This document shows positions 1 to 64,000 of a DNA stretch of 64,000 nt, piece by piece. Source of the stretch: a virus. The stretch spans positions 20,546 to 84,545 of the IMG/VR virus record IMGVR_UViG_3300044710_000137. One strand, written 5' to 3'. The notes beneath the pieces are model-generated. The model worked only from the letters and a program-made list of their open reading frames with translations, did no database searches and had not been told where the DNA came from. Within the stretch, counting starts at the first letter, position 1; each line of letters starts with the position of its first letter. The position numbers and the translations under genes were made by a program.

Positions 1-49
1 CTACTTGCCGAACAGTTGCACTGACCTTACGCCGTAGCTGGAGTTTCCA

Positions 50-238
50 ATGGACATCAATAATCGCGAACTATCCGACTGGGACGATTGGGGAAGCGAA
101 GACGACGCGCCCTGGTGGTTCGGCCCGTGTTTCAGTCCAGCCCACCGTGCGCCGTGGCAAAAGCGTTGCCCCTCGACGACTCGGGCATGCGGTAGGAGTT
201 GCCCGACACCCCAGCGTTCACCCATTGGCCTGACTTAA
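50..238 (+). CDS. Possible small acidic protein at window edge
   Basis: Sixty-two residues from an ATG with GGAG six bases upstream. The N-terminal half is acidic and Trp-rich (DWDDWGSEDDAPWW). The C-terminal third is a read-through of a reversed family-B repeat fragment. No family is recognised. It runs opposite to the neighbouring leftward genes and may be a chance frame. Confidence 0.25.
   Translation: MDINNRELSDWDDWGSEDDAPWWFGPCFSPAHRAPWQKRCPSTTRACGRSCPTPQRSPIGLT
181..232 (-). repeat. Junction repeat family B, reversed fragment
   Basis: TCGGGCATGCGGTAGGAG ... GTTCACCCATTGGCCTGA is the reverse complement of the family-B end (ACCGCATGCCCGA preceded by GGCCAATGGGTGAAC). Confidence 0.55.
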
Positions 239-315
239 CCCCGCAACAAACCGCCCGAAGCCCACCTATTTATAATTCCCTTCCCCTGTATTTCACTGTG
301 TAAGTAGAACTGTGT

Positions 316-648
316 CTATTGAGATTTCCGTCCGGACAAGAAGTGCGCGGTGGTCTCCTCTATTTGCTCGGGGGATGCCTGCGTCGGTCCAACTATAGTT
401 CGCGGCGCACCCAGACCGAGCTTCGATTCAATATCCTCTTGAATGGCGCGCATTTCTTCCGGCGTCGGTCTTCTCTTCCACATTTGCATGAAGGCCATGC
501 GGACCTCCGCTCCCACCGCCTTCATCGCTGGCGTGACGACGCACTTATTCCCCGTGTCCAGATGGAAGCAGGCTGGTTGTAATGTCTGATCTGCGCCTGA
601 GACATCCGGGTGGTGTGGAATCGCATGGATACCGATTATCTTCGCCAT
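316..648 (-). CDS. Hypothetical phage protein, 110 aa
   Basis: Unrecognised soluble protein. The first 50 residues contain HAIPHHPDVS and two cysteines; residues 60-80 form a charged helical stretch (KRRPTPEEMRAIQEDI). An AAAAGG-like ribosome site lies about 9 bases upstream of the ATG. It is the most distal visible gene of the leftward run that starts at the promoter near 3060, 74 bases after the preceding stop. No function can be assigned. Confidence 0.55.
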   Translation of the reverse strand: MAKIIGIHAIPHHPDVSGADQTLQPACFHLDTGNKCVVTPAMKAVGAEVRMAFMQMWKRRPTPEEMRAIQEDIESKLGLGAPRTIVGPTQASPEQIEETTAHFLSGRKSQ

Positions 649-722
649 CTATCAGCCTTTTGTGAGCCTCGATTTACTTGTCCTCTCACGTTGCCATCGG
701 GGAACTGTAGCGCGCTTATCAG

Positions 723-980
723 TCATGCGAAATCTCCCGCATGCCCGCCTGGGGGATTGAGCGGCAGTTCAGCGACGTCCGGCAGCTCATACCGCGTGAA
801 GTGGGAATTGCCGCTATTCAGCCGGTTCATAAAATCCAGGTGGCGCCTGAAGTCCACCGACCGCGATCCGACTTCGCGGAGGATGGCGCCCCCGGCTAGA
901 CCCAACTGCCAGATCAGTCGCTGGTAATCCGCGCGGGTCATCTGGAGGATGACTTCATCGCCGTTTTCGGTGTAGGTCAT
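723..980 (-). CDS. Hypothetical protein, 85 aa
   Basis: The start is placed at 980 because its ATG overlaps the upstream stop as ATGA (977-980), the junction used throughout this run. An in-frame extension upstream to 1079 lies wholly inside the J-domain gene and is not needed. The protein opens MTYTENGDEVILQMTRADY and contains LGLAGGAILREVGS. No family recognised. Confidence 0.55.
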   Translation of the reverse strand: MTYTENGDEVILQMTRADYQRLIWQLGLAGGAILREVGSRSVDFRRHLDFMNRLNSGNSHFTRYELPDVAELPLNPPGGHAGDFA

Positions 981-1615
981 CCCGCCGCCTTCGCTTTGTC
1001 GCCAGCTTCCAGGATCGCCATCGCTTCTTGTAGCAGGTGAAATTGCTCCACGTTGGCCGTAGGTGCGTCCGGATGCCATTTCGCGGCCACCGCCCGGTAG
1101 GTCCGCTTACGCACCTCGATATCGTACAGCAGGGCGTCCTTACTGGCTAATCCGTGAACCGACAGAAACTGGGCAGCCGCATCCGCGCTCTCGAAATGCG
1201 TGCCCGCGCCCGGCGCCGCGATCTGCCGCCAGCCCTGGTACTGCTCGGCCCGTTTCGTGACTCCGTACCGATCTACCGCGCGCAGCGCTTGGAGAGATAG
1301 CCCGATGGCCCTAACGTTCGCCTGCCAGTCGGCATAGCGGTCGCACGGAAAGGAAAGTGGGCCATTGGCGCTCTCGAAGGTGAGGATCACGCCGGCGTCG
1401 GTGAACCTGGCGTTCGATTTCGGCCAGCCGTCGTTGCGGATATCCTGCCAGCCGATAGATGCTTGCAATACTACGTCTTTGGCGCGTAGCTTGGCCAGTT
1501 CGTATTCGAGGAGGTCGAGGGTTTTGATGTATGTAGAATTGAATGGGCTGGGCTTGCGCCCTCTGGTGCGCTCGCCCGGCCATTTCTCGATAGGCACAAA
1601 CCGGAGTTGAATCAT
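977..1615 (-). CDS. J-domain (DnaJ-like) protein
   Basis: This 212-residue protein ends in a J-domain-like helical hairpin: YRAVAAKWHPDAPTANVEQF with the HPD tripeptide at residues 181-183, followed by a helix (LLQEAMAILEAG). The HPD motif is the part of J-domains that stimulates Hsp70 ATPase. The first 150 residues look like a phage-specific substrate or regulatory region. The position at the C-terminus is unlike classical DnaJ, where the J-domain is N-terminal, but is common in phage J-domain proteins. The gene is joined by 4-base overlaps to both neighbours. Role in recruiting host DnaK is inferred. Confidence 0.65.
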   Translation of the reverse strand: MIQLRFVPIEKWPGERTRGRKPSPFNSTYIKTLDLLEYELAKLRAKDVVLQASIGWQDIRNDGWPKSNARFTDAGVILTFESANGPLSFPCDRYADWQANVRAIGLSLQALRAVDRYGVTKRAEQYQGWRQIAAPGAGTHFESADAAAQFLSVHGLASKDALLYDIEVRKRTYRAVAAKWHPDAPTANVEQFHLLQEAMAILEAGDKAKAAG

Positions 1616-1893
1616 CCCACCACCTGAATCAACGGCTCCTCGGCCAACGATTCAGCCTTCAACCTGGCGGACGCTTCCCGCAGCATGACGTTTATAGCCT
1701 TGGTGAAGCGCGTGTTATTTTCCGTCGCCGACGTCGCCATGGTGAATTCCGCCATCACGAATGCGAAGGCGTCGATAGATCCGTCGCAGACCGAACATAG
1801 GTCAGGCTCTACCCAGTAGCATCCCAAGGCGCAGCCGTTTTCCACCGTACACCCGCAGCTGCGGCAGACGCCGACAATAGTCTGCTCGCTCAT
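1612..1893 (-). CDS. Cys-rich zinc-binding small protein
   Basis: The 93-residue protein starts with a probable zinc module: CRSCGCTVENG (residues 10-20) followed by CALGCYW and LCSVC. The same module is found at 16109-16438 (CRVCGCTDLDACANSC), so the two are distant paralogues. The rest is helical (FTKAINVMLREASARLKAES). It overlaps the J-domain gene start by ATGA. Function unknown. Confidence 0.6.
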   Translation of the reverse strand: MSEQTIVGVCRSCGCTVENGCALGCYWVEPDLCSVCDGSIDAFAFVMAEFTMATSATENNTRFTKAINVMLREASARLKAESLAEEPLIQVVG

Positions 1894-2441
1894 ACCTGGC
1901 TAGCCCCGCTTTTAGCTCCCGTCCCTTTCCCCCGCTGTTGAAACCTTGCATTCCACGCGCCCATCATAGCTGCGTAAAATTGTTCTGTCCCGTGGCCCTC
2001 CGCTCCAATCAACTCGCCGTCTTTCCCTGGGTTGTCGTGTTTGAATCTCCCTAGCGCTATCGAGCGACCCTTGTTCCGTGAGAATTGGTCATCCACGGAG
2101 GATGTGGCCTTGTGTATCATGCGCTCGTTCCATTTGCCGGTTACCAGGTCCAACTGCATTAACCGGCAGACCGTTTCCCATGTGGTTTTCGTGCGGGTGA
2201 TCGAGATCTGTTCGTTGGGACCCCGGCGAAGCTGCGCTAATCTTTCACCTCCCCGAGGCTGGTCGATTTCAATTCCCAGGATAACGGGACCTTCGGCATT
2301 CAGCGCGGTCACCTTCGTTGCACCGGTTGCAAGCCAGACTTCACCCTTGCGTCCGATCTCTATTTCTCGGGTGACTTCTTTCTTTTGGTACCTAAAACCG
2401 AATCTATACTTCTGGCCGTTGAAGTCAAATTGCATATTCAC
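1890..2441 (-). CDS. Hypothetical protein, 183 aa
   Basis: GTG start coupled to the upstream stop (GTGA, 2438-2441); an internal ATG lies two codons later (MQFDFNGQKYRFGFRY). The N-terminal ~70 residues are beta-rich (EIEIGRKGEVWLATG, GPVILGIEID). A helical part and a basic, Gly-rich C-terminus (FQQRGKGTGAKSG) follow. The lysine/arginine content suggests nucleic-acid contact. No family recognised. Confidence 0.55.
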   Translation of the reverse strand: MNMQFDFNGQKYRFGFRYQKKEVTREIEIGRKGEVWLATGATKVTALNAEGPVILGIEIDQPRGGERLAQLRRGPNEQISITRTKTTWETVCRLMQLDLVTGKWNERMIHKATSSVDDQFSRNKGRSIALGRFKHDNPGKDGELIGAEGHGTEQFYAAMMGAWNARFQQRGKGTGAKSGASQV

Positions 2442-2743
2442 ACCCTCTTGTCTTTAGTGAGCCTCGTTGCTTTGGTTGCCCGGGTGGCATCCAGGCCAAT
2501 GGTGGATGATTGTTTGTTGCGCGCCTTTGGCCGCATGCCCGGCTGGGGGTTGGGTGGCATAGTAATCACGGCGTAAACCGTGGTCCGCTCTATTCTGCCG
2601 ACTACGTATGGGCGCCCTTGCTTGGTGACCGTTGTCAGGACCGCCGGCACATCGCCTTGCATTATTACCGTGATTGTGCGCCCTCCGTGGAGCGGCGAGA
2701 GCGTGACGCGGTATCCCTCTCCGGGTTCTATCCTCATCCTCAC
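2438..2743 (-). CDS. Hypothetical protein with repeat-derived C-terminus
   Basis: One hundred and one residues from a GTG that overlaps the stop of the upstream small basic gene (GTGA, 2740-2743). The N-terminal 65 residues look like a small beta domain (YRVTLSPLHGGRTITVIMQG). The C-terminal third (KQSSTIGLDATRATKATRL) is a reverse-strand translation of family-B repeat 2455-2547, so the repeat has been absorbed into the coding frame. Confidence 0.5.
   Translation of the reverse strand: MRMRIEPGEGYRVTLSPLHGGRTITVIMQGDVPAVLTTVTKQGRPYVVGRIERTTVYAVITMPPNPQPGMRPKARNKQSSTIGLDATRATKATRLTKDKRV
2455..2547 (+). repeat. Junction repeat family B, copy 1
   Basis: TTAGTGAGCCTCG ... GGCATCCAGGCCAATGG ... 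GCCGCATGCCCGGC. Here the repeat lies inside the 3' end of the leftward gene 2438-2743. Confidence 0.7.
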
Positions 2744-2916
2744 GCGATGACTCTCTTTTTAGGCGTTCGCTTTGTCTTCTTGTCCGCCGCGGCCTTCTTG
2801 GGCCAGCGGGCAGCAGCACCCTTGCGCCCGATGGCGCTCAACTCTTCAGTGCTGAGGTTGTGGGCGCGCGCCTTCCCGCCCAGCTTGCCGATCTTCGCGG
2901 TGTCGATCAAGGCCAT
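2740..2916 (-). CDS. Small basic KGG-like protein, 58 aa
   Basis: Starts MALIDTAKIGKLGGKARAHN, continues LSTEELSAIGRKGAAARW and ends in a lysine-rich tail (KKTKRTPKKRV). The G-G-K-A-R and S-AIGRKGAAARW segments resemble small KGG/histone-like proteins common in phages. It begins 18 bases after the 3' end of the tRNA (2935-3048) and is therefore the first protein of the leftward transcript. DNA or RNA binding is inferred from charge. Confidence 0.6.
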   Translation of the reverse strand: MALIDTAKIGKLGGKARAHNLSTEELSAIGRKGAAARWPKKAAADKKTKRTPKKRVIA

Positions 2917-2933
2917 AGTCTTTCAATTTGACA

Positions 2934-3048
2934 GACGGCGGGCGGGAGTCGAACCCGCGCTGGCCGCGAAGGAGCTTCCGGCTGCCCCCGCACGGCCTTG
3001 ACCTTGGTTCGTAGCCAAGCGCTCTGAAATCCACTGAGCTACCGCCGC
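2934..3048 (-). tRNA. tRNA-Arg (ACG) with a 44-nt variable region
   Basis: Read leftward, the acceptor 5' strand GCGGCGG (3042-3048) pairs with CCGCCGT (2935-2941). The D-arm has GCTC/GAGC; the anticodon stem CTTGG/CCAAG carries the loop CTACGAA, giving anticodon ACG. The T-arm is perfect (GCGGG TTCGACT CCCGC, 2942-2958). The region between anticodon stem and T-stem (2959-3002) is 44 nt instead of about 5 for tRNA-Arg. It can fold as a long arm (GGCCG/CGGCC outer stem, GAAG/CTTC inner stem). No CCA is encoded. The 5' end coincides with the expected start of the promoter 3057-3086. Confidence 0.65.
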
Positions 3049-3056
3049 TATTCCGA

Positions 3057-3086
3057 ATTGTATGCCTAGTCGGCATGCAACGTCAA
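3057..3086 (-). promoter_or_regulatory. Leftward sigma70-type promoter with operator
   Basis: Reading leftward: -35 TTGACG (3086-3081), an 18-base spacer and -10 TACAAT (3062-3057). The spacer contains the inverted repeat ATGCC-N5-GGCAT (3062-3076). Transcription would begin at about 3050, practically at the tRNA 5' end. It pairs with the rightward promoter 3128-3157. Confidence 0.65.
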
Positions 3087-3100
3087 GCCTAGCCGCTACG
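3087..3100. promoter_or_regulatory. Middle operator-like site
   Basis: GCCTAGCCGCTACG is a degenerate copy of the perfect palindrome CCTAGC-C-GCTAGG at 3137-3149. It lies between the two divergent promoters and could be a third binding site for the same repressor. Confidence 0.45.
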
Positions 3101-3127
3101 CTATTGAAAACGCACAGTAAACAACTA

Positions 3128-3157
3128 TTGACACTACCTAGCCGCTAGGCATATACT
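3128..3157 (+). promoter_or_regulatory. Rightward sigma70-type promoter with operator
   Basis: -35 TTGACA (3128-3133), an 18-base spacer and -10 TATACT (3152-3157). The spacer holds the perfect inverted repeat CCTAGC-C-GCTAGG (3137-3149), so a bound dimer would occlude polymerase. GGAGGT (3165-3170) and the ATG at 3181 follow. It should drive the rightward early run 3181-10340. Confidence 0.75.
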
Positions 3158-3180
3158 TGTGTCTGGAGGTACACATAACG

Positions 3181-3453
3181 ATGACCGATAACGCGAAACG
3201 GCGAGGGGGCGACGGGGTGAACCGGCGAAGCCTTACCGAAAAGCGGTACACCAACATCCTCGATGCCATGGCGATCACGCACAGGATGGTCGAGATTCTG
3301 GACAGCCGCGTGAAGATTCTTGAGTCTCTAGTCCCGCGCATGGAATGGCTCGACGATCAAATAACCACCTACCTCTCTAAGCAGGATCCAGCGATCCGGC
3401 GCGGAGCGACGGGCGCGGCATCAAACCCAAAAGACTTGAAAGGTGGAAATTAA
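3181..3453 (+). CDS. First rightward early gene, hypothetical 90 aa
   Basis: The ATG at 3181 is chosen because GGAGGT lies 10 bases upstream, directly after the rightward promoter; an earlier in-frame start at 3157 would sit in the -10 box. The N-terminus is basic (TDNAKRRGGDGVNRRSL) and is followed by a heptad-like helix (MVEILDSRVKILESLVPRM). The last 25 residues are encoded by a family-A repeat. Function unknown; a small regulator is possible from its position. Confidence 0.6.
   Translation: MTDNAKRRGGDGVNRRSLTEKRYTNILDAMAITHRMVEILDSRVKILESLVPRMEWLDDQITTYLSKQDPAIRRGATGAASNPKDLKGGN
3388..3437 (+). repeat. Junction repeat family A, copy 1
   Basis: CCAGCGATCC ... GCGGCATCAAACCC ... AAAGACTT, translated as the C-terminus of 3181-3453 and placed 17 bases before the next ATG. 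Confidence 0.65.
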
Positions 3454-3927
3454 ATGACTCATCAACAACCCCTCGCCTTACCATCCGCCCCCCTTCAGTG
3501 CATGCACTGTGGCGGCACTCGCTCCTCAGTAGAACTGGAACGCCAAACCATCGACACCCGTTTCACGCGCTACTCCAAAGGACTGCCCTGGAGTAAAGCA
3601 CCCTGCTGTGAACCACCGGATATCGAAGCCCCTTTGCTCGACGACGAAGCCACCGTTCTGCGCTGCCCGGAATGCGCCGGCGAGGACTTCGATATCCGCT
3701 CCTACGATTTCGGCACCGACAACCAAACCGGCTACCACGACGCCGGCGAACGCTATGAATGCTCATGCGGCGCAACCGGCGACGCGGCGGACCTGGAGCG
3801 GGTAACCATCGTCCTCAATCACGAGCTGGCTCCGGAGTGGCCCGAGATCCCCGTGTTGAAGCCCATCGGCGTGAAGGTGCATAAGTTCACGGCGCCGGAA
3901 TTCACCAAGCTGCCGGAGGTGGCGTGA
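3454..3927 (+). CDS. Zinc-ribbon protein, 157 aa
   Basis: Several Cys pairs are visible: CMHCGG (residues 16-21), CC near 51, CPECAG (residues 71-76) and CSCGAT (residues 103-108), an arrangement of two small zinc ribbons. The sequence is otherwise acidic (YDFGTDNQTGYHDAGER). It follows the preceding stop directly (TAAATG) and overlaps the next gene by one base. Function unknown; a role in host takeover is only a guess from the early position. Confidence 0.6.
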   Translation: MTHQQPLALPSAPLQCMHCGGTRSSVELERQTIDTRFTRYSKGLPWSKAPCCEPPDIEAPLLDDEATVLRCPECAGEDFDIRSYDFGTDNQTGYHDAGERYECSCGATGDAADLERVTIVLNHELAPEWPEIPVLKPIGVKVHKFTAPEFTKLPEVA

Positions 3928-4142
3928 TGCGCCCAAAACGCCCCAACCGTTTCGGAGTAGGCCAAGCGGGCCCAGGCTTCAAGATGGACGCGCCAGGGCC
4001 GGGTAGGGTGATAGTTGATCGCCCGCAAGTCATCGCGCCCTATCTATCCCGATGCTGCGGTGTTGCTACCAAGTTCGTCGCCCGGCGCGGAGAGCGGGAC
4101 CTTCGCAGGTGCGGCCAGTGCGGCCAGGAGGATATTTACTGA
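3927..4142 (+). CDS. Small basic zinc-finger protein, 71 aa
   Basis: ATG at 3927 overlaps the previous stop (TGATG); a GTG one codon earlier is possible. It has RCCGVATKF and a terminal CGQCGQED that can bind one zinc, with a basic linker (VARRGERDLRRC). No family recognised. Confidence 0.5.
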   Translation: MRPKRPNRFGVGQAGPGFKMDAPGPGRVIVDRPQVIAPYLSRCCGVATKFVARRGERDLRRCGQCGQEDIY

Positions 4143-4495
4143 TGACCATCGTTATCCGAGGCTTCATAGGCCAGAAGTGCGTATTCGAAGACACCCTGGA
4201 CCTGGACACCCAAAAGGAATTAGAAGCCATCATCCCGCAAATCGCCACCAAACACGCGGAGCTGCTCATGGACTCACCGCACATGATCGAAATGGAATTC
4301 CTGGACGATCCCGACCCCGCCTCCCGATTCTTCCGCTTCGGCACCGATCCACGCGGGATGGTGTTGCCTGTCGAACTAAACCTGCCGCCCTCGCCCGAGG
4401 GTCTACCAGCAACCGGCGCGGATGCGACGGGTGCGGCAGCAACGACTGAAGATTTTAATGGTGGTGAAGACGACACCGAACGAGGGAGGCGCTGA
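4142..4495 (+). CDS. Hypothetical protein, 117 aa
   Basis: The start at 4142 overlaps the previous stop by one base (TGATG). An in-frame extension upstream lies inside the zinc-finger gene. It begins MTIVIRGFIGQKCVFEDTLD and has a helical middle. The last 25 residues (ATGADATGAAATTEDF) come from a family-A repeat. Unrecognised. Confidence 0.6.
   Translation: MTIVIRGFIGQKCVFEDTLDLDTQKELEAIIPQIATKHAELLMDSPHMIEMEFLDDPDPASRFFRFGTDPRGMVLPVELNLPPSPEGLPATGADATGAAATTEDFNGGEDDTERGRR
4404..4456 (+). repeat. Junction repeat family A, copy 2
   Basis: TACCAGCAACC ... GTGCGGCAGCAACGACTGAAGATTTT without a clean stem. It forms the 3' end of gene 4142-4495. Confidence 0.65.
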
Positions 4496-4849
4496 ATGCC
4501 CCTCGTTCCCAGCTTCGACGATCTACTCCGGAAAATAGACGGGCGCATCGACAAATTTCTGGAGCCGCCTTACGACAAATACCTCCAACCCGCCGAAGGG
4601 CACCTGGAAGTGGGTCTGCTGCGGCAGGATCTATTGGCCTCAATAGGCGACGATATCGACGAGTACAACGCCGGTGCGTTCGTGGATATCGAACTAGAAG
4701 CCGAACCCCGCGCCGACGGATGGGATTTGAGATGCAGATTTCATAAAAACTGGGCACCGCGCCACCTGGAAAAGAAGGACGGCTGGACACAGGCTCTCAT
4801 AAACCAACTGGAACGGATCATCAACGAACTGCCTGGGGAGGGTCAATAA
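4496..4849 (+). CDS. Hypothetical protein, 117 aa
   Basis: Acidic, mostly helical protein (FDDLLRKIDGRIDKFLEPPY; LINQLERIINELPGEG) with a central stretch DIELEAEPRADGWDLRCRF. It starts immediately after the preceding stop, with GGGAGG about 8 bases upstream. No recognised domain. Confidence 0.6.
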   Translation: MPLVPSFDDLLRKIDGRIDKFLEPPYDKYLQPAEGHLEVGLLRQDLLASIGDDIDEYNAGAFVDIELEAEPRADGWDLRCRFHKNWAPRHLEKKDGWTQALINQLERIINELPGEGQ

Positions 4850-4948
4850 ATGTCGGTAGATCTACCCCGCGACAAATGGGACCCAGCGCGGGACGCGGCG
4901 GCGGCACGCGCGGCATCAACCCCTAAAGATTTTCAGGATGGTGAATAA
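4850..4948 (+). CDS. Repeat-encoded microprotein, 32 aa
   Basis: A complete tiny frame fits exactly between two genes (TAAATG on both sides). It reads MSVDLPRDKWDPARDAAAAR, then AASTPKDFQDGE. About two thirds of it is the family-A repeat 4881-4933. GGGAGG precedes the start. This may be a relic left when a longer gene was lost between two junction elements, or a leader peptide for the next gene. Confidence 0.4.
   Translation: MSVDLPRDKWDPARDAAAARAASTPKDFQDGE
4881..4933 (+). repeat. Junction repeat family A, copy 3
   Basis: ACCCAGCGCGGG ... GCGCGGCATCAACCCCTAAAGATTTT. Stem GCGCG/CGCGC. It lies 16 bases before the ATG at 4949. Confidence 0.75.
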
Positions 4949-5164
4949 ATGTACTTCACCCTTGAACTGAATGGAAAAAGAGAAATGGTAAAAGCCAGGA
5001 AAGGAATCTCTATCGGTCAAGTAACTCAACAAGCCTTCGGACCAACGGATAAAGACGCGCGAGTAGTCATCGCCACAAATCATCGGGATACGGCCCTCGG
5101 TGCTCTGTGTAAATGCTGGCCGCTATTCGATGAGCATAAGGAGGCTCATTATGGAAGTGCTTAA
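4949..5164 (+). CDS. Hypothetical protein, 71 aa
   Basis: Starts MYFTLELNGKREMVKARKGI, suggesting a small beta-rich fold, and ends with LCKCWPLFDEHKEAHYG. Its 3' end overlaps the start of the next gene by 14 bases. Codon use is less GC-rich than its neighbours at the 5' end. Unrecognised. Confidence 0.5.
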   Translation: MYFTLELNGKREMVKARKGISIGQVTQQAFGPTDKDARVVIATNHRDTALGALCKCWPLFDEHKEAHYGSA

Positions 5165-5717
5165 ATTGCAAACGAACGTGCCGGTTCAGGTGGCATTCAA
5201 ATACCCCACCGGCAAGCCCTGCGACGGCCTGAGCGGCCCGCAAAAGATGTTCACCCTCATAGACGGCCGCATTCTCTTTTTATCGGTGCCGGCGGCTGAG
5301 CGGATCGAGCAGCAGCTCGGGGCGTTGGGGGTAGGAATCGGCGATGTGGATATATGCAAAGCGGAAGTCAGGAACGGCAACCGCAAAGGGATCGAGTATC
5401 AGGTCAAGCGGGTAAATCCACCCGCTCCACAAGACAACGGCGCGAACGGAGTCAAGCCGCCCGCGCCGCCTACGCCAGTTTCGCAACCGGCGCCTCGCTC
5501 AGATGGACAATCCAATGGTAACGCAACCAACGGGCATGCGGCCAATGGGAATGGCGCGAAAAGCAAATTAGGTACGGTTCTCTGCGAGGTCATCGACGCC
5601 TGCCACCAGGGAAGGCAGCACGCCAAGGATATCGGCTACGAAATGCCGGTATTCAACGGCGACGAGATCGTACGGATGGTCAATACGGTCATGATCCAGA
5701 ATGGAGGCTCCCGATGA
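5151..5717 (+). CDS. Hypothetical protein next to Cas4-like nuclease, 188 aa
   Basis: AAGGAGG lies 5 bases upstream of the ATG at 5151, which decides the start. The N-terminal ~90 residues form a possible OB/beta domain (VPVQVAFKYPTGKPCDG; MFTLIDGRILFLSV). A Pro/Ala/Asn-rich linker follows (SNGNATNGHAANGNGAKS), then a C-terminal helical region. A flexible acidic or neutral linker plus position before a recombination nuclease fits a recombination accessory or ssDNA-binding protein, but no family is recognised. Confidence 0.55.
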   Translation: MEVLKLQTNVPVQVAFKYPTGKPCDGLSGPQKMFTLIDGRILFLSVPAAERIEQQLGALGVGIGDVDICKAEVRNGNRKGIEYQVKRVNPPAPQDNGANGVKPPAPPTPVSQPAPRSDGQSNGNATNGHAANGNGAKSKLGTVLCEVIDACHQGRQHAKDIGYEMPVFNGDEIVRMVNTVMIQNGGSR

Positions 5718-6517
5718 GCGCCGCGGCCGTTATCCCCATTACTACCGGCGTGGCCGATATTCTCTCGCCATCCCAGGTGAGCACCTTCCGCGACTGTGAG
5801 GCCCGCTGGGCGTACAAGTACCTCATAGGCCTCCCGGACCAGTCGAGCCCCGCCTTGGCCCTGGGAACCGCCGTAGACACGGCTATAAAAGCGACGTGGC
5901 ATCACAAACTGGACACCGGCATCGACCTACCCGTCGACGAGCTCGTGGAAATCTTTGCGGCCAAGTGGCTGGAAGAATCCGCGGAAGTGGAATTCACCCC
6001 CAAACAGGACAAAACCGAAATGGCCGCTCAGGGTGCCACCATGATCGATATCTACATGCGGGAAGCCGAACCAGCCATCCACCCCCGCGATGTAGACCTG
6101 GAGGTCCGGGGCAAGATCGCCGGCGTCCAGGTGCGCGGCTTCGTGGACCTGATCGACATTTCCGGCCGGGTAATTGAATTGAAGACTGCCGGCCGGACGC
6201 CATCGAATATCAGCCCCAACCACGCCTTCCAGTTGGCCACCTATGCACAACTGGCTCCGGATGTTAGCCCGCAAATGCGGGTGGATACTCTGGTCAAGCT
6301 GAAGAAACCCAAACTGGTGCAGATCGAGCACGAAATCACGCTGCCCGATTACCACTACCTAAGGTCCAGCTACCCCCTCGTGCAAGAAAAAATGCGCGAG
6401 GGTTTATTTGATTGCAACCGGAATAGTTGGCTTTGCCGTAGGGGTTCCTGCAGTTACTGGCAACGTTGCGAAGCCGAGTACGGCGGAATTGTGCCCGGCG
6501 GGGATGGTGACGAATGA
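5714..6517 (+). CDS. Cas4/RecB-like PD-(D/E)XK nuclease
   Basis: The 267-residue protein has the order of the PD-(D/E)XK superfamily: an entry motif LSPSQVSTFRDCEARWAYKY (residues 18-37), catalytic D145 in GFVDLID, E155 and K157 in IELKTAG, and the Q-x-x-Y motif QLATYA (173-178). Cys28 with Cys241, Cys246 and Cys252 (CRRGSCSYWQRC) matches the four-cysteine iron-sulphur site of Cas4 and AddB-type nucleases. Such phage enzymes are DNA end-processing exonucleases in recombination or replication. There is no CRISPR array here, so an adaptation role is unlikely. Start overlaps the previous stop (ATGA) with GGAGG upstream. Confidence 0.85.
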   Translation: MSAAAVIPITTGVADILSPSQVSTFRDCEARWAYKYLIGLPDQSSPALALGTAVDTAIKATWHHKLDTGIDLPVDELVEIFAAKWLEESAEVEFTPKQDKTEMAAQGATMIDIYMREAEPAIHPRDVDLEVRGKIAGVQVRGFVDLIDISGRVIELKTAGRTPSNISPNHAFQLATYAQLAPDVSPQMRVDTLVKLKKPKLVQIEHEITLPDYHYLRSSYPLVQEKMREGLFDCNRNSWLCRRGSCSYWQRCEAEYGGIVPGGDGDE

Positions 6518-6657
6518 GCGCCAAACCATCCGTTCTTCTCGATGAGCCCAGGGTTGAGTCGCGCACGTCCACTCCCCTATTGCTCTGGTGGACTCTTTTG
6601 ATTGGCGTAGTCCTTGGGTGTGGATGTACATTGTTAGCTGTTTGGAGCCTTCAATGA
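6514..6657 (+). CDS. Small single-pass membrane protein, 47 aa
   Basis: Too short for most finders but bounded by ATGA overlaps at both ends (6514-6517 and 6654-6657). After a polar N-terminus (MSAKPSVLLDEPRVESRTS) there is one strong membrane segment, PLLLWWTLLIGVVLGCGC, then TLLAVWSLQ. Function unknown; a small membrane effector is possible. Confidence 0.6.
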   Translation: MSAKPSVLLDEPRVESRTSTPLLLWWTLLIGVVLGCGCTLLAVWSLQ

Positions 6658-7016
6658 AAGCAAAAAGCAAATCAGGCAAATCAGTTGTTGATGCCGCCGG
6701 GGTCACGCCAGTGCCCCCGGCTGGTAGAACCGCACCGTCGCTTAAAGAGGCACCACCCTTTACTAGGGCGCAGAAAGACGAGGTGCTGCTCCTTGTATTC
6801 AGTATTTTATCCGCGGCTCACGGAATTGTGGAGGCGGCTATCGAAGACCGGGCTATTTCGGCACATGACGTCGAGTCTTACTACGGCACTTGGACCGAAC
6901 TACTCTGCACGGTGGACGGCGGCTATTATCAGGGTAGTTTGCTACGCGGCGATCTCTTCGACGACATCGAAGCCCGCTGCTTTCCTGGTGTGAAAATCAA
7001 AGGCGGCCCAGAATGA
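6654..7016 (+). CDS. Hypothetical protein with repeat-encoded N-terminus
   Basis: Start at 6654 is fixed by an ATGA overlap. Residues 1-25 (MKAKSKSGKSVVDAAGVTP) are a translation of an inverted family-A repeat and are almost identical to the start of gene 7363-7710. The remaining ~95 residues look like a real domain (FTRAQKDEVLLLVFSILSAA; YYGTWTELLCTVDGGYY). Unrecognised. Confidence 0.55.
   Translation: MKAKSKSGKSVVDAAGVTPVPPAGRTAPSLKEAPPFTRAQKDEVLLLVFSILSAAHGIVEAAIEDRAISAHDVESYYGTWTELLCTVDGGYYQGSLLRGDLFDDIEARCFPGVKIKGGPE
6678..6731 (-). repeat. Junction repeat family A, copy 4 (start-proximal)
   Basis: AAATCAGTTGTTGATGCC then stem GCCGGGG (6696-6702)/CCCCGGC (6715-6721), then TGGTAGAACC. 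It lies just inside the start of gene 6654-7016. Confidence 0.85.
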
Positions 7017-7366
7017 CGCGTCTCACCAAGCCCGTCAAGCGCGAGGCTGCCACCGGGAGCCACGGCGGCAAGAAGTACAACCCGGAGGCCTACTTCCTTG
7101 AGCAATGTGGCTGGCGCATCGCTGCGAACGGCCAGTGGCTGAAACAAGGCTGGTACTTCACCGCAGATGAAGCTATGACCGTGCAGGTCGCGCTGGATGG
7201 CGGTGTGCTGAAATACCTGCCTCTGAAGCGTGATGCCACGCCGATCATGCAGCACAAGATTCGGGCCATCACCGAAGCCTGCCGAAAGCCGGAACCAGCG
7301 GCGGACACGGCCGTGGCCGACGCAGCTCCAAACAATAATCTTCCTGAGAAGCGAGGCCCAGAATGA
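7013..7366 (+). CDS. Hypothetical protein, 117 aa
   Basis: Opens MTRLTKPVKREAATGSHGGK, nearly the same start as the frameshifted gene at 7676. The core has FLEQCGWRIAANGQWLKQGW and WYFTADEAMTVQVALDGG, which look like a small alpha/beta domain. The C-terminus (PAADTAVADAAPNNN) is a diverged family-A repeat. Start overlaps the previous stop (ATGA). Confidence 0.55.
   Translation: MTRLTKPVKREAATGSHGGKKYNPEAYFLEQCGWRIAANGQWLKQGWYFTADEAMTVQVALDGGVLKYLPLKRDATPIMQHKIRAITEACRKPEPAADTAVADAAPNNNLPEKRGPE
7294..7341 (+). repeat. Junction repeat family A, copy 6 (diverged)
   Basis: AACCAGCGGCGGACACGG ... GACGCAGCTCCAAAC. It keeps the ACCAGC end but is weak at the GATTT end. Confidence 0.45.
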
Positions 7367-7710
7367 AAGAAAAAAGTAAATCAGGCAAATCATTTGTTGA
7401 TGCCGCCGGGGTCACGCCAGTGCCCCCGGCTGGTAAACCTGACAAGACTAACCTTCCGCCTATGAGTAGCCGAATACACCTCGCCCGCAGGTCGCCCTCC
7501 GGAAGACCGCAAGGACCTCTCCGGCTGGTTGCTCAGCACTTAGGTGGTTCCGGCACTGTAATTCTGGAATGCGGGCATCGGATTTATCGCGACACCACCC
7601 ACGATAAGCGGCGCCGATGCCCGGTCTGCCCGACGCAGCACCAAACAAAAAGCCTCTTACAAAACGGAGCAAGAAATGACGCGCCTCACCCGCCTCACCA
7701 AGCCGGTTAA
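7363..7710 (+). CDS. Zinc-ribbon protein with repeat-encoded N-terminus
   Basis: Residues 1-25 (MKEKSKSGKSFVDAAGVTP) copy those of 6654-7016. The rest has IHLARRSPSGRPQGP and then a compact zinc-like site, CGHRIYRDTTHDKRRRCPVC (residues 70-89). Its last 35 bases overlap the following gene. Function unknown. Confidence 0.5.
   Translation: MKEKSKSGKSFVDAAGVTPVPPAGKPDKTNLPPMSSRIHLARRSPSGRPQGPLRLVAQHLGGSGTVILECGHRIYRDTTHDKRRRCPVCPTQHQTKSLLQNGARNDAPHPPHQAG
7387..7439 (-). repeat. Junction repeat family A, copy 5 (start-proximal)
   Basis: Nearly identical to copy 4 (stem GCCGGGG/CCCCGGC). The near-identity extends upstream to about 7370, so the whole gene start is duplicated. Confidence 0.85.
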
Positions 7711-7892
7711 GCGCGAAACTGCCACGGTCGTGCGCCACCGCGCCCTCATGGCCGAATTGCACGCCGGTTACCTGACGCTCCGCGAGAAAAGGGCGCCGCG
7801 CCGGCGTATCGGTCGATTACCGCGCCATCTACGACCTGGGATGGAAGATGCTGGCGCGCCAGAAGGCGGCGGAAAGGAAGGCTGCGCGATGA
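7676..7892 (+). pseudogene. Small phage protein interrupted by a +1 base at an A-run
   Basis: The frame opens MTRLTRLTKPVKRETATVV and reads AELHAGYLTLREK. After GAGAAAAGGG near 7790 the sensible sequence continues one base later (RRAGVSVDYRAIYDLGWKML, then ARQKAAERKAAR). It ends at TGA 7890-7892, which overlaps the next ATG as ATGA. In the uninterrupted frame it instead runs into the next gene. An extra A in AAAA, real or a sequencing error, explains this. The repaired product of about 71 residues resembles a widespread phage small-protein type. Confidence 0.65.
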
Positions 7893-8314
7893 ATGCTATC
7901 AAACTTATCTTGGACCTTCACAAGCACGACGGCGCCGATCCAGTATCAAAGCTCCCCGGCCTCTGGGAACGCAAACTCGACGACCGGTGGACGTTCTGGG
8001 TAAACGGCCACATGGAACCGCTACCCGTTCCGCACGATGCGGGCGCCCCGGAAATGCGCGTGCTGCCCGGTGAATGCTACGTCGAATACAACGGCTGGCC
8101 GGCTGCCACATTTTCGATAATCTGCCCCGGAGATGGTATTTTCGCCGCTGGCTCAGCCGCCAACTACCACACGTTCTGTGCGGCACTCGAAGCAGCCCTA
8201 TTGTCACCCATCTGTACCAGCGGAACTCCCCCGACAGCCAAGCCGGGCTCAGCTCCGGGTCTAACTGGCGATTTCCAACGCCGCAAAGCTCACAAGCAAA
8301 AAGGAGTGGATTGA
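7889..8314 (+). CDS. Hypothetical protein, 141 aa
   Basis: Start set at 7889 by ATGA overlap. It opens MNAIKLILDLHKHDGADPV and includes WTFWVNGHMEPLPVP and NGWPAATFSIICPGDGIF, likely a small alpha/beta fold. The final ~35 residues (TSGTPPTAKPGSAPGLTG) are encoded by family-C repeat 8216-8305. No family recognised. Confidence 0.55.
   Translation: MNAIKLILDLHKHDGADPVSKLPGLWERKLDDRWTFWVNGHMEPLPVPHDAGAPEMRVLPGECYVEYNGWPAATFSIICPGDGIFAAGSAANYHTFCAALEAALLSPICTSGTPPTAKPGSAPGLTGDFQRRKAHKQKGVD
8216..8305 (+). repeat. Junction repeat family C, copy 1
   Basis: ACCAGCGGAACTCCCCCGAC ... GGCTCAGCTCCG ... GCCGCAAAGCTCACAAGC then AAAAAGGAG. It precedes the ATG at 8316 by 11 bases and shares the subtype seen at 51976 and 56628. 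Confidence 0.75.
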
Positions 8315-8315
8315 A

Positions 8316-8675
8316 ATGCTAAACCTCAGCACCCTTGTATATCTAATAACAGGTAGTATCCAACCCAGAAGGAAGAAGCGTAAGAAATTCCGTTCCCACC
8401 CAAACCGCTCAAAACCATACTTGGCCTGGATACGGACGCTCGATTGCCTCGTCCCCTTCTGCGAGTTCAAACCGATTCAAGCAGCCCACACTGGATCGGA
8501 CGGAGGAACCGGTATTAAGGCATCCGACTGGAGCGCGGTCCCATTGTGCCTGATTCATCACGCCCTCTATCACCAGATTGGCAAGCGGGCATTCGCAAAA
8601 CGGTATCGCCTCAATTTCCAGGCTATCGTAGAACGGCTGAACGCGATCTTTAAGAGTGGGGAGCGTGCGGCATGA
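8316..8675 (+). CDS. HNH-type nuclease, DUF968-like
   Basis: After a basic N-terminus (QPRRKKRKKFRSHPNRSK), the core reads YLAWIRTLDCLVPFC, then AAHTGSDGGTGIKASDWSAV and PLCLIHHALYHQIGKRAF. This order (paired Cys, AAHTG, P-L-C-x-x-HH) matches DUF968/HNH-like proteins encoded beside phage recombination genes. AAGGAG lies upstream of the ATG. Expected to bind one zinc and cut DNA; activity is inferred from family resemblance. Confidence 0.65.
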   Translation: MLNLSTLVYLITGSIQPRRKKRKKFRSHPNRSKPYLAWIRTLDCLVPFCEFKPIQAAHTGSDGGTGIKASDWSAVPLCLIHHALYHQIGKRAFAKRYRLNFQAIVERLNAIFKSGERAA

Positions 8676-9400
8676 AAACGCGTAAACCGTGCCCCGGATG
8701 CGGACAAGTCATCCATGGCAGGGAGGCTGAGAAGGTTTGCGTCGATTGCCGCCGCGCGATCGATAGTTGGAACAAACATATCGCGACCATTAAGGCTGCG
8801 CCGGATCAGTGCATGGTCTTACTGAAAGGCGTCTATCACTGGTATCCGATGTTTTACTTCGGCGGACCGCGATGCAGCATTTTTGAACTGGACGAGATGC
8901 GCGGGGAACTTGCCGAGTTTTTCGAGGAGTTAGCGACGCGGCTATGCTCCCATATTGTGGAGTGGCAGGACGCGAGAGGCGAGAAACCTGAAGAACTATT
9001 TCCGGTGCCCGACGTGCGGAAGCCGCTAAAAACCGGCCAAAACTACGCGGAGCCAGTCGGATATCCAGCCACGCATGGGGAAAGTAGCTACCACGATAAA
9101 ACGGGCCTGATCGACCGCCGCAACCTGGAGCTACTGCGCGGACTCTGGGACAGGACCGCCCGCTTTACGGATCTCGCCTACATCGCAGGATTGACCGACG
9201 GGCGCAATCTATTGCTGCAACTTTCAAGCGGTGCGCTGTCCGTGGACGATCTCCAGGAACACGACGTCAAGGTGGCGAGAGACCGCCAGAACGCCGCGTA
9301 CCTGCACCGGAAGCTCAAGGGGACGCCCAAGCGCACTCGGCAGAAACCAGCGGCCAACACGGATGTGGTGGACGCGGCATCGACATCAAAAGATTTGTAA
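8672..9400 (+). CDS. Zinc-ribbon hypothetical protein, 242 aa
   Basis: Starts with CPGCGQVIHGREAEKVCVDC (residues 8-27), a four-cysteine ribbon. The remaining ~170 residues are a mixed domain (FYFGGPRCSIFELDEMRGEL; RNLELLRGLWDRTARFTDLA). The C-terminus ends in a basic stretch and a family-A repeat (PAANTDVVDAASTSKDL). It overlaps the previous stop by ATGA. Function unknown. Confidence 0.6.
   Translation: MKTRKPCPGCGQVIHGREAEKVCVDCRRAIDSWNKHIATIKAAPDQCMVLLKGVYHWYPMFYFGGPRCSIFELDEMRGELAEFFEELATRLCSHIVEWQDARGEKPEELFPVPDVRKPLKTGQNYAEPVGYPATHGESSYHDKTGLIDRRNLELLRGLWDRTARFTDLAYIAGLTDGRNLLLQLSSGALSVDDLQEHDVKVARDRQNAAYLHRKLKGTPKRTRQKPAANTDVVDAASTSKDL
9346..9396 (+). repeat. Junction repeat family A, copy 7
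   Basis: ACCAGCGGCCAACACGG ... GACGCGGCATCGACATC then AAAAGATTT, 4 bases before the next ATG at 9401. Near twin of copy 9. Confidence 0.75.
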
Positions 9401-9508
9401 ATGACCACCACCCACCCCACCCTCTTAGACTGGATCTGCTGGAAGCTCTTTATCTTCTTCCATCGCTCCCGTTGGAGCTGGCTCTGGCATAGACGGAGAA
9501 TTCGATGA
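9401..9508 (+). CDS. Small aromatic membrane-like protein, 35 aa
   Basis: A short frame sits exactly between its neighbours (starts 1 base after TAA, ends in an ATGA overlap at 9505-9508). It reads MTTTHPTLLDWICWKLFIFF then HRSRWSWLWHRRRIR. The first part is hydrophobic and aromatic and the second is strongly basic, as in small membrane-anchored phage peptides. No family recognised. Confidence 0.5.
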   Translation: MTTTHPTLLDWICWKLFIFFHRSRWSWLWHRRRIR

Positions 9509-9801
9509 AGAAGGTCCGCATCGTTCAATGTCTCTGCCCTAAACGTCACTGCATGGCCGCCATGGCGTATCAGACGGAGGATGGCCAGGAGAACCCCGAG
9601 ATCCGAAAATTACTCCAGAAAAAATTTGAGCAGTTGATCGAGGCGCACCTTTGCAACCCTTGGTGCGGGTTGTGTAAAGCCCCCTATTCCACCTTCTTCT
9701 ACGAGGACATGCCCACCATCTTCGCCACCATGGAGGAGGCTCGCGTTTTTCATGGGAATGGTATTTGGGTCTCTCGGTACACTGGTAGTTATATGGAGTA
9801 G
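9505..9801 (+). CDS. Cys-containing hypothetical protein, 98 aa
   Basis: Opens MKKVRIVQCLCPKRHCMAA and has AHLCNPWCGLCKAPYSTFF with further cysteines, possibly one zinc site. It ends EARVFHGNGIWVSRYTGSYM. GGAGA lies upstream, and the start overlaps the previous stop. Proteins of this layout occur in other phages, but no function is known to me. Confidence 0.55.
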   Translation: MKKVRIVQCLCPKRHCMAAMAYQTEDGQENPEIRKLLQKKFEQLIEAHLCNPWCGLCKAPYSTFFYEDMPTIFATMEEARVFHGNGIWVSRYTGSYME

Positions 9802-9804
9802 AAC

Positions 9805-10158
9805 GTGAAAGAAGAAAAATCAGTTGTCGATGCCGCCGCGGTCGCCTCCACGCCCGCGGCTGGTAAAGGCGAACGCTGGTCGGGATCTGTGCAGGTTTGT
9901 CTTTTTCGCACGCATGACGATTCCGGCATCCGTATTGAGGTGTGGCTGAAAACCGAGGGCAACTGGAAGTTATCCTCGGACACCGACCACACCTGGCAGT
10001 CCCTGCATTGCCTGATCCACGAAGAACAACGCGAGGCGGGGCAATCCTCTGCCGCATCGCCGACGGCCTATTGGAAGCTGAACGCCATGGAACCAGCGGC
10101 CAACACGGATGTGGTGGACGCGGCACCAACACCTAAACATTTGAAAGATGAACCATGA
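9805..10158 (+). CDS. Cassette-like gene with family-A repeats at both ends
   Basis: Residues 1-20 (MKEEKSVVDAAAVASTPAAG) are an inverted family-A repeat; residues ~93-112 (EPAANTDVVDAAPTPKHL) are a direct one. The core has WSGSVQVCLFRTHDDSGIRI and EVWLKTEGNWKLSSDTDHTW, a small beta-rich domain. GTG start, 3 bases after the previous stop. Function unknown. Confidence 0.55.
   Translation: MKEEKSVVDAAAVASTPAAGKGERWSGSVQVCLFRTHDDSGIRIEVWLKTEGNWKLSSDTDHTWQSLHCLIHEEQREAGQSSAASPTAYWKLNAMEPAANTDVVDAAPTPKHLKDEP
9817..9867 (-). repeat. Junction repeat family A, copy 8 (start-proximal)
   Basis: Stem GCCGCGG (9835-9841)/CCGCGGC (9854-9860) with a 12-base loop. It differs from copy 4 by a compensating G-C to C-G change. 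Confidence 0.85.
10091..10143 (+). repeat. Junction repeat family A, copy 9
   Basis: AACCAGCGGCCAACACGG ... GGCACCAACACCTAAACATTTG, 12 bases before the ATG at 10155. Confidence 0.75.
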
Positions 10159-10340
10159 ACATCCGTACAGGCGCTGGTATTGCCGCGCTATTCGAGGAGC
10201 CAGAGATTGAGCACAAATGCAAGCGCTGCGGTGCCGCATTTTTCTCCCGATGTCGTAGTGTTAAACGATGCCCACCATGCCGAGCTGCGGTGAAGGACGA
10301 GCGCCAGAAGCGGCGGGATGCGGCGCGGCCAAAGCCCTAA
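10155..10340 (+). CDS. Small zinc-finger protein, 61 aa
   Basis: Short protein with CKRCGAAFFSRCRSVKRCPP-C, giving two CxxC pairs (residues 22-25 and 39-42), and a basic C-terminal helix (KDERQKRRDAARPKP). It overlaps the previous stop by ATGA and is the last gene of the rightward early run before the strand switch. Nucleic-acid binding is inferred. Confidence 0.55.
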   Translation: MNIRTGAGIAALFEEPEIEHKCKRCGAAFFSRCRSVKRCPPCRAAVKDERQKRRDAARPKP

Positions 10341-10378
10341 GCCCAGATCGGCAATCCAAGCGATCCCTGGCACCCAAA

Positions 10379-10433
10379 GGTTCTACCAGCGCGGGACACG
10401 GATTGTGGCCCGCGCGGCAGCAACATCAAATTT
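10379..10433 (+). repeat. Junction repeat family A, copy 10
   Basis: GGTTCTACCA then stem GCGCGGG (10389-10395)/CCCGCGC (10409-10415), then GGCAGCAACATC. It stands between convergent runs and is non-coding here. Confidence 0.85.
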
Positions 10434-10465
10434 GACGTTTACGGCATCCTCCAATCCCGTAAGAA

Positions 10466-10792
10466 TCACCCACCCGCGGTCATGGTCTTCACTTGGCGCT
10501 TGGCAGCCTTGGCCCGTTTCTGCGCGGCCGCGCGGAGCTTCTCTTTGTGCGCTTCGGTTAGCGGGGCCCTCACACGGGTTACGTGGACCGTCGGCACGGA
10601 AGCTGTCCCGCCCAGCACCTGGTGATCGACTGCATTCCATGTGTTTGCGATCCCCACGATAATCGCACCGGCGAGCATAGCCCGCTGGCTGTCGGATAAC
10701 TGGCGCTGGCAGGTCAAGTAGATTGCCTCGGTGGTTGGATCCAAGCGAGGGGTATTGATTGATAGAGCTGGCTTCTTTGGTTTGTTTGGCAC
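10466..10792 (-). CDS. Hypothetical protein, 108 aa
   Basis: Starts MPNKPKKPALSINTPRLDPT, has a helical core (AIYLTCQRQLSDSQRAMLAG; AIIVGIANTWNAVDHQVLGG) and ends in a basic helix (EKLRAAAQKRAKAAKRQV). The basic tail suggests nucleic-acid contact. It lies at the distal end of the leftward run from the 19-kb region. Unrecognised. Confidence 0.5.
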   Translation of the reverse strand: MPNKPKKPALSINTPRLDPTTEAIYLTCQRQLSDSQRAMLAGAIIVGIANTWNAVDHQVLGGTASVPTVHVTRVRAPLTEAHKEKLRAAAQKRAKAAKRQVKTMTAGG

Positions 10793-10834
10793 TTGATTCT
10801 CCCTGAGGGACAGGGTAACGCAAAATCATTATAG

Positions 10835-10926
10835 GCTGGCGAGCTTCGGGCTTTTGGCGCCCACGCGCGATGGGCAAATGGGTGAGCGAATGGCTGTCGC
10901 GCATCACCTACCGCAGGCCCGGTTCG
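10835..10926 (+). repeat. Junction repeat family B, copy 2
   Basis: CTGGCGAGCTTCGGGCTTTT ... GGGTGAGCG ... ACCGCAGGCCCGG. It lies between two leftward genes. Confidence 0.65.
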
Positions 10927-10964
10927 TACTGATTTCGGCACTTACCTCACGGCCCAAATCTACC

Positions 10965-11408
10965 TCAAATAAATCTTCCGATTGGCAGAATAGGAAATGG
11001 AACGCGCTCGCCATTTCGAAAGCGCTGGGAGAACCTGAAAAGGCTGAAGCGCGCATTCTCCCACTGCTGCATGGCGGGAACCGGGTGCCGTCGCGACCTA
11101 TCGAGTTCAGTCCGGCTCTCCCATAGTTCCGCATTGCCGCAGGGCGGAGCATCGTCGGGCACACAGAACAGCACTCGCAGTTCCGGCATATCACGATAGA
11201 GGAGCGGCCGGTCGCGTCCGGACTCAAAGAACAGCAGCGATGCAAGCCACGCCTGCGATGTTTGGCTGAAACCCGCGGTGCAACGTTTGACGTGCGTGGC
11301 CGCGCAGTGAATCAGGGTGCTGCCGCCTTCGACCGCTACGATTTCGACAGATTTCGGAGGGGGTAGCATTATAAGCAGCATCGTGGATTTACCCTTGGGC
11401 CTAGCCAT
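10965..11408 (-). CDS. Hypothetical protein, 147 aa
   Basis: The start is placed at 11408 (MARPKGKSTMLLIMLPPPKS); a longer frame would translate the family-C repeat 11434-11525. It contains VAVEGGSTLIHCAATHVKRC and RPLLYRDMPELRVLFCVPDD, suggesting an alpha/beta fold. No clear ribosome site. Function unknown. Confidence 0.45.
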   Translation of the reverse strand: MARPKGKSTMLLIMLPPPKSVEIVAVEGGSTLIHCAATHVKRCTAGFSQTSQAWLASLLFFESGRDRPLLYRDMPELRVLFCVPDDAPPCGNAELWESRTELDRSRRHPVPAMQQWENARFSLFRFSQRFRNGERVPFPILPIGRFI

Positions 11409-11433
11409 TTTGTTCAATATATCCCAGCGCCCC

Positions 11434-11525
11434 TGTGACCACCAGCGGAATCCGCCCGACACAAAACCGGTCTCCAGTTCCCCGATGGCATCGCGCGATT
11501 TCCATAGATCGAAGCCAGAAAAGGC
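11434..11525 (+). repeat. Junction repeat family C, copy 2
   Basis: GTGACCACCAGCGGAATCCG ... GGTCTCCAGTTCCCCGATGG ... CATCGCGCGATT ... ATCGAAGCC. It lies between two leftward genes, so here it is opposite to transcription. Confidence 0.75.
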
Positions 11526-11687
11526 TCAATGCTGTTTTGGGTTACTTTTTACAGGTATGTTTGGTGGAACAGAATTGACCCCTGGTGCGTTCGCAAGCTT
11601 CATCCAGGCTTCGTAGTCCCAGTGAAGGATAGCGAGCTGTTCTAGGCTAATATGGCCGTGCTGGTAAAGATATTCCAGGAAGGTCAT
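11526..11687 (-). CDS. Hypothetical protein, 53 aa
   Basis: The ATG at 11687 overlaps the stop of the upstream small gene (ATGA). It reads MTFLEYLYQHGHISLEQLAI and HWDYEAWMKLANAP. The sequence is mostly helical with a Pro/Asn-rich tail. Function unknown. Confidence 0.45.
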   Translation of the reverse strand: MTFLEYLYQHGHISLEQLAILHWDYEAWMKLANAPGVNSVPPNIPVKSNPKQH

Positions 11688-11806
11688 CGAGATCCATACT
11701 TCCTCTCCCACCGCTCACAGGATTTACGGTTCTCAGCTCGCATGCGTTCCTGTTCTCTCAACCGGCGCCAGTGGATTAGGTTATAGAGGCGTCTTAACCA
11801 GGTCAA
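11684..11806 (-). CDS. Small basic protein, 40 aa
   Basis: TTG start overlapping the previous stop as TTGA (11803-11806) and ending in an ATGA overlap with the next gene. It reads TWLRRLYNLIHWRRLREQE then RMRAENRKSCERWERKY. Strongly basic and helical. The exact fit between neighbours supports it despite the short length. Confidence 0.45.
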   Translation of the reverse strand: MTWLRRLYNLIHWRRLREQERMRAENRKSCERWERKYGSR

Positions 11807-12060
11807 TTGAACCCCTCGATCCATTTTCTAACCTCATTCGGGTCATTGTGACCACCATAGAACATTGGGGCGATCATCTTGCCAGGGTGATCTTTCAACT
11901 CTGGATGTTTGCTCAGGTCTGAGAGCATCGAGGTCATCGCATTTACCGGATCGCCGGGAAGATACTCAAGGGCTCGGCGCTTGGCCCACTCCAGGTGTTC
12001 AGCGCGATTGCGAATGGTTGATTGTGGAAGACCGGCATAGTCTTCAGCATCATCGTTCAT
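11803..12060 (-). CDS. Hypothetical protein, 85 aa
   Basis: Starts MNDDAEDYAGLPQSTIRNRA and has two helical segments (EHLEWAKRRALEYLPGDPV; AMTSMLSDLSKHPELKDHPG) and an acidic C-terminus. Coupled to both neighbours by 4-base overlaps. The general form is common in phages (small acidic helical protein), but no function is known. Confidence 0.55.
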   Translation of the reverse strand: MNDDAEDYAGLPQSTIRNRAEHLEWAKRRALEYLPGDPVNAMTSMLSDLSKHPELKDHPGKMIAPMFYGGHNDPNEVRKWIEGFN

Positions 12061-12362
12061 TTCAGTCCACCTTCAGAAGTATTCGGTGTTGATGCCGCTT
12101 CCGTCGCCGCGGCGCCGGAAGCTGGTAGAACCAGTTCGGGTTCGCCTCCGACGCCCCTGAGTGCTTCGAGTACCGCTGCAGCTATGCCTATAGCGGGGGA
12201 ACGGTCGGTATTGTTGATGGCCGGCTTGAATTCCGCCTGGACATCCACACCGCCCCCTTCTACGTCGCTGATGGTGAGGGTGAAGGTGATGCGTCGACCA
12301 GCCGCAGGCACGGCGGTGACTGCGGCGGCATCAACAACTGATTTGCCTTTTAATTTTCGCAT
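12057..12362 (-). CDS. Cassette-like gene with family-A repeats at both ends
   Basis: N-terminus MRKLKGKSVVDAAAVTAVPA and C-terminus PASGAAATEAASTPNTSEGG are translations of two oppositely oriented family-A repeats. The core is a beta-then-helix unit (ITFTLTISDVEGGGVDVQAE; SPAIGIAAAVLEALRGVG). The start overlaps the preceding HNH stop by one base. Function unknown. Confidence 0.55.
   Translation of the reverse strand: MRKLKGKSVVDAAAVTAVPAAGRRITFTLTISDVEGGGVDVQAEFKPAINNTDRSPAIGIAAAVLEALRGVGGEPELVLPASGAAATEAASTPNTSEGGLK
12074..12132 (-). repeat. Junction repeat family A, copy 11
   Basis: Stem GCTTCCG (12097-12103)/CGGAAGC (12116-12122), flanked by GATGCC and TGGTAGAACC. This stem differs from other copies at several positions on both sides. 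Confidence 0.85.
12297..12344 (+). repeat. Junction repeat family A, copy 12
   Basis: ACCA then stem GCCGCAG/CTGCGGC, then GGCATCAACAACTGATTT. It lies just inside the start of leftward gene 12057-12362. Confidence 0.85.
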
Positions 12363-12685
12363 TATACTATTGCCTCTAATAATGGCCGTGCTTTATCCTT
12401 CCGGATAATCCTGGTTTTCCGCGCCTTCCGCTTCCACACCCGGTAGTCGTGCTTCTTATGACACGGCTCGCACCAGGCCGCCAGGTTGTCGTCGGTATCA
12501 TGCCCCGGTGTTCGATCGATATGCGCGATCGATAAACGTAAACCCTCCCGCTTGCACTTCTCGCACCTGCCGCCGGCGCGCGCCAGTATCCGCGGGCGGA
12601 TGACATACCGCCAGTGATAGCCGTAGAATTTTCGGAGTTCCGGGCGCACGGGCACGGCTATCTCAATCTCCTCGACGCGGCCCAA
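12362..12685 (-). CDS. HNH endonuclease
   Basis: Clear HNH nuclease of 107 residues: CEKCKREGLRLSIAHIDRTP (residues 41-60) with the catalytic His region AHID, then GHDTDDNLAAWCEPCHKKHD (61-80). Two CxxC pairs hold the structural zinc. The N-terminal segment (LRKFYGYHWRYVIRPRILAR) is the usual lead-in of phage HNH proteins. It may be a nicking or packaging-associated enzyme; it is far from the terminase genes. Confidence 0.8.
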   Translation of the reverse strand: MGRVEEIEIAVPVRPELRKFYGYHWRYVIRPRILARAGGRCEKCKREGLRLSIAHIDRTPGHDTDDNLAAWCEPCHKKHDYRVWKRKARKTRIIRKDKARPLLEAIV

Positions 12686-12984
12686 TCGCTGAACTCCTTA
12701 TCCGCGACGGCGGCCGCCAAGCGTGCACCTTCGGGATCCGCCTCCAGACAGCGCAGCCATGCTTGGTGGTTAATGTTGGCCTGAACGCGGTTTGGCGGCT
12801 TGCGCGGACGCGGCGCGTGGTCCGGTTGATTTACGACTATACGGCGGATCCTCAGTATTTCGCGGACATCTTCCAGGCGGGCGACCCCGTACCGGATGAC
12901 CTCCTCGGCTAGGCCGAGCTGGCGGGGTGTCCAGCCATGCCGCAACAGTATCGCGGCACTCACCGATAGTGGGTGGGCGCCCAT
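12658..12984 (-). CDS. Hypothetical protein, 108 aa
   Basis: Starts MGAHPLSVSAAILLRHGWTP and continues RQLGLAEEVIRYGVARLEDV, a helix-rich stretch that could include a helix-turn-helix. A basic Pro-rich linker (HAPRPRKPPNR) and a helical C-terminus follow. Overlaps the HNH gene by 28 bases. Unrecognised. Confidence 0.5.
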   Translation of the reverse strand: MGAHPLSVSAAILLRHGWTPRQLGLAEEVIRYGVARLEDVREILRIRRIVVNQPDHAPRPRKPPNRVQANINHQAWLRCLEADPEGARLAAAVADKEFSDWAASRRLR

Positions 12985-12985
12985 T

Positions 12986-13183
12986 TCACCTACCCCTCGC
13001 CTTAGCGTTGAGGATGTGCCGCGAAAGCTCGGTACATTTGCGGCAGTTCACGCGCTTCTGGGTGGGCGATAGGGCGGCGAGCTTCCGGATGAGGTGGTGG
13101 CCGCATTCCAGGCTAAGGTCCACGCGCGGGCCGCCGATGGAGTTTTGGGGCGGGCTGAGGAAGAGTATTCGCCTTAGGGTCAC
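12986..13183 (-). CDS. Hypothetical small protein with Cys pairs, 65 aa
   Basis: Contains VDLSLECGHHLIRKLAALSP and VNCRKCTEL, so Cys/His residues could hold one zinc. Basic overall. Start overlaps the previous stop (ATGA). Function unknown. Confidence 0.5.
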   Translation of the reverse strand: MTLRRILFLSPPQNSIGGPRVDLSLECGHHLIRKLAALSPTQKRVNCRKCTELSRHILNAKARGR

Positions 13184-13377
13184 GGCTTTACTCTCCTGGT
13201 GTAGGTTTTGGCGAGGCGTGGGGGAATTACTTTACGGCGAGGTGGATGGCCATCGAGGATATCCTGGGCTTCTATTTCCTTGGTGAGCTCGTCCAGGATC
13301 TTGGCGCCCTCGCGGACTTCTTTATCGTGGGCCCGCATCATTCTTTTGGTGGTTAGGCTTTCTAACTGATTAGCCAT
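13180..13377 (-). CDS. Hypothetical small charged protein, 65 aa
   Basis: Highly charged helical protein (MANQLESLTTKRMMRAHDKE; VREGAKILDELTKEIEAQD) with a basic C-terminus (RRKVIPPRLAKTYTRRV). GGAGGG lies 9 bases upstream, just after a family-A repeat. Unrecognised. Confidence 0.55.
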   Translation of the reverse strand: MANQLESLTTKRMMRAHDKEVREGAKILDELTKEIEAQDILDGHPPRRKVIPPRLAKTYTRRVKP

Positions 13378-13379
13378 AA

Positions 13380-13580
13380 TTACCCTCCAAGTTCAAAATC
13401 AAAATCAGTGTTTGATGCCGCGCCGGTCAGCCTGCCCGGCGCTGGTGCCTGCATCTTCTTTTTCTGCCGCTTCTGTCTGCGTGCCGCCAGGCGCAAAGGC
13501 AAACCCGCCAGGCGCTCATTGACGAATTCCTTCTTGGTCTTCGGCTCGATCTCCAGCAGCCGCATTTGACGGACGGTCAC
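13380..13580 (-). CDS. Hypothetical basic protein, 66 aa
   Basis: The GTG at 13580 overlaps the stop of the large upstream gene as GTGA (13577-13580), preferred over an in-frame ATG deeper in that gene. The middle is very basic (LAARRQKRQKKKMQAPAP); the C-terminus is family-A repeat sequence (GRLTGAASNTDFDF). Function unknown. Confidence 0.5.
   Translation of the reverse strand: MTVRQMRLLEIEPKTKKEFVNERLAGLPLRLAARRQKRQKKKMQAPAPGRLTGAASNTDFDFELGG
13398..13450 (-). repeat. Junction repeat family A, copy 13
   Basis: Stem GCGCCGG (13420-13426)/CCGGCGC (13436-13442) with a 9-base loop. It forms the C-terminus of 13380-13580 and lies about 25 bases before the ATG of 13180-13377. Confidence 0.85.
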
Positions 13581-15226
13581 GCCCCGGCTCCTTTCTCGGC
13601 CTTCTTCTGTCTCCACTCATCGAAGGTGGGGAGCTGTTTGGCGAGGTCGGCCCGGATCATTTGCTCGATCCTGCCGGCCCGGTTCTCCGCGGTTGCGCAG
13701 TCCCACCATATGACGGATGAACCGTGCATTGTGGTGATCTTCTCAGCTTTAAGAACGTGGCGCTTCTCGGCCTGGAGCCGTTTGAGTTCGTCTATTGACA
13801 GCGCTTGGTAGCACATATCGATCGCCGCATTATTCTCGGCGGTGTATTCGTGCAAGAGAAGCTGCTGGGCGTTGTAGGCTTCGTCAGCCTTACGCTGGCG
13901 CTCTTCGTCGGCCTTGAATTCAGCGCGAGCCTTCGCGCCACGTTTCCACTCGATCGCGAACTCTGCCACCTGGTCGACCAGCGCGCCAACTCCCTTGGTG
14001 CGGTCCATCCTGGCTTGGCCTTTTGGCCTCAACAGAAAGTTTTCGAAGTCTTCGAGTCCGGCATCTGCCGGCCATAACTTCCAAGCTGCGGCGAGTAGGG
14101 TGACGCTGGCGACTCCCTTTTTGTGCGTGCGGTAGAGTTCCGTGACGTGCTTGTAGAACTCGCCGTCAGCCACGAGCGTCTTGTCCGGGGCTGTGTAGGT
14201 ACTTGTGCCCGCGCCTGTCCGTCCGTCTTTGGATCCGGATGGTGGCAAGACGGCCGGATTAGCGGGACGGACAGAGTAGGACGAAGGGGTTTCTGGCCTC
14301 TGCAGGTGGTCAATAAGGTGGCGGGCTCGGGTACCGATGTTTCCGTAGGTTTTTCGCTCGGAGTACCTGAGGTTTTTGAGGCTCGATAAAAACGCAGTAC
14401 GGGCGTCGAACAGATTCTCCCAGACAAGAGTACGGTAGTCTTTGACCAGCATCTCCTGGGGGGCTTCGGCCTCCTCGCCGTCCTGGCGCGCCTCCGGGGG
14501 CACCAGGATAGTATCGGTATCGTCGCCTAACTTATTGAGAAGATTGGAAAAAGTACGTAACACGGCAGGCTCTAACCGGGGTCCTTCGAGCCCCGTTCTG
14601 ACAACAGTACTGTTGACAGAAGCTCGCTCCTCGGCGGTCAGGAAGGGTCTCGGCTCGGGGTACACCGCGTAGCCATTCCGGCGCCCCCGCGGAATCTCCA
14701 CGCGGATGCGCTTCTCGGCCAGCAGACTGGCGGTGATGGCTGACACCCGCTGCTTACTCATGGCCAACAGGTCGGCCACGGCCTGCATGGAGAACAGCAG
14801 GTAGTGGCGGTTGCTATCCTCACGCAAGATCTCATGGCGCCCCGCATCTAACACTACGGCGTAGGGCATACAAGCCGGCCAACACCAGGATTGCCAGATG
14901 TACGCGGCCAGCACGCGGTCCTGCGCGTGGCCGGGGAGCGGCTTCCAATTGGCGCGCTCGATCTCGTTCTTGGGGGGGAGGTCCATCTGTGCTTCGATGA
15001 GGTTGTTGGGGAATTTGGCCCAGAGCCAGGAGGATGCCTGTCGACCGCCAAGACCCATCTGCTCCCCCAGTTCTTTGGTCAGGGCAATCTGCCGGCGTTT
15101 CGCAGCCGTGTCGTCTACCCGGTCCGGCGGTGCTTCGTCGGCTAATGGCGCGTCGGCGTCGATCTGCTCGTACTCGCGTTGGCGCTCGTCCGGCGGCCTC
15201 TTTCGATCTGGCGGGCGGTTGCTCAA
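13577..15226 (-). CDS. Winged-helix protein, candidate replication initiator, 549 aa
   Basis: The largest gene of the leftward run. The start is put at the TTG overlapping the previous stop (TTGA, 15223-15226); a longer frame to 15319 would overlap its neighbour fully. Residues ~144-190 form a probable winged helix (LLFSMQAVADLLAMSKQRVS; AITASLLAEKRIRVEIPRG). Before it comes WLWAKFPNNLIEAQMDLP, after it low-complexity linkers and a helical C-terminus rich in charged residues (FKADEERQRKADEAYNAQQ). A DNA-binding module in a long phage protein inside the early region fits a replication initiator or helicase loader, but no catalytic motif is seen, so this is inference. Confidence 0.55.
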   Translation of the reverse strand: MSNRPPDRKRPPDERQREYEQIDADAPLADEAPPDRVDDTAAKRRQIALTKELGEQMGLGGRQASSWLWAKFPNNLIEAQMDLPPKNEIERANWKPLPGHAQDRVLAAYIWQSWCWPACMPYAVVLDAGRHEILREDSNRHYLLFSMQAVADLLAMSKQRVSAITASLLAEKRIRVEIPRGRRNGYAVYPEPRPFLTAEERASVNSTVVRTGLEGPRLEPAVLRTFSNLLNKLGDDTDTILVPPEARQDGEEAEAPQEMLVKDYRTLVWENLFDARTAFLSSLKNLRYSERKTYGNIGTRARHLIDHLQRPETPSSYSVRPANPAVLPPSGSKDGRTGAGTSTYTAPDKTLVADGEFYKHVTELYRTHKKGVASVTLLAAAWKLWPADAGLEDFENFLLRPKGQARMDRTKGVGALVDQVAEFAIEWKRGAKARAEFKADEERQRKADEAYNAQQLLLHEYTAENNAAIDMCYQALSIDELKRLQAEKRHVLKAEKITTMHGSSVIWWDCATAENRAGRIEQMIRADLAKQLPTFDEWRQKKAEKGAGA

Positions 15227-15435
15227 CGGGCGCCTTTCGCCGGCATCTTTGCCACGTCCTCGTGTTTGCGTTCTTTTATTAGTTTTTCGTATTCGGTGCC
15301 AGGAAGCCCGAGTGCCCATCGGAGCACGTCTCTTAGCGCGATGTGCTCGCCCTGTTCCCTGCCCTGCTGCTTAGCGAGGATCTCTCCGTCTTCAAACTGA
15401 ATAGCTCTACGGATCTCAGAAGATGATCTCCTCAT
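15223..15435 (-). CDS. Hypothetical helical protein, 70 aa
   Basis: Starts MRRSSSEIRRAIQFEDGEIL and has a charged helix (LIKERKHEDVAKMPAK). The start follows the stop of the preceding cassette gene after 3 bases; the end overlaps the presumed TTG of the winged-helix gene. No family recognised. Confidence 0.5.
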   Translation of the reverse strand: MRRSSSEIRRAIQFEDGEILAKQQGREQGEHIALRDVLRWALGLPGTEYEKLIKERKHEDVAKMPAKGAR

Positions 15436-15438
15436 TTC

Positions 15439-15723
15439 TTAAATTTCTCCTGGAGTGCCTGAGGGATTTGGTGTTGCTGCCGCGCGTGCCGCAGCCGCGT
15501 CCCGCGCTGGTTCCTGCCATCGGACAGTGGGCGGATTAGTTCTGATGTCCAGCACCCACCAGTAACCGCAGGTTTGGCACGTAGCCCGCAGCGACATACC
15601 GTACCTAAGTACTGGACCGCAACCATTTGGACAGTTGCGGGCATCCCAGACGATATCGCTTTTACCAGCCGGGGGCGCGGCGGCGACACCGGCGGCATCA
15701 ACAACTGATTTTTCTTGGCTCAT
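15439..15723 (-). CDS. Zinc-ribbon cassette gene with family-A repeats at both ends
   Basis: Start fixed at 15723 by ATGA overlap. N-terminal MSQEKSVVDAAGVAAAPPAG and C-terminal EPARDAAAARAAATPNPSG are family-A repeats in opposite orientation. Between them is a zinc ribbon: CPNGCGPVLRYGMSLRATC then CGYWWVLD. This is the clearest example of a small domain enclosed by inverted junction repeats. Confidence 0.6.
   Translation of the reverse strand: MSQEKSVVDAAGVAAAPPAGKSDIVWDARNCPNGCGPVLRYGMSLRATCQTCGYWWVLDIRTNPPTVRWQEPARDAAAARAAATPNPSGTPGEI
15465..15513 (-). repeat. Junction repeat family A, copy 14
   Basis: Stem GCGCGTG/CCCGCGC (one mismatch). It lies at the 3' end of gene 15439-15723 and 30 bases before the next ATG. 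Confidence 0.75.
15664..15711 (+). repeat. Junction repeat family A, copy 15
   Basis: ACCAGCCGGGGGCGCGG ... ACCGGCGGCATCAACAACTG then ATTT. Stem GCCGG/CCGGC. Inside the start of gene 15439-15723. Confidence 0.8.
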
Positions 15724-16112
15724 GATCCTCCTCCTGCAGCCATACTTCGTTCCCCTTTCCACTTCAGCCTTAGAGCTTGGGCTGCTTTCTCTACTTCCAC
15801 TGCACTTGGTCTCAATCCACGCTCTGACGTCTTCACTACCGCTGCATTGAGAACCGCCGGCAATCTCATGATTTGAGCTGCTGCCACCAGGTTGTCCAAC
15901 TCCGATACGAACGTCGCTCCGAACTTCCCCGCTATTGATCTCTGTTGGTCACTGGCGTGTCTCCAAGCGGTTAGCCATACTCCAGGCCCATATTTTCGCT
16001 GGCTATAAACCCGGGCGTCCCGCAGCTCGCAATCCTCGATCCGGGCGATGGGGCGCTGGCTCTCGGTTTCGATGGCGATCCAGCAGAGTTTCTTGTGTTT
16101 GTGGTGCATCAA
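15720..16112 (-). CDS. Hypothetical protein, about 130 aa
   Basis: Either the TTG at 16112 (TTGA overlap) or the next-codon ATG may be the start. It contains KKLCWIAIETESQRPIARIE and a helical half (FVSELDNLVAAAQIMRLPAV; VEVEKAAQALRLKWKGE). The N-terminal half looks like a small beta sheet. No function recognised. Confidence 0.5.
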   Translation of the reverse strand: MMHHKHKKLCWIAIETESQRPIARIEDCELRDARVYSQRKYGPGVWLTAWRHASDQQRSIAGKFGATFVSELDNLVAAAQIMRLPAVLNAAVVKTSERGLRPSAVEVEKAAQALRLKWKGERSMAAGGGS

Positions 16113-16438
16113 GACGCCGCCTTTCGAGCCCTCACCGTGCCTGCACGCTCCAGCCGCTTCATCTCACGCGTGAGAACCTTCACCACGCTCACCTTCCCCC
16201 TCGCCGTGCCTGCACGATCGAGCCGCTCCATCTCACCCACTTCCGCCAGCAGGCGCGTCATCATCGGGCGGCGGGCAGTCTCACGCCATTCCCTAATGGC
16301 AGCAGCAGCGTCCCTGCAGGTAGTACAGAGATCCTGGCCGTCCACCCAGGCGCACGAATTGGCGCAGGCGTCCAGATCGGTGCAGCCGCACACACGGCAC
16401 CTTACAAGTCCGTTTCGATCAAACTTTGGTTTATGCAC
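16109..16438 (-). CDS. Cys-rich protein with duplicated helical unit, 109 aa
   Basis: GTG start. The N-terminal zinc module CRVCGCTDLDACANSCAW, then LCTTC, is paralogous to 1612-1893. The second half repeats the pattern E-M-x-RL-x-RAGT twice (MERLDRAGTARGK; MKRLERAGTVRAR). It is the last leftward gene before a ~590-base non-coding stretch. Confidence 0.55.
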   Translation of the reverse strand: MHKPKFDRNGLVRCRVCGCTDLDACANSCAWVDGQDLCTTCRDAAAAIREWRETARRPMMTRLLAEVGEMERLDRAGTARGKVSVVKVLTREMKRLERAGTVRARKAAS

Positions 16439-16866
16439 GAACGCGCTCCCTTCAAAAATGCGCGGTGAAATTCACGCCGCGCGGTTGCGCGATGGGGGAA
16501 GGACTCGATAAAATAGGCAGTGAGTCGCAGCCCTCCAACGCTTGTGTTGAGGCTTGTTTGCCGCGCTCTGACCGGCCAAAAGTTAAAGAGCGGCGAATAA
16601 GAAAACTACAGTGTCAAATGGGGGTGACCTTCCGCGACTCACGGAACGGTGGTCCGGTGGTGCAATTCTGAATGTTTCGGATTGTGGACCAGAGTTTTTC
16701 ATACCACTCCCATCAAAGAGTGATCGAGGTCCGGGCGGGGTGATGTCCACTGGGTGGCACCCGCCCGGCTCGAAGAAAAATCGTACAACGACTGCACACC
16801 CGGTTGCAACTTTCCGCGAAAGTTTGTATGCTCGTTGGTGAACGCGCTAGACAAAAGTAAATACTA

Positions 16867-16890
16867 GGAGGCTGGGTTGTTCCAGCCTCC
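16867..16890. terminator. Candidate terminator hairpin
   Basis: GGAGGCTGG gttgtt CCAGCCTCC, a 9-bp perfect stem. The following T-tract is weak on both strands (GTCCTTTCCC to the right), so termination is only a possibility; it might be a structured RNA element. Confidence 0.4.
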
Positions 16891-17005
16891 GTCCTTTCCC
16901 GAAACTGCTAGAGTAGCACCCCCTCAGATCGCTGCCGTACACTTCAGTGGTCAATATTGAACAGGTTCACCGAAACTTCGCCTGATTCCTCACGCCCAGA
17001 CAACT

Positions 17006-17018
17006 TGTCGGACTGTCC
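17006..17018. promoter_or_regulatory. Third operator-like site of the dual-HTH regulator
   Basis: TGTCGGACTGTCC differs by one base from the site TGTCCGACTGTC at 17536-17547. It lies just beyond the 3' end of the regulator gene. Confidence 0.4.
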
Positions 17019-17029
17019 ATGAACTCAAC

Positions 17030-17500
17030 TTACGTCAGGCGTTCGAGCGATACCCGGTTGATCCGGAGCCAGCGCGTGCGCCGGATGACCATCAACCGAC
17101 CCTCCTGGATAGCGTCCCGCAGATAGGACGCGGGCAGGCCCCAGTACTCCTCAGCCTCTTCAATCGTGAGCCATCCCTTGATCTGCGGGGGCGTGGCCGT
17201 CGACGGGGGCGCCGGCTTGATAGCATCCAGGAACGCACCCAGGGCTGCGGGATTTGGAGACTTCCCCGGCTCCGGAAGGAGCACGGCCCGCACTTCGGTT
17301 TCGGCACGCTGCCGTTCGACGTGCTCCGGATTGTACACGCCCAGCGAACGGCGGCCGTCCTCGGACTCCCGAAAGCGCTGTTCTAATTTGCCGCGGGATA
17401 CCAAACGCTCCACGGTCTTTTCCGCGCAATTGAGGATGCGCGCCACCTCTGGCTTGGTAGGCCAATTAGAAATATCGGTTTTGGTTTGAGGGGACATCAT
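17030..17500 (-). CDS. Dual helix-turn-helix regulator
   Basis: The 156-residue protein has two DNA-binding units of the HTH_17/excisionase type. The N-terminal one reads WPTKPEVARILNCAEKTVER (residues 13-32). The C-terminal one reads WLTIEEAEEYWGLPASYLRD (~110-129), followed by the basic wing MVIRRTRWLRINR. A Pro-rich linker joins them. Its start codon overlaps the palindrome GGACAT-C-ATGTCC, and more related sites lie upstream, so it probably represses its own gene. It may be the lysis-lysogeny or excision regulator, as an integrase is encoded nearby. Confidence 0.7.
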   Translation of the reverse strand: MMSPQTKTDISNWPTKPEVARILNCAEKTVERLVSRGKLEQRFRESEDGRRSLGVYNPEHVERQRAETEVRAVLLPEPGKSPNPAALGAFLDAIKPAPPSTATPPQIKGWLTIEEAEEYWGLPASYLRDAIQEGRLMVIRRTRWLRINRVSLERLT

Positions 17501-17547
17501 GTCCGACAGTCTAGCAGAGGGCTAAGGACATAGGGTGTCCGACTGTC
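17492..17547. promoter_or_regulatory. Operator cluster at the dual-HTH gene start
   Basis: Contains the palindrome GGACATCATGTCC (17492-17504) over the start codon, TGTCCGACAGTC (17500-17511), GGACA-N5-TGTCC (17526-17540) and TGTCCGACTGTC (17536-17547). The repeated TGTCCGAC core suggests one dimeric repressor, most simply the product of 17030-17500. Confidence 0.55.
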
Positions 17548-17768
17548 GAAAAATAGCTTGATGGGATATATGCAGAATTGCATTTTATGTTGCTGCCGCG
17601 CCGGTCAGCCTGCCCGGCGCTGGTAGAACCTTTAGTCGACTCACGCGGCGCTGGCGGGCACTTGCGTCCCTCATGTCGCGCGCCGCACTTCTGGCACGCC
17701 CCGCAGCACCAACAGAACCGGCGCTCTCCTATTCCCGCTCCGCACCATTGGCACTTCGTTCCAGGCAT
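17511..17768 (-). CDS. Cys-rich zinc protein, 85 aa
   Basis: Start at 17768 (MPGTKCQWCGAGIGERRFCW) and CCGACQKCGARHEGRKC, eight cysteines in under 35 residues, so two zinc sites are likely. The downstream part translates a family-A repeat in a different frame from usual (STSAGQADRRGS) and runs into the operator region of the next gene, so the true end may be uncertain. Confidence 0.45.
   Translation of the reverse strand: MPGTKCQWCGAGIGERRFCWCCGACQKCGARHEGRKCPPAPRESTKGSTSAGQADRRGSNIKCNSAYIPSSYFSTVGHPMSLALC
17584..17630 (-). repeat. Junction repeat family A, copy 16
   Basis: Stem GCGCCGG/CCGGCGC as in copies 13 and 18, flanked by GCTGCC and TGGTAGAACC. Confidence 0.85.
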
Positions 17769-17815
17769 ATTTCGCATCCGCGCACAATCGTGTGGGTTTC
17801 GGGCAGAGCTAAATA

Positions 17816-17974
17816 TTAACACTTGTGGTTGCGTTGCGTGGCCCTAGCCACGGTCATCAACCCACAGGGGCACCGCGGCCCTTTGCGCCAGCCCACAGGT
17901 CGCCCGGAGCCCGCGCCGTGGGTTTTACGCAGCGCAGCCATCGCTCGCGCTTGACGGCTGGTGAGTTTACGCAT
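17816..17974 (-). CDS. Small basic phage protein, 52 aa
   Basis: Reads MRKLTSRQARAMAALRKTHG, then AGSGRPVGWRKGPRCPCGLM and TVARATQRNHKC. The order 'LTSRQAR-MAA', 'THGAGSGRP', 'CPCG-MT-AR' and a terminal HKC is a pattern I associate with small conserved phage proteins of unknown role. It overlaps the previous stop by 8 bases. Basic with one Cys cluster; nucleic-acid binding is plausible. Confidence 0.6.
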   Translation of the reverse strand: MRKLTSRQARAMAALRKTHGAGSGRPVGWRKGPRCPCGLMTVARATQRNHKC

Positions 17975-18290
17975 CGGCGCCAAGCAGTGTAGCCGTATCT
18001 CTCAGCGGATCGGCAACCGGGGGTTGCACGGCTATCCAGGCGTCAATGCGCGCCACGAGTGCAATCTCTCGCGCGGTGTAGTTGCCTATCCGCGCCTCAT
18101 CCGCCCGCCGTATCGACAGGCCACGCAACTCAGCCCGAGCGTTGGCAATGCAAGCGTCGAGGGATAGCATACCTCTGCATTCCGGACAGCCTTCGTGGTC
18201 CCGCTCAAGTTCCGTCTTGGCTAGGATCTGCTGCGCTTCTTCGATATTCTCGATTCCGTACACAGTGCCGTAGGCTGTTCTGACGTTCAT
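17967..18290 (-). CDS. Hypothetical protein, 107 aa
   Basis: Start at 18290 chosen for AGGAG 8 bases upstream. It contains YGIENIEEAQQILAKTELER and GCPECRGMLSLDACIANARA, with one CxxC. The helical C-terminus reads GNYTAREIALVARIDAWIA. It is the first gene after the promoter 18351-18379. Confidence 0.55.
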   Translation of the reverse strand: MNVRTAYGTVYGIENIEEAQQILAKTELERDHEGCPECRGMLSLDACIANARAELRGLSIRRADEARIGNYTAREIALVARIDAWIAVQPPVADPLRDTATLLGADA

Positions 18291-18350
18291 TGTTTCGCTC
18301 CTGCCGTGGTAGCGGCTTTTGATCGATCTCATATCCTCGATCTGATAATC

Positions 18351-18379
18351 AGTGTACTCCAGAGCTGTTTATGTGTCAA
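18351..18379 (-). promoter_or_regulatory. Leftward sigma70-type promoter
   Basis: -35 TTGACA (18379-18374), 17-base spacer, -10 TACACT (18356-18351). Downstream lie GATCGA and TCGATC half-sites that could be an operator. It would drive 17967-18290 and the following leftward genes. Confidence 0.65.
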
Positions 18380-18407
18380 GCACTATTTCGAACTATTTTT
18401 GGCGGGC

Positions 18408-19088
18408 TCACCAATTCACCAATTTTTCGGCGGCCGCATCCAATCGGATATTCGCCACTCTCAAGTAGATCATGGTGTTTTGGATGTTTCGATGTCCGAG
18501 CCAATCCTTCACCTGGTCGACGCCCAGGCCCTGCAGGAGCAAGTGGACGCCGCAGGAGTGCTTCAGCGCATGGAAGTGCCGCAGCTCCGGAGGAAGGGCA
18601 GCCAGCTCTCCGTACCATTTCATCAGCGCATCCAGCCGCTTCCTGGATATTGGCCGCCTTCTCGAGCTAGGGAATATCGGGCCATCGTAATCCCCGCGGA
18701 CCCTGAGCCAGGCGCGGAGTTCCTTGTTCTCGGGCTTGGTGAGCTGGTAGATCTTCGAATCGCTGTCCTTGAGCCGGCGCACGTAGAGTTTGCCGGTGCG
18801 CTCGTTGATCGTGGGAGGGGTGTAATCCCTCATCTGCAGCAACCCCACCTCGGAGGCACGCAAGCCACGATGGTAGGCGACCGACCAGATAGCCCGGTCC
18901 CGCGGCGCCACAATAACCGCCATGAGCGATTTGATTTCACTCATACTCAGCCAGGCCAGCGGCTTCGAGCCACGCTTTGCTTGCTTGGCGTCGATCGCGG
19001 CGGCTTTATCGACATGGGACAAAATAGGTATTCTGTCCCGTATGGGGTCAATTTGAGCTTCTATCTCGTTGATTCCAGGCTCGGCCAT
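18408..19088 (-). CDS. int: Minimal tyrosine recombinase (integrase family)
   Basis: The 226-residue protein is almost only the catalytic domain of tyrosine recombinases: Arg77 in HRGLRASE, beta-hairpin Lys107 (RRLKDSD), His173 in HALKHSCGVHLL, His199 in WLGHRN and the nucleophile Tyr208 in MIYLRV. The second catalytic Arg of the usual HxxR is Lys176 here. Only about 45 residues precede the domain, so the arm-binding and core-binding domains of phage integrases are missing. It may use a partner or bind DNA differently. It could be a prophage integrase, a resolvase, or a factor acting at the dispersed repeats (inference). Confidence 0.8.
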   Translation of the reverse strand: MAEPGINEIEAQIDPIRDRIPILSHVDKAAAIDAKQAKRGSKPLAWLSMSEIKSLMAVIVAPRDRAIWSVAYHRGLRASEVGLLQMRDYTPPTINERTGKLYVRRLKDSDSKIYQLTKPENKELRAWLRVRGDYDGPIFPSSRRRPISRKRLDALMKWYGELAALPPELRHFHALKHSCGVHLLLQGLGVDQVKDWLGHRNIQNTMIYLRVANIRLDAAAEKLVNW

Positions 19089-19220
19089 GGCTTCGCTTCC
19101 CGTCTGTACTGTCCCATCCGACGCGTTTTAGGCGCATTTTCAGTGGTTTACGGCTCACCTACCATAGTCGTGCCTGGGGGAGGTCCTCGCCAAGACATCG
19201 CGCGATGACTACTGGCCTGT

Positions 19221-19261
19221 TTTTCCCCTGGTTTTCCCCTGATTTCCCCGGATTTTCCCGC
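19221..19261. repeat. Iteron-like array of TTTTCCCC units
   Basis: TTTTCCCCTGG (19221-19231), TTTTCCCCTGA (19232-19242), TTTCCCCGGA (19243-19252) and TTTTCCCGC (19253-19261) follow with a 10-11 base period, one helical turn. Such phased repeats are typical of origins or regulator arrays. Confidence 0.6.
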
Positions 19262-19274
19262 CGGGACTGTCGGA

Positions 19275-19532
19275 TTAGCCGTAATTCCGACGACGCACCG
19301 GTGTGGACATCCCTTTGTTTTGTTCGCAGCGCCCGCGCCGGCCGCCCCCAATCCGACACTTCCGACAGCTAAACGCTGTTTTTGCGAAAAAACGCACGTC
19401 GAGGGCCAAACGAGCGGGGCTGGGTGATAGGCGTTGGGGCGTTGGCGAGCGGTCAACCGCGCGTCTACCAGCGCGGGACGCGGCGGCGGCACGCGCGGCA
19501 TCAACAACAAATCCTTCTGGTATGTATCGCAC
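19275..19532 (-). CDS. Possible repeat-headed small protein, 85 aa
   Basis: Begins MRYIPEGFVVDAARAAAASR, the same kind of family-A-encoded N-terminus as at 6654, 9805, 12057 and 15439. The rest is basic with a CRKCRIGGGRRGRC cluster. The overlapping frames make the call weak. Confidence 0.3.
   Translation of the reverse strand: MRYIPEGFVVDAARAAAASRAGRRAVDRSPTPQRLSPSPARLALDVRFFAKTAFSCRKCRIGGGRRGRCEQNKGMSTPVRRRNYG
19464..19514 (+). repeat. Junction repeat family A, copy 17
   Basis: CTACCAGCGCGGGACGCGG ... GCGCGGCATCAACAAC, about 60 bases before the ATG at 19577. Confidence 0.75.
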
Positions 19533-19576
19533 GATGTCTATACAGGGAACGTCCGAACGAACAACAATAGGTAAGC

Positions 19577-20008
19577 ATGCCGAAATCGGTTACCCCAATC
19601 GAAGGAATCCTGGCCGAGCTGGTCGACGACTTCGCCCCGCTGCGCATCGCCGTAGACCACTTCCGCACTACATCCAACCTCCACGACCGCCTGTGGGAGA
19701 AAATCAAAGTCCACCTGGCCAAGCACCCGGGCGACAAAACAGTAACCCTCTGCGGTAACAAGTACGTGATCGAGGTGGACGCCTGCCAGCCGAAGCGCGT
19801 GGTAAAACCGTTGGCCGCGGTATATGAGCGGTTGAAGAAGCTGTTCGGCGCCAAGCGATTCTGGGAGCTGGTGACATTTCCGGTGACGCCCATCGACGCG
19901 ATGTTCTCGGACGACGAGCAAAAGAAAAACTTCATCGATACGAGCCAGACCGGCGCGCGCAAGATCATCAGCGTGGAGTTGATTGACGGCGTGGCTAAGG
20001 CAGCTTGA
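19577..20008 (+). CDS. Hypothetical phage protein, 143 aa
   Basis: First gene of the right arm. It starts MPKSVTPIEGILAELVDDFA and has WEKIKVHLAKHPGDKTVTLC and KYVIEVDACQPKRVVKPLAA. This looks like a mixed alpha/beta small protein with a C-terminal helix. ATAGGTAAG precedes the ATG. No family recognised. Confidence 0.6.
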   Translation: MPKSVTPIEGILAELVDDFAPLRIAVDHFRTTSNLHDRLWEKIKVHLAKHPGDKTVTLCGNKYVIEVDACQPKRVVKPLAAVYERLKKLFGAKRFWELVTFPVTPIDAMFSDDEQKKNFIDTSQTGARKIISVELIDGVAKAA

Positions 20009-20011
20009 AAT

Positions 20012-20043
20012 CGGTGGTTGGTGGCTGGTGGTTGGTGGCTGGC
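20012..20043 (+). repeat. Low-complexity repeat family D, copy 1
   Basis: Tandem GGTGG(T/C)TGGTGG units directly after the stop of 19577-20008. Confidence 0.8.
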
Positions 20044-20163
20044 AAAGATGCCGGTTTAGCGGAGTGGCCGCCCTGCCAGAGGCTTGTCCGTTGAGACGAG
20101 AAGGGGCTGCGGATATCAGCGGGAAGAGGCCAGAAGGCCCCCGTGGCGCGGCCTCAGATTTAT

Positions 20164-20238
20164 GCCCTTGGGTAGAGAAATGGTAACTCGCCGGGAATAG
20201 ACTCCTGGAGGTGTGGGTTCGAATCCCACCCCGTTGGC
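20164..20238 (+). tRNA. tRNA-like gene, possibly degenerate
   Basis: A perfect T-arm (GTGGG TTCGAAT CCCAC, 20213-20229), a D-arm (GAG...CTC with GG in the loop) and an anticodon stem CCGGG/CCTGG are visible in a 75-nt frame. The anticodon loop is 8 nt (AATAGACT), so AGA or TAG could be read. The 7-bp acceptor stem has two mismatches (CCTTGGG against CCCGTTG). It may be a decayed tRNA or an altered-loop tRNA. Confidence 0.45.
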
Positions 20239-20246
20239 TTTCCTTT

Positions 20247-20537
20247 ATGAGCAGATTCCGCCAAGGCGAATCGTCCCGGCAGCCGGCTGCACGCCGTCCC
20301 GATATTTCTGGCTCGCGCTTGTGCCCCGGTAGCGTGCATGGCCCGGACCCGAAGTTGATCTCGGCGAATAAGCGCTGGTGTGCGGCGTGTTGCGAAACGG
20401 AATGGAAGAAGCTGCTGGAGCAGGTTCGGGCATCGAAGATGCTGCAAGGGACTACGCCGGAAGTCCAGAAGGTTCTTGCCGCGTGTGCGGAAGGCTCCTT
20501 GGATCTCACTGGCGGGGTCGAGGATGCCTCGGCATGA
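20247..20537 (+). CDS. Hypothetical protein, 96 aa
   Basis: ATG 8 bases after the tRNA-like gene. It contains LISANKRWCAACCETEWKKL, a Cys cluster, then LLEQVRASKMLQGTTPEVQK, a helix. No ribosome site is obvious. Its stop overlaps the next start (ATGA). Confidence 0.45.
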   Translation: MSRFRQGESSRQPAARRPDISGSRLCPGSVHGPDPKLISANKRWCAACCETEWKKLLEQVRASKMLQGTTPEVQKVLAACAEGSLDLTGGVEDASA

Positions 20538-20749
20538 AGAGCTTGGGCCGTATCGCATACGAAGCGCGCCACCCTCCGGTCTACCGAGCCTCCGAACCCT
20601 GGCCGACCATGACGCCGAGCGCTCAGAATAAGTGGGACGCGGTTGGCCGTGCGGTGCAGGATGAAGTATTGCGCCGGCTGAAACAGGAAGACATGCGCCG
20701 CGGCATCAACTTCACCGAAGCAGTCTACAGCGTATTGGCAGGGGCATAG
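20534..20749 (+). CDS. Small phage protein, 71 aa
   Basis: Start at 20534 fixed by ATGA overlap. It has WPTMTPSAQNKWDAVGRAVQ then DEVLRRLKQEDMRRGINFTE. Short Trp-led helical proteins of this type are common in phages. Function unknown. Confidence 0.55.
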   Translation: MKSLGRIAYEARHPPVYRASEPWPTMTPSAQNKWDAVGRAVQDEVLRRLKQEDMRRGINFTEAVYSVLAGA

Positions 20750-20750
20750 C

Positions 20751-21320
20751 GTGATCCTGGAGTTTCCGACCCCCGACCCCCGATCCCCGACCCCGGCAGC
20801 GGGCCGGCCGCTGCCCTGGTATGCCCTGCGCGTCAAAGCCCTCCACGAATTCCACGTCGAGCGCGAGTTGTGCCGGTACGGTATCGAACCCTACCTGCCG
20901 ACACGTAAAAGGAAACACTGGCGCAACACCGAAGTGGACGTACCCCTGATCCCTGGCTACGTCTTCGCGCGCGCGGAAGCTTGTGATATATATGCCACAC
21001 TGCGTTGGACCAACTGGCTCACCAATATCTTGGGAGACCGGCATGGCCCTACCGAAATCCCCGCCGATCAAATCGAAACGCTCCGCCTGATGGTCGCCAA
21101 TTCGAAAATCGAAGTAATCCCGCTGGCCGATATCTGGAAGGGCGGGGAAGAGGTCGAGGTCGTGAGCGGCCCGCTGCAGGGCGCCAAGGGGCGCGTGGCC
21201 AGAGTCAAGAACAAGACGCAGCTCGTCATCTTCATCGAGATGCTGGGATCCGCGATCTGCACGGAACTGGACGCCGCCAGCGTGCGCGTCATTCCCGTGG
21301 ATCTACCGCTCGCGGCGTAG
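20751..21320 (+). CDS. Phage NusG/RfaH-like transcription factor
   Basis: After a low-complexity N-terminus (FPTPDPRSPTPAAGRP) the NGN domain is clear: WYALRVKALHEFHVERELCR (residues 23-42) and EVDVPLIPGYVFAR (62-75). The C-terminal KOW domain reads KGGEEVEVVSGPLQGAKGRV. NusG-family proteins bind RNA polymerase and change pausing and termination; specialised paralogues act as antiterminators. Being just ahead of the virion genes, it may allow their transcription through the many hairpin repeats (inference). GTG start one base after the preceding stop. Confidence 0.85.
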   Translation: MILEFPTPDPRSPTPAAGRPLPWYALRVKALHEFHVERELCRYGIEPYLPTRKRKHWRNTEVDVPLIPGYVFARAEACDIYATLRWTNWLTNILGDRHGPTEIPADQIETLRLMVANSKIEVIPLADIWKGGEEVEVVSGPLQGAKGRVARVKNKTQLVIFIEMLGSAICTELDAASVRVIPVDLPLAA

Positions 21321-21321
21321 C

Positions 21322-21360
21322 CCCAACACCCAGCACCCAGCACCCAGAACCCAGAACCCG
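21322..21360 (+). repeat. Low-complexity repeat family E, copy 1
   Basis: Tandem CCCAACACCCAGCACCCAG and CCCAGAACCC units fill the gap before the ATG at 21366. Confidence 0.75.
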
Positions 21361-21365
21361 CCACC

Positions 21366-21578
21366 ATGAACCCCGCCTGGATTCCCGCCTTCGTCACCGT
21401 CACCGGACTCATCGCTAACGCAGCGTGGGGGCTATACAACATGGGCGAACGCGCAGCCATTCAGGTGGCCATCCAGAAGCAGGAAGCGGCCATCCTGTCG
21501 ATCAAGGAGTGGGCGCTTGAGGAATTCGTGACCAAGGAAACGCTGAAACTCCGCATGGCCGCCCAGCAACACGCATAA
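21366..21578 (+). CDS. Small membrane-anchored coiled-coil protein
   Basis: Seventy residues: one hydrophobic segment (AWIPAFVTVTGLIANAAWGL, residues 4-23) followed by a helical, heptad-like region (AIQVAIQKQEAAILSIKEWA). This layout is found in phage holin- or spanin-like proteins, but also in many others. Follows the CCCAGCACCC tract. Confidence 0.5.
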   Translation: MNPAWIPAFVTVTGLIANAAWGLYNMGERAAIQVAIQKQEAAILSIKEWALEEFVTKETLKLRMAAQQHA

Positions 21579-21585
21579 AGGAATA

Positions 21586-21999
21586 ATGGAACCTGCAACG
21601 GCCCGCCGTCCGATCAAGCTGCTGTCCGACATCATCCTGGTCCACGTGGACCAAGAGGAACTCCTGGAGTGCGGGCTTTACGCGCCGGCCGAAGCGCAGC
21701 CCGGCAACGTGGACATCGCGGAAAAGCACGCGCTGATGCGTAGTGGCACGGTCGTGCATTCCGATCCCGATCACGTGTTCGAAGTCTATTCCGGCACAGG
21801 TCCGGGCCTGAAATCGAGAAAATGCGCGCGGCTGACCATGAGCATCGCGGTCGGCGATCGCGTGGTCTTCTCGGCGTGGGTGGGGACGAACCAGGCGATT
21901 CAGTACGGATGGGGCCCGGAGTATTTACTGATGCGGGAATCCGAGGTCCTGGGGAAGTTGGAATCAAAGACGGAACGCAAGCGTAAAGTGAAAGCATGA
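21586..21999 (+). CDS. GroES-like co-chaperonin
   Basis: The 137-residue protein keeps the Cpn10 order: IKLLSDIILVHVDQEELLEC (strand 1 and roof), GLYAPAEAQPG (mobile loop region), RSGTVV, then VGDRVVFSAWVGTNQAIQYG and PEYLLMRESEVLGKL. Insertions near residues 60-75 lengthen it beyond the usual ~97 aa. Phage co-chaperonins such as T4 gp31 replace host GroES when folding large coat proteins. It lies upstream of the packaging and coat genes, which fits that role. Confidence 0.75.
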   Translation: MEPATARRPIKLLSDIILVHVDQEELLECGLYAPAEAQPGNVDIAEKHALMRSGTVVHSDPDHVFEVYSGTGPGLKSRKCARLTMSIAVGDRVVFSAWVGTNQAIQYGWGPEYLLMRESEVLGKLESKTERKRKVKA

Positions 22000-22484
22000 A
22001 GATCCTGCGAGCACTCCTGGCGGCCCTGGGCCTGTGCGCCCTCGCGGCCGCGCAAACGCCGTCCACGACAACGACCCTGGCGATGGTGCGCGAGATTCAG
22101 CCGTTGCTGGCGAGTCCCGTGCCGTGCTTGGTCTACATCGCGGCCGGTAAAACGATGTGCGCGTCCCTCGGCGCGAATATCGTCGTAACGGCAAATCCGA
22201 ACGGCGTAACGCTCAGCGTCTCCAACCCCAGCCTCACCATGGTGTTTCCGTCACCGGTCTATTTTCCGGTGACCACCGCGGGCACACAGACGTTCACCAC
22301 CACGCAGCCGTCCACCGCGAGCGGTAACGCCGCGAACAGCAACCCTCACTACTGGGTATTCCGCGATGGCGTGCTCCTGAACTACGGCACAGATTACACG
22401 CAGTCGGGGAACATCGCGGGGTCAACGGTCACTCTTGGGGGGGCCCAAACCACCGTCCCTGGCGACGTCATTCAAATCTGGTAA
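21996..22484 (+). CDS. Secreted structural-like protein, 162 aa
   Basis: Signal peptide MKILRALLAALGLCALAAAQ. The C-terminal ~50 residues (YWVFRDGVLLNYGTDYTQSG; VTLGGAQTTVPGDVIQIW) resemble a beta-rich module common at the ends of phage fibre and structural proteins (x-RNG-L-DYT ... GD-I-I). Overlaps GroES by ATGA. Virion or surface location is inferred. Confidence 0.6.
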   Translation: MKILRALLAALGLCALAAAQTPSTTTTLAMVREIQPLLASPVPCLVYIAAGKTMCASLGANIVVTANPNGVTLSVSNPSLTMVFPSPVYFPVTTAGTQTFTTTQPSTASGNAANSNPHYWVFRDGVLLNYGTDYTQSGNIAGSTVTLGGAQTTVPGDVIQIW

Positions 22485-22487
22485 CTG

Positions 22488-23102
22488 ATGGATTTTACCC
22501 CGTTCCACATGCAGCCTGGCGACGTAATCGCCTTCGCCGGTAAAGAGCCGCTTTCGTTCCTCATCGACGCCTATACCGGTTCGAAGCTGTCGCACCTGGC
22601 GATGGTCAAGTCCAACACCTCGGGTGAGGTCTGGGTCACCGAAAGCACGATCTTCACCGATCCCCTGACCAAGAAAAAGATCAGCGGGCCGCAGACGCAT
22701 CCCCTCGAACAGGTCCTGACCGTGGATTACGCGGCGCCCGGCTCTTGCGCATGGCACCTGGCGCTCTCGGACGACGTGCGGGCGCAGATCGATTGGACAC
22801 AATTCTCCGCATTTATCGCGCATTGCGAGAACGGCTCCGTGGCCTACGATATCCCCGGCTATATAGCGTTCCTGCTGCGATCAATCCCATTCCTGGGCGC
22901 GCGGGTGTGCCAGTCGGAAAACTATCGCAGGATGTTCTGTTCGGCTTACGATACGGCCATCTTCGAGAACTGCGGCGTGCCCTTACACCGCGACTTTTCG
23001 GCGACGTCGCCGGCGGACCTGGTGCGCATGCGGATTTACAAGTCGTGCACGCAGATTCTGGGACTGACGACGGTGATCGATCCAGCCTTCAACACGCTGT
23101 AA
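22488..23102 (+). CDS. Permuted NlpC/P60 (YiiX-like) cysteine peptidase
   Basis: The N-terminus has GDVIAFAGKEPLSFLIDAYT then SKLSHLAMVKSN, with the catalytic His in SHLAM. After VTEST and GSVAYDIPGYIAFLL, the catalytic Cys lies in MFCSAYDTAIFENCG (residues ~145-160). His before Cys is the order of permuted NlpC/P60 (YiiX/YebB-like) enzymes, which cleave peptide or acyl bonds. It may act as a lysis or tail enzyme; no signal peptide is seen. Confidence 0.7.
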   Translation: MDFTPFHMQPGDVIAFAGKEPLSFLIDAYTGSKLSHLAMVKSNTSGEVWVTESTIFTDPLTKKKISGPQTHPLEQVLTVDYAAPGSCAWHLALSDDVRAQIDWTQFSAFIAHCENGSVAYDIPGYIAFLLRSIPFLGARVCQSENYRRMFCSAYDTAIFENCGVPLHRDFSATSPADLVRMRIYKSCTQILGLTTVIDPAFNTL

Positions 23103-23114
23103 TCTTTCCCTTTT

Positions 23115-23208
23115 CTGCCAGCGGAATCCGCACGGCAAACAAGCGGTCTCCAGTTCCCCGATAACATCGCGCGATTGACAGCGCATCGAAGCCACAAGCT
23201 TATAACAA
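23115..23208 (+). repeat. Junction repeat family C, copy 3
   Basis: TGCCAGCGGAATCCGCACGG ... GGTCTCCAGTTCCCCGAT ... ATCGCGCGATTGACAGCGC ... ATCGAAGCCACAA. It precedes the small terminase gene by about 125 bases. Confidence 0.8.
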
Positions 23209-23333
23209 GATTACCGGCACATCCGGTAAAGGCGCTCCTTACAGTAAGGAATCCAGCGCCGGGCACAGGGCTCCAACAACAACGGTCCACTCCTACCGTT
23301 GGGAGTCCTGTCGCCTTCCAATAATTCTCACTT

Positions 23334-23960
23334 GTGAAAGACAAAACTCCACCGACGGACACAACAAAAGAGCAGCTCGACGAGTCCTTGATAAACCCCG
23401 CTCTCATGGCCCGCATCCAGGCTATGGGATCTCCCATCGTTCCAGGACCGGCCCAAATAGAATTGGACAAGCGCGCATCGAAGAAACAGCGCATGCTGAT
23501 AGCCTTCGTGGTGACCGCGGGAAACGTCACGAGGGCAGCTAAAGCCGCCGGCATCGACCGCGACACCCACTACGCCTGGCTCAAGGACGATTCCGAATAC
23601 GCCGCGTCGTATCGTGATCGTGTACCCAACGCCGCCGGCGTCCTCGAGGACGAAGCCCGCAGACGGGCAGTCGAAGGTACACTCAAGGGCGTATACCACA
23701 AAGGCACGCTCGTAGACATGGAAGTGGAGTACTCGGATCGGCTCCTGATCCAGCTTCTGAAAGCCCACCACCCAGCGCATAAGCCCACCCTGACCATCGA
23801 CGGCCGGGGTAAGAACGGCGCCATCGCGATAGAACAAACCACCGCCGAAGACCTCGCCAAGCTGCCGGAAGAAACACTCCTGGAGCAAATCAAAGTGGCC
23901 CGCGAAACCCTCGAATGGCTAAAAGCGAGCACCCATGCAACAATCGAGCGGGCTCCCTAA
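23334..23960 (+). CDS. Small terminase subunit
   Basis: The 208-residue protein has a helix-turn-helix segment (TAGNVTRAAKAAGIDRDTHY; AWLKDDSEYAASYRDR) followed by LEDEARRRAVEGTLKGVY and VEYSDRLLIQLLKAHHP, a pattern typical of phage TerS proteins. TerS recognises the packaging site and loads TerL. GTG start at 23334 (a TTG two bases earlier is out of frame). It overlaps the TerL ATPase gene by 46 bases. Confidence 0.75.
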   Translation: MKDKTPPTDTTKEQLDESLINPALMARIQAMGSPIVPGPAQIELDKRASKKQRMLIAFVVTAGNVTRAAKAAGIDRDTHYAWLKDDSEYAASYRDRVPNAAGVLEDEARRRAVEGTLKGVYHKGTLVDMEVEYSDRLLIQLLKAHHPAHKPTLTIDGRGKNGAIAIEQTTAEDLAKLPEETLLEQIKVARETLEWLKASTHATIERAP

Positions 23961-24697
23961 AGGAGCTCTTGGAACTCAGGGCGGAATTGGAAGCTCAACT
24001 CGAGAAGCGCAATACCACCATCCGCGAGATCCGGACCAATAGGATTCAAGACCAGTTTCCTTTCACCGGTCCGTTCCGCCGCGAGCTCTACCCCAAGCAC
24101 ATGGAGTTCTTCGCCGCGGGCGCGGAACACACGGAGCGCTGCTTTATGGCGGGAAACCGCGTGGGCAAGACCCGGGCGGGCGCCTGCGAAGCGACGTACC
24201 ACCTCACGGGAAGCTACCCCGATTGGTGGGTGGGGAAGCGCTTCGATCATCCTGTCGAGGGCTGGGCGGCCGGCTCTACAAACCAAACGGTACGGGATAT
24301 CATTCAGGCTGAATTGCTGGGCAAACTGGCGCCGGACAAGGAATCGCGGCCCGAGGATCCCATCGGGCTCGGTACCGGCATGATCCCGGCTGATGCGATC
24401 CGCGCCATCAACCGGCGATCCGGCGGCGTCAAGGACTCGATCGAATCGGCGTATATCCGGCATGTCTCCGGAGGGACGTCGCTTCTCGGATTCAAAACTT
24501 ACGACCAGGGGCGGCGTAGCTTCGAGGGCACCGGCAAGCATTTCGTATGGGTGGACGAGGAATGCCCGTTCGACGTCTATATCGAAGCGCTGACGCGTAC
24601 GATGACCACGAAGGGGATCATCTACCTGACGTTCACGCCGTTGAGGGGAATGTCAGAAGTGGTCCTGCACTTTCTTCCCAGCACGACGCTGGATTGA
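23915..24697 (+). CDS. terL: Terminase large subunit, ATPase half (split gene)
   Basis: The 260-residue protein contains the packaging ATPase: Walker A GNRVGKT (residues 80-86), Walker B VWVDEE (211-216) and coupling motif LTFTPLRG (238-245). It ends at MSEVVLHFLPSTTLD, just where the nuclease domain would begin in an undivided TerL. The missing nuclease half is at 31370-32158, 6.7 kb downstream. No frameshift or slippery site is seen at the end: the TGA is in the same frame and no continuation exists. The two halves would have to work as separate chains. Confidence 0.85.
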   Translation: MAKSEHPCNNRAGSLKELLELRAELEAQLEKRNTTIREIRTNRIQDQFPFTGPFRRELYPKHMEFFAAGAEHTERCFMAGNRVGKTRAGACEATYHLTGSYPDWWVGKRFDHPVEGWAAGSTNQTVRDIIQAELLGKLAPDKESRPEDPIGLGTGMIPADAIRAINRRSGGVKDSIESAYIRHVSGGTSLLGFKTYDQGRRSFEGTGKHFVWVDEECPFDVYIEALTRTMTTKGIIYLTFTPLRGMSEVVLHFLPSTTLD

Positions 24698-24703
24698 AAA
24701 ACT

Positions 24704-25141
24704 ATGAGCGTGCCGCACATTTTCACCCAGCGATTCACGGGATCGGTCGTTGTTTGCTACTCGGTCTCGCATACTGAGCTCGACTTCGCGCGGGACATAC
24801 CAGCGCTGCTTTTGAATGTTTTCGATCTGCTGGATGCTCTTACCAGACATTTTATCTATCCACCGCCGACGCGCGAGCAAAGGAATGCGTATTACGACGC
24901 GGTAATGAATCAACGGCCGTGTCATCCACCGCTAAAGGCTCCCTGGCCGGATCGCTCCGAACAAATCCTTCCGGAGCCCATTTGGACGAACATCCACGCC
25001 GAGGACTACGAAACCATATTCGAGCGCTGCTACGGTGGAACGCTGGTACGACCGCCTGTTGAACCCGGCTTAGGCACGACCAGCACCACCGGCGGATCCA
25101 CGGGCAGCACCGCGATCGGCTTACCCACACGCTGCCCATAG
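24704..25141 (+). CDS. Hypothetical protein in the terminase split, 145 aa
   Basis: Begins 6 bases after the TerL stop. It has TELDFARDIPALLLNVFDLL and YPPPTREQRNAYYDAVMNQR, then EPIWTNIHAEDYETIFERCY. The last ~35 residues overlap the opposite-strand LuxR-like gene. Unrecognised. Confidence 0.45.
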   Translation: MSVPHIFTQRFTGSVVVCYSVSHTELDFARDIPALLLNVFDLLDALTRHFIYPPPTREQRNAYYDAVMNQRPCHPPLKAPWPDRSEQILPEPIWTNIHAEDYETIFERCYGGTLVRPPVEPGLGTTSTTGGSTGSTAIGLPTRCP

Positions 25142-25434
25142 CGGACGCCCCAACAAAAGGGCGCACCGCATTTGCAGTCATCCGGATGCAGGCCCGGGGA
25201 GACTGCGAAGCCGGCAAGGCACTCCGGGTGCGTCAAGATAAAGCGCACCAGCTCCACGATGGAAGTGAGCCGCAACGGTCCCGCCACGTGCGCTATGTGA
25301 GTCTTTAGGGTCTCCGGCGCGATCTGCAGCCGCTCTGCAATTTCCTTACGCGGTACTCCTAAAACCAGCAGGTACGCTATTTCCTGTTCTCTTTGCGACA
25401 GCGAAACCTGGTGGATTAACGTATCGATCTTCAC
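25030..25434 (-). CDS. LuxR-type HTH protein 1
   Basis: N-terminal LuxR/GerE HTH: VSLSQREQEIAYLLVLGVPR, then KEIAERLQIAPETLKTHIAH (residues 10-48). The C-terminal part has CKCGAPFCWG and a Pro-rich tail. There is no autoinducer or receiver domain. It is the only leftward gene at this end of the insertion and stands divergent from LuxR-type gene 2. Confidence 0.7.
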   Translation of the reverse strand: MKIDTLIHQVSLSQREQEIAYLLVLGVPRKEIAERLQIAPETLKTHIAHVAGPLRLTSIVELVRFILTHPECLAGFAVSPGLHPDDCKCGAPFCWGVRYGQRVGKPIAVLPVDPPVVLVVPKPGSTGGRTSVPP

Positions 25435-25555
25435 AAGTGAGTGGCTATCGTCCCCCCGTCAGGGGATGGTCCGCGATGGCCTTTACCGGCGGTATCCTAC
25501 CCCGATTATAGGACTTCCGCGCACGAATCAAATTCTGGGATCATCGGTACGCCAC

Positions 25556-25855
25556 ATGGAAAAACCCACGTTGACGAGCCTTCCCCCACGGCAGTTGGCG
25601 ATCGCGCGCCTGGTGCATCAGGGTCTGAGCAACGAGCAGATTGGGATTGATCTGCAGATCCAGCGTTGCACGGTCACCACCCAGCTGCACAGGATCTACG
25701 AGACGCTGGGTTTGGTCTGCCGGCAATATCCGAGGATGCGGTTGGCTCTCATCATCCAGGAACACGAAAATGCGACGGCTAAAAACTCTGATCTTCAACT
25801 GCCTGCTGCTGCTTTGACTGGTGGCGGCATGAGCATCCCGATGGAGCGAGTGTGA
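25556..25855 (+). CDS. LuxR-type HTH protein 2
   Basis: Start set at 25556 (MEKPTLTSLPPRQLAIARLV). LuxR HTH: VHQGLSNEQIGIDLQIQRCT, then VTTQLHRIYETLGL. No sensor domain; 99 residues. It shares the fold, not close sequence, with its neighbours at 25030 and 26353. Confidence 0.7.
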   Translation: MEKPTLTSLPPRQLAIARLVHQGLSNEQIGIDLQIQRCTVTTQLHRIYETLGLVCRQYPRMRLALIIQEHENATAKNSDLQLPAAALTGGGMSIPMERV

Positions 25856-25859
25856 CCGC

Positions 25860-26348
25860 TTGAGGGAGACAATTTCGTTTTTGGCTAATCTGGCGCTCTG
25901 CAAGCTGCAGAACGACATTGGCGGCCACCTCGTATTAGCGGAGTTTCCCGATCCGCCGGCGCCCCCGCGGTACGACCTCAGTCCACTCGGCCGGTATCTG
26001 GGCCAGTGCATGATAACCACGGAGCTCAAGGCTTTGTGGCAACTGCCGGCGAGACGCGAGAACCTGGAGTCCTCCTGCAGGACCGCGCTGTCGGATATAG
26101 TGCGGGACCTCCGCTCGATCACCGAGGCGGACCCCGGCTGTCCCGAAGAAGGGTGGGACGACAAACCGAACTTGCCTCAGATGCAAATCGTCTTCGCCCG
26201 ACCGGCGATGACGGGCGAAGTGGAGCAGGCTATCTGTTCGGACCGCCAGGCAGGCATCGCGCTGCGCGCCACTCGCATGAATGAAGACACCATCGCCATA
26301 GCCGTGAATTTCGGCGTGCGACGGCTTCTCCAATGCCGATTCGAGTAG
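25860..26348 (+). CDS. Hypothetical protein between LuxR genes, 162 aa
   Basis: TTG start. It contains NLALCKLQNDIGGHLVLAEF and LSDIVRDLRSITEADPGCPE, then a beta-rich C-terminus (DTIAIAVNFGVRRLLQC). Sandwiched between two LuxR-type genes, it may be their sensor or partner, but that is only context. No family recognised. Confidence 0.5.
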   Translation: MRETISFLANLALCKLQNDIGGHLVLAEFPDPPAPPRYDLSPLGRYLGQCMITTELKALWQLPARRENLESSCRTALSDIVRDLRSITEADPGCPEEGWDDKPNLPQMQIVFARPAMTGEVEQAICSDRQAGIALRATRMNEDTIAIAVNFGVRRLLQCRFE

Positions 26349-26352
26349 AACC

Positions 26353-26775
26353 ATGCAATACCTGACCACGCGCCAGCTTGCGGTTGCCGAATGCCTCGGG
26401 CGCGGTTTACGCAATAAGGAAGTGGCTAGTGAGCTAGGCTTGACCGAAGGCACGGTGAAGGTCTACATCTCGTACATCTTCACTAAACTGCAGATCGATT
26501 CGCGGCTGAAACTCGGCCTATTATTTAACGCCGGCGAATTAGGAGTCTGGCCGGCATCCGAACCGAAGCCGAAGCGGGCATACGCGACCCGCGCGCAAGT
26601 GGCCATCACAGCGAATGAAACAGGCGCACTTCGGCCGTTGCGGCTTACTGTTCGCGGTCCGTTGACGGAAGTCGATAAAAAGTGGGATCGCATCTTCGAC
26701 GAGAAGTTTGCGGACCCAGCTTACTACGTCCAACCACCTACGGTATCCGTCGGCTCGACCCTAGGCCGCGCATAA
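26353..26775 (+). CDS. LuxR-type HTH protein 3
   Basis: Starts MQYLTTRQLAVAECLGRGLR, then NKEVASELGLTEGTVKVYIS and YIFTKLQI: a complete LuxR/GerE HTH (residues 4-45) without a sensor domain. The basic linker KPKRAYATRAQ and a C-terminal unit (LTEVDKKWDRIFDEKFADP) follow. Third such gene within 1.8 kb. Confidence 0.75.
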   Translation: MQYLTTRQLAVAECLGRGLRNKEVASELGLTEGTVKVYISYIFTKLQIDSRLKLGLLFNAGELGVWPASEPKPKRAYATRAQVAITANETGALRPLRLTVRGPLTEVDKKWDRIFDEKFADPAYYVQPPTVSVGSTLGRA

Positions 26776-26841
26776 TACGTCGGAGCCCGAGGAGACGGAA
26801 CCCTGCGGTTCCTTCCCCTCGAACCCCTTCTTCCCCTATAA

Positions 26842-26873
26842 CCCAACACCGAGCACCCAGCACCCTCAAAGGA
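26842..26873 (+). repeat. Low-complexity repeat family E, copy 2
   Basis: CCCAACACCGAGCACCCAGC and CACCCTC before AAAGGATTTCCTC-ATG at 26881. Confidence 0.7.
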
Positions 26874-26880
26874 TTTCCTC

Positions 26881-27231
26881 ATGTCCAACGCAGTCCGCGG
26901 CCGCAAGAAAACCGGCCTCAAACCCGTGCCGAAAGGCAAGATGACCCACATGCACGTGCGCCGCATGGATAACGGAGGCTTCACCGTCGATAGCGACCAC
27001 GAGCTGCCGGAGAAGAAAAGCATGACCAGCAAGAAGGCCATGGGCAGCGCCATGGGTTTCGGGCCGTCCACGGAGTCGCATTCCGCGAGCTTCACGGGCC
27101 CCGACGATGCCCTGGCGCACGTGGGCCAGTTGATGGCGTCCGGACCGCCCAGCCCCGAGGCTCCCCCAGCTCCGGCCGGCGGCGCGCCCGCGCCTGGCGC
27201 GACCGACAGCACCATGCCGGAAGGCGAGTAA
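26881..27231 (+). CDS. Hypothetical protein, 116 aa
   Basis: Basic N-terminus (RGRKKTGLKPVPKGKMTHM), short beta unit (HVRRMDNGGFTVDSDHEL) and a Pro/Ala/Gly-rich tail. AAAGGATTTCCTC precedes the ATG. Phages often encode such proteins near the portal or terminase. Function unknown. Confidence 0.5.
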   Translation: MSNAVRGRKKTGLKPVPKGKMTHMHVRRMDNGGFTVDSDHELPEKKSMTSKKAMGSAMGFGPSTESHSASFTGPDDALAHVGQLMASGPPSPEAPPAPAGGAPAPGATDSTMPEGE

Positions 27232-27235
27232 AACG

Positions 27236-27481
27236 GTGAGCCCCGAAGCCAACGAGATCGTCGCGGCGCTTCGTGCGGCCGGGCAGCGGGCACGCCAGGA
27301 TGTCACCACTATCCCGGCGTATCGGATCACTCCGGACCGCTTGCGCTCGATGCGGCAGCAGTATGAAGTCGCGGAAGTATTGCTGGAAGACGATACCGAA
27401 GCCTTTCTTATTACAGCGTGGGACGTGCAGCGCGCCAGACCGCTCGCGCGGATCTTCGTGCTGAAGCCTGAAAATGCCTGA
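27236..27481 (+). CDS. Hypothetical protein, 81 aa
   Basis: GTG start. It has EANEIVAALRAAGQRARQDV and a C-terminal sheet (FLITAWDVQRARPLARIFVL). Overlaps the next start by 8 bases. Unrecognised. Confidence 0.5.
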   Translation: MSPEANEIVAALRAAGQRARQDVTTIPAYRITPDRLRSMRQQYEVAEVLLEDDTEAFLITAWDVQRARPLARIFVLKPENA

Positions 27482-27923
27482 AACTATACCAGCCACCAGC
27501 CACCAGCCACCAGCCACCGCCTCACTGGCGAAGGCCGTGGCCGACCACATCGACGAACGCCTGGAGGGTCAGCCCGCGCGCTTCAGCGACAAGCCGCTGC
27601 CCGGGCGGAAGATCCGGCAGATCTATCGGCTGGAGAAGATGGGCTGGCCCGCGGCCCCGCTCGACGCCGAGTCCGCCGCCTTCGCGCTGAAGGTAGCCGA
27701 CGACCTCGCCGGGCAACTACTCACCGCGATTAATCGCAACCCCGGCTGTGAATTGGTTTCGTGGGCGGGAGAGATCCCGCGCAGTATCGCGGAAGCGGAC
27801 TTTCACAACGGCAAGACCACCTCCGTGCGCGTCTTGGGCAATCACGATATTCACGAGAACTGCTTTCTGGTGCGCTTCGACGTGATCTACCGGATGGTGA
27901 AACTGCCTCCGAAGAAGGTATAG
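27474..27923 (+). CDS. Hypothetical protein with family-D-encoded N-terminus
   Basis: Residues 6-15 (ATSHQPPATA) are translated from a family-D tract. The rest looks real: FSDKPLPGRKIRQIYRLEKM, then GCELVSWAGEIPRSIAEADF and VRVLGNHDIHENCFLVRF. No family recognised. Confidence 0.5.
   Translation: MPETIPATSHQPPATASLAKAVADHIDERLEGQPARFSDKPLPGRKIRQIYRLEKMGWPAAPLDAESAAFALKVADDLAGQLLTAINRNPGCELVSWAGEIPRSIAEADFHNGKTTSVRVLGNHDIHENCFLVRFDVIYRMVKLPPKKV
27489..27519 (-). repeat. Low-complexity repeat family D, copy 2 (translated)
   Basis: CCAGCCACCAGCCACCAGCC, read as coding sequence in gene 27474-27923. Confidence 0.8.
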
Positions 27924-27925
27924 AA

Positions 27926-28096
27926 ATGGCCATTAAAATCAAGCCCAGCCATAAGGGCATGCTTCACGCCGAACTTGGAATCGCCTCGGATAAACCGATC
28001 CCCCTTTCCCGCATCGCCGGCGCTATGAAGAACGCCGGTCCCAAGGAAAAGAAGCGCCTCGTCTTCGCGGAGAACGCACGCAAATGGAAGCACTAA
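27926..28096 (+). CDS. Small conserved phage protein, 56 aa
   Basis: Reads MAIKIKPSHKGMLHAELGIA, then IPLSRIAGAMKNAGPKEKKR and LVFAENARKWKH. The pattern 'IKPSHKG-LH', 'I-A-K--A' and a final 'FA-NARKW' is seen in many phages next to packaging genes. Function unknown to me. Possibly binds DNA (basic). Confidence 0.65.
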   Translation: MAIKIKPSHKGMLHAELGIASDKPIPLSRIAGAMKNAGPKEKKRLVFAENARKWKH

Positions 28097-28410
28097 CGGC
28101 GAATGGATTTACAGTGCCACTGACTGGCGCTGCGGGCGGCGTCGCGGGCGCTAACGGCAGTGGCGGCTGCACCTGCGGCTTGACGACGAACATCTCATGC
28201 CCAGTCCACGGCATCCGCTACGACTCTTGGACATACACCCAACAAGTTCCATACTCGACCGAGAAGTGGGGTTTTTGTCCCTCCGACGGGCACAAGCTCG
28301 ATACGAACTGGAAGTATTGTCCGTCCTGCGGGAGGGCTATAGGCACGATGCAAACCACTTGGCCGCAGATCGTCCTCTACAACGGGACGCACAACCAAGG
28401 CGCGGATTAG
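28084..28410 (+). CDS. Zinc-ribbon protein, 108 aa
   Basis: Gly-rich N-terminus, CTCGLTTNISCPVHG, then FCPSDGHKLDTNWKYCPSCG near the C-terminus, a classical zinc ribbon. Overlaps the previous gene end by 13 bases. Function unknown. Confidence 0.55.
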   Translation: MEALTANGFTVPLTGAAGGVAGANGSGGCTCGLTTNISCPVHGIRYDSWTYTQQVPYSTEKWGFCPSDGHKLDTNWKYCPSCGRAIGTMQTTWPQIVLYNGTHNQGAD

Positions 28411-28441
28411 GCTCCGCACCCAACATCACAAAAAAGGAAGA

Positions 28442-28798
28442 ATGACGAAACAACAGGCAACGAAAGAACTGGGCGCGCAGACGCATCGCGTGGCCTATCT
28501 GGAGCAATTACTCGAGGAGGCTTTCGCGGACCGCGAGAAGTTGAGCGACGGCGTGGAGTCTTACAGCCGCCGCGCGGCCTACGCCGAGTCGTGCTTTAAG
28601 AAAGCTGAATGGCAGAATGGGGCACTCAGGGAGCAGGTAAACCAATTGAACGCCCAGAATCAGCAGCTCGCCAAGGACAACCTCCAGATGAAGAACAACC
28701 TGGACGTGTTCCGCAACCGCTTCGTCTCGCGCCAGATGGACATGAAGAGCGAAGCGCTCTTCTGGAACATCGACATCCAGTCCCTAATCAAGAGCTAG
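28442..28798 (+). CDS. Coiled-coil protein, 118 aa
   Basis: Nearly entirely helical, with heptads at residues 15-95 (VAYLEQLLEEAFADREKLSD; LREQVNQLNAQNQQLAKDNL). AAAAGGAAG precedes the ATG. No other domain. Function unknown. Confidence 0.55.
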   Translation: MTKQQATKELGAQTHRVAYLEQLLEEAFADREKLSDGVESYSRRAAYAESCFKKAEWQNGALREQVNQLNAQNQQLAKDNLQMKNNLDVFRNRFVSRQMDMKSEALFWNIDIQSLIKS

Positions 28799-29001
28799 GG
28801 CGCGGTCTTCTCCGCGGTCTTCTCCGCTGGCTTCTCCTCCGCGATTTCCTTGATTTCCACACACAAAGGCGTGACTGCGGCCATAAATTCTCTTGGTTTC
28901 GCCTTGGCGACCCGAATCCAATGCTCCGCGCCAATCAACCCGTTCGCCTGGTCAAAGTTGCGGAATCCATGCTCGGCTCCCTTCTGTTGCTCTTCCGTCA
29001 T
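28795..29001 (-). CDS. Hypothetical protein, 68 aa
   Basis: Leftward, convergent with the coiled-coil gene. It reads MTEEQQKGAEHGFRNFDQAN then IRVAKAKPREFMAAVTPLC, with an E/K/P-rich tail (AEEKPAEKTAEKTAP). The repetitive tail and lack of family make it uncertain. Confidence 0.45.
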   Translation of the reverse strand: MTEEQQKGAEHGFRNFDQANGLIGAEHWIRVAKAKPREFMAAVTPLCVEIKEIAEEKPAEKTAEKTAP

Positions 29002-29067
29002 TGAATTACCTCGCTTTGAACGGGCGCGGCGGGTGTGGTCTCACCGCGCCCATTGGTTAGGGCTCAG

Positions 29068-29361
29068 TTAAACGCCGGTACCGGCGCCGCCGGCGCGCTG
29101 CGTTTGCGGCCAGACTTCGTTGACCAGATCCACCAGGATGCTGGGATTCTCGCTCTGGTTCACGTAGATCGACGCGGCCATGACTGGCGTAAGGTCCAGC
29201 GTGCCGACGCAGAAGTCGATCAAGTTGCCCGTGGGTGGGGTGGTGCGGAGCACTTTACGGAAGGCGTCGATGTTCGAGCCGATCCGTCCATACACGGATT
29301 GCGCTGCATCCGTTGTCAAATGCAGGGTTCCAGTGCAGTACTGGATGAATTTTTCTTTCAA
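29068..29361 (-). CDS. Protein with two copies of a ~40-aa unit
   Basis: The unit FIQYCTGTLHLTTDAAQSVY (residues 5-24) is repeated as LIDFCVGTLDLTPVMAASIY (47-66), each followed by a short helical end. The internal duplication supports a true coding sequence. Function unknown. Confidence 0.55.
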   Translation of the reverse strand: MKEKFIQYCTGTLHLTTDAAQSVYGRIGSNIDAFRKVLRTTPPTGNLIDFCVGTLDLTPVMAASIYVNQSENPSILVDLVNEVWPQTQRAGGAGTGV

Positions 29362-29400
29362 GTTGATTTGGTACCTCCTGACTTGAACTATAGCGCTTCC

Positions 29401-29455
29401 AAAGATTTATATGTTGATGCCGCGCCGGTCAGGCCTGCCCGGCGCTGGTAGAACC
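29401..29455 (-). repeat. Junction repeat family A, copy 18
   Basis: Stem GCGCCGG/CCGGCGC, flanked by TTGATGCC and TGGTAGAACC, 6 bases before the ATG at 29462. Confidence 0.85.
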
Positions 29456-29461
29456 GTCCCA

Positions 29462-29773
29462 ATGAAAATTCTGTCAGGGTCCGCTACAGTATGTGGAAAT
29501 AGGGTATACCGCGATAGCGGCGATCTCTTCGCCCTGGACTTGCCCATCCGCCTCTCGATCAATAACGACGCCTGCACACTACCGCCAAAGACCACCACGG
29601 CTTCGGAGCATCGCATCGTCTGGGAGGACCACGGGGTTGTCACGGTGTCCAGGATCCCCCCGGCCGGCGCGCCGATTTACTGGTGCCAGATGCGTCCCTC
29701 CAGATGGCGCGATATCGCCTCGGGCCTGGTCCGCGCGGTCTTCTCCGGACTAGGCGCTTTTCAGGGAAATTGA
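29462..29773 (+). CDS. Hypothetical protein, 103 aa
   Basis: Starts MKILSGSATVCGNRVYRDSG and is mostly beta (LFALDLPIRLSINNDACTL; RIVWEDHGVVTVSRI). The start lies directly after a family-A repeat. No family recognised. Confidence 0.5.
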   Translation: MKILSGSATVCGNRVYRDSGDLFALDLPIRLSINNDACTLPPKTTTASEHRIVWEDHGVVTVSRIPPAGAPIYWCQMRPSRWRDIASGLVRAVFSGLGAFQGN

Positions 29774-29793
29774 CGCCCGCCACCCGAATGCTG

Positions 29794-29847
29794 GAACCAG
29801 CGCGGGACACGGCTTGTGGCCCGCGCGGCATCAACATATAAGCCTTT
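29794..29847 (+). repeat. Junction repeat family A, copy 19
   Basis: ACCA then stem GCGCGGG/CCCGCGC, then GGCATCAACATATAAGCC, just before the ATG at 29852. Confidence 0.85.
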
Positions 29848-29851
29848 GCAA

Positions 29852-29992
29852 ATGCCATTCGTCAGCCAAGCACAAGAGAAGAAATTCCGAGAACTCGTAG
29901 CAACCAAGCAGATGAAGCAATCAGTCTACGACGAATGGTTGAAAGCCACCCCCGACCTGAAGAAGCTTCCCATCCGTTTAAAGAAGAAGTAA
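29852..29992 (+). CDS. Small conserved phage protein, 46 aa
   Basis: Reads MPFVSQAQEKKFRELVATKQ, then MKQSVYDEWLKATPDLKKLP. The 'MPFVS-AQ--KF--L' start and basic end resemble short proteins found near packaging genes of many phages. Function unknown to me. Confidence 0.6.
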   Translation: MPFVSQAQEKKFRELVATKQMKQSVYDEWLKATPDLKKLPIRLKKK

Positions 29993-29995
29993 TCA

Positions 29996-30154
29996 ATGCC
30001 ATTCCAGCAAATCCTATGGAACTCGGAGACGTTCACGTGGACAAGATATCCAGCTTTGCTCGCCGAACTCGGGTTTCGAACCAACGCGGCCGGATTTCTG
30101 TTAGCCCAGGAAGCAAAAACACATCGGGACAGGATTTACAAAATCCTGGAGTAG
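29996..30154 (+). CDS. Hypothetical small protein, 52 aa
   Basis: Starts 3 bases after the previous stop: MPFQQILWNSETFTWTRYPA, then LLAELGFRTNAAGFLLAQEA. Plausible helical protein. Too short to classify. Confidence 0.45.
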   Translation: MPFQQILWNSETFTWTRYPALLAELGFRTNAAGFLLAQEAKTHRDRIYKILE

Positions 30155-30159
30155 CCGGC

Positions 30160-30321
30160 ATGACCGTTTCACTGCCGCGCATCCCAGATCCGGCAGCCGA
30201 AGCGGACGTGCTGTGGGAAGGCTTGGAATTCCTTCTGACGCATAAATGCTGCGGATTCACTTGCTCCGAGTGCGACCGCTTGAATGCCGTGCGGAGTATT
30301 TTACTCGCCCGGTGGACGTGA
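30160..30321 (+). CDS. Hypothetical small Cys-containing protein, 53 aa
   Basis: MTVSLPRIPDPAAEADVLWE then CCGFTCSECDRLNAVRSILL: a helix followed by a CC-x3-C-x2-C cluster. Its end overlaps the leftward gene 30301-30549. Confidence 0.45.
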   Translation: MTVSLPRIPDPAAEADVLWEGLEFLLTHKCCGFTCSECDRLNAVRSILLARWT

Positions 30322-30549
30322 GCCGCTCGCTCGCTGTTTTGACCACTGCATCAGGTATCGAATCGGCGAATCAATAGAGCGCCGGCTGACGTCCGGATGC
30401 GGATCGCTGGCGACCCAATTAACGAATAGCCTCTGAAGGGCGGCATGCTGGATCTCAGGCTCGCGGCGCAGTAAATGACGCCGGGCAAGAAACGCGGAAA
30501 GAAACGCGGAAGCAAAGATGGCGGCGATACAGGGCCACGCGTGGACCAC
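30301..30549 (-). CDS. Small membrane protein, 82 aa
   Basis: GTG start 2 bases after the upstream TAA, with GGAG upstream. N-terminal membrane segment (WPCIAAIFASAFLSAFLARR), then a basic region and helix (HAALQRLFVNWVASD). Function unknown. Confidence 0.45.
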   Translation of the reverse strand: MVHAWPCIAAIFASAFLSAFLARRHLLRREPEIQHAALQRLFVNWVASDPHPDVSRRSIDSPIRYLMQWSKQRASGSRPPGE

Positions 30550-30551
30550 CT

Positions 30552-30794
30552 TTACGGTGCTCCAGACGCCTTCGGCATCGCATCGCCCCACACCCACCCG
30601 CTGATTTTCGATAGGGCGAAGAACCCGACGATCTCACCGGCGAGACCACGCAGTTCAAAGTGAACGTCCGTACCGTCGCCGCTGGCTTTCTCCTCGACCG
30701 ATACAGCCTGTAGCTTCACAATCCCCGCGGCGCTGAAGACGTAGAAGTCGCGCATCTTCGGCTTCGGACTCGCCACACTTGCCGCTTTAGGCAT
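30552..30794 (-). CDS. Hypothetical protein, 80 aa
   Basis: Start at 30794 (MPKAASVASPKPKMRDFYVF). Beta-rich: FYVFSAAGIVKLQAVSVEEK then DVHFELRGLAGEIVGFFALS. Divergent from the structural-like gene 30814-31200 with 19 bases between. Unrecognised. Confidence 0.5.
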   Translation of the reverse strand: MPKAASVASPKPKMRDFYVFSAAGIVKLQAVSVEEKASGDGTDVHFELRGLAGEIVGFFALSKISGWVWGDAMPKASGAP

Positions 30795-30813
30795 ACCCCC
30801 AGGATACCGCTTT

Positions 30814-31200
30814 ATGTCCGCACTCCCCATTTCCGCCCAAGCCGTGCTCGCTTATAACAACGGCGCCGGCATCAACATCCAGCTCCCCGAGACATCCAGC
30901 GCCACAGCCGTAGCGATCGCGGGCGTGAACTTTAACGGCAGCTCCATGGTTGTGCCCACGACTTCCGGCGGTACCGCAATCCCTCTCGGCGCATTACAGA
31001 ACCTCGGGCTTGCCTGCTTCCAGAATCTCGACCCCACCAATTATTGCGAAATCCTGACCGCTGTCAGCGGCACCGCCATCATAAAGCTGAACGCCGGCGA
31101 TCCGCCGTTCCTATTCCGCTTCGGGCCTGGAATTACCGCGCCTGCGCTTATTGCACATACGGCCACGACGCTCGTCCAGTGGCTCATTTTGGAAAATTGA
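30814..31200 (+). CDS. Structural-like protein, 128 aa
   Basis: Begins MSALPISAQAVLAYNNGAGI and is beta-rich with small residues (SATAVAIAGVNFNGSSMVVP; TAVSGTAIIKLNAGDPPFLF), as in phage decoration or minor virion proteins. No signal peptide. Overlaps the next gene by one base (TGATG). Confidence 0.5.
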   Translation: MSALPISAQAVLAYNNGAGINIQLPETSSATAVAIAGVNFNGSSMVVPTTSGGTAIPLGALQNLGLACFQNLDPTNYCEILTAVSGTAIIKLNAGDPPFLFRFGPGITAPALIAHTATTLVQWLILEN

Positions 31201-31370
31201 TGACGGACTTCCGCGCCTGGCGCGAAGACCTCGACCATCGCGAGTACGAATATCTGCTGGCGCGCGAAGAACCCCCGCGGGTCGATCCGCAGCGGCGTTT
31301 CGGGCTGACCGCGGACGATGGCGCGTTTCTCGGCGCGATTGAGAAGGCTTTCCGGGACGAGGTGCGGTAG
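31200..31370 (+). CDS. Small acidic/basic protein before TerL nuclease, 56 aa
   Basis: MTDFRAWREDLDHREYEYLL then EEPPRVDPQRRFGLTADDGA. Its stop overlaps the GTG of the TerL nuclease half (TAGTG, 31368-31372), so translation of the nuclease is coupled to it. No family recognised. Confidence 0.55.
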   Translation: MTDFRAWREDLDHREYEYLLAREEPPRVDPQRRFGLTADDGAFLGAIEKAFRDEVR

Positions 31371-32158
31371 TGCCGTTTTTGTGCACCTGCACTTGGGAAG
31401 AGGTGCCCCATCTCGGTGGAAAAGAGAAAACCGAACTCCTCCTCACCTATCCTCCCCACCAGCGCGATGCCCGAACCAAAGGGGTACCGCAGTTAGGCGC
31501 GGGCGCGGTCTATCCGATGCTCGAAGAGGAAATCCTCTACGATTATTTCGACATTCCACCATACTGGCCGCGAATGTTTGCGTTAGACGTAGGTTGGAAT
31601 CGTTCGGCAGCACTGTGGGGCGCGCTGGACCGGGACAGCGACCGGCTGTTCATCTATAGTGAACACTACCAGGGCAGGCTGACGCCACACGAGCACGCGC
31701 GCATCATCAAGGCGCGTGGGTCCTGGATACCCGGCGTAATCGATCCAGCCTCGCGCGGATCGAGCCAAGCGGACGGCGAAAAGATTGTCGAACTCTACCG
31801 CGCGGAAGGGTTGGATCTCACCTACGCGGACAATAACGTCGAAGCCGGCATCTATGACGTTTGGCAGCGGCTACAGAACAACCGGCTGAAGATTTGCAAG
31901 ACGCTCATCAATCTGCGCCAGGAATACCGGCTCTACCGGCGCAACCCGAAAGACGGGCATGTCGTCAAGCCGAGATTGCCCCAGGAATTGCCTGAAGGGC
32001 GAACGGCCGCGGAGTACGGCGATCATTTGCTCGACTGCCTCCGCTATATGTGCCGTGGATTGCAAGTTATGAAACAGGCGCCCGTGGTGCCGAAGCGCGG
32101 TCCCGGATCGCAAGCCGAATGGAAGCAGCCAACCGGGCCCCTCGGTTGGATGGCGTAA
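31370..32158 (+). CDS. terL: Terminase large subunit, nuclease half (split gene)
   Basis: The 262 residues match only the C-terminal half of a large terminase: the pre-nuclease helix WEEVPHL, PHQRDARTKGVPQLGAGAVY, then an RNase-H-like nuclease with acidic residues D73 (FALDVGW), D125 (GVIDPASRG) and D218/D222 (GDHLLDCLRY). The ATPase half is 6.7 kb upstream (23915-24697). The GTG start is coupled to the preceding stop. All catalytic residues are kept, so both halves are probably functional together. Confidence 0.85.
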   Translation: MPFLCTCTWEEVPHLGGKEKTELLLTYPPHQRDARTKGVPQLGAGAVYPMLEEEILYDYFDIPPYWPRMFALDVGWNRSAALWGALDRDSDRLFIYSEHYQGRLTPHEHARIIKARGSWIPGVIDPASRGSSQADGEKIVELYRAEGLDLTYADNNVEAGIYDVWQRLQNNRLKICKTLINLRQEYRLYRRNPKDGHVVKPRLPQELPEGRTAAEYGDHLLDCLRYMCRGLQVMKQAPVVPKRGPGSQAEWKQPTGPLGWMA

Positions 32159-32162
32159 ACGC

Positions 32163-32465
32163 CTACCGCTTTACTGCCGTATTCAGGGTGAACACCATGC
32201 GCGCAGTACCCCCGCTCGGCCGCCATCCCAAGCTTTGAAGCCTTTCGAGGCTGATGCGGCGGCGCTCCATGGCCTCTGCTATCTCGGCTTCCAATGCACG
32301 GCGGTTATGGATCAAGCGCACTTTGAGCCATACATTGACGCCCACCAGCACGGATTCCAAGACAAACCACCAAACCTTCCGGTAATATCCTGTCGGAATG
32401 CCGACCCCCAGAACAATCGCGACCAGCAAAAGCACGATCCACCACTCGCGCAAGAAACGCCGCAT
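32163..32465 (-). CDS. Two-pass membrane protein, 100 aa
   Basis: Two hydrophobic segments (WWIVLLLVAIVLGVGIPTGY, residues 8-27; WWFVLESVLVGVNVWLKVRL, ~32-51) then a charged helical tail (EAEIAEAMERRRISLERLQS). It is leftward within rightward genes, 4 bases from the TerL nuclease end. A holin-like role is possible but unsupported. Confidence 0.5.
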   Translation of the reverse strand: MRRFLREWWIVLLLVAIVLGVGIPTGYYRKVWWFVLESVLVGVNVWLKVRLIHNRRALEAEIAEAMERRRISLERLQSLGWRPSGGTARMVFTLNTAVKR

Positions 32466-32498
32466 TGGCTCAGTTTAACCCCAAAAAAGGAAAAAGCA

Positions 32499-32699
32499 AT
32501 GACCACCGATAAAACAGTGAACACGGGCATCAACTATAAGGAAGTGCCCATGGGAACCGGATCGTATGGAACTCCCAAAGGAACGCCGGATGTAAAGAAA
32601 GCAGGGACAGTAGCGGACCTGAAATCGAAGACGTCGGATGATTCCAGTGGTAAGGCGGAAAATCTGGGAGCCATGGGCGACTATTGTTGCAAAAAGTAA
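32499..32699 (+). CDS. Hypothetical small protein, 66 aa
   Basis: Start at 32499 with AAAAAAGGAAAAAG upstream; an earlier in-frame start would overlap the membrane-protein gene. It reads MTTDKTVNTGINYKEVPMGT, then SKTSDDSSGKAENLGAMGD and CCKK. Low complexity, possibly disordered. Confidence 0.5.
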   Translation: MTTDKTVNTGINYKEVPMGTGSYGTPKGTPDVKKAGTVADLKSKTSDDSSGKAENLGAMGDYCCKK

Positions 32700-32704
32700 T
32701 TATG

Positions 32705-32803
32705 GGTTGGTGAGCCTCGGAAGCTGAGGCCGCCAGCCGTTCACCCAGGCCAATGGTGAGCGCTTGTTTGCCGCGTGTCACTTACCGCATGCTTGCCTGG
32801 TGA
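32705..32803 (+). repeat. Junction repeat family B, copy 3
   Basis: GGTTGGTGAGCCTCGG ... CCCAGGCCAATGGTGAGCGC ... TACCGCATGCTTGCCTGG, beginning 5 bases after the stop of 32499-32699. Confidence 0.75.
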
Positions 32804-32828
32804 TGGTGCCGCATCCCCGCCACGCCGA

Positions 32829-33308
32829 TCATCGCGGCTGGCCAATCAAAATAATCCGCTTCCCAACCATGGGCAGCTCCGTTCGCTCGACAGTGTGCGT
32901 CCGGCTCGCCAGCTTGCATAGATGCTCCAGCCAGGGGCGCTCACTGTAAGTCTCCCAGAACGGGACCGCATCCGGTTTAATGCAGCACGGGCAAATCACG
33001 AACGGGACGCCATGACGCGCTGCGTACAACACGATATGGTCCGTAGCTTCATCCGGGTGCATGCCCAGCACCAGGCGATAGTCTTCAGGCCCGTCGTATC
33101 GGAAGTACGCGTACTTTTGCCCGGGGCGCCCTTTGGCTAACCGGTGCCGTTTGTCGATGGTTATGACGCGCCGGAACCCGCGCTCGCGCAACGCCGCCTG
33201 GAGATAACCCTTACCGCCAGCCACGTCTGCGACCAGGGAATTGTGGAAGCGCGAAAATCTGGACTCCACAAGAGTGGCGAACAGATCGAACCTCCGCGCA
33301 TCGCCCAT
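32829..33308 (-). CDS. Class I SAM-dependent methyltransferase-like protein
   Basis: Residues ~27-38 form the SAM-binding start VADVAGGKGYLQ, continued by GFRRVITIDKRHRL. GMHPDEATDHIVLYAARHG then PFVICPCCIKPDAVPFWE follows, similar to bacterial methyltransferases with a 'MHPDEATD' motif. 159 residues is short but complete for the core. The substrate is unknown; RNA or DNA modification are options. Leftward in a rightward region. Confidence 0.65.
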   Translation of the reverse strand: MGDARRFDLFATLVESRFSRFHNSLVADVAGGKGYLQAALRERGFRRVITIDKRHRLAKGRPGQKYAYFRYDGPEDYRLVLGMHPDEATDHIVLYAARHGVPFVICPCCIKPDAVPFWETYSERPWLEHLCKLASRTHTVERTELPMVGKRIILIGQPR

Positions 33309-33466
33309 TGGCTACAGTCTACAGTGCCCGGCTACCAAATGCCAGGACAGTGCCGCTACCCAAGACCGGTCGGGCCATAGCCTAAAGCCGCGTGGCACAC
33401 CAGCACTGACGAGGTACAACTCAAGCGCGCGGGATGACCACAGCCGCGTAGCTCCCAAAAGACTGC

Positions 33467-33925
33467 ATGCGCATATCCCCTCCCGATTGGGTAGCTAAAC
33501 TCTCGAGTGAACTTCATCGCCTTCGTGACGCTGAAGACACTTCCATTGAAGCTGTAAACCTTCGCGCCAGGGAAGTAAGAGACCATGGCCCCGCGGTATT
33601 CAAGCTCCTCGTGGAACAAGCCCGTAGCGCTTCCGCCATGCTTGGGCTCCTCTGTGATTCAAGAGCCAACTGGTTGATGATCAAGAATACCGGCGCACCC
33701 TTCAGGATGCTCCAGGCCACCTTGGATATCGAAGGCATGGGGATCGCCGTGAACTACACCTTGGGCTCGTTGATCGGCGGAAGGAACCCGGCCATCACCA
33801 AGGATTTCGTGGACATCCGCTTGTCGCCGCCCGAGAACTATCTGGTATTGGTTCACGCCGGCACGCAGTTGAAAGCGGCGGATGTGCTGGAAGTGCTATT
33901 CAGGAACGCGTTTCTCCCGAACTAG
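33467..33925 (+). CDS. Hypothetical protein, 152 aa
   Basis: Helical N-terminal half (AVNLRAREVRDHGPAVFKLL; EQARSASAMLGLLCDSRAN) then a sheet-rich half (GMGIAVNYTLGSLIGGRNPA; NYLVLVHAGTQLKAADVLE). A competing leftward frame (33356-33619) is less convincing. Unrecognised. Confidence 0.45.
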   Translation: MRISPPDWVAKLSSELHRLRDAEDTSIEAVNLRAREVRDHGPAVFKLLVEQARSASAMLGLLCDSRANWLMIKNTGAPFRMLQATLDIEGMGIAVNYTLGSLIGGRNPAITKDFVDIRLSPPENYLVLVHAGTQLKAADVLEVLFRNAFLPN

Positions 33926-33931
33926 GGCGCA

Positions 33932-34378
33932 ATGATTCAAATCACGCAAGACGAGAACGGGGCCTTACTTTCGGACGACCGCGCCATCCTGCCGGCCGGA
34001 ATGCTCGATCCGATCTTCGAATGGCTCCAGGATCTCAACAGCGACCGTCCGGACCAGCACCGGCGCTTCCGGCTGCCGATGGAACTCCCCGTCTGGCCGA
34101 TGGATGGTGAGTCTCCGGACTTCTCCGCGACGATAACCGAGAGGGTCCTCCTCTTCGAAAAGACGCAATGGGCGGCAACCAGCGATAACGTGACACGGTT
34201 GTTTATGGCCGCGAGATCGCTGAATTCCGACGAGCCAAAATATGAGATTCTGGGCCCGGAAGTTGCGCGGCGTCCCACCGTGGGCGGCTATCGGCTAATC
34301 TGTCGCGATCCGATCAGTGCGCAGTTAAAGTACCAAGCCTATCGCTTGGGATTACCACGCCCAGCCACCAGCCACTAG
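33932..34378 (+). CDS. Hypothetical protein, 148 aa
   Basis: Starts MIQITQDENGALLSDDRAIL, with IFEWLQDLNSDRPDQHRRFR and a C-terminal stretch (YRLICRDPISAQLKYQAYRL). The last residues (PRPATSH) come from a family-D tract. Function unknown. Confidence 0.5.
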   Translation: MIQITQDENGALLSDDRAILPAGMLDPIFEWLQDLNSDRPDQHRRFRLPMELPVWPMDGESPDFSATITERVLLFEKTQWAATSDNVTRLFMAARSLNSDEPKYEILGPEVARRPTVGGYRLICRDPISAQLKYQAYRLGLPRPATSH

Positions 34379-34384
34379 CCACCG
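34360..34384 (-). repeat. Low-complexity repeat family D, copy 3
   Basis: CCCAGCCACCAGCCACTAGC at the junction of two convergent genes. Confidence 0.75.
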
Positions 34385-34389
34385 CTTTT

Positions 34390-35331
34390 TCAGCCACGGT
34401 ACTTAGGCTCGTCCCACCGCTCGATGACGTGCATCTTGAACACGCCCGCGGGCGTCTTCGCGCCTACCCCCGCGAACGGATCGCGGATACGCTCCACTTC
34501 GGTGACGCAGATCCGCACATCGTCGCCAAAGCGCTCCGCGATGGTCTTCACCGTTTCGAGGACGGGGAAGGGAACTGGGGTCTTACCCTCCGCGTTGTAG
34601 AGCCGTTTTCCAAGGCCGAAGTTGGACATGCCCACACCTTCGAGATCCTGCTTGCGCAGCGGGTACCAGTTCCACTTCGCATAACCGCCGATGCCATCCC
34701 AGTTCTGCGATGGCTTACATAGGCCGTCCAAGTAGGCTTTCACGGATTCGATGGGATACACCTCGATGAAGTTCTCCGCGAGGAACGCTTCCAATTCCGC
34801 ATTGATTGCCGCCGGATCGTAAATCCCCAGCGAACGCGCCAGAGTGCGGTATTCTTCGTCGCAGCCGGGATCGAGCGTGGAAACGGCCACGGCGGATTTC
34901 GTGGGCGCGATTGGTGGTGTTGGCTTTGATGGCTCGGTGTGTTGCCTAATCCGCGGGAAGTCTATCGTCCACCAGTCGAGAGAGCCAGTCAGCCTCGACG
35001 GCGGATCGAACCTTATCGGCGGACGCATCGACGCACTCCAATCATCCGGCTGGCGCATGTACCGATCCTCATGGCCGGGATTAGCCATATCCATAGCCAA
35101 ACGCTCCGCGTAGCCGGGCGGCAGAATCCGGGTGTCCACGATATCGCGGATAGCGTGCTGGATGGCCTCCATTCGAAGTATTGGATCGGCCGAGGCGACC
35201 CGCTCGCGCAAAATGTGCCGCGCAATAACTTCGGCACCCTGGCCGCTGCGAATCATCCTTTCCTCGAAGCTGCGTACTTCGATCTCGTGGGCCAGCGCCT
35301 CCGTTTCCATCACCGCTGTTTGAGTAGGCAT
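34390..35331 (-). CDS. Hypothetical protein, 313 aa
   Basis: Start at 35331 (MPTQTAVMETEALAHEIEVR); a longer frame reaches into the portal gene region and translates a CCCAGCACC tract, so it is rejected. The first ~100 residues are helical (AIRDIVDTRILPPGYAERLA), then a Pro/Thr linker. The C-terminal ~150 residues form a folded unit (ESVKAYLDGLCKPSQNWDGI; RLYNAEGKTPVPFPVLETVK; FGDDVRICVTEVERIRDPFA). No known domain. Sits opposite to and upstream of the portal. Confidence 0.55.
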   Translation of the reverse strand: MPTQTAVMETEALAHEIEVRSFEERMIRSGQGAEVIARHILRERVASADPILRMEAIQHAIRDIVDTRILPPGYAERLAMDMANPGHEDRYMRQPDDWSASMRPPIRFDPPSRLTGSLDWWTIDFPRIRQHTEPSKPTPPIAPTKSAVAVSTLDPGCDEEYRTLARSLGIYDPAAINAELEAFLAENFIEVYPIESVKAYLDGLCKPSQNWDGIGGYAKWNWYPLRKQDLEGVGMSNFGLGKRLYNAEGKTPVPFPVLETVKTIAERFGDDVRICVTEVERIRDPFAGVGAKTPAGVFKMHVIERWDEPKYRG

Positions 35332-35355
35332 ACCTGAAGCATAGCGCTTTCGCGC

Positions 35356-35390
35356 ACCCAACACCCAGCACCTAGAACCCAGCACCCACC
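35356..35390 (+). repeat. Low-complexity repeat family E, copy 3
   Basis: CGCACCCAACACCCAGCACC and CCCAGCACCCACC just before the portal start. Confidence 0.75.
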
Positions 35391-35395
35391 CCCAA

Positions 35396-37777
35396 TTGAC
35401 CAAAAAGCAGCAGCCGTCCTTCTCGATGCCCGCGCCGACGCCAAAAGGCCGAAGGCCGCGCAACCTCCGGACGACCGTTTCAAGCGGCCCCGAGCCGAAC
35501 AAGGATTTGACGGCGGTATCGGCCATCGATCCCGTTCCCGGTATTGACGGCGATCCCGAGAAGATCCGGCACGGCGAAATACTGATGCGCGCCAAAGCGC
35601 GATTTCGCAAGGCCAACGATGCCGACCAAAACGATAGGGCCGAAGCCTTATTGGATCTCAGGTTCTACGTGGGCCAGCAGTGGGACGACGGCGTATACAA
35701 CGAAAGATTTACGTCTGGCCGGCCGGCCGAGACGTTCAACCGCATCCAGCCCATCTGCCGCATGGTGGCGAACGAGTTTCGCCAACAGCGTCCCTCCGTC
35801 CAGGTGCGGCCCGTGGGATCGGGCGCCGACATTAGTGTTGCCGAACTATACGAGGGAATCGTCCGGCACATCGAAACGCAATCCGACGCGGAAACGGCGT
35901 ACGACTTCGCGGACGAAATGATGGTGGTCTGCGGGCGGGGCTCGTTCCGCTTCGTGTGCGAGTGGGTGGACGAACTGGACGAGACGGGCCACCCGCTGTG
36001 GATCCAGGAAATCAAAGTTCAGAAAATCCTGAATCCCTTCGCCGTCTATTGGGATCCCTCCGCGGTCCAGCCCGACAAATCGGACGCGCTCTACTGCTTC
36101 ATCACCGAGGACGTGGATCGCGACGAGTTCAAGGCGCAGTACCCGAATGCCTCGTTAACCTCGCTCTCCAATTTCCGTGGAACGGGCGACGAGCAGCTCT
36201 GGTTCCCGGAAGGCAATCGCATCCGGGTAGCCGAGTACTTCGAGATAACGAGTACGGAACGCAACGCCTGCATCATGCAGGATGGCACCGTGCGCTGGGA
36301 AGACGAACTCGCCGGTGAGAAACCGTTAGCCACGCGCGCCGTCAGCACGCAAAAGTGCGACTGGTACAAAATCTCGGGCGTTGAAGTCGTCGAGGAAGCC
36401 GTTATCCCCGGCGAATTCATCCCCGTGGTGACCATGCAGGGGCACGAGTACATCGTGCAGGACAAGCGCATGTCTATGGGCCTCGCCAGAACTATGCGGG
36501 GCGCGCAGCGCATGTACAACGTAGCCAGGAATGGGGCTATCGAGTGCGTCCTATTGGCTCCCAGGGCTCCCTGGATCGTGTGGGAAGGCCAGACCGAGAA
36601 CCACGAGCAGGAATGGAAACAGGCCAACATCCGCAACATGCCGTACCTGACCGTGCGGCCCGTCGCCGGTCCCGATGGCACGCTGTTACCCGCGCCAACC
36701 CGGAACACGTGGGAAGCGCCCATCCAGTCCATGACGCAGCTCATGGGCCAGGCGGATAACGATGTCAAGGCCACCAGTGGGATTTATGACGCAAGTCTGG
36801 GTAATAAAGATTCGCAGGACCGCAGCGGAAAAGCGATCCAGGCTCTCCAGACGCAAGGCGCCACCGCGACCTTCAGCTACTCGGACAACGCCGCACGGGG
36901 AATAAGGCAAGCGGGCGCCATTATGACGTCCATGATTCCGCACATCTACGACACGGCGCGGGTTCAGCGCATAGTCAAGCCGGACGGCTCGGCCGAGATG
37001 ATCCCGATCAACCAGCACTTCCAGTTGGTACCGGGCGAAGACGGACGCATTGAAAACAAACTGCTGGACGCCGCTATCCCCGGCATGTCCAAATTCCACG
37101 ACTTGACCATCGGCAAATACGATGTCGTGGTGGCGATGGGTCCTTCCTTCCAGACCAAGCGGCAGGAAGCATTTTCGTTATTGGTCGATCTCGCCAAGGC
37201 GTTCCCGCAAATTATGCAGGTTGCGGGCGACATCATCACCGCCAACTGGGACGCGCCGTTCGCGCAGGAATTGTCGAAGCGCCTCAAATTCCTGTTGCCT
37301 CCGGCCATTCAACAGGCCGAAGCGCAAACCGCCGGCCAGCAGGCTATCAGCCCCGCCGCCTTCGCCCAACAACAGCAGATTATCCAGGGGTTACAGGCAC
37401 AATTGCAACAACTGGTTCAGGTATTGCGCGAGAAGAAGATAGAGGCGGACGGCAAGACCAGGATCGCGCTGATGAACAATATCGCGGGCATCATCGAGGC
37501 GGAGGTCAAGGCCGGAAGCGTTTCGGCTGGCGGACTGGCCCAGATGAACATGGACGCCGTAGGGCGCATGGTGGATATGATGATGGCCTCCGCGCAAGCA
37601 GACCAGGCGGACGCCGCGGCTACGCAGGAGCAAACGCATCAGGCAGGATTGGCGCAAGCTCAACAGGGCCACGAAGCGGACCTCGCGGCTCAACAGCAAC
37701 AGCACGAGAAAGATTTAGCCGCTATGCCGCCGGCAGCCGCGCCCCAGGGTAGCGGTTCAATGCCTCTTGCCGCGTGA
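35396..37777 (+). CDS. Portal protein, P22-like
   Basis: The 793-residue protein shows the P22-type portal pattern: LDLRFYVGQQWDDGVYNERF (residues ~83-102), RMVANEFRQQRPSVQVRPVG, then YEGIVRHIETQSDAETAYDF and NPFAVYWDPSAVQPDKSDAL. The C-terminal ~130 residues are Gln/Ala-rich coiled coil, likely the barrel region. It forms the dodecameric DNA channel at one capsid vertex. TTG start at 35396 with no strong ribosome site; the next ATG would lose only ~10 residues. Confidence 0.85.
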   Translation: MTKKQQPSFSMPAPTPKGRRPRNLRTTVSSGPEPNKDLTAVSAIDPVPGIDGDPEKIRHGEILMRAKARFRKANDADQNDRAEALLDLRFYVGQQWDDGVYNERFTSGRPAETFNRIQPICRMVANEFRQQRPSVQVRPVGSGADISVAELYEGIVRHIETQSDAETAYDFADEMMVVCGRGSFRFVCEWVDELDETGHPLWIQEIKVQKILNPFAVYWDPSAVQPDKSDALYCFITEDVDRDEFKAQYPNASLTSLSNFRGTGDEQLWFPEGNRIRVAEYFEITSTERNACIMQDGTVRWEDELAGEKPLATRAVSTQKCDWYKISGVEVVEEAVIPGEFIPVVTMQGHEYIVQDKRMSMGLARTMRGAQRMYNVARNGAIECVLLAPRAPWIVWEGQTENHEQEWKQANIRNMPYLTVRPVAGPDGTLLPAPTRNTWEAPIQSMTQLMGQADNDVKATSGIYDASLGNKDSQDRSGKAIQALQTQGATATFSYSDNAARGIRQAGAIMTSMIPHIYDTARVQRIVKPDGSAEMIPINQHFQLVPGEDGRIENKLLDAAIPGMSKFHDLTIGKYDVVVAMGPSFQTKRQEAFSLLVDLAKAFPQIMQVAGDIITANWDAPFAQELSKRLKFLLPPAIQQAEAQTAGQQAISPAAFAQQQQIIQGLQAQLQQLVQVLREKKIEADGKTRIALMNNIAGIIEAEVKAGSVSAGGLAQMNMDAVGRMVDMMMASAQADQADAAATQEQTHQAGLAQAQQGHEADLAAQQQQHEKDLAAMPPAAAPQGSGSMPLAA

Positions 37778-38051
37778 GGGTTTCGTTAATGATGACGCCG
37801 CTGTAGAATTGCAGGTCGCGGCAACGCTCCTCCTCCAATTTCTCCCAGTGTGCCTGTATTCGCGCCCACGCGGGTCGCATGTAGCACCTGTCGAATTCTT
37901 CTAAGCTGAGGTAATACGGCCAGGGAAAAGCCGCCTTCGGTATTGAGATGAGCCTCGCCCCCGGACGCCATAGCAGCTTCTCCGGGTCCAGCGCGGCTCC
38001 AGCCAGGATAGCGAACAGGGCGCGGCGGGTTAAGGCAGCGTTCGGCATCAC
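37722..38051 (-). CDS. Small phage protein with signal-like start
   Basis: MMPNAALTRRALFAILAGAA, with a twin-arginine-like RRALF and a short hydrophobic stretch, then a helical region (AWARIQAHWEKLEEERCRDL). The 3' end overlaps the portal gene by 56 bases. Function unknown. Confidence 0.5.
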   Translation of the reverse strand: MMPNAALTRRALFAILAGAALDPEKLLWRPGARLISIPKAAFPWPYYLSLEEFDRCYMRPAWARIQAHWEKLEEERCRDLQFYSGVIINETLTRQEALNRYPGARLPAA

Positions 38052-38293
38052 AGCCCCTCCGACTCGTCTGCATCGGTAATCCGTACCGGGTCCATACCCC
38101 GTTCCTTCATGGCCTGCTCTTTCAAGAGCACGTTCAGGTGCGGGCGTATTTCAGCCTCTTTCTCGGATGGACAAGGCAACGCAAGAATCTCGAAATGCGA
38201 ATTAGCGTCGTAGTCAATCTCGAAACAGTATGTACCCACATGCCGTTGGCCTTCGGGTTTATGCTTGTCCACGATTGAGACGCCGATAATCAT
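38048..38293 (-). CDS. Hypothetical protein, 81 aa
   Basis: MIIGVSIVDKHKPEGQRHVG then FEIDYDANSHFEILALPCPS and a helical, charged end. Overlaps the next gene by ATGA. No family recognised. Confidence 0.5.
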   Translation of the reverse strand: MIIGVSIVDKHKPEGQRHVGTYCFEIDYDANSHFEILALPCPSEKEAEIRPHLNVLLKEQAMKERGMDPVRITDADESEGL

Positions 38294-38336
38294 AGGCTCA
38301 CGACTCCGATCTTACCAGCCCCTACCCCTTTTTAGG

Positions 38337-38430
38337 TATTGGCGAGCTTCGAGCTTTTGGCGCCCGCGAACATCGGGCCAATGGGTGAGCGCTTCACTGC
38401 CGCGCACCTTTCGCCGCATGCCCGACTGAT
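38337..38430 (+). repeat. Junction repeat family B, copy 4
   Basis: TATTGGCGAGCTTCGAGC ... CATCGGGCCAATGGGTGAGC ... TCGCCGCATGCCCGAC, ending shortly before a family-D tract. Confidence 0.75.
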
Positions 38431-38455
38431 GACGGCGCTGCATTTCCCCCACGTC

Positions 38456-38487
38456 CAGCCACCAGCCACCGACCACCAGCCACCGCC
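38456..38487 (-). repeat. Low-complexity repeat family D, copy 4
   Basis: CCAGCCACCAGCCACCGACC and ACCAGCCACCGCC immediately before the ATG at 38491. Confidence 0.8.
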
Positions 38488-38490
38488 TTT

Positions 38491-38673
38491 ATGACGCGCG
38501 CCCAATCCAAAAAACACGGCAAGATCCCCTCGGACCTGGTGCCGTCGATCCTGCGCGGCCGCGGAAACAACCCGCCAGTGCCCGCCAGCCAATTGCGTAA
38601 ATGGTCCCGCATGCGCCTCGAAACCTTCCTGCGTAACGGCCAGCCTCCAACCCCGGTAAACAAGCGTTTCTAA
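38491..38673 (+). CDS. Small basic phage protein, 60 aa
   Basis: MTRAQSKKHGKIPSDLVPSI then LRGRGNNPPVPASQLRKWSR. Basic, partly disordered. Placed between portal and coat genes. Unrecognised. Confidence 0.5.
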   Translation: MTRAQSKKHGKIPSDLVPSILRGRGNNPPVPASQLRKWSRMRLETFLRNGQPPTPVNKRF

Positions 38674-38688
38674 AAAGGATTTCTCTCC

Positions 38689-39141
38689 ATGTACACTCCC
38701 GCGTTCATCTCGAAGCAAGGCTCGTTCGATAGCGATATCAACGGCCAATTGAATCTGAATTTCCTCCTGGCCACCCTCTCCATGGGTCTTGGCGCGCCCT
38801 CCGCGATCGCCGCGTCCGGCGCCGTGAATCCGAACGTCTCGGGTTGCTACGTCATCACCAAATCGACTGCCTTAGCGGCTCTGACTTTGGCCGCTCCGAT
38901 TGCCGGCGCGCCGCAGTTCAATGCGCAAGGCGTCAACGTGGGCGGCAACGACGGAACGATTATCTTCTTCACCTCGAATTCGGCGTATGCGCACACCGTC
39001 ACGGCGACGGGACTCTACCAGGACGGCGCGGGCGATGTGAACCTGGCGACGTTTGCGGCGCATGCCGGGGCGTCGTTCGCCATCTGGGCGTACAACGGCA
39101 AGTGGAATACGCTGTTTTTGCAAAACGTCACGATGAGCTAG
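38689..39141 (+). CDS. Virion-type protein, 150 aa
   Basis: MYTPAFISKQGSFDSDINGQ, then beta-rich with small residues (GCYVITKSTALAALTLAAPI; GTIIFFTSNSAYAHTVTATG) and ASFAIWAYNGKWNTLFLQN. This pattern occurs in minor capsid or decoration proteins. AAAAAGGATTTC precedes the ATG. No signal peptide. Confidence 0.55.
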   Translation: MYTPAFISKQGSFDSDINGQLNLNFLLATLSMGLGAPSAIAASGAVNPNVSGCYVITKSTALAALTLAAPIAGAPQFNAQGVNVGGNDGTIIFFTSNSAYAHTVTATGLYQDGAGDVNLATFAAHAGASFAIWAYNGKWNTLFLQNVTMS

Positions 39142-39352
39142 TCTCTGGCCGTATTCGCTCGACGTGGAATGAACCGATAACTTTATCGCATGCGGCGCAA
39201 GTCACCACGAGTGTCCGGGTAGCTTTGTCGTAGGCGACTTTAGCCAGCGGGCTCCGGTGACACTTCGAATACAGGATCAACTGGCAGTCGTCATGGTTGC
39301 ACCCAGGCGTAGCGCAATGCGCGTTCTGCAGGTCCTCGCTGTACAGCGCCAT
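39128..39352 (-). CDS. Zinc-binding hypothetical protein, 74 aa
   Basis: Start at 39352 (MALYSEDLQNAHCATPGCNH). Cys/His residues: CATPGCNHDDC, then CHRSPLAKVAYD and CAACDKVIGSFHVE. Likely one or two zinc sites. Converges with the rightward virion gene (14-base overlap). Confidence 0.5.
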   Translation of the reverse strand: MALYSEDLQNAHCATPGCNHDDCQLILYSKCHRSPLAKVAYDKATRTLVVTCAACDKVIGSFHVERIRPETSSS

Positions 39353-39375
39353 GGGCCAATCGTAACCCATCTCTA

Positions 39376-39473
39376 CCAGCGGAAGGTGCGCGGCAGACAG
39401 CCATAGCAAAGGTCACCACAAGCCCGCGCGCCACTGAACACATCGAAGCTCCCAACCTATAAAGATTTTCCAA
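39376..39473 (+). repeat. Junction repeat family C, diverged copy
   Basis: TACCAGCGGAAGGTGCG ... ACATCGAAGCTCC ... CTATAAAGATTTT keeps the start, CGAAGC and AAAGATTT blocks of family C with other sequence between. It precedes the scaffold gene by ~90 bases. Confidence 0.4.
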
Positions 39474-39566
39474 CCTCGACCCTAGCGGCTGGGTCAGGGA
39501 ATACCAACCTTCCCAGAATTAAAACCGTGACAAAAATATCATCCCCCAAAGGACGAAAGAACAATA

Positions 39567-40625
39567 ATGGAAATAGTCAGCACTACTGACAGCTACGAGC
39601 AATCAGCCGCAGCGCTCGCAGCTCACGGTTACGAGGCAGAGCCCAAACCGACCGCGGCGCCACCCTCCGCCGATTCCCCGGTTGAACAAGTAACACCCCC
39701 TACCGAGGAAATCAAAACCGATCCGGACCCGGACGCCGGACTTTTGGAACAGGTACAGCCGGGAGTAAAACCAGCTCCCAAGAAGAAGCAGAGCGCCCAG
39801 GAGCGCATCGACGAGATAACCGCCCAGCGTTATGAAGAACGCGGACGCTTACAGGCTGAAATCGACCGCCTGAAAGCCTCCATCGAGGGAAAGCCCGCGG
39901 ATAAGCCCATCCCGCCTCCCGTGGTGGAACCAATGAAGCCGGAACGGCCCAAGCGTCCCAAGCAGTCGGAATTCGACACCACTGAAGAATTCGAGACAGC
40001 CGATGGCGTTTACGACACCGCCATGGAGAAGTACGAAACGGACCTGGCCACCTACACCGAGGACCGCGCCGTAGCCAAATTCCAACAGCAGCAGGCCCAA
40101 GAAGCCTCCGTTGCCAGAGTTACGGCTATCCACGCCGCCGGGCTCGATAAATATTCGGACTACGAGGACGTCGTGCAGAAAAACGACGCCATCACCATCT
40201 CGACAGCCATGTTGGATGCTATCGGCGAGTACGAAAACGCCGAGGACTTCCTCCACTTCATCGGGACTCATCCCGCCGAAGCCGCCGAGTATGTCGCGGA
40301 TACCTTCACTCCAGGGACAACGATGTATAGCCCCCGTGAGGCGCGCGCCGCCGGCCGCATCGTGGCCAACCTCGCGGCGCAGTTCGCCGCCGCACCCGTC
40401 GCTCCCTTAGCTCCTCTTGCAGCTCCTGCAACCGATTCACCCGCCGCGCCCCCCGCGGTTCCTCCCGTCGCTGCACCTGTTCCAACCCGCAGAATAACCG
40501 CGGCACCCGCTCCCATAGCCCCGCTCCGCCCCTCCGCCGCAGCCGGTCAACCCGATCCCAAAAGGGAAATCGGCAAGAACGGCTGGACGGTCGCCAAAGA
40601 GCGCGAGCTGATGAAGCGCCGCTAA
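39567..40625 (+). CDS. Scaffolding-type protein
   Basis: The 352-residue protein is acidic, Pro/Ala-rich and helical (QSAQERIDEITAQRYEERGR; RLQAEIDRLKASIEGKPADK), with a long disordered C-terminal part (APVAPLAPLAAPATDSPAAP) and a basic end (KREIGKNGWTVAKERELMKR). Composition, size and place directly before the coat gene are those of P22-like scaffold proteins, which guide procapsid assembly. Called from context more than from sequence motifs. Confidence 0.65.
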   Translation: MEIVSTTDSYEQSAAALAAHGYEAEPKPTAAPPSADSPVEQVTPPTEEIKTDPDPDAGLLEQVQPGVKPAPKKKQSAQERIDEITAQRYEERGRLQAEIDRLKASIEGKPADKPIPPPVVEPMKPERPKRPKQSEFDTTEEFETADGVYDTAMEKYETDLATYTEDRAVAKFQQQQAQEASVARVTAIHAAGLDKYSDYEDVVQKNDAITISTAMLDAIGEYENAEDFLHFIGTHPAEAAEYVADTFTPGTTMYSPREARAAGRIVANLAAQFAAAPVAPLAPLAAPATDSPAAPPAVPPVAAPVPTRRITAAPAPIAPLRPSAAAGQPDPKREIGKNGWTVAKERELMKRR

Positions 40626-40635
40626 CCCGAGAACG

Positions 40636-40683
40636 GTGATTGGTGGCTGGTGGCTGGTGGCTGGTGGATTAGTTTTCCACCGG
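40636..40683 (+). repeat. Low-complexity repeat family D, copy 5, with hairpin
   Basis: GGTGATTGGTGGCTGGTGGC ... then stem CTGGTGG (40661-40667)/CCACCGG (40677-40683). It sits between scaffold and coat genes and could act as a processing or attenuation signal. Confidence 0.8.
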
Positions 40684-40729
40684 CCACTGACCACTGCCCA
40701 CTGACCACTGCTTTCTTCTAAGGATTTCC

Positions 40730-41977
40730 ATGTTTCCTCCCAACCAAGAGCTGACGATCAGCATGATTACCAATCGTGCCTTGATCGTCCTCGAAAACGA
40801 CCTCAGTTTCTCAAACACCGTCGATAAGTCGTATAACGACTCGTTCGGCGTCGATGGCGCCAAAATCGGCGCAGTCATCAACATCCGCAAGCCGGCGCAG
40901 TACGTTGTGAACGTCGGACCGGCCATGCAGCCCCAGAGCTTCGTCGAGACCTATGTCCCGCTGACGCTCACCACGCAGGCGCAAGTCAGCGTGAACTTCA
41001 CCACCACGGAACTTCTGTTGAACGTCGACGAGTTCCAGGACCGCGTTCTGAAACCGGCTATCGCGGCGATCGCTAACAAGATCGACTCCGATGGAACGGC
41101 TCTCGCACAGCTCGTTCCCAACTTCGTCGGCATCCCCGGCGTGACGCCCAACCAGATCCTGACCTACCTTCTGGCAGGCGTGCAATTGGATAACAACAGC
41201 ACCCCGGACGATGGGGAGCGCTCCGTCACGGTTTATCCGCTGGCGCAAGCCACCATCGTAGACGCCTTGAAGGGCCTCTATAACCCCCAGAAAATGATTG
41301 GCGACCAAAACATCAAGGGCGCCATGGGCTCGGGGTTCATCGGCGAATGGTACAAGGACCAGAACGTTTGGACTCAAACCATCGGCGCGCTCGGCGGGAC
41401 TCCCGTCGTGAATCTCGGCGCCCAGACCGGCAGCTCCATCAACATCACCGGTTGCACCGCGAACATCGTCAATTGGCTGAACCAGGGCGACAAGGTGCAA
41501 TTCACGGGCGTTTATGCCGTGAACACGCAGTCCAAGGCCCAGATCAACACCCTCCAGGGCTTCACCCTAACGGCGCCGGCTTCGACCACCGCAGGCGGCA
41601 CGGCAGTCCTGCAAATCTCCCCGGCCATCGTGACCACGGGAGCTCAGCAGAACGTCTCCAATTCGCCCATCAACGGCGCGTCTGTTCTGCCTTACGGCCT
41701 CTCCACCACTTCGACGCCCACCGAAAGCACCATCGCCGGCGTCAACACCCCGCAGTCGATGCTCTATCACAAGGACGCCTTCACGGTGGCCTCGGTCGAT
41801 ATGTTCGTTCCCAAGAATGTCGAAATGGGAGCGCGGGCTTCGGACAAACAGGTCGGTTTCTCACTCCGCATTCTGAGAAATTACGACATCTATCAGGATG
41901 GTCTACCGTGCCGCGTGGACGTGCTCTACGGCTGGCAGGCGATCCGTCCGCAGACGGCCTGCATCATCACCGGCTAA
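40730..41977 (+). CDS. Major capsid (coat) protein, P22-like
   Basis: The 415-residue protein matches P22-type coat proteins: N-terminal MITNRALIVLENDLSFSNT, then NIRKPAQYVVNVGPAMQPQS and ETYVPLTLTTQAQVSVNFTT. The C-terminal segment contains QSMLYHKDAFTVASVDMFVP, ending QDGLPCRVDVLYGWQAIRP. HK97-fold with an inserted domain. TAAGGATTTCC lies before the ATG. Highest-expressed gene expected in the region. Confidence 0.9.
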   Translation: MFPPNQELTISMITNRALIVLENDLSFSNTVDKSYNDSFGVDGAKIGAVINIRKPAQYVVNVGPAMQPQSFVETYVPLTLTTQAQVSVNFTTTELLLNVDEFQDRVLKPAIAAIANKIDSDGTALAQLVPNFVGIPGVTPNQILTYLLAGVQLDNNSTPDDGERSVTVYPLAQATIVDALKGLYNPQKMIGDQNIKGAMGSGFIGEWYKDQNVWTQTIGALGGTPVVNLGAQTGSSINITGCTANIVNWLNQGDKVQFTGVYAVNTQSKAQINTLQGFTLTAPASTTAGGTAVLQISPAIVTTGAQQNVSNSPINGASVLPYGLSTTSTPTESTIAGVNTPQSMLYHKDAFTVASVDMFVPKNVEMGARASDKQVGFSLRILRNYDIYQDGLPCRVDVLYGWQAIRPQTACIITG

Positions 41978-41985
41978 TTGAAAAC

Positions 41986-42033
41986 GGTGGCTGGTGGTTG
42001 GTGGCTGGTGGCTGGTGGATTAGTTTTCCACCA
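41986..42033 (+). repeat. Low-complexity repeat family D, copy 6, with hairpin
   Basis: GGTGGCTGGTGGTTGGTGGC ... then perfect stem CTGGTGG (42012-42018)/CCACCAG (42027-42033). The stem differs from the copy at 40661 by one base that keeps pairing. Confidence 0.8.
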
Positions 42034-42088
42034 GTTGCCAGTCCATAGGCCCTAGCCACTCTCTCTTCAACAAGGAAAAACCACTACC

Positions 42089-43132
42089 ATGAAAAACCTC
42101 ACTCGCAACTTCTTCGCCGGCCTCGCACTCGTCGCCGCGCTTCCCTTTTTGGGCCTGGCGCAGCTCGCCACCCAATCGACTACCACCACCGCGGCTATTT
42201 CCGCGCCCAACGCGGCCACCCCGTCCACCCTGTACGACACGTTCTACGTGACGTCCACCACGGGCATGCTGGCGCAAACCTCCCTCGGCACCATTCAGAC
42301 CTGGCTGTATCTCGACAAAGAGGCGGCTCCCGTCATCGCGGTCCCCAGCACCACCTCTGTGACCGTGGCTCGCGGCAGCGGCAGCTATAACCTGGCGACT
42401 TCGCCCGGCGCGCACGTCTCGGGCGTCACCGTATTATTCGGCCCGTTCAACAACTTTGTCGGCTCCGATCCGTCCGGATCTTGCGTCTCGACGAACTACC
42501 AATACCTCCCGCTCGTCGCTACGGCCACCGGCCACCTGATTAACTGCGACTCGATCTCCTCGACTGCGCAGATCTTCGCCCGGACCGGCCCCTCGTATTT
42601 CGTCAGCCCTGCCGGCTGCGGTATCTTGGCCACCACGACCGCGACTACCGACGATGGCATGGTGACCCTGGCCGCGGGTAATGCCGTTCGCAAGCTGGTG
42701 ACCAACACCACGGCGGGAACGACCAACTTCACCTGTCCCATCAATCCGCCCAGCGACGCGCTGGCTAATGGGAAGGGCATTATCATCACCTCGGTCTCGG
42801 AAATGTACGGCGTGCAAGGTACGGGTGGTCTTTACACCTCTACCACGTCGCCCATTATCGACTCCGTGACCTATGCCGCGGCTGGCGGAACCGCCAAGGG
42901 CACCGTGACTACCACGGCATGCGGAACCCTTACGCAAACGCCGGCGTCTCTGGTAACGGCCGTAACCACGTCGGGGGTGTACAACACCGTCAATATGGCT
43001 TGCGGAACTCCGTTCTATGCCAATAGCGCAAGTCCGGTTTCACTGGTGTTCGACTTCCTGTTGGGAAACACCACTACAGCATTGACCTATCAATTGCCTG
43101 GGTTGGTTGTTTACTACGATCAACCTCTCTAA
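42089..43132 (+). CDS. Secreted structural-like protein, 347 aa
   Basis: Signal peptide MKNLTRNFFAGLALVAALPF-LGLAQ. The mature part is Thr/Ser/Ala-rich beta sequence (TFYVTSTTGMLAQTSLGTIQ; LLGNTTTALTYQLPGLVVYY), with a few cysteines. First gene after the coat; likely a minor virion or surface protein. AAGGAAAAA precedes the ATG. Confidence 0.55.
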   Translation: MKNLTRNFFAGLALVAALPFLGLAQLATQSTTTTAAISAPNAATPSTLYDTFYVTSTTGMLAQTSLGTIQTWLYLDKEAAPVIAVPSTTSVTVARGSGSYNLATSPGAHVSGVTVLFGPFNNFVGSDPSGSCVSTNYQYLPLVATATGHLINCDSISSTAQIFARTGPSYFVSPAGCGILATTTATTDDGMVTLAAGNAVRKLVTNTTAGTTNFTCPINPPSDALANGKGIIITSVSEMYGVQGTGGLYTSTTSPIIDSVTYAAAGGTAKGTVTTTACGTLTQTPASLVTAVTTSGVYNTVNMACGTPFYANSASPVSLVFDFLLGNTTTALTYQLPGLVVYYDQPL

Positions 43133-43162
43133 GACTGAAGTTCTTGGATGAAACTGCTCAGG

Positions 43163-43258
43163 GTTTGGTGAGCTTCGCGGCTTCCAAATCCTGAGCGGCA
43201 TCCAGGCCAATCGTCGATGGTTGTGTGGCGCGCACCTTTGGCCGCATGCCCGGCTGGA
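43163..43258 (+). repeat. Junction repeat family B, copy 5
   Basis: GGTTTGGTGAGCTTCGCGGC ... GGCATCCAGGCCAATCG ... TTGGCCGCATGCCCGGCTGG, beginning 30 bases after the stop of 42089-43132. Confidence 0.85.
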
Positions 43259-43285
43259 CAAAAGCGCTGTATCATCGCCACGGAT

Positions 43286-43534
43286 TCAATCGCTCTCGAA
43301 CTCGAAGTAGCGTGCTCCGGGCCTAGCGAGGTAAGCCTCAGGCGGAAGACAGTGCGCCAGAAACTCTTCGCGCGTGGCCTCGCGAATGGCGCGCACAGGT
43401 TGCATAACGGCACCGCCGGCGAAACCGAAAGCTACAGCGCTCCGCCCGACGGCTCCGCATGTCCACTCCATAATGAGTGGGTGGGCCGCCGCAATGTGCC
43501 GCTGCAAAGCCTCCATTTCAGGCTGGGTCTCCAT
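43286..43534 (-). CDS. Hypothetical protein, 82 aa
   Basis: METQPEMEALQRHIAAAHPL then VMQPVRAIREATREEFLAHC. Mostly helical. Leftward, between family-B copy 5 and family-A copy 20. Unrecognised. Confidence 0.45.
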   Translation of the reverse strand: METQPEMEALQRHIAAAHPLIMEWTCGAVGRSAVAFGFAGGAVMQPVRAIREATREEFLAHCLPPEAYLARPGARYFEFESD

Positions 43535-43580
43535 CGCCTAGACCGTACCACCGCTCGACTCAAATCCGCAAGCTGAGGAA

Positions 43581-43636
43581 TTCTACCAGCGCGGGACGCG
43601 GCTGCGGCACGCGCGGCAGCAACACCTAAGGATTTT
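43581..43636 (+). repeat. Junction repeat family A, copy 20
   Basis: TTCTACCAGCGCGGGACGCG ... GCGCGGCAGCAACACC then TAAGGATTTTG, 6 bases before the ATG at 43643. Confidence 0.8.
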
Positions 43637-43642
43637 GATCTT

Positions 43643-44284
43643 ATGAAGCTCTTCTCCGCACTTCTCCTCCTTATTCCATCCCTCCTATTAGCCCAGCCCA
43701 CCCAGCCGAAACAACCCGCCTCGCCGCTTCAAGCCATCCAGGACGAAGGCGTCTTCGATTCGACGGTGCGCAACGCCGTCAACTACAACTTCTACGCGCT
43801 CCAACTGCTTCCCAACGCCGACGCCGGACAAATCCGGTCGGTCACCGTCTGCACGCTGAACCTCATCGACACTTACGTGTTGACGTACAGCGCCTCGGGG
43901 AATTGCTTCCATACGGCGGCGGGTGGCGGGGGCGGCGGATCGGGATCGTTCACGGGTTTGACGGTATCCGGCGCGGCCGCGTTTGGAACGGGATCAAACC
44001 TGCCGACGGCTATCTCTATTTGCGATACGAGCTGCTCAAACCCCACGACCATCGGGGGATTCACCACCGGGTCGGGCTTCGCCGTGGGCGGACCGCTACA
44101 GGACACCATCCCCACTACGGTCGCCGTGATTGGAACCACCTGCACCGCAGGTCAGCTTGGAATCTACGGCGTGGTCGTGACTGACGCCACCTCTCCCAGT
44201 ATCGGCTCTACCGTTGCCGGATCGGGAAGCGCCAAAGCGCAGGTTTGGTGCAATGGCTCGCACTGGAGCGTGACGGGCGTCTGA
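43643..44284 (+). CDS. Secreted structural-like protein, 213 aa
   Basis: Signal peptide MKLFSALLLLIPSLLLAQ. A short helical region, a GGGGGG-rich hinge (residues ~94-101), then Gly/Thr/Ser-rich beta sequence with repeated 'T-GSG-AVG' stretches. Family-A repeat immediately upstream supplies AAGGATTTTG. Confidence 0.55.
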   Translation: MKLFSALLLLIPSLLLAQPTQPKQPASPLQAIQDEGVFDSTVRNAVNYNFYALQLLPNADAGQIRSVTVCTLNLIDTYVLTYSASGNCFHTAAGGGGGGSGSFTGLTVSGAAAFGTGSNLPTAISICDTSCSNPTTIGGFTTGSGFAVGGPLQDTIPTTVAVIGTTCTAGQLGIYGVVVTDATSPSIGSTVAGSGSAKAQVWCNGSHWSVTGV

Positions 44285-44285
44285 T

Positions 44286-45620
44286 ATGCGAAAGCTCCTC
44301 ATTGCCCTCCTATTCTCGCTGCCGCTCGTCGCCCAGCCGAATGTCTGCCAAGTCGGTGGAACCAACTCGGGATGCCCGACGAATGCCGCGTTAAATCCGA
44401 CAACCCAGACTTGGATCGGCGACGTTTCAACTGCCTATATCGCAGGGGTCGGAACCATGAACCTCTTGCCGCAGCCTAAGCTCTCGCTCGGGACGGGCGG
44501 CCAGATCGTCGGGCTTTCGGACAGCTTCATCACTTCAGATCCGTCGAATTGCCAAGCTCTGGGCACCTGCATTTACAGCAACGTGGGGTACGAGGAAAAC
44601 TACGTCAACGCGATCATTGCGGCCGGCGGCGCGTGCGTGGACGTCAATGTCCTACCGGATATCTGGATTGTGGCGGCGGAATATACCGGTTCAGCGACTG
44701 TTCCCAGCGTCTCCAGATTCAAGGGCTTTCTCGCCTCGATCGACACCACACTGCTGTACGCCCAGTCGAAAGGCCTGTGCATCCGGTTCAGCCCGGCGCC
44801 CACCGCGGCCACCTGGACGAATTGCGGCGTTGCCAGTCCGGGAACCGTTACGCCAGCAAATCAAGCGCTTTGCCTGGGCCCTGAATATGCGGCCATGGTT
44901 GCCCACGCTACCGCTAAAGGCTATACCATCCGGGACTTCACGCTCTGCCATGAACCTACCGCCAGGTGGAAGCAGACCACGTACCAATTGACCACGGTCC
45001 AGTGGAGCGCCTTGATCGCTGATTTAGCGCCTTATGTGGTGGGGCCGAACCTGGGTTCGGGATTCACGGGCGGGGAAAACGCCTGGGTCGTTTACGCCAT
45101 CGCCAATAACGCGCAAATCGTTTTCATCGGGGTTGACGTTTACTTTGGCCTGGACGACGGCAGCTACAACACGCTCCTAGCGAATTATGGGGCGTTTTGC
45201 ACCGAAGCCATCGCGGGAAGCCTTAATTGCGCCGTCAACGAATCCGCCCCCTGGCGGCATTGCCCAGCGGGGGCTCCAGTTTGTTCCGAGAACGTGGCCT
45301 ATGATAATTGCGCGGATCCCAACCTGAGCACCTGGAACGTCAACGGGGCCTTTGGATTCCTGCCACGCTATTTCTCTACCGTGGGAGCCTACTACGTCTC
45401 GGTGTTCTCCACGCAGCCTTGGGACGGGTCTTCGCCCGCAAATCTGGTCACCACATCGAGCTGTGCGGATAGTTCGCTCACCGGATTGACGGCCTGGATT
45501 TTACAGAATCAAACCGGACCCACGCCAGCCGCGCTTGCCTGGAACGCAAATGCACTTTGGAACACGAAGATCTGGGAAGGCTTTCTCAACATCACCGCGG
45601 GACAGATCACCATCCAATGA
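44286..45620 (+). CDS. Secreted glycosidase-like enzyme, 444 aa
   Basis: Signal peptide MRKLLIALLFSLPLVAQ. The layout resembles TIM-barrel glycoside hydrolases: LCHEPTARW with Glu223 as possible acid/base, and AVNESAPW with Glu319 as possible nucleophile, about 96 residues apart; aromatic residues line both. Many cysteines suggest disulfides outside the cytoplasm. It may degrade host polysaccharide as a fibre-borne depolymerase. The family cannot be named from the sequence alone. Confidence 0.6.
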   Translation: MRKLLIALLFSLPLVAQPNVCQVGGTNSGCPTNAALNPTTQTWIGDVSTAYIAGVGTMNLLPQPKLSLGTGGQIVGLSDSFITSDPSNCQALGTCIYSNVGYEENYVNAIIAAGGACVDVNVLPDIWIVAAEYTGSATVPSVSRFKGFLASIDTTLLYAQSKGLCIRFSPAPTAATWTNCGVASPGTVTPANQALCLGPEYAAMVAHATAKGYTIRDFTLCHEPTARWKQTTYQLTTVQWSALIADLAPYVVGPNLGSGFTGGENAWVVYAIANNAQIVFIGVDVYFGLDDGSYNTLLANYGAFCTEAIAGSLNCAVNESAPWRHCPAGAPVCSENVAYDNCADPNLSTWNVNGAFGFLPRYFSTVGAYYVSVFSTQPWDGSSPANLVTTSSCADSSLTGLTAWILQNQTGPTPAALAWNANALWNTKIWEGFLNITAGQITIQ

Positions 45621-46030
45621 AAACACTACGCTTGCTCGCCCTATTCGCTTTCTTTGCCCTGCTCGGGCGTTCAGCCTCGATCTCGGTTTCCTTCGGGTAC
45701 AACTTTGTGGGCGCTGTCCCCTGTAGTTCGACCGTCACCACGAACTGCTGGAACCATTTCGAGGTAGGCACGATCACGACCGTCGCCGGGGTGAGCACCT
45801 TTACCACCCTGACCTCCATTCCTTTACCAGCCACGACTTCAGGGACAGTCAACGGAATCACCGGGACGTTTACCCAGAACTCACTTTTCGGCCTTGAAAC
45901 ATTGGGGTTCATTATGGTGGCCAATGACGGAGGTGGGAACCGCATCATCTCAAACCCTACTTCTGCGAGTGTAAGTGTAAGTATCCAACCAGAAGGACCA
46001 GTAAATCCATCTGCGTCTGTGACTCCGTGA
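45617..46030 (+). CDS. Secreted beta-sandwich-like protein, 137 aa
   Basis: Start at 45617 fixed by ATGA overlap. Signal peptide MKTLRLLALFAFFALLGRSA. Mature part: ISVSFGYNFVGAVPCSSTVT, then TITTVAGVSTFTTLTSIPLP, a fibronectin-like or Ig-like beta pattern. Two cysteines. Adjacent to the glycosidase-like gene. Confidence 0.55.
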   Translation: MKTLRLLALFAFFALLGRSASISVSFGYNFVGAVPCSSTVTTNCWNHFEVGTITTVAGVSTFTTLTSIPLPATTSGTVNGITGTFTQNSLFGLETLGFIMVANDGGGNRIISNPTSASVSVSIQPEGPVNPSASVTP

Positions 46031-46046
46031 AAAAGTAATTATTAGG

Positions 46047-46140
46047 CTTTGGTGAGCTTCGGGCTTTCGATGCCCACGCACACCGGGCAAAATGGGTGAT
46101 CGCCTGTTCGCCGCGCACCTCCGACCGCATGCCCGAGTTG
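46047..46140 (+). repeat. Junction repeat family B, copy 6
   Basis: CTTTGGTGAGCTTCGGGC ... AAAATGGGTGATCGCC ... CGACCGCATGCCCGAG, about 16 bases after the stop of 45617-46030. Confidence 0.8.
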
Positions 46141-46174
46141 TCTAATCGCGACACCAGCCCCACGTCCACCACCC

Positions 46175-46741
46175 ATGACCATTCACCATCTTCCCCTCAT
46201 CCTCATCGCCCTTGCAGGCCTCGCCTTCGGGCAGGGCGTGAAATCGTCTAATGCAAGGTCCATCCAGGGCGTGCCCGTGGCAGCTACGACACCCACGAAC
46301 ACGCAGGTCATCGTATTCTCCCTGGCGTGCGGATGCTGGGAGCCCGGCTCGGCTTCCACCGCGAACCAGAAGACGCGCGCCATCGTTGCCGACTTCGGGG
46401 ACTTCACGAGTACCGCCTCGGCGCTTTCGGGCTCCGCCCAAGCCTGCGTGATCGTTCCATTCTCCGGTACGATCACCACGGCGCAACTGATCGCCACCCC
46501 CTCAGGCAGCGTAACCGTGGGTGTGCAGACCGTGGCGTTCGGGTCGTACACCGGCCCATCCTCCACCAGCTCCATCGCGGCGTCCGACATTCCGGCCCTG
46601 TCCTCGGCCGCGAAGTACACCGATTCCACGCTCACCGGATGGACCACGGCGGTGACCGCAAACACGGTCTTCTGTTTCTACCTCTCCAGCCCTACGACTG
46701 TAACGGGCGTCGAAGCAATCATCACCGTGGCGGCTAACTAA
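46175..46741 (+). CDS. Secreted structural-like protein, 188 aa
   Basis: Signal peptide MTIHHLPLILIALAGLAFGQ. Mature part is beta-rich with Ser/Thr/Ala and a CACGCW-like Cys pair (LACGCWEPG). No catalytic motif. Likely structural. Confidence 0.5.
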   Translation: MTIHHLPLILIALAGLAFGQGVKSSNARSIQGVPVAATTPTNTQVIVFSLACGCWEPGSASTANQKTRAIVADFGDFTSTASALSGSAQACVIVPFSGTITTAQLIATPSGSVTVGVQTVAFGSYTGPSSTSSIAASDIPALSSAAKYTDSTLTGWTTAVTANTVFCFYLSSPTTVTGVEAIITVAAN

Positions 46742-46743
46742 AG

Positions 46744-47415
46744 ATGCGAAAGCTAGTACTGCTTGGCGTCCTTTTTGCTTCATCTACCTTTGCCGCAACC
46801 ATTCGCGGTTCCGGCATTCAGGTGGCAGATGCCAGTAGTTATGTCGTTTCCTGGCCTGCGGGAACGGTTTCCGGCGACCTGGCTCTCGTTAGCTGTAGCC
46901 AAGCGTTCGGGTGCAACAACACCCCATCGGGGTGGACGCAAATTTATTATTCCGGGATACCCATCGACACCGCGGGCGCGATCTACTCGAAGGTCCTGAA
47001 TTCAACCGACATCTCCGCCGGATCCGTAACGATTACTGCTGGCGGTACATATTACGGGCAGGTATCCATAGTCACCTTCGTCGGAGCCCCAACCGTCAGG
47101 GAGGCGGACGGAGACGGGCCGCCGGGTAGCTCCGGAACGTCCAGCACGATTTCTACGACCAGCGCCGTACGCTACGGAGACTTGGCCCTCTATTTCGGAT
47201 CTGGCCGCGCCGACAGCGCGAACCCAACCTGCACCGTAAATGTTGGCGCACAAATTCAGGCAGCCACGGACCTGTCTTGGTGCGGCTGCGTATATACGCA
47301 AACCGTCGGCGGACCCGCAACGGCAATATTCAACTTTTCCACCACCGTGTTTTATGTGGATGCCATCGTCATCATAGAAGGCTCCGGGAAAACACCCCGC
47401 GCCTACCTGCGGTAG
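46744..47415 (+). CDS. Secreted structural-like protein, 223 aa
   Basis: Signal peptide MRKLVLLGVLFASSTFA. Mature: IQVADASSYVVSWPAGTVSG then DLALVSCSQAFGCNNTPSGW, a domain type I have seen in tail and surface proteins (x-V-SWPAGT--GDLAL---P-GWT). Starts 2 bases after the previous stop. Confidence 0.55.
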   Translation: MRKLVLLGVLFASSTFAATIRGSGIQVADASSYVVSWPAGTVSGDLALVSCSQAFGCNNTPSGWTQIYYSGIPIDTAGAIYSKVLNSTDISAGSVTITAGGTYYGQVSIVTFVGAPTVREADGDGPPGSSGTSSTISTTSAVRYGDLALYFGSGRADSANPTCTVNVGAQIQAATDLSWCGCVYTQTVGGPATAIFNFSTTVFYVDAIVIIEGSGKTPRAYLR

Positions 47416-47451
47416 AACGCTCGCCAGCCGCCAGTCACCGACACTCTTGAT

Positions 47452-47745
47452 ATGCTCCTCCCCTCCATCCTCGCCACCATCGCCCTAATCCTGCTTGCCT
47501 TCTTGAATTGGCAGCTATGGAGCCAGCGGCCGCGCAGGCACGCCGCAGTGCGCGTCCAAGGCAATGATACGCCGCAAAGTAAACCCGCAACGCGCAGCAA
47601 GGACGTGGAGCTATTAAAGAACATCGGCGGCAAGTGGATACACCACTCCTGGAAGCCTGAAGGGCACCCGGATATTCAGGAAGCGCTCGATACCCCCGGC
47701 CTTGCCATCCGGCGAGATGGCGTGCTAGACGAGGGCCGACAATAA
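47452..47745 (+). CDS. Single-pass membrane protein, 97 aa
   Basis: N-terminal membrane segment (MLLPSILATIALILLAFLNW) then a basic cytoplasmic or periplasmic domain. It ends one base before the ATG at 47746. Function unknown; holin-like or anchor. Confidence 0.5.
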   Translation: MLLPSILATIALILLAFLNWQLWSQRPRRHAAVRVQGNDTPQSKPATRSKDVELLKNIGGKWIHHSWKPEGHPDIQEALDTPGLAIRRDGVLDEGRQ

Positions 47746-48429
47746 ATGGCCGTCCGCTCCCATTCCGCCGAAACAACGAAGCTCGGGAACGCATTTCCGG
47801 GAACCGTCGTGCCCGTGGCCGTCGCCAAGGATTCGAGCGGCGATGTTGCCACGCTGAACCTGGACAGTTCCGGCAATCTTCTCGTTTCATCGGGCGGCGG
47901 CGGAAGCAGCAATCCGGCAGCCGGTCCCACCGGAAGCGCAGTCCCGGCAGATGCCGATTACCAGGGAATCAACGTCGCGGGCGACTTGCAGGGCGCTACC
48001 GGCTTCGATCTGGACACGTCCGGGGTCACCCACGAATACGACCAGGGCGTCTCCGTTCGCCTTCCGGCATCCGGCGGCTCCGTGGCGGGCGCCACGCTTC
48101 TGAATCCCCTGCGCGTCGATCCCACCGGAACCACGACGCAGCCGGTTTCCGTACAACCCTCCTCCTCGATCGCGGCCTCCGGCCAGGTCACGGTAAACCC
48201 CACCGCCGCCCTGTTGCCCGCCCAGGCCTGCCGCCGAGCGCTGATCCAATCCAGCTACACGAACACCACCGCGACCCTGGTGATCTACGTAGGCACGTCG
48301 GGCGGCGAGAAATGGGAAATGGTGGCGGGAGACTCGCTCACCTTGAACGTGTCGAACCTGGACGAAATCTCAGTGAAGTGTACGGCGGCTCTCACGGCGG
48401 CGCTGAACTACATCGCGGAGGCGGCTTAA
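47746..48429 (+). CDS. Structural-like protein, 227 aa
   Basis: No signal peptide. Beta-rich with Gly/Ser runs (SGGGGSSN, residues ~49-56), then VSVRLPASGGSVAGATLLNP and NTTATLVIYVGTSGGEKWEM, as in small fibre-associated or head-decoration proteins. Ends at the start of the fibre-like gene. Confidence 0.5.
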   Translation: MAVRSHSAETTKLGNAFPGTVVPVAVAKDSSGDVATLNLDSSGNLLVSSGGGGSSNPAAGPTGSAVPADADYQGINVAGDLQGATGFDLDTSGVTHEYDQGVSVRLPASGGSVAGATLLNPLRVDPTGTTTQPVSVQPSSSIAASGQVTVNPTAALLPAQACRRALIQSSYTNTTATLVIYVGTSGGEKWEMVAGDSLTLNVSNLDEISVKCTAALTAALNYIAEAA

Positions 48430-50427
48430 ATGCGGTGGCTGGTGGCTGGTGGCTGGTGGCTGGCGCTCGTTTTCGCTGGACTTGCCTTTGGGCAGGGCGC
48501 TTCCCATAATGCCACGCTTCTTTGGTCGCGTCCGATCAACAGCGCCACACCCGCGAACAATTACGTCCTCTGCTACAACTCCTCCAGCGTGCTCTGGACG
48601 TTTTGCGCGCCAGCGGCTCAGACCTACCCCTCGGCAGGCATTATGGTCTCCACCGGCTCCGCCTTCGGCACCTCCCTGGCCGATCCGATCACCGGGACGC
48701 ACGGGGGAACCGGCGTCAACAACGGATCGAGCATATTCACCATCGGAGGAAATACAGCCTTCTCTGGGGCGTACACCTTTACCGGCACGTTGACCGGCAA
48801 TACCGGGGTCACGTTTCCCACGTCGGGCACGCTCTCCACCACCACCGGCACCGTAACCTCCGTCACCTGCGGCACGGGCTTATCCGGCGGCACAATCACG
48901 GCAAGCGGAACCTGCGCAGTCACCGGCGCGGCAGGCGAGATCCTGGCGGGCGCAACCCCGGCGCTGACGTACACTCCAGTCCTCGGAGTGGATAATGCGA
49001 CGGCGGGCACCCTCACAACGGCCAATGGATCAGCCAATGCCCATACGATCTGGGGCAGTGGCGCAACCACAAGTAATACGATCTTGGGCTTTGCGACGGC
49101 TCCGACGACCGGGCATATCGTCACGGCGACCGTTTCCGGCACGACGACGACCCTCACGGATGGCGGTGCAGTACCCACCAGTGCCACTTGCACGTCTACA
49201 TGCGTCACCAGCGCGGCATCGCTTACCAGCACGGCCATTATGACCGGCGCAGGATTACAGGCGTCTCAAACCCCTAGCGCGACCGCAACGCTGGATAGCA
49301 GCGGCGATGCGTCCTTTCCAGGCACTCTCGCTGCCACCGGGCATGTCACGTTCGAGGGCGTCACGAGCACAGGGGCGACCGGCACAGGAAAACTGGTTTT
49401 TGCCACCAGCCCTACGATTACCACTCCAACGGTCTCGTCCGGTCAATTGCTCATTCAAACAGCTGGAGCCGCTTCCGCCCCGGCCCTCCTCCTCAACGGC
49501 GCGTGCTATACCGGTGGCACCGGCACAACGACATGGCCCTGCTTCCTAGTCCAACCCAGCGGCACGACCAGCAGTGCGTGGAGCACGTCAGGCACGATGA
49601 CTGGGGTGAATGCGGCGAGCGGGTTTGGGGGAAACCTGCTGGATTTGCAAGTGGCGGGGACGAGCGAAATGAGTGTCACAGCAGGCGGACAACTCAAAGC
49701 GTCTCAGGTCCTTTCGCCGCAGATTTCTACTAGTAGTGGCGCACAAACCCTCAACCTTCAGGTGTCCAACAATGGATCTACAGCCCATACCGGTGTGCAA
49801 TTAGGCCAAACTGGAATAACAAATTCCGCAGGTGCGTATATAGCTCTGGACATCGCCCCATCCTACAATCAAACCGGCACCGCCAGCAGCACTACTTTAC
49901 TGCTTCAGGAAACCGATACCGCACTCGGAAGCGGCACGCATCTAATTGCAGATTTTCAGGCAGGTTCCACCCCAACATCCAAGTTCAATATTAATACAGC
50001 AGGCGTCATCACCACAGTCCTTGCGGCCTCCTCTGGCGTCTATACCAACGCCACCAGCCAGTTGACCACGACCGCCCCATCGACTCTTGCCATCTCGGGA
50101 GCCACCTACGCCACTGCCACTAATTGCTCGAGCGCGGCGTCCCCTGCCGTTTGCGGATCTGCGGCAGCCGGATCGGTTGCCATCCCTACAGGCACAGTGA
50201 GCGTCAGCCTTACGGTGAACACTACAGCCGTCACAGCCAACAGCGAAATCTTCTTTGAACCGGATGACAGTGTGACCATCGCGGCCACCACCTGCAACAG
50301 CACCCTGTCCACTCTCGTGGGCGGCGTTGCGGTAACGGCGCGAACGGCGGGAACCAGCTTCACCATTACGTACAACGGCAGCATCGCCTCTAATCCACTC
50401 TGTGGGAGCTTCCACATTATCAACTAG
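48430..50427 (+). CDS. Tail-fibre-like protein with a repeat-encoded signal peptide
   Basis: The 665-residue protein starts MRWLVAGGWWLALVFAGLAF-GQG: the first 12 residues are translated from a family-D tract (48433-48463) and serve as a signal peptide. The body carries typical fibre repeats (THGGTGVNNGSSIFTIGGNT; GTLTGNTGVTFPTSGTLSTT) and many Thr/Gly/Ser triplets. GC-rich, repetitive, with few charged residues. A fibre or tailspike role is inferred from the repeats. Confidence 0.65.
   Translation: MRWLVAGGWWLALVFAGLAFGQGASHNATLLWSRPINSATPANNYVLCYNSSSVLWTFCAPAAQTYPSAGIMVSTGSAFGTSLADPITGTHGGTGVNNGSSIFTIGGNTAFSGAYTFTGTLTGNTGVTFPTSGTLSTTTGTVTSVTCGTGLSGGTITASGTCAVTGAAGEILAGATPALTYTPVLGVDNATAGTLTTANGSANAHTIWGSGATTSNTILGFATAPTTGHIVTATVSGTTTTLTDGGAVPTSATCTSTCVTSAASLTSTAIMTGAGLQASQTPSATATLDSSGDASFPGTLAATGHVTFEGVTSTGATGTGKLVFATSPTITTPTVSSGQLLIQTAGAASAPALLLNGACYTGGTGTTTWPCFLVQPSGTTSSAWSTSGTMTGVNAASGFGGNLLDLQVAGTSEMSVTAGGQLKASQVLSPQISTSSGAQTLNLQVSNNGSTAHTGVQLGQTGITNSAGAYIALDIAPSYNQTGTASSTTLLLQETDTALGSGTHLIADFQAGSTPTSKFNINTAGVITTVLAASSGVYTNATSQLTTTAPSTLAISGATYATATNCSSAASPAVCGSAAAGSVAIPTGTVSVSLTVNTTAVTANSEIFFEPDDSVTIAATTCNSTLSTLVGGVAVTARTAGTSFTITYNGSIASNPLCGSFHIIN
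48433..48463 (+). repeat. Low-complexity repeat family D, copy 7 (translated)
   Basis: CGGTGGCTGGTGGCTGGTGG... placed as codons 2-12 of gene 48430-50427, where it encodes RWLVAGGWWLA of the signal peptide. Confidence 0.85.
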
Positions 50428-50434
50428 GAGAACT

Positions 50435-50989
50435 ATGAAAACCCTTCTACTCGCTCTCTTCGCAGTCTCGGCCTTTGCCCAGGCGACCTTTACGATTTCC
50501 ATCCCAGGCGACCCAGGGTCAGTATCCATGACCATTTCAGCCCAGGCTGTGCCTTCTATGATCGCGGGAATTGAAAATTCGCCAGCGGTTGGAACGTCTC
50601 CTTCGACGTTGACATCTGCTGTGACCTCGACGGCTACGACCTTTCCCGTGGCTCAGGATACCAACGTCATCGCAGGTATGGGAGTATGCTTTGGGACAGC
50701 CCCATCTTGCACCGAAGTGGCGTTCATCTCAGCCGTCTCGGGGTTGAATTTGACGGTGACCCGTGCTCTCTTGGGAACGACAGCAGCAGCATATCCGAGC
50801 GGGCAAGCCTTCACGTACATCCGTTCGGGAGACTCCGGCGTCTTCATCGCCAACCTGATCCACGACGCCATCGTTCCGTTCATAACGGCCTTTCCAGGGC
50901 CAACTATTGCAGCGGCTAATGCGGCCATCGCCACGCAACAGGCAACTATCACTTCGACGGTAGCGGCAGGATTTTCCCAAACACCGTAG
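50435..50989 (+). CDS. Secreted structural-like protein, 184 aa
   Basis: Start at 50435 after AGGAG. Signal peptide MKTLLLALFAVSAFAQ. Mature: VPVA-rich beta unit with LTVTRALLGTTAAAYPSGQA near residue 115-135, a module typical of phage structural proteins ('VTR---GTTA--H--G'). Downstream of the fibre-like gene. Confidence 0.6.
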   Translation: MKTLLLALFAVSAFAQATFTISIPGDPGSVSMTISAQAVPSMIAGIENSPAVGTSPSTLTSAVTSTATTFPVAQDTNVIAGMGVCFGTAPSCTEVAFISAVSGLNLTVTRALLGTTAAAYPSGQAFTYIRSGDSGVFIANLIHDAIVPFITAFPGPTIAAANAAIATQQATITSTVAAGFSQTP

Positions 50990-50999
50990 AATGGAAGCT

Positions 51000-51398
51000 A
51001 TGAAGACGCTACTGATTTTGCCACTCCTCGCCTACTGTCTCTTTGCGCAGGGGGAAGAAGGGGGTGCGGGGAAGAAACCGCCCGAGGTTTCGTCTCCGCA
51101 GGCTGCAAACAATCTCGTTGATCTCCAACCAGCCGCCAAAGATGTGATCAAGATTTTGGAAGCTCGGATCACAAGGTTAGCAGCTCAAGTATCTCAGCTC
51201 CAAAAGCAAATGACCGTCATGAGTGCAGCCCTAAATGCAGCTCAACAAGAATCAGCCACGGCAGTTCAACAGGCAGGACAGCTAGAAAATACAGCTATTG
51301 AAGAAGCAAGTAAAGCTCTAAAGTGTCCCAATGGATTAGACCCAGATACTCTAATTTGTAAACCAGAAGTGAAACCAGAAGCCAAACCAAAACAATAA
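51000..51398 (+). CDS. Secreted coiled-coil protein, 132 aa
   Basis: Signal peptide MKTLLILPLLAYCLFAQ. Helical centre with heptads (VIKILEARITRLAAQVSQLQ; KQMTVMSAALNAAQQES), then CPNGLDPDTLICKPEVKPEA. A trimerising or stalk-like element is possible. Confidence 0.55.
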   Translation: MKTLLILPLLAYCLFAQGEEGGAGKKPPEVSSPQAANNLVDLQPAAKDVIKILEARITRLAAQVSQLQKQMTVMSAALNAAQQESATAVQQAGQLENTAIEEASKALKCPNGLDPDTLICKPEVKPEAKPKQ

Positions 51399-51400
51399 AG

Positions 51401-51493
51401 GGTCTGGAGCTTCGAGCCTTACCCCTCCATCGACCTTGCGTTGCACCTCGTCAGTAATTGCCCTGCCAGGCACCCTCTACCGCATGCCCGGCT
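51401..51493 (+). repeat. Junction repeat family B, copy 7
   Basis: GGTCTGGAGCTTCGAGCC ... CTCGTCAGTAATTGCC ... TACCGCATGCCCGGC, 3 bases after the stop of 51000-51398. Confidence 0.7.
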
Positions 51494-51544
51494 TGACGAA
51501 TCAATAAGCACCATCCCCACGCCCCACATTTCAAAGGAATCCCC

Positions 51545-51889
51545 ATGCAGGCCGCTAATGAGTTCGTGATCGCCTCCGGTACCGCCCAGCAATTGTGCAC
51601 AAGCTTATCCAGCCCCACCCGCTACGTCACCCGCCTCATCATCCAATGCCAACCGGCAGCGGGCGACGGCTTGATCTACGTGTTCAATGGCGTGCCGATC
51701 GGCGTAACCCCGACCATCTCGACCTTCCCCTATATCACTCTGGCAGCGGGAAGCGCCGCTGCGGGCAGCGATGAATACGATGACCGCCTGGATACCGGAG
51801 ACACGTCCAATATCGACCTGTGCAGGATCTGGATCGACGGATCGCACACGGGGGATGTGGTGACGTTTTCGCCTAACGTGAAAGTGTAA
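51545..51889 (+). CDS. Virion-type protein, 114 aa
   Basis: MQAANEFVIASGTAQQLCTS then YVTRLIIQCQPAAGDGLIYV and SNIDLCRIWIDGSHTGDVVT. Beta-rich, no signal peptide. Similar in feel to small tail or decoration proteins. AAAGGAATCCCC precedes the ATG. Confidence 0.55.
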   Translation: MQAANEFVIASGTAQQLCTSLSSPTRYVTRLIIQCQPAAGDGLIYVFNGVPIGVTPTISTFPYITLAAGSAAAGSDEYDDRLDTGDTSNIDLCRIWIDGSHTGDVVTFSPNVKV

Positions 51890-51939
51890 CGAAGGGGCTA
51901 CGGGCTGGGTCCTGGGTGCCGGGGCGTGCCCCTTTGCCA

Positions 51940-51957
51940 TTCCTAATAAATTAGGAA
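51940..51957. other. Hairpin upstream of family-C copy 4
   Basis: TTCCTAAT-AA-ATTAGGAA, an inverted repeat. The matching position before family-C copy 6 (54963-54980) is TTCCTAG-CCAA-CTAGGAA, so the stem is preserved with changes on both sides. Confidence 0.6.
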
Positions 51958-51975
51958 ATTCCCATCGCTCCCGTG

Positions 51976-52070
51976 CCCACCAGCGGAATCCGCCCGACAC
52001 CCAAAAACCACTCAGCTCCGAGAATCGCTTGCGATTGAAAGCGCCGGAAGCTCACAAGCCCAAGACTTCT
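51976..52070 (+). repeat. Junction repeat family C, copy 4
   Basis: ACCAGCGGAATCCGCCCGAC ... CACTCAGCTCCGAGAATCG ... GAAGCTCACAAGCC, 15 bases before the ATG at 52086. Confidence 0.8.
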
Positions 52071-52085
52071 TCAAAGGATTATTAA

Positions 52086-52739
52086 ATGCCCGAGATTTCT
52101 CCTCTAAACGTCATCACCCAAAACAAGGATACAAGAGCCATCCCCGTGGTTCAGAACAGAATCCCGATTCCAGTTCCCCCAGTAGTCCATACGGAATTTC
52201 CATGCTATGCCTATTACCAAGGCGCAGCGGACGTTGCCGCCAAGACCGTCAAAACCAAGGAAGCATTGGCGCTCCTCGGTCCGGACTGGGGTCCCTTCCC
52301 GTTCACTACGGAGAAGTTCGAACGAACCGGCCCGGAGATCCCCGGCGTATCCTTCACCACCGAACCGGTAGGCACCGAATTTTCCCGCTACTTCTACAAC
52401 CAGCGCGCCAAGAACGTGCCGGAAAGAATCGTTGCCGACCCCATCGCGGCCGAGAAGCTGGGCAAGGATTGGGGACCGCTGCCGTTCAGCGAGGAACGCC
52501 TGGCGCTACTTCAGGATCTCGACAAAAAGGAAGCCGAGCTGAAGGCCCTCGCGCCGGCTGGTCCTCAGGCGCCCGAAACGAAACCGCCCGAAACCGAAAC
52601 GAAGCCGGCCGCCGGCGAAATGAAACCGGTTGAGACCAAGCCGGAAACCGCCCCGGCCGAGACGGAAGCACCGAAGCCGGAAGCGCCGCGGCCCCTCCCG
52701 CCGCCGATTCTGCCCAAGATCCCTAACGGGAAGGGGTAA
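52086..52739 (+). CDS. Protein with duplicated GPDWGP-type unit, 217 aa
   Basis: A ~40-residue unit occurs twice: YAYYQGAADVAAKTVKTKEA-LALLGPDWGPFPFTTEKF (residues ~40-77) and RYFYNQRAKNVPERIVADPI-AAEKLGKDWGPLPFSEERL (~100-139). The same unit appears once in the convergent gene 53145-53879. A Pro/Glu/Lys-rich tail follows. Function unknown; probably structural. Confidence 0.55.
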   Translation: MPEISPLNVITQNKDTRAIPVVQNRIPIPVPPVVHTEFPCYAYYQGAADVAAKTVKTKEALALLGPDWGPFPFTTEKFERTGPEIPGVSFTTEPVGTEFSRYFYNQRAKNVPERIVADPIAAEKLGKDWGPLPFSEERLALLQDLDKKEAELKALAPAGPQAPETKPPETETKPAAGEMKPVETKPETAPAETEAPKPEAPRPLPPPILPKIPNGKG

Positions 52740-52743
52740 GCGC

Positions 52744-53148
52744 TCAGCGGCGGCGGCTGTCCAGAAGCTTCCCGACTTCGGCGCGGATGGCCGTGCCGAT
52801 CAGCTCCTGGAGATCCACATCCTGAAGGGCCTTGCGCGCGTGATCCGTAACCTCGTTTTGGAGCGCGTTAGCCATAATCAGGTTCACGGTTTTCGCTATC
52901 TCCCCCGCGTAGTCGAAGTGCTGGACCGCGTACGATACTTCGGCCTCGATCCTGGCGTGGATCGACGGCATTTCCCTCTCGATGGCCCGCGCAACGGAGA
53001 CTGCCATAGCGCCCAAGCCGCCGTCGTTGACCTCAAAGTGCTTCGCTTGGGATGCCACTGGTTCGGGATTCAGGAAATGCCCCGGCTCCATCTCGGGGCC
53101 CAGAACCACAAGCCCCTCCTTCTCGGCGTTCTTGCCAAATAGTTTCAC
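52744..53148 (-). CDS. Hypothetical protein, 134 aa
   Basis: GTG start overlapping the previous stop (GTGA, 53145-53148). It includes MEPGHFLNPEPVASQAKHFE and a helical C-terminus (ARKALQDVDLQELIGTAIRA). Leftward pair with 53145-53879. Unrecognised. Confidence 0.5.
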   Translation of the reverse strand: MKLFGKNAEKEGLVVLGPEMEPGHFLNPEPVASQAKHFEVNDGGLGAMAVSVARAIEREMPSIHARIEAEVSYAVQHFDYAGEIAKTVNLIMANALQNEVTDHARKALQDVDLQELIGTAIRAEVGKLLDSRRR

Positions 53149-53879
53149 GCCGCATCCTTGAGCGTCTTCCTGCACGCCGCGCAGAGCACCTGCACCCGCA
53201 TGGGCTTGCCGCGCCAGCTTTTGAGAATCTTGGGCTTCGCCTCTCCACCGCAGGAGCGGCAGACGCTCAGGTCAATCGAGGCTAAGGCGGCCAGTCTGGC
53301 GCGTTCGTCGGTGAAGGGCAGCGGCCCCCAGTCCGGGCCCAGCGCCGTGGATTCCTCGGCCGTGTTCACCGTTCGCTCCTTGATGCCGGGGTCGAGTTGG
53401 TGATAGCGGGCGGCGGGGTATTCGCTTCCCGGCTCCGATGGCTGGGTCTGTGGCTTGAACTGTACGGCGGCCACTTCCCGAATAGAAACCGTTGCGGTCT
53501 GGCCGTAACCTTGGCTTGCGGCGAACACGCCATCGTCAATTTCCGCTAGATGCTCGGGAAGCTTCAGCGCCACCTGGCGGATTTCCTCTTCGAGCGCGAT
53601 GCACACGTCCCGATATTCGGACTGCAGAAATTCGGTCATCGCGCGGGCCATGTCTTCCATGTCGCCCTTGGTTCCGTCGAGGGTGACTTCCAACTCTGGT
53701 TCGAGTACCAGTGTGTATGGCCACGTTCCCATGTCGCGCCGGTATTGCTCTGCGGTGTAGCCGTCTTTTCCGATTTGCTTCCTTGGATCGAGACTGCCTT
53801 CGGCGTATTTCAGGACGAATTTGCGCGAGCGAAGAACCTCCAGGCGGGAAGCGAGTTTCTGCAGTCTCTCTGTGTCCAT
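53145..53879 (-). CDS. Hypothetical protein with GPDWGP unit and zinc ribbon
   Basis: The 244 residues start with MDTERLQKLASRLEVLRSRK, then beta/helix parts. Residues ~165-190 contain STALGPDWGPLPFTDERARL, the unit shared with 52086-52739. The C-terminus has CRSCGGEAKPKILKSW and CAACRKTL, a zinc ribbon. No family recognised. Confidence 0.55.
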   Translation of the reverse strand: MDTERLQKLASRLEVLRSRKFVLKYAEGSLDPRKQIGKDGYTAEQYRRDMGTWPYTLVLEPELEVTLDGTKGDMEDMARAMTEFLQSEYRDVCIALEEEIRQVALKLPEHLAEIDDGVFAASQGYGQTATVSIREVAAVQFKPQTQPSEPGSEYPAARYHQLDPGIKERTVNTAEESTALGPDWGPLPFTDERARLAALASIDLSVCRSCGGEAKPKILKSWRGKPMRVQVLCAACRKTLKDAA

Positions 53880-53920
53880 TTCTCTTCAAGTATAGACTCT
53901 TTGGAGCCCATAGAGTATAA

Positions 53921-54014
53921 GTTGGTGAGCTTCGCAAGCTGAAGCCGCCAGCCTCTCACTGGTAAAACGGGTCAGCGCCGCACTGCCGCGCAACTCCTCC
54001 CGCATGCCCCACTG
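53921..54014 (+). repeat. Junction repeat family B, copy 8
   Basis: AGTTGGTGAGCTTCGCAAGC ... CTCACTGGTAAAACGGGT ... CCCGCATGCCCCACTG, followed directly by family-C copy 5. Confidence 0.75.
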
Positions 54015-54041
54015 CCGCCGTTATTGACATCCTCCGAACGT

Positions 54042-54139
54042 CTACCAGCGGAAGCCGCACGACAAGACAGCGGTCTCCAGTTCCCCGATGGCATCGCGCG
54101 ATTGACAGCGCATCGAAGCCACAACTCCTAAAAGACTTT
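54042..54139 (+). repeat. Junction repeat family C, copy 5
   Basis: CTACCAGCGGAAGCCGCACG ... GGTCTCCAGTTCCCCGATGG ... CATCGCGCGATTGACAGCGC ... CTCCTAAAAGACTTTT, 4 bases before the ATG at 54144. Confidence 0.85.
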
Positions 54140-54143
54140 TTCC

Positions 54144-54911
54144 ATGCCTGCAACAACCCCACAAGCCGTAATTACTAATGCTTTGACTTTACTCCCCGGT
54201 ATTTTATGGCCAGGTAGTTCTCCTTCTACCATCATGTCTGCCGATGGATTAGTAAAGCTGAACGACATGATCGACTCCTGGTCAACCGAACGGCTGATGA
54301 TCTACGGCTATTCGACGCAATCCTATGCCATGGTCTCGGGGACAAACGCCTACACCTTTGGAACGGGAGGAACCTTCACCCCCCGGCCCATCGCCATCGT
54401 AGCGGCCAACATCATCACCGACGCCACCCTGAAACTGCGCTACGCCATGCGGCTGATCACCATCGACGAGTGGAACGCCATCCGCGACCGCCAGGCCGGA
54501 TCGCTTCTGCCCAAGGTTCTGTACAACGACGGCCAATATCCCTTGTCCACGCTCTCGATGTGGCCAACTCCGAATTCTTCAACCAGCCTATTGGAACTTT
54601 ACACCTGGCAGCAGATCGCAGACTTCGCGGCGCTCAATTCCACCTTCGACCTCCCCATCGGGTACGAACGGGCCATTACGTACAACCTGGCGCTCGATCT
54701 CGCTGGGGAATATCGCGTCTCCGTGCCAGCCGAAGTCTTGAAGGTGGCCATCGAGTCCAAGGCCGACCTGAAGGCCCTCAACGCCCCCCCGACGCACATT
54801 CCCGGCATGGCCCAGGAACAGATGGCGCAAGCGCAGGTAGGCGAAGCCTCCCAGCCGAACGCCGGTGCTCCACCGCCGCCTCCAGGAAGCATGCAGGGCA
54901 GCGTCACGTAA
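54144..54911 (+). CDS. Tail adaptor / packaged-DNA stabilisation protein, gp4-like copy 1
   Basis: The 255-residue protein matches P22 gp4-type adaptors: NALTLLPGILWPGSSPSTIM, then LNDMIDSWSTERLMIYGYST and LRLITIDEWNAIRDRQAGSL-type core (here AMRLITIDEWNAIRDRQAG). Also PTPNSSTSLLELYTWQQIAD and LNAPPTHIPGMAQEQ. This family joins the portal and closes the DNA channel. It is the first of three related genes (others 55104-55853, 56728-57522). Confidence 0.75.
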   Translation: MPATTPQAVITNALTLLPGILWPGSSPSTIMSADGLVKLNDMIDSWSTERLMIYGYSTQSYAMVSGTNAYTFGTGGTFTPRPIAIVAANIITDATLKLRYAMRLITIDEWNAIRDRQAGSLLPKVLYNDGQYPLSTLSMWPTPNSSTSLLELYTWQQIADFAALNSTFDLPIGYERAITYNLALDLAGEYRVSVPAEVLKVAIESKADLKALNAPPTHIPGMAQEQMAQAQVGEASQPNAGAPPPPPGSMQGSVT

Positions 54912-54952
54912 CGGGCCGGGGGCTGGGGCCCGGGGTCAGGGACTGGGGTTTA
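54912..54952 (+). repeat. G-rich low-complexity tract (family E type)
   Basis: CGGGCCGGGGGCTGGGGCCC and a GGTCAGGGACTGGGG run after the stop of gp4-like copy 1. Confidence 0.6.
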
Positions 54953-54962
54953 CTTTTTACCA

Positions 54963-54980
54963 TTCCTAGCCAACTAGGAA
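54963..54980. other. Hairpin upstream of family-C copy 6
   Basis: TTCCTAG-CCAA-CTAGGAA (7-bp stem). The T-rich stretch TTTACTTTTTACCA lies just upstream, so on the minus strand it could act as a terminator. Confidence 0.6.
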
Positions 54981-54999
54981 TCCATCCCCACCGCCGATG

Positions 55000-55100
55000 T
55001 GACCACCAGCGGAATCGTCACGACAGACAACCGCTCTCCAGCTCCCCGATGACAACGCGCGACTGACAGCGCATCGAAGCCACAACTCCTAAAAGACTTC
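55000..55100 (+). repeat. Junction repeat family C, copy 6
   Basis: GTGACCACCAGCGGAATCGT ... GCTCTCCAGCTCCCCGATG ... GCGCGACTGACAGCGCATCG ... CTCCTAAAAGACTTC, 3 bases before the ATG at 55104. Confidence 0.85.
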
Positions 55101-55103
55101 ACC

Positions 55104-55853
55104 ATGGCGACAACTCCACAAGCTGTAATCACAAATGCCCTCGTAGTATTAGGCGTCACCTTCCCAGGTCAAACACCCAGTTCTTCGATGCTAAATGATG
55201 CCTTCACCCGCTTGAACAACATGCTCTTGTCCTGGTCCGTAGACAGGGGCATCATCTACGGCATTCTGAAACAGGATTTTCCTTTAACCACCACGGTAAA
55301 CAGCTACACTATCGGAGCCACGGGAACCTTCGCCGGCACGCGCCCCAACTCCATCGTCGCCGCTCAAATCCTGGTAGGCCCCTTGGGACTGCGCTCGAAA
55401 CTGCGTTTGATCACCACCGAGGAATGGGACGCCATCGAGGACCAGGGCGCCACCTCGACAGTTCCCGAACTCCTGTACGACGACTACGAATACAATAATT
55501 CCACGTTGTACTTCTGGCCCACCCCCACGTTCGGCTCGGGATCGTACTACGTCGAAATCCAGACCTGGCAGGAACTCGAAACCTTTTCCACCCTGGCCGA
55601 CGACTTCGACATGCCTCCCGGTTACGAAGAGGCCGTGACGTACAACCTCGCCCAGGTGCTCTCCATGGTCTATGGACGAGCCATGTCCCAGGAAGCCATG
55701 GGAATCGCGCAAATGTCGCTGAACAACCTGAAAACGGTCAACGCGCCGCCCACGCACATCTCGGGTATGGCGGAGGAAGCCGTGGCCCGCGGGCAGGTAG
55801 CGCAGGGCGCCGGGCCGATGCTCGGAGACGCGGTAATGCCGATTAAACGGTAA
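55104..55853 (+). CDS. Tail adaptor, gp4-like copy 2
   Basis: The 249-residue paralogue of 54144-54911: TTPQAVITNALVVLGVTFPG (shared start), LRLITTEEWDAIEDQGATST, YYVEIQTWQELETFSTLADD and LKTVNAPPTHISGMAEEAV. Divergence from copy 1 is considerable, so the duplication is not recent. Preceded by the same family-C element. Confidence 0.75.
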   Translation: MATTPQAVITNALVVLGVTFPGQTPSSSMLNDAFTRLNNMLLSWSVDRGIIYGILKQDFPLTTTVNSYTIGATGTFAGTRPNSIVAAQILVGPLGLRSKLRLITTEEWDAIEDQGATSTVPELLYDDYEYNNSTLYFWPTPTFGSGSYYVEIQTWQELETFSTLADDFDMPPGYEEAVTYNLAQVLSMVYGRAMSQEAMGIAQMSLNNLKTVNAPPTHISGMAEEAVARGQVAQGAGPMLGDAVMPIKR

Positions 55854-56062
55854 ACCTGCAAAAATAGGCTTACGATGAAACCCACGGGTTTGGGTGGGCG
55901 TGTTCAGCGCCAGTCCGCTGGTGTCGCATAGCGGGAGCGGTCACCCGTCTATCCCGGGTCGAAATTCCGGGGCCAGTCCAGCACGCGTGCAAGACCTCAC
56001 GTCAGCGGCCCGGTGAACGCGACTCCGGGCCGCGTAATTTAGCAGTCGCACGCGAAGCGCTG
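55854..56062. other. Structured intergenic region
   Basis: No gene. Contains AACCC-ac-GGGTT (~55880) and the very stable hairpin GCGGCCCGG (56005-56013)/CCGGGCCGC (56025-56033) with an 11-base loop. The part 55900-55990 is GC-rich with tRNA-like fragments but no full cloverleaf. It could be a terminator or small RNA after the adaptor gene. Confidence 0.5.
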
Positions 56063-56311
56063 TCATCCTTCATGGATAATCCCCCGCGCGCCGCATCGCA
56101 TACAGATAGCCGCCGTGGTAACGAATGCTGGAAAGATGATGGCGAATTGGTCGCTGCCGCACTTGCATTTCATCGGCGATTCGCTACCATCCCAATCCCC
56201 GCCATGATCGTGAACGAAGGGATAGGCGTCGTCTATCTGACTCGGGAAGGAATCGCGGCGCCGCTCGGCTAGTGCCACCAGCTCGGGATCTTTGGAATAG
56301 AGGCCGGTCAA
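56063..56311 (-). CDS. Zinc-ribbon protein, 82 aa
   Basis: MTGLYSKDPELVALAERRRD, then MKCKCGSDQFAIIFPAFVTT and CMRCGARGIIHE, a small zinc ribbon. Leftward, between two adaptor copies. Function unknown. Confidence 0.5.
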   Translation of the reverse strand: MTGLYSKDPELVALAERRRDSFPSQIDDAYPFVHDHGGDWDGSESPMKCKCGSDQFAIIFPAFVTTAAICMRCGARGIIHEG

Positions 56312-56318
56312 AATTCCC

Positions 56319-56576
56319 CTAATGGGCGAGCCTATAGCTCCGCTCGAAAACTGCCTTCAGTTCCAAATATTTGTAGCCGTCGTCCCTCACTACATAGTAA
56401 TCGCCGACCCTGGGCGTCATTCGCGCCAAGAGGGGAGCGCCCACTAGGACCTCACTCCCATCGCTCAACCGCAACGGGAGGCAGGTAACACCCCTGCCGA
56501 ACGCCACTAGGTCGCCTGGATCGATGTCGGCGATAACAAAGGCCTCTACCTCGACGGGATTGGCGATGCACTTCAC
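56319..56576 (-). CDS. PGDYY-type phage protein, 85 aa
   Basis: Starts MKCIANPVEVEAFVIADIDP and has RMTPRVGDYYVVRDDGYKYL then LKAVFERSYRL. The last part matches a widespread phage protein type ('GDYYV---DGY-Y---K-VFE--Y'). Function is unknown. Confidence 0.65.
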   Translation of the reverse strand: MKCIANPVEVEAFVIADIDPGDLVAFGRGVTCLPLRLSDGSEVLVGAPLLARMTPRVGDYYVVRDDGYKYLELKAVFERSYRLAH

Positions 56577-56627
56577 GCCTCAACTCTACCATTCCTGATC
56601 GGCTGAATCCATCCCCACCACCGATGT

Positions 56628-56725
56628 GACCACCAGCGGAATTCTCACGACACCCAAGAACGGCTCAGCTCCGAGAGTCACGCGCGATTGAAGCGCCGCA
56701 AAGCTCACAAGCCCTAAAAGTCTTC
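56628..56725 (+). repeat. Junction repeat family C, copy 7
   Basis: GTGACCACCAGCGGAATTCT ... CGGCTCAGCTCCGAGAGTC ... GCCGCAAAGCTCACAAGCCC then TAAAAGTCTTC, 2 bases before the ATG at 56728. Confidence 0.85.
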
Positions 56726-56727
56726 AG

Positions 56728-57522
56728 ATGTCAACTAATACTCTTACTCCTCCTTCAACTCAACCAGTATCTCTCCCTACTGTAAGGGTATCCGACATCA
56801 TCTACACAGGCTATCGTTTAGCAGGTATTTTAGCCGACCCAGGCGTAACCCCCTCCCCGGAAGAAACCACAGACGGATTCAACACCTTAAACGCCATGTT
56901 GGACGACTGGAACTCCCAGCGCTTCATGATCTTCACCATCATCCGCTATTTGTTCAGCTTCGTCTCAAACCAGCAGTCCTATCAGATTGGACCCGGCGCC
57001 GCGGATTGGAACTTTCCCAGGCCCCCAAGAATTGAAGGCGTTTCCGTGGTACTCGAGAACGATCCCACATTGCCATTGGAACAGCCCATCGCCATGCTGT
57101 CCTGGCAGAACTTCCAGAGGATCAGCGTCAAAACCATCCTTTCACCCATCCCATACGCCTGCTATTACGACCAGCAAAACCCCATCGGCAACTTGTGGTT
57201 CTATCCTGTTCCGGAAGGCCCGCTCAACTACGTCGCGCTTTATGTGTGGCAGACGATAGCCGCCATCCAGACCGTCAACGATAAAATCATCTTCCCGCCG
57301 GCGTACCTCCGGTGCATCGAATACAACCTGGCCGTTGAACTCGCCGCGCGCTTCCCACTTCGACAGAAGATGTCGCCTATCACGGTGAAGATAGCCGAGC
57401 AGTCCATGCGGAACGTAAAGAGCTTGAACATGCCGACGCTCGATATGACGATTGATCGGGCAGCGTTGCCGGGAAGACAAGGAATTTATGACTGGCTCAG
57501 TGACTCGCTCAGGTGGCCGTAA
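56728..57522 (+). CDS. Tail adaptor, gp4-like copy 3
   Basis: The 264-residue protein is a more distant member: RVSDIIYTGYRLAGILADPG, then LNAMLDDWNSQRFMIFTIIR, YQIGPGAADWNFPRPPRIEG and CIEYNLAVELAARFP. Keeps the gp4-type order of copies 1 and 2. The C-terminus (LPGRQGIYDWLSDSLRW) is specific. Preceded by family-C element. Confidence 0.75.
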   Translation: MSTNTLTPPSTQPVSLPTVRVSDIIYTGYRLAGILADPGVTPSPEETTDGFNTLNAMLDDWNSQRFMIFTIIRYLFSFVSNQQSYQIGPGAADWNFPRPPRIEGVSVVLENDPTLPLEQPIAMLSWQNFQRISVKTILSPIPYACYYDQQNPIGNLWFYPVPEGPLNYVALYVWQTIAAIQTVNDKIIFPPAYLRCIEYNLAVELAARFPLRQKMSPITVKIAEQSMRNVKSLNMPTLDMTIDRAALPGRQGIYDWLSDSLRWP

Positions 57523-57638
57523 ATAAAGCCTGTTCAACGCTTTACATTGCGTGGACAGTTAGAGCATAATCAAAGAGTGAGGCCGCGCTGTTATCAGCAA
57601 CGCAGCCCCGCAGATCAAGACCTCTGGAGGGTCTCGAA

Positions 57639-58469
57639 ATGCGACCCAATTCTACCATCACCACCAAGCGCTGCCGCGGCTGCAACGAAACGAAGGACAT
57701 CCAAAACTTTTACTGGCGAGAGGACCGCCAAACACATTTCACGCTTTGCATTGTCTGCTGGAACAAACATGCCGAGGATCGCCGCAGGGCTAGCCGCGAA
57801 AAGGCTCTCACCTACCCGGGTGGCGAGAAGCGCTGCTGGCGCTGCAAACAGTCCAAGCCCTACGCGGACTTTCCGCGTTGCTCCACGAATAGTTCCGGAT
57901 TCAGCAAGGCGTGCCGTCCTTGCAACGCTATATTACACAGTCTTTGGTACGAGAAAAATAGGCTAGCGCAGCCGGAGCCGCCGGCAGAAAAACGCTGCCG
58001 CTGTTGCAAAGAGAACAAAGCGCGCGTTGAGTTTAGTATCGACCGCGCTTCCTTGGATGGCCTGAAACAATGGTGCCGCGAATGCTCCGCCCGCGCTTAT
58101 CAGGCGCGCAAGCGCCCACTCCTTTATTCCAGGCCGGCCAATATTCGGCATGATTACGGACTCTCGACCGAGGGATACGACGCCATCATTCAGCGCCAGA
58201 ATAACCGCTGCGCAATCTGTGGCAAAACCCCTCCCAGGCTCGTAGTGGACCACGATCACAAGACAGATGCGATCCGGGGGATGCTCTGCTCGCCCTGCAA
58301 CCAATTTCTTGCTGTAGTCGAAATCGCCGGAATGGTCGAAAGCGCCCAGCGCTATCTCATTCTGAGTAAAATCACCGGCGACTTGCGGCCCATCGTCCAA
58401 CCGAACGGCTTGCCGCACCCGCGCCGGGACGCGTACCTGAAGAAGATCAAGATGGGCAAGCCGGCCTAA
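57639..58469 (+). CDS. Endonuclease VII-type resolvase with zinc repeats
   Basis: The C-terminal ~120 residues match T4 endonuclease VII: YGLSTEGYDAIIQRQNNRCA then ICGKTPPRLVVDHDHKTDAI and RGMLCSPCNQFLAVVEIAGM. Catalytic His in VDHDHKT. The N-terminal ~150 residues hold three CxxC...CxxC zinc modules (CRGCNETK; CWRCKQSK; CRCCKENK), more than in T4 gp49. Such enzymes resolve branched DNA before packaging. GGAGG precedes the ATG. Confidence 0.85.
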   Translation: MRPNSTITTKRCRGCNETKDIQNFYWREDRQTHFTLCIVCWNKHAEDRRRASREKALTYPGGEKRCWRCKQSKPYADFPRCSTNSSGFSKACRPCNAILHSLWYEKNRLAQPEPPAEKRCRCCKENKARVEFSIDRASLDGLKQWCRECSARAYQARKRPLLYSRPANIRHDYGLSTEGYDAIIQRQNNRCAICGKTPPRLVVDHDHKTDAIRGMLCSPCNQFLAVVEIAGMVESAQRYLILSKITGDLRPIVQPNGLPHPRRDAYLKKIKMGKPA

Positions 58470-58478
58470 CAGTTCGTT

Positions 58479-58790
58479 ATGCGTCTGCTTCTTTTGCTTT
58501 TGCTCATACCCCTGGCAGCCCAAGACGTGCGCGTGATCCACCTCTCGCCGGCGGATGCAAAGATCCTCGCTCAGATCGGCAACGCCAAATTGCAAGCCGA
58601 CGAAAACTGGCGCCAGGCCGAGAAATACGTCCGTTGGAAGTACGCGGCCGAGCCGGGCATCGCACAAGCTGGTGACGCGCAGGTAGACGTCAAGAATCCC
58701 AGGAACGGCTGGGAATACGGCGTTCAGTTCTCGCAGGACTTCAGTGTCATCGTTCCGAAGCCGAAGCCTTGCGAAGACGATGAGCATTAA
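58479..58790 (+). CDS. Secreted small protein, 103 aa
   Basis: Signal peptide MRLLLLLLLIPLAAQ. Mature: VRVIHLSPADAKILAQIGNA then a helical part and WEYGVQFSQDFSVIVPK. Starts 9 bases after the endonuclease stop. Function unknown. Confidence 0.5.
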   Translation: MRLLLLLLLIPLAAQDVRVIHLSPADAKILAQIGNAKLQADENWRQAEKYVRWKYAAEPGIAQAGDAQVDVKNPRNGWEYGVQFSQDFSVIVPKPKPCEDDEH

Positions 58791-58807
58791 GGGGCGCTGC
58801 TATCCAT

Positions 58808-59305
58808 TCAATCGGACCGTTTGCCGGTGCGCGGGGTGGCATCCGGGTCTTTGGATGCGTCGTACACGGAAAGAATAGCCGCCGCAAGCGCGTTCAGGCC
58901 GCGCTGGGTATCCACATGATAGGACCCAACCCCGAAGCCTTTGTACCACTCGCGCGGTGATGGACAGCCACAGTGACCGGCCACGCGCACCTCGCGCCCT
59001 AATTCAGCATGCAGTTTCTCCGCTACTTCGACGGGCAATCCAGGGCCCTCGGCGCACCAGTAGTACCAAGCACGCTTAAAGCTCCACATCGATAAACTCC
59101 CGAATGCCAGCGAGGGAACCTCGCCTTGAATAACGTTCCAAAGCATCGCTACTTCAATTCCAGCTTCTCGCAGCTCAGCCTCGGCTGTCGCGGTCACTTC
59201 CGCAATCGTGGCAGGGTCGAACGGCTGCGGCCGCGCCAGATTCGGCAAGTTGTTTTCGCCAACACATGACGGCGAGACGCCCGCAGAACTGATGGTCAAG
59301 CTCAT
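58808..59305 (-). CDS. Hypothetical protein, 165 aa
   Basis: Leftward. It has AEVTATAEAELREAGIEVAM, then WSFKRAWYYWCAEGPGLPVE and CPSPREWYKGFGVGSYHVDT. The Trp-rich 'FKRAWYYW--EG-GLP' segment occurs in phage and bacterial proteins of unknown role. Sits between endonuclease VII and the tail hub. Confidence 0.5.
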   Translation of the reverse strand: MSLTISSAGVSPSCVGENNLPNLARPQPFDPATIAEVTATAEAELREAGIEVAMLWNVIQGEVPSLAFGSLSMWSFKRAWYYWCAEGPGLPVEVAEKLHAELGREVRVAGHCGCPSPREWYKGFGVGSYHVDTQRGLNALAAAILSVYDASKDPDATPRTGKRSD

Positions 59306-59329
59306 ACCCCCAGTCTAGCTAAATCTGAA

Positions 59330-59380
59330 ACCAGCGATCCGGCGCGGAAGCGACGGGCGCGGCATCAACACCTCATTTTC
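59330..59380 (+). repeat. Junction repeat family A, copy 21
   Basis: ACCAGCGATCCGGCGCGG ... GACGGGCGCGGCATCAACACC then TCATTTT, 15 bases before the ATG at 59395. Twin of copy 1 (3388-3437). Confidence 0.75.
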
Positions 59381-59394
59381 CTTTTGCCCCTTCA

Positions 59395-62181
59395 ATGTCA
59401 ATTCAGCAAGACAGTCAGCTCCTTCAGTTCAAATCCATAAGTCAATCCAAGACAGGACTTTTTCAATTCATTGGCCCCAGCTATCAGTCCTGGAGCCCCG
59501 ATCAGGACGATCAAGAACTCCTGAACATGTACGTGGAAATGGATGAGGCGGGAACCGGTAAAAACGTAAAAGCCCTTTACGGAACACCAGGCATTCAAAA
59601 TTTCTGCTTCCTTCCTCCCGGCCCTACCAGAGGAATATACGCAGGAGAAAACCGCCTCTTCGTGGTATCCGGTCCTAACCTCTACGAAGTATTCGCAGAT
59701 ACCAGTTTCACGAACCTCGGAGCAATCGCTAACGACGGAAACCCCGTCTACATGTCCGCCAATGGAACGGGAACCCAGCTTTGCATCGCAGCCGGATATT
59801 TAGCCGCAACCACAAACTACACCGACATCGCCATCAACAGCGGTAACGACCTCGAAATCAGCAGCGCCCTCAACCCCTTCACGGCACTGTTGAACGCCGG
59901 ACAAACCCTGACTATCTCGGGCGGAACGGGATTCACCCCAGGCAATTACACCGTCGAATACGTGGACGGCAACGGCAACGCCTTCCTGAATGCGTCTCCC
60001 GGCGCGGCTTCATCCACTGGAGGAACCGGCAGCCTGGTTTACGGGCCCGGCGGCTATTTCTATTGCGATCCCGGAACCGGACCCGTGGCGCAGCGCTTCT
60101 CGGTCGCCTATACGGACCTGGCCATCAGCGCGGGATCCAGTTCAGTCGTTTCGAGCGCCGCCCAGCCCTTCGCGGCGGATACCGACGACGGGTACACCCT
60201 CGTCATCAACGGAGGCGTCGGCTTCACCCCCGGCACTTTCACTATTGTTTCGGTGGACGGATCCGGCAACGCCACCTTGAGCGGATCCGCCGGCACGGAA
60301 GGATCCATCGCAGGAACGGGAATCGAGTACCTGAGCTACGTCCCAGCGGTTCAACTGGCCTATCTGGATACGTTTTTTGTGGCCCAGGCGGGATACAATT
60401 CGCGTCTTTTCTACCTCTCCGCGTCCGACGACGGCACTATGTGGGACGCCCTGCAGGTGGCCCAGAAGGAGTCGTATCCAGACAATATCACCGCGATCCT
60501 GAGCGACCACGAAGAATTGTGGCTCTTTGGATCCCAACAGTCCATCGAGGCTTGGTCGAACGTGGGCGGCGCCGTCTTCCCGTTCGCGCGCAACGATTCG
60601 GCCGAAATGCACTACGGCTGCGAAGCCCCCTTCTCGCCCATGCGGTTCATGTTGGGTTTTGCTTGGTTAGCCAAGGACCAGGTGCGCGGAGGCCGCATGG
60701 CGTTCTACGCCCAAGGATTCGTGCCCGTCCGGATCTCGAACCATGCGGTCGAATCCATCTGGAACACTTACCCCTACGTGGCGGATTGCATCGCCTACAG
60801 CTACGAGGAAAACGGCCACCCATTCTACGTTTTGAACTTCGCCAGCGCCAACGCCACGTGGGTATATGACGGCCTTACCCAGATGTGGCACCAGCGCGCC
60901 TGGTACAACGGCGTGGGATCCGGAGGCGTCCAGGAAGTTTCCATCAACACTGCGGGGTCCGGATACGTGCAGGTCTCGGGTGCCCTTACCGGGTTTGCCC
61001 TCGTTTCGCCGGGTTTTGGCTATGCGGCGGCCGCCGGCGCTCTGCTTTACGGCGATCCTCCATACGTGCCCTACGTCACTATCGACGTTGCGGGAACGGG
61101 ATATCAGGCCAACGAAGTCGTCGCCCTCGCGGGAGGAACCGGGGGAACCATCCTCATCCAAACCGTCAACGGGAGCGGCGTCCCTACGGCCATTGTCGTG
61201 TGGAATCCCGGCAGCGGCTATTCCGCGACCACGGGCCACGCTACCTCCGGAGGAAGCGGTACCGGGCTAACCGTCAGTATTGGCGCGGTATCGACTGGAG
61301 CCAGCGTTGCCACGGTCGTATCCGCGGTGGGTTCCGGCGCCACAATACAGGTCGATACGGTAGGCCCTTATGGAGCGGTTACGGCCGCGCACATCTTAGC
61401 CGCGGGATCCGGGTATGGCATCGCCTCGGGCGTTCCGACAGTTGGCGGGTATGGCCTCGGCTTCTCGATCGCCATCACCGCTACGGCGAATACTTTCCCC
61501 CAAGTAACTATCAGCCAGGTGGGATCCGGCGACAATTGCGTGCTGCAGATCAACTCCGTCAACTCGGCGGGTGGGGTGGTTTCATTGTCGATCATCAGCC
61601 CGGGAAGCGTCTACACGGTCGCTAACGGGGTTGCTACGACGGGCGGAGCGCCAGGAACGGGGCTCACGGTCAATATCGGAGCCGTTTCGTCTACGGGAGC
61701 GGGAACCAATGGGCGGCAAAGGCAATCCTTTCATGGATACGTGAACCTTGGAAATGGCGATACCCACTTCGTTTCTGACTGGGAGACAGGTCAGGTTTTT
61801 ACGCAATCCGTGAATTATTACACCGACGCCGGCGTGCAGATCCAGCGCATCAGAATTGCCCCGCATATTGCCGAGGAAGACACGCTTCAGTTCTTTCACC
61901 GCTTCAGGCTGGATCTCGAAACCGGGAACGCGGCGATGAACAACATTACCCTGGACTGGTCGAGCGATGGTGGACATACTTTTCATGGATACAATTTAGC
62001 CCCAGCGTTAGGGTCTCCTGGCGTAAACCAATTTCAATTTTCAGTGGACTGGCTACCTTTAGGATCGGATGGAACCAGAACATTCAAAGTTAAGATTACC
62101 GACCCAGTGAAGATTGCCATTGTAAATGCTTACTTGGATGTTACGGCTGGGACAGTGCCTGCCGGAACACCTGGACTTTAG
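59395..62181 (+). CDS. Tail hub / packaged-DNA stabilisation protein, gp10-like, enlarged
   Basis: The N-terminal ~150 residues match P22 gp10-type proteins: QDDQELLNMYVEMDEAGTGK then KALYGTPGIQNFCFLPPGPT and VSGPNLYEVFADTSFTNLGA. Two copies of a ~70-residue beta unit follow (with TDIAINSGNDLEISSALNPF and TDLAISAGSSSVVSSAAQPF). The core resumes with ILSDHEELWLFGSQQSIEAW. Residues ~510-770 are Gly/Ser/Val-rich repeats (GSGYVQVSGALTGFALVSPG). 928 residues is about twice the P22 protein. Confidence 0.75.
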   Translation: MSIQQDSQLLQFKSISQSKTGLFQFIGPSYQSWSPDQDDQELLNMYVEMDEAGTGKNVKALYGTPGIQNFCFLPPGPTRGIYAGENRLFVVSGPNLYEVFADTSFTNLGAIANDGNPVYMSANGTGTQLCIAAGYLAATTNYTDIAINSGNDLEISSALNPFTALLNAGQTLTISGGTGFTPGNYTVEYVDGNGNAFLNASPGAASSTGGTGSLVYGPGGYFYCDPGTGPVAQRFSVAYTDLAISAGSSSVVSSAAQPFAADTDDGYTLVINGGVGFTPGTFTIVSVDGSGNATLSGSAGTEGSIAGTGIEYLSYVPAVQLAYLDTFFVAQAGYNSRLFYLSASDDGTMWDALQVAQKESYPDNITAILSDHEELWLFGSQQSIEAWSNVGGAVFPFARNDSAEMHYGCEAPFSPMRFMLGFAWLAKDQVRGGRMAFYAQGFVPVRISNHAVESIWNTYPYVADCIAYSYEENGHPFYVLNFASANATWVYDGLTQMWHQRAWYNGVGSGGVQEVSINTAGSGYVQVSGALTGFALVSPGFGYAAAAGALLYGDPPYVPYVTIDVAGTGYQANEVVALAGGTGGTILIQTVNGSGVPTAIVVWNPGSGYSATTGHATSGGSGTGLTVSIGAVSTGASVATVVSAVGSGATIQVDTVGPYGAVTAAHILAAGSGYGIASGVPTVGGYGLGFSIAITATANTFPQVTISQVGSGDNCVLQINSVNSAGGVVSLSIISPGSVYTVANGVATTGGAPGTGLTVNIGAVSSTGAGTNGRQRQSFHGYVNLGNGDTHFVSDWETGQVFTQSVNYYTDAGVQIQRIRIAPHIAEEDTLQFFHRFRLDLETGNAAMNNITLDWSSDGGHTFHGYNLAPALGSPGVNQFQFSVDWLPLGSDGTRTFKVKITDPVKIAIVNAYLDVTAGTVPAGTPGL

Positions 62182-62277
62182 GTTTGGTGAGCTTCCCGCG
62201 CGTAGCGCCCGCGAACATCCAGGCCAATGATCCGCGCTTGTCTGTTGCGCGCGCCCTGCCGCATGCCCGGCTGGATC
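62182..62277 (+). repeat. Junction repeat family B, copy 9
   Basis: GTTTGGTGAGCTTCCCGCGC ... CATCCAGGCCAATGATCC ... TGCCGCATGCCCGGCTGG, beginning at the base after the tail-hub stop. Confidence 0.85.
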
Positions 62278-62431
62278 CAGGTAGTGATTTGGCGGGCACG
62301 TCCTGAAGGCGCGAACCAGCGCGGGCGGCTGAGTTAGTCCCTCCCCTTTCCCCGGGTTGCCCGAGATCATCGCAACCGCCCGTTGGCCTTCGCGCCCCGG
62401 TTTCACCGATTTCTAGAATATCACTCCCACC

Positions 62432-63691
62432 ATGAACCGCCGCGTCCCGCTCAATCCAAGAATCGTATTCTGCGTGACGTGCAAACACCGCGCGGGACAC
62501 CTGGCGCAGACGTTGCCGGCGAACATCGCGGATAACGCGGGCTATGGGAATCACAAGTTCGTGGTGCTGGATTACAACAGCCGGAAAGACAATCTGGCAG
62601 CCTACTTGCGCACCAAGCACGCCGCCGATATCGCGGGCGGCCGACTCGCGGTATACCGGTTTACCGAACCCACCAGCTTCCGCATGGCGCATGCGAAGAA
62701 TATGGCGCACCGGCTGGGCATCCGGGAAGGCGCCGACGTTCTCGTGAATCTCGACGCCGACAATTACACCGGTCCGGGCTTCGCATCCGCCATCGCAAAA
62801 GTTTTCAACGGCCATGCTGACGCATTCATGCGGCCGCTCAAGGGTAGCGAGGTTCGGGGCGGGGCGTATATAGGGGGCGTCCCGAACGGCGCACACGGCA
62901 GGATCGCGATTGCGGCATCCGCGTTCCTTGAGGCCGGCGGGTACAACGAGCGCTACGCCAAATGGTCGCCGGACGACGAGGATTTCTTCTGCCGTCTACG
63001 GCGCATGGGATTCAAGCCGGTCAATATACCACGCGAACACCTCACCGTGATTGCGCATGACGACGAGACCCGCTTCGAGCAGTACCCGGACGTCCAGCCG
63101 ACCTGGCAGCAATGGCATGAAGTTCACGCCGCGAAGGACACGGTAGTAAACTATGGCCGGTTCGGGTGTGGCGTGGTCTACCGGAATTTCGAGCCCGAAC
63201 CCATAGAGCTATTGCCCATGCCAACGCGAATCTTCGGAATCGGCCTGCACCGGACGGCCACCTTCGCGCTTCACCGCGCCCTACAAATCCTGGGCTATCA
63301 CAGCGCTCATTGGGAATCGCCACTCTGGGCAAAGCGTGTGTGGAATGAAATGCGGACGCTGGGCGTCTCGCGGACACTCGAAGGGCACTACGCACTGTCG
63401 GACCTGCCAATTCCACTGCTGTATGAGGCGATCGACAAATCCTATCCGGGATCCAAGTTCATCCTAACCTTCCGCGACGAAAGCGCGTGGTTGGACAGTA
63501 TGCGCAGGCACTGGAGCTTTTCACATAACCCCTGGCGCAAGGATTGGGCAACCGATGGCTTCTCGGACACAATCCACCTGGCCGCCATGGACGGACGGAT
63601 TTCGACGCGGAAACCTTCCTCGCGCGGTACCGGAAGCACAATGCCGATGTACGGCAGTACTTTGCCGGACGTCCGGACGACCTTCTGCTGA
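62432..63691 (+). CDS. Glycosyltransferase-sulfotransferase fusion, frame broken near the end
   Basis: Residues ~8-250 are a GT2-type glycosyltransferase: IVFCVTCKHRAGHLAQTLPA, DADN at 108-111, and WSPDDEDFFCRL. From ~264 a sulfotransferase-like domain begins (PTRIFGIGLHRTATFALHRA; PGSKFILTFRDESAWLDSMR). After IHLAAMDGR near 63590 the sensible sequence continues in another frame (63592-63810), so one base appears lost. Phages use GT enzymes for DNA or capsule modification; fusion to a sulfotransferase is unusual. Confidence 0.7.
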   Translation: MNRRVPLNPRIVFCVTCKHRAGHLAQTLPANIADNAGYGNHKFVVLDYNSRKDNLAAYLRTKHAADIAGGRLAVYRFTEPTSFRMAHAKNMAHRLGIREGADVLVNLDADNYTGPGFASAIAKVFNGHADAFMRPLKGSEVRGGAYIGGVPNGAHGRIAIAASAFLEAGGYNERYAKWSPDDEDFFCRLRRMGFKPVNIPREHLTVIAHDDETRFEQYPDVQPTWQQWHEVHAAKDTVVNYGRFGCGVVYRNFEPEPIELLPMPTRIFGIGLHRTATFALHRALQILGYHSAHWESPLWAKRVWNEMRTLGVSRTLEGHYALSDLPIPLLYEAIDKSYPGSKFILTFRDESAWLDSMRRHWSFSHNPWRKDWATDGFSDTIHLAAMDGRISTRKPSSRGTGSTMPMYGSTLPDVRTTFC

Positions 63692-63810
63692 TGGACATGA
63701 GCGCCGGCGCCGACTGGCACGAGCTGTGCGGCTTCCTCAGGCAATCCATACCGGACGTTCGCTATCCGCAAAAACACATCGCTGAAGACGGTTTAGAGAC
63801 CGCCGCTTAA
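63592..63810 (+). pseudogene. Displaced C-terminal part of the sulfotransferase domain
   Basis: Reading GRTDFDAETFLARYRKHNAD then VRQYFAGRPDDLLLMDMSAG and FLRQSIPDVRYPQKH, the typical end of sulfotransferase-like proteins, but in a frame shifted by one base from 62432-63691. A one-base loss around 63588-63595 (GCCGCCATGG) would explain it. Confidence 0.6.
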
Positions 63811-63821
63811 AGGAATCATTT

Positions 63822-64000
63822 ATGGCAACCATCGCAATTCCCCTCGTCACCGCCGCGCTCGGCTCCCTCGGCCCCTTAATCGCCAAAGCCGCTAGCGGAC
63901 TCATCAACGTAGCCGAAGCCTACCTGCCCAAAGGAACCAAGCTCGACGCTGTTCTCGCCGGCGTGGAGGCGTGGCGCGCTCCGCCCGGGGCCCCCCGCGC
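63822..64000 (+). CDS. Partial gene at right edge
   Basis: ATG at 63822 with AAAGGA upstream: MATIAIPLVTAALGSLGPLI then AKAASGLINVAEAYLPKG and TKLDAVLAGVEAWR. A hydrophobic, Ala/Leu-rich start continues past the window. It cannot be identified from 59 residues. Confidence 0.5.
   Translation, partial: MATIAIPLVTAALGSLGPLIAKAASGLINVAEAYLPKGTKLDAVLAGVEAWRAPPGAPR

Follow-up and report, generated by a model that had tools for sequence, protein, structure and literature searches.

A large terminase in two open reading frames

The window analysed here is a stretch of 64,000 nucleotides from an IMG/VR virus record of 84,545 bp. It encodes the large terminase subunit (TerL) as two separate ORFs, with whole genes between them:

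23334 to 23960, plus strand: terminase small subunit (TerS), overlapping the start of TerL-N (PHROG 4044, E 5e-21)
23915 to 24697, plus strand: TerL-N, 260 aa, ATPase core (Walker A, Walker B, motif III)
24698 to 31369: spacer between the halves, 6.67 kb, with some 20 short ORFs in both orientations
25030 to 25434, minus strand: small GerE/LuxR-type HTH protein, in the spacer (PF00196, E 2.7e-12)
25466 to 25855, plus strand: small GerE/LuxR-type HTH protein, in the spacer (PF00196, E 1.8e-6)
26353 to 26775, plus strand: small GerE/LuxR-type HTH protein, in the spacer (PF00196, E 2.1e-13)
30814 to 31200, plus strand: 128-aa spacer gene without assigned function, coding-like GC at codon positions
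31370 to 32158, plus strand: TerL-C, lid subdomain and RNase H-like nuclease, 262 aa
35396 to 37777, plus strand: P22-like portal protein (PF16510, E 6.4e-155)
39567 to 40625, plus strand: head scaffolding protein (PHROG 8865, E 2.9e-10)
40730 to 41977, plus strand: P22-type coat protein (PF11651, E 7.3e-23; PHROG 283, E 8.4e-55)

Profile searches identify both halves as parts of one Terminase_6-type TerL. TerL-N aligns to about positions 1-151 of the 215 of Pfam Terminase_6N (E 2.8e-18) and has the features of an ASCE ATPase core: Walker A (GNRVGKT), Walker B and its catalytic Glu (VWVDEE), and motif III (TFTP). It also matches PHROG 31467 (E 3.9e-70), an ATPase-only family of 261 positions annotated as "unknown function". 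Its predicted structure has an AlphaFold2 pLDDT of 91.6, and Foldseek matches include the ATPase domain of P74-26 TerL (4ZNK) and D6E TerL. TerL-C is recognized by Terminase_6C at E 4.7e-5, above the family cut-off, retains D73, D125 and D218 of the RNase H-like nuclease, and is matched by Foldseek to the P22 TerL nuclease (4DKW, TM on target 0.84) and to full-length D6E TerL. Catalytic residues are intact in both chains. In the 84,545-bp record, the Terminase_6N model matches only at TerL-N and at the start of TerL-C, which aligns to its positions 158-213; the profile search revealed no second TerL, a complete copy of which had been named as grounds for rejecting the split.

TerL is cut after its ATPase core and ahead of the lid, so the C-terminal chain consists of lid plus nuclease. 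The original prediction of an ATPase half and a nuclease half was therefore right about two TerL halves but misplaced their boundary, since the lid belongs to the second ORF. TerL-N stops 22 residues past the start of TFTP, and TerL-C starts 8 residues ahead of the Trp in TWEEVPHL. The resulting motif III-to-Trp sum of 30 residues falls inside the range of fused relatives (28-45), indicating that only a loop is missing and that the nuclease half indeed resumes where an intact TerL would continue. Both edges are tightly packed: TerL-N is followed by TGA, 6 nt and ATG, and the GTG start of TerL-C, with GAGGTG before it, overlaps the upstream stop as TAGTG, in agreement with the predicted coupling. 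The ORF coordinates of the prediction were exact, and the two domains reside not on one polypeptide but in ORFs 6.67 kb apart.

The spacer resembles the remaining window in composition (GC 0.592; tetranucleotide distance 0.122 versus 0.119 ± 0.009). A stretch 45% identical to the third HTH gene (26353 to 26775) lies 5' of the fused TerL of relative L197, and the 128-aa product has no PHROG match. No flanking repeats were found around the spacer, and none of the spacer genes scanned against Pfam and PHROG matched a homing endonuclease. The window TerL forms a long, unresolved branch in the tree; the closest fused homologue of TerL-N, from Bryobacteraceae prophage L101, is 63% identical, and no relative of the window exceeds about 63% identity in IMG/VR or GTDB genomes.

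Recurrence of the break among relatives

The same inter-motif loop is broken in 96 of 185 de-replicated relatives. As these were retrieved through similarity to the window's own TerL halves, this 52% is not an unbiased frequency. The halves are adjacent or overlapping in 47 cases, separated by 150-1000 bp in 34 and by more than 1 kb in 15, with a maximum of 7.5 kb. The adjacent class may include a few sequencing frameshifts, and the 49 relatives with a gap of at least 150 bp are robust. Gene blocks of 2.1-7.5 kb occupy the same site in six other IMG/VR contigs. The natural, unspliced TerL split is thus confirmed, while its description as rare was wrong for this family and its interruption by a gene block is less unusual than had been supposed.

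Across split relatives, TerL-N stops 22-35 residues from motif III and TerL-C opens with one of two new N-termini, MS[RK]...W (9 aa) or MPxISxSKYLV..W (14 aa). As in other genes in pieces, the pair of chains together makes up the whole enzyme, and the position of the break is conserved. In MW202785, a complete and circular genome, there is one match per half, in two separate CDS with a 133-bp spacer, both labelled large terminase protein. Many other split relatives are prophages of cultured bacteria, such as Sphingopyxis flava (gap of 1845 bp), Novosphingobium (1387 bp), Azospirillum agricola (1211 bp), Chromohalobacter canadensis (1130 bp) and several Mesorhizobium. For five loci with an N half only (L134, L150, L151, L171 and L172; Sphingomonas, Mesorhizobium and others), two queries found no C half elsewhere, the sole trace being a piece of 39 residues in the genome of L171; we left them as fragments or decayed prophages.

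The gaps of relatives hold HNH homing endonucleases, tail-fibre-like genes or uncharacterized cargo. HNH/NUMOD genes occur in only six of the gaps examined (L025, L033, L065, L187, L216 and L223), the window not being one of them. A mobile element shared between spacers was considered and set aside, as proteins of the window spacer find no counterpart in those of relatives. Fused and split forms alternate along the TerL tree, with at least 13 changes (parsimony 22), and L065, with its HNH gene, clusters with the fused L105.

Splicing, unpartnered halves and artefact

Could the halves be exons, rejoined into one TerL by intron(s) at the RNA level or by a split intein at the protein level? Interrupted terL genes are on record in Jug phages (spliced), Bastillevirinae, Campylobacter phage IBB_35 and cyanophage Mic1, where they involve group I introns or inteins and sometimes HNH endonucleases. 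Besides, HNH genes, which are common in introns, are present in some gaps of our dataset, and the fused TerL of L185 contains a true LAGLIDADG intein. In contrast to these RNA- or protein-spliced systems, the halves in the window end in a stop and begin with a start codon, as they do in the split relatives. In L036, L041 and L068 the two ORFs overlap, so that an intron could not fit between them. Rfam searches detected no group I or II intron anywhere in the window at gathering level (23300-32200, with the spacer, being empty even at E<=1), none in 14 distinct other split loci at gathering level, and none in the HNH/NUMOD-bearing gaps of relatives. Regarding inteins, the roughly 100 extra residues expected for a split intein are missing from both halves, and the window edges show no Hint sequence. 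The L185 intein, the single case seen, sits at a different site of the fused protein, upstream of Walker B. The Rfam results and the positions of the edges thus uphold the original prediction that neither intein, intron nor frameshift is involved, and they make splicing an improbable explanation.

The halves might alternatively have ceased to be partners, one acting as a stand-alone nuclease or ATPase outside packaging, or one being vestigial. Separated TerL domains do retain their own activities in vitro, and the trees of the N and C halves are partly incongruent. However, the record contains no other TerL and MW202785 has one match per half, and the C chain still has the lid, a subdomain with a function in the ATPase cycle. 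Among relatives that are close to one another, purifying selection is strong, and equally so on the two halves (dN/dS 0.02-0.19 for the N half and 0.01-0.19 for the C half, pairs with N-half dS < 0.5). Furthermore, N and C distances of spaced pairs co-vary (Mantel r 0.64, 0/1000 permutations) as they do within fused proteins (r 0.66). The adjacent-split class is less congruent (r 0.33), suggesting that some halves may have been swapped. We regard loss of partnership as very unlikely.

Finally, the record is a metagenomic contig without close relative, but it is very unlikely that the split arose through chimeric assembly or prophage decay. The spacer shares the composition of the remaining window, gene packing stays tight up to both edges, and the catalytic residues of both halves are intact, as are the genes for TerS, portal, scaffold and coat. 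As regards the assembly error raised by the original prediction, the same break occurs independently in other assemblies, in a complete circular genome and in prophages of cultured isolates.

A candidate two-chain packaging motor

We consider it likely, from the sequences compared here, that this phage encodes a genuine two-chain TerL that assembles non-covalently without splicing, and that the former linker is a repeatedly invaded cargo site. TerL-N and TerL-C would be translated separately and join into the packaging motor, with TerL-C contributing in trans the lid and probably the final strand of the ATPase core as well. The break falls in a surface loop past motif III, at the position of a variable linker in fused relatives. 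Homing-endonuclease insertion at this loop is a likely route to many of the splits. Once the break was tolerated, the gap may have become a landing site for tail fibres, regulators and uncharacterized cargo.

The closest precedents are the split nrdA of Aeromonas phage Aeh1 (mobE insertion), the split gene 43 of Aeromonas phage 25/44RR and gene 39/60 of the T4 topoisomerase, in each of which a core phage enzyme is encoded as two polypeptides and a homing endonuclease lies within the gap or close to it. The chains of split NrdA and split gp43 form active enzymes (PMC2988022), whereas reassembly of TerL is a proposal. The present case also differs by the enzyme concerned, the frequent recurrence of the break and a gap of up to 7.5 kb filled with unrelated genes. 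A homing endonuclease in the gap, as in the Aeh1 NrdA type, occurs in the six relatives but was not seen in the window spacer genes scanned. The fused TerL of the P22/EBPR podovirus 1 type (Terminase_6N + 6C) belongs to the same family and is one continuous chain of 480-500 aa, whereas the window has two chains. No description of an unspliced two-chain TerL was found in the full-text literature searched, outside of which subscription journals mostly lie.

In the textbook view derived from phage T4, both TerL halves must be part of one chain to pump DNA, a view that a natural two-chain TerL would challenge. When the ATPase and nuclease domains of the T4 protein are separated, each stays active but DNA translocation is lost (PMC9958956), which counts against the two-chain motor. 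On balance, we lean slightly towards a broader reading, in which a widespread class of tailed phages would use a heteromeric motor with separate ATPase core and lid-nuclease. The lid, which couples ATP hydrolysis to DNA movement, would act in trans, making a covalent link unnecessary for translocation, and the break would be a general cargo site of the late operon that may allow motor halves to be exchanged between phages. Since the cut lies between ATPase core and lid, the need for a covalent link in force coupling becomes directly testable, and split TerL offers naturally separable subunits for motor reconstitution.

TerL, taken to be a single chain, serves as a near-universal marker for tailed phages. 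Pipelines that require it at full length can miss or mislabel split-TerL phages, and annotations such as the "unknown function" of PHROG 31467 can have the same effect. Among the records examined, that of MW202785 was deposited with its two terminase CDS without comment.

A terL gene in two parts and the position of the cut

The open reading frames (ORFs) encoding the two halves of the terminase large subunit (TerL) lie exactly where the original prediction had placed them.

Terminase genes and their neighbours
23915-24697: TerL-N, 260 aa, Pfam Terminase_6N positions 1-150 of 215
31370-32158: TerL-C, 262 aa, matches Terminase_6C
Immediately 5' of TerL-N: TerS, PHROG 4044
Downstream of the terL halves: P22-type portal, scaffold and coat protein genes

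The window is bases 20546-84545 of an 84,545-bp IMG/VR record. In a search of that entire record, Terminase_6N matched twice: the first ORF covers model positions 1-151, and the beginning of the second covers 158-213. Since these matches are confined to the two ORFs, the record holds no further TerL by this search, and the second terL raised as an objection to the original prediction was not found. The final quarter of the "ATPase" model therefore lies in the second ORF. The 6.67 kb between the halves contains ∼20 small ORFs on both strands, three of them encoding small GerE/LuxR-type HTH proteins, and its composition does not differ from the remainder of the window.

The TerL-C profile aligns with residues 209-416 of D6E TerL, beginning within the lid of this reference structure (lid including Y213, M216 and R224; linker at residues 230-241). 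AlphaFold2 gave good models for both halves (pLDDT 91.6 for TerL-N and 85.2 for TerL-C); in Foldseek, the predicted TerL-N matches both P74-26 and D6E TerL in their ATPase domains, and the predicted TerL-C matches full-length D6E TerL as well as the nuclease domain of P22. Modelled alone, TerL-C is disordered at its first residues, which we infer would complete the sheet of the ATPase core once in complex. Across the cut region, L101, a fused homologue from an Acidobacteria prophage that shares 63% identity with TerL-N, reads TFTPLRGLSDVVLSFLPEGDLSKPAKFAVFCTWDEAPHL, and the window reads TFTPLRGMSEVVLHFLPSTTLD-stop and later M-PFLCTCTWEEVPHL. The window halves lack nothing but a linker loop.

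Recurrence of the split and contents of the gaps

Scans with either half yielded 245 loci having both halves, or 185 after 93% de-replication; this sample was collected by similarity to the window, and its 52% of split forms is thus no population frequency. Fused genes account for 89 loci, ORFs <150 bp apart (adjacent class, frequently overlapping, e.g. ATGA) for 47, and spacers of 150-1000 bp and >1 kb for 34 and 15, respectively. The largest spacers measure 7478 (L005), 6675 (window), 5570 (L008), 5320 (L078), 3885 (L030), 3345 (L017) and 2081 bp (L011). Every split falls in one common loop: counted from where TFTP starts, TerL-N ends after 22-35 residues, and TerL-C begins ∼8-15 residues ahead of a conserved Trp, two motifs separated by 28-45 residues in fused proteins. 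The new N-termini of TerL-C are of at least two kinds (MS[RK].. and MPxISxS..), which suggests that the split arose separately more than once. The tree requires at least 13 fused/split changes on supported branches, or 22 by parsimony, without fixing the directions of individual changes; the branch leading to the window is long and of uncertain placement.

Cultured hosts of split forms include Sphingopyxis, Novosphingobium, Azospirillum, Mesorhizobium, Chromohalobacter, Halomonas, Litchfieldella and Kushneria. The complete circular 40-kb P22-like genome MW202785 carries two CDS, each labelled "large terminase protein", and each TerL half matched it once. The split form may have been overlooked so far because the other annotated GenBank phages of this TerL family that were inspected are fused.

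HNH or HNH_3/NUMOD4/AP2 genes, a signature of homing endonucleases, occupy the gap in L025, L033, L065, L187, L216 and L223, the matches in L025 and L033 being weak though of the same HNH/NUMOD type. LamG, tail-fibre or minor-tail domains are found in the gaps of L005, L030 and L106, and the remaining gaps hold genes without assigned function; no gene common to the window spacer and other gaps was found. No intron was found in any gap tested. The sole intein seen, bearing LAGLIDADG, interrupts a fused TerL (L185:8309-10720) directly ahead of the SYDQ motif, 5' of Walker B, a site that differs from the split loop.

A candidate two-chain packaging motor

Both halves are kept, with dN/dS of 0.02-0.19 (N) and 0.01-0.19 (C) in spaced pairs (≥150 bp) with N-half dS <0.5. 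Distances of the N and C halves correlate in spaced pairs (r 0.64; Mantel 0/1000) as strongly as in fused proteins (0.66), and less in the adjacent class (0.33). Across the 185 loci, D73 and the acidic residues of Walker B do not vary, and D125 is aligned as D in 139/185. The other ATPase and nuclease positions checked are, for the most part, well conserved and also found in the window. In L029, L046, L060, L065, L105 and relatives, identity to reference members is ∼60% for the ATPase parts but ∼41% for the nuclease parts, suggesting a possible past swap of motor halves at the linker.

The best supported reading is that the halves would be translated as two separate chains and then assemble into the packaging motor, TerL-C supplying the lid in trans. 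In T4-like phages, the genes-in-pieces enzymes NrdA and gp43 form active complexes when split, and homing endonucleases created or accompany the split (PMC2988022). They offer a precedent for the proposed two-chain TerL. Separated ATPase and nuclease domains of T4 gp17 stay active but lose translocation (PMC9958956), which is in tension with a two-chain motor. However, the natural cut separates core from lid, and the split may be tolerated because lid and nuclease stay joined.

Known terL genes with introns or inteins are rejoined by splicing, whereas no intron or intein was found at the split here. No description of an unspliced two-gene TerL was found in the openly accessible full-text literature searched. 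We rate it as a probable genes-in-pieces case, new for TerL, an arrangement that had been thought incompatible with TerL function.

Other features of the window

Dispersed repeats and further genes
4405, 6688, 7294, 7397, 9346, 9827, 10092, 10385, 12089 (both strands): 38-nt hairpins
12297, 15474, 15664, 19467, 29414, 29796, 43585, 59330 (both strands): 38-nt hairpins
11441, 23117, 54044, 55005: 95-nt direct repeats
2488, 32742, 38371, 43199, 62216: 60-nt direct repeats
20751-21320: NusG/RfaH-like antiterminator gene, 5' of the late genes (PF02357, E 7.5e-15)
2934-3048 (-): tRNA match, 115 nt, 50.5 bits (Rfam)
62432-63691: sulfotransferase-type protein

The 17 dispersed hairpins (ACCAGC-variable stem-GCGGCATCAA), two of them in the terL spacer, differ in stem sequence with pairing retained (compensatory changes at 7/12 pairs). 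Fifteen are followed, after 3-73 nt, by the start of an ORF with the same orientation, and a stricter pattern occurs 12 times versus 0.22 expected; the family may represent a common RNA leader or a cassette boundary. The direct repeats of both families, taken jointly, are 67-87% identical to their reference copies. MW202785 has an RfaH-like gene at the equivalent relative position. The tRNA match, absent from ARAGORN output, may be a tRNA that carries an insert or has a long variable arm. Finally, the product of 62432-63691 matches a family of sulfotransferases, preceded by a weak match of glycosyltransferase type, and is an unusual cargo for a phage.

Follow-up and report, generated by a model that had tools for sequence, protein, structure and literature searches.

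Probable GerE-type DNA-binding proteins without sensor domains are encoded inside a split terminase gene of a soil phage

Three small proteins, LuxR1, LuxR2 and LuxR3, encoded between the two separated halves of the large terminase subunit (TerL) of a soil phage, each carry a GerE-type helix-turn-helix (HTH) and no sensor domain, and we consider them, at a probability of roughly 0.6, to be stand-alone, constitutive transcription factors of the GerE fold that act on phage or host promoters. The window analysed is 64,000 nucleotides long (bases 20,546-84,545 of an 84,545-base IMG/VR virus record), and these are the only three GerE matches in the whole record. The nearest TerLs among bacterial genomes, where TerL is one gene, belong to a Bryobacteraceae genome (59%) and to other Acidobacteriota; the host is therefore probably a member of the Acidobacteria, an assignment made from a single gene through prophage relatives of TerL.

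Searches with the Pfam GerE profile (PF00196; curated cut-off of 23.5 bits) support all three proteins, in agreement with the initial annotation, which had placed a LuxR/GerE HTH near each N-terminus and proposed this search as a check. LuxR1 (25030-25434, minus strand; 134 aa) scores 46.5 bits (E 2.7e-12) over residues 11-65, LuxR3 (26353-26775, plus strand; 140 aa) scores 50.1 bits (E 2.1e-13) over residues 3-54, and LuxR2 (25556-25855, plus strand; 99 aa, or 129 aa from an ATG at 25466) scores 27.9 bits (E 1.8e-6) over residues 8-53 of the short form or 38-83 of the long form. The matches fall within about the first 65 residues, the HTH starting at residues 3-11, or at residue 38 in the long form of LuxR2. 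LuxR1 and LuxR3 retain almost the complete profile and continue into tails with no recognised domain, that of LuxR1 containing cysteines (ECLAGF...DDCKCGAPFC). LuxR2 is the weakest of the trio, with a match that spans profile positions 2-47 of 57, degenerates past the recognition helix and ends before the fourth (dimerisation) helix; its best PDB match is the ChrA response regulator (E 0.0011). NCBIfam and PDB searches concur with the GerE assignment, and the relatives of solved structure found by sequence are NarL, FixJ, EL222 and VraR (phmmer E 3.1e-6 for LuxR3 against NarL and EL222). AF2 models were built from single sequences and are usable for the LuxR1 HTH only, the LuxR3 model being of too low quality; the LuxR1 model has four helices, the first three confident, with confidence restricted to the HTH (block pLDDT of 75-90 at residues 11-50), and its top Foldseek matches are EL222, NarL, VpsT, LiaR and FixJ, with GerE also present (probability 0.99-1.0, E at least 0.013).

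Pfam, PHROGs and NCBIfam detected no receiver, PAS or autoinducer domain in the three ORFs, which upholds the earlier reading of the proteins as lacking receiver and autoinducer domains, and no second domain exceeds its Pfam cut-off. The autoinducer-binding domain that precedes the HTH in quorum-sensing LuxR receptors is missing, as is the receiver with a phospho-accepting Asp of NarL/FixJ response regulators; the ORFs, of 99-140 aa, begin just ahead of the HTH. CARF proteins reported by PADLOC were rejected, as the matches are confined to the HTH.

The proteins come closest to the stand-alone GerE-type factors already known, GerE and PedR. GerE is a cellular regulator of sporulation, about 74 aa in length. 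In Bacillus subtilis (PDB 1fse, 6jqs) it is likewise a sensorless LuxR-family HTH standing alone, and the LuxR1 model matches its fold; however, it has no equivalent of the tails that follow the HTH in the phage proteins. PedR of Synechocystis is also a small sensorless LuxR-type factor, and its 74-position NCBIfam profile matches LuxR1 (E 1.1e-6) and LuxR3 (E 6.5e-7), but the scores of the three phage proteins (28.7, 19.5 and 29.4 bits) are far under the 120-bit cut-off of the PedR equivalog (NF052366); PedR is cellular and interacts with thioredoxin (PMC9025218). The output domains of NarL/FixJ regulators provide the best sequence and fold matches, differing in that the phage proteins have no receiver domain. 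Phage LuxR-type regulators have been studied chiefly as quorum receptors. Those of phi-ARM81ld and Apop, likewise phage-encoded, respond to acyl-homoserine lactones (PMC6456758), whereas the present trio has no domain for such ligands. Sensorless ones would indicate that the DNA-binding module on its own is also put to use by phages, perhaps for occupying host regulator sites.

The ATPase half of TerL (23915-24697, plus strand; Terminase_6N PF03237, E 2.8e-18; phrog_31467, E 3.9e-70) is directly followed by a 145-aa ORF (24704-25141, plus strand) with no family match and a weak coding score, the 3' end of which overlaps the 3' end of LuxR1. LuxR1 diverges from a unit of LuxR2, a 162-aa ORF (25860-26348, plus strand) and LuxR3 across a shared region of 121 bp (25435-25555), a candidate promoter region. 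The 162-aa ORF has no Pfam, PHROG or NCBIfam match, and its own frame is the best of six; spacings of 4 bp separate it from LuxR2 and from LuxR3, so that the three genes probably form one operon. By phage codon use the own frame is also the best of six in all three LuxR ORFs, with a normal score for LuxR3, a marginal one for LuxR1 (0.003) and a low one for LuxR2 (0.077 in the long form, 0.13 in the short form).

Binding to DNA is the natural reading of a sensorless GerE HTH. As a NarL/FixJ-type output domain with no input domain, each protein would probably dimerise on DNA, as this fold does elsewhere, and because the input domain is absent its activity would follow expression, the protein being active whenever it is made. 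Divergent genes around one shared region are the typical layout of a self-regulating cassette, and LuxR1-3 would control their own 121-bp region together with further phage or host promoters. Within the divergent region, the best inverted repeat is no better than chance (161 of 200 shuffles were equally good), and matches to a sigma-70-like promoter are at chance level. The motif TCCTA-N-TAGGA was considered as an operator and rejected: it occurs in three places, two of them adjoining copies of a 100-nt repeat, and the two copies with a 6-base spacer look like the flank of that repeat, while the copy with a 9-base spacer at 25495 has no independent support. The initial annotation had further suggested that the proteins might set the timing of late genes or target host regulons; its identification of sensorless GerE proteins stands, and for this role the evidence points neither way, no operator having been found. 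None of the relatives examined has the genes, so that comparison lends no backing to a core late-gene role, and host targets are kept possible because the LuxR3 HTH lies near host NarL-type regulators. It also appears quite unlikely that the trio is a regulatory cassette of the terminase operon that times the packaging genes, with mobile genes generally landing at the TerL junction.

LuxR1 and LuxR2 are 28-29% identical to LuxR3, in line with the earlier view that the three differ and did not arise by a recent triplication. In a tree of 53 HTH columns, LuxR3 groups with support (96/85) among proteins from the likely host order that have the size of response regulators and to which its HTH is up to 51% identical, and 187 of 200 genomes of that order contain a match to it; LuxR1 groups with another set, and its HTH is up to 47% identical to regulators of the same order. 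These likenesses would fit output domains taken from response regulators of the host, which would sit on the sites of host regulators during infection and rewire or block the regulons, and separate capture of the three genes is possible. Such a role is nevertheless doubtful, as the similarity to host regulators is essentially limited to the HTH, the terminal branches are long, the AU test does not reject a single origin of the trio (p 0.155), and the host is itself assigned through prophage TerL relatives. Decay bears on the trio in another way: the LuxR2 profile match ending before the fourth helix and the low coding scores of LuxR1 and LuxR2 mean that one or two of the genes may be decaying. 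That all three are accessory-gene remnants with little or no function, left in a permissive insertion site, would account for this incomplete match and for codon scores of LuxR1, LuxR2 and ORF 24704-25141 that are weak against most phage genes, but it is unlikely given that the three frames are all open, that LuxR1 and LuxR3 match nearly the full GerE profile and that LuxR3 has normal codon use.

Peptide-pattern scans of IMG/VR returned no relatives of any LuxR protein, of the capsid protein or of a neighbouring insert protein, and full-length conservation of LuxR1-3 was seen in no relative. GerE exceeds the cut-off in 1 of 50 related virus records, immediately upstream of TerL at the position of the small terminase subunit (TerS), and genes in the TerS position of two loci (L049, L020) have weak GerE-like scores. 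These weak scores, and the location between the TerL halves, could be taken to mean that LuxR1-3 are extra TerS-like DNA-recognition proteins that aid DNA packaging; this is very improbable, since a normal TerS is present (23334-23960, plus strand; phrog_4044 terminase small subunit, E 5e-21) and the matches of LuxR1 and LuxR3 to response regulators are much stronger than to any TerS family. Among about 120 relatives, none has a GerE gene within the TerL split, these splits holding other genes instead, and so the trio looks like accessory cargo rather than a conserved module. As transcription factors, LuxR1-3 would thus form a cassette carried at an insertion-tolerant junction between the TerL halves.

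The setting, comprising the TerL junction and a family of covarying hairpins, is more unusual than the GerE proteins themselves. Terminase_6N and Terminase_6C lie in separate ORFs that flank the trio, confirming that the genes sit inside a terminase split; 6.67 kb separate the ATPase half from the nuclease half (31370-32158, plus strand; Terminase_6C PF17289, E 4.7e-5). Inspected by eye, the translations of both halves retain hallmark motifs, those of the ATPase half being Walker A GNRVGKT, Walker B FVWVDEE and TFTPLRG. The start of the nuclease half overlaps the stop of the preceding ORF (TAGTG), and its product is about 33-54% identical to the C halves of most relatives. TerL relatives drawn from IMG/VR and bacterial genomes are cut at the identical site, after TFTPLxGMSEVVLxFLP: among 121 TerLs scored, one of them the window's own, 37 are fused, 42 consist of two adjacent ORFs and 42 have at least 130 bases between the halves. 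In a tree of 96 TerLs, the fused or split state changes at least 12 times, well-supported branches forcing 8 of these changes, and the separated state at least 14 times, of which 11 are forced. Splitting and insertion recur at the TerL interdomain junction across many phages (window 23915-32158; loci L010, L015, L063, L089, L095, L119 and L130), in many of which ATPase and nuclease apparently function as two polypeptides; repeated splitting at one interdomain position, with unrelated cargo, bears on the packaging motor generally.

Genes for small HNH endonucleases, some below the family cut-off, occur in five inserts (L010, L018, L050, L063, L130), and the inserts also encode a beta-helix protein (L089), a collar protein (L063) and a BrnA antitoxin (L119). 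A TerL split by an intron was rejected, since window positions 22000-34000 match nothing in Rfam up to an E of 1, as was a split by an intein: the N half stops 5 residues past the conserved stretch, which leaves no room for an N-intein. In Aeh1, nrdA-a/nrdA-b with mobE represents a gene split by a free-standing endonuclease (PMC3653736), and there as here a core phage enzyme is made as two proteins, with genes between and no intron. By analogy with Aeh1 (PMC3653736), a reasonable history is that free-standing endonucleases would have split TerL and that the cargo was exchanged later. Unlike in Aeh1, the split gene is TerL, and the ORFs searched in the window's insert include no recognisable endonuclease, though relatives have HNH genes there. 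A literature search on split terminase genes returned nothing direct under the wording used. The insert gene at 30814-31200 has a homologue of 66% identity in L185, a contig of a related phage, where it adjoins homologues of window genes at 54-57 kb, which suggests that genes of the latter kind were shuffled into the TerL split.

The phage also contains two families of interspersed elements, a hairpin (family A) and a repeat of about 100 nt. The flanks of family A, ACCAGC...GCGGCA(TCAACA), are invariant and its stems covary strongly; its pattern has 25 matches in the 84.5-kb record, compared with 1 per strand for a reversed control pattern. In 15 aligned copies (window 4881-4935, 6672-6732, 7381-7441, 9811-9871, 10378-10440, 12073-12133, 12290-12350, 13395-13452, 15456-15516, 15657-15717, 17574-17631, 19460-19520, 29398-29456, 29795-29855 and 43578-43638) pairing is kept in 97.2% of cells. 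Both-side changes number 30, compared with 9.6 in shuffles, and the covariation score is 0.455, slid controls reaching no more than 0.056. Several of these hairpins lie a short way before gene starts. Several copies are present in L185 (up to 66% protein identity), some about 50 bases upstream of the start of a homologous gene, and 100 genomes from the likely host order contain none by a stricter pattern; a leader RNA or promoter element is possible.

The repeat of about 100 nt (ACCAGCGGAATCCGC...GCATCGAAGCCACAA) lies at window positions 8209, 11434, 23110, 51972, 54037, 54998 and 56625, all on the plus strand, and showed no covariation when folded. Most copies end just before a gene start, one copy lies upstream of TerS, and a copy precedes each of three related proteins encoded in a row (54144-54911, 55104-55853, 56728-57522). 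Three genes related to this row are also found in L185, the homologous tail genes of which have a family A hairpin in place of the repeat. Lastly, a tRNA at 2934-3048 (minus strand) scores 50.5 bits with Rfam and is not listed by ARAGORN; it spans 115 bases on a 71-position model and therefore contains an insertion of about 40 bases.
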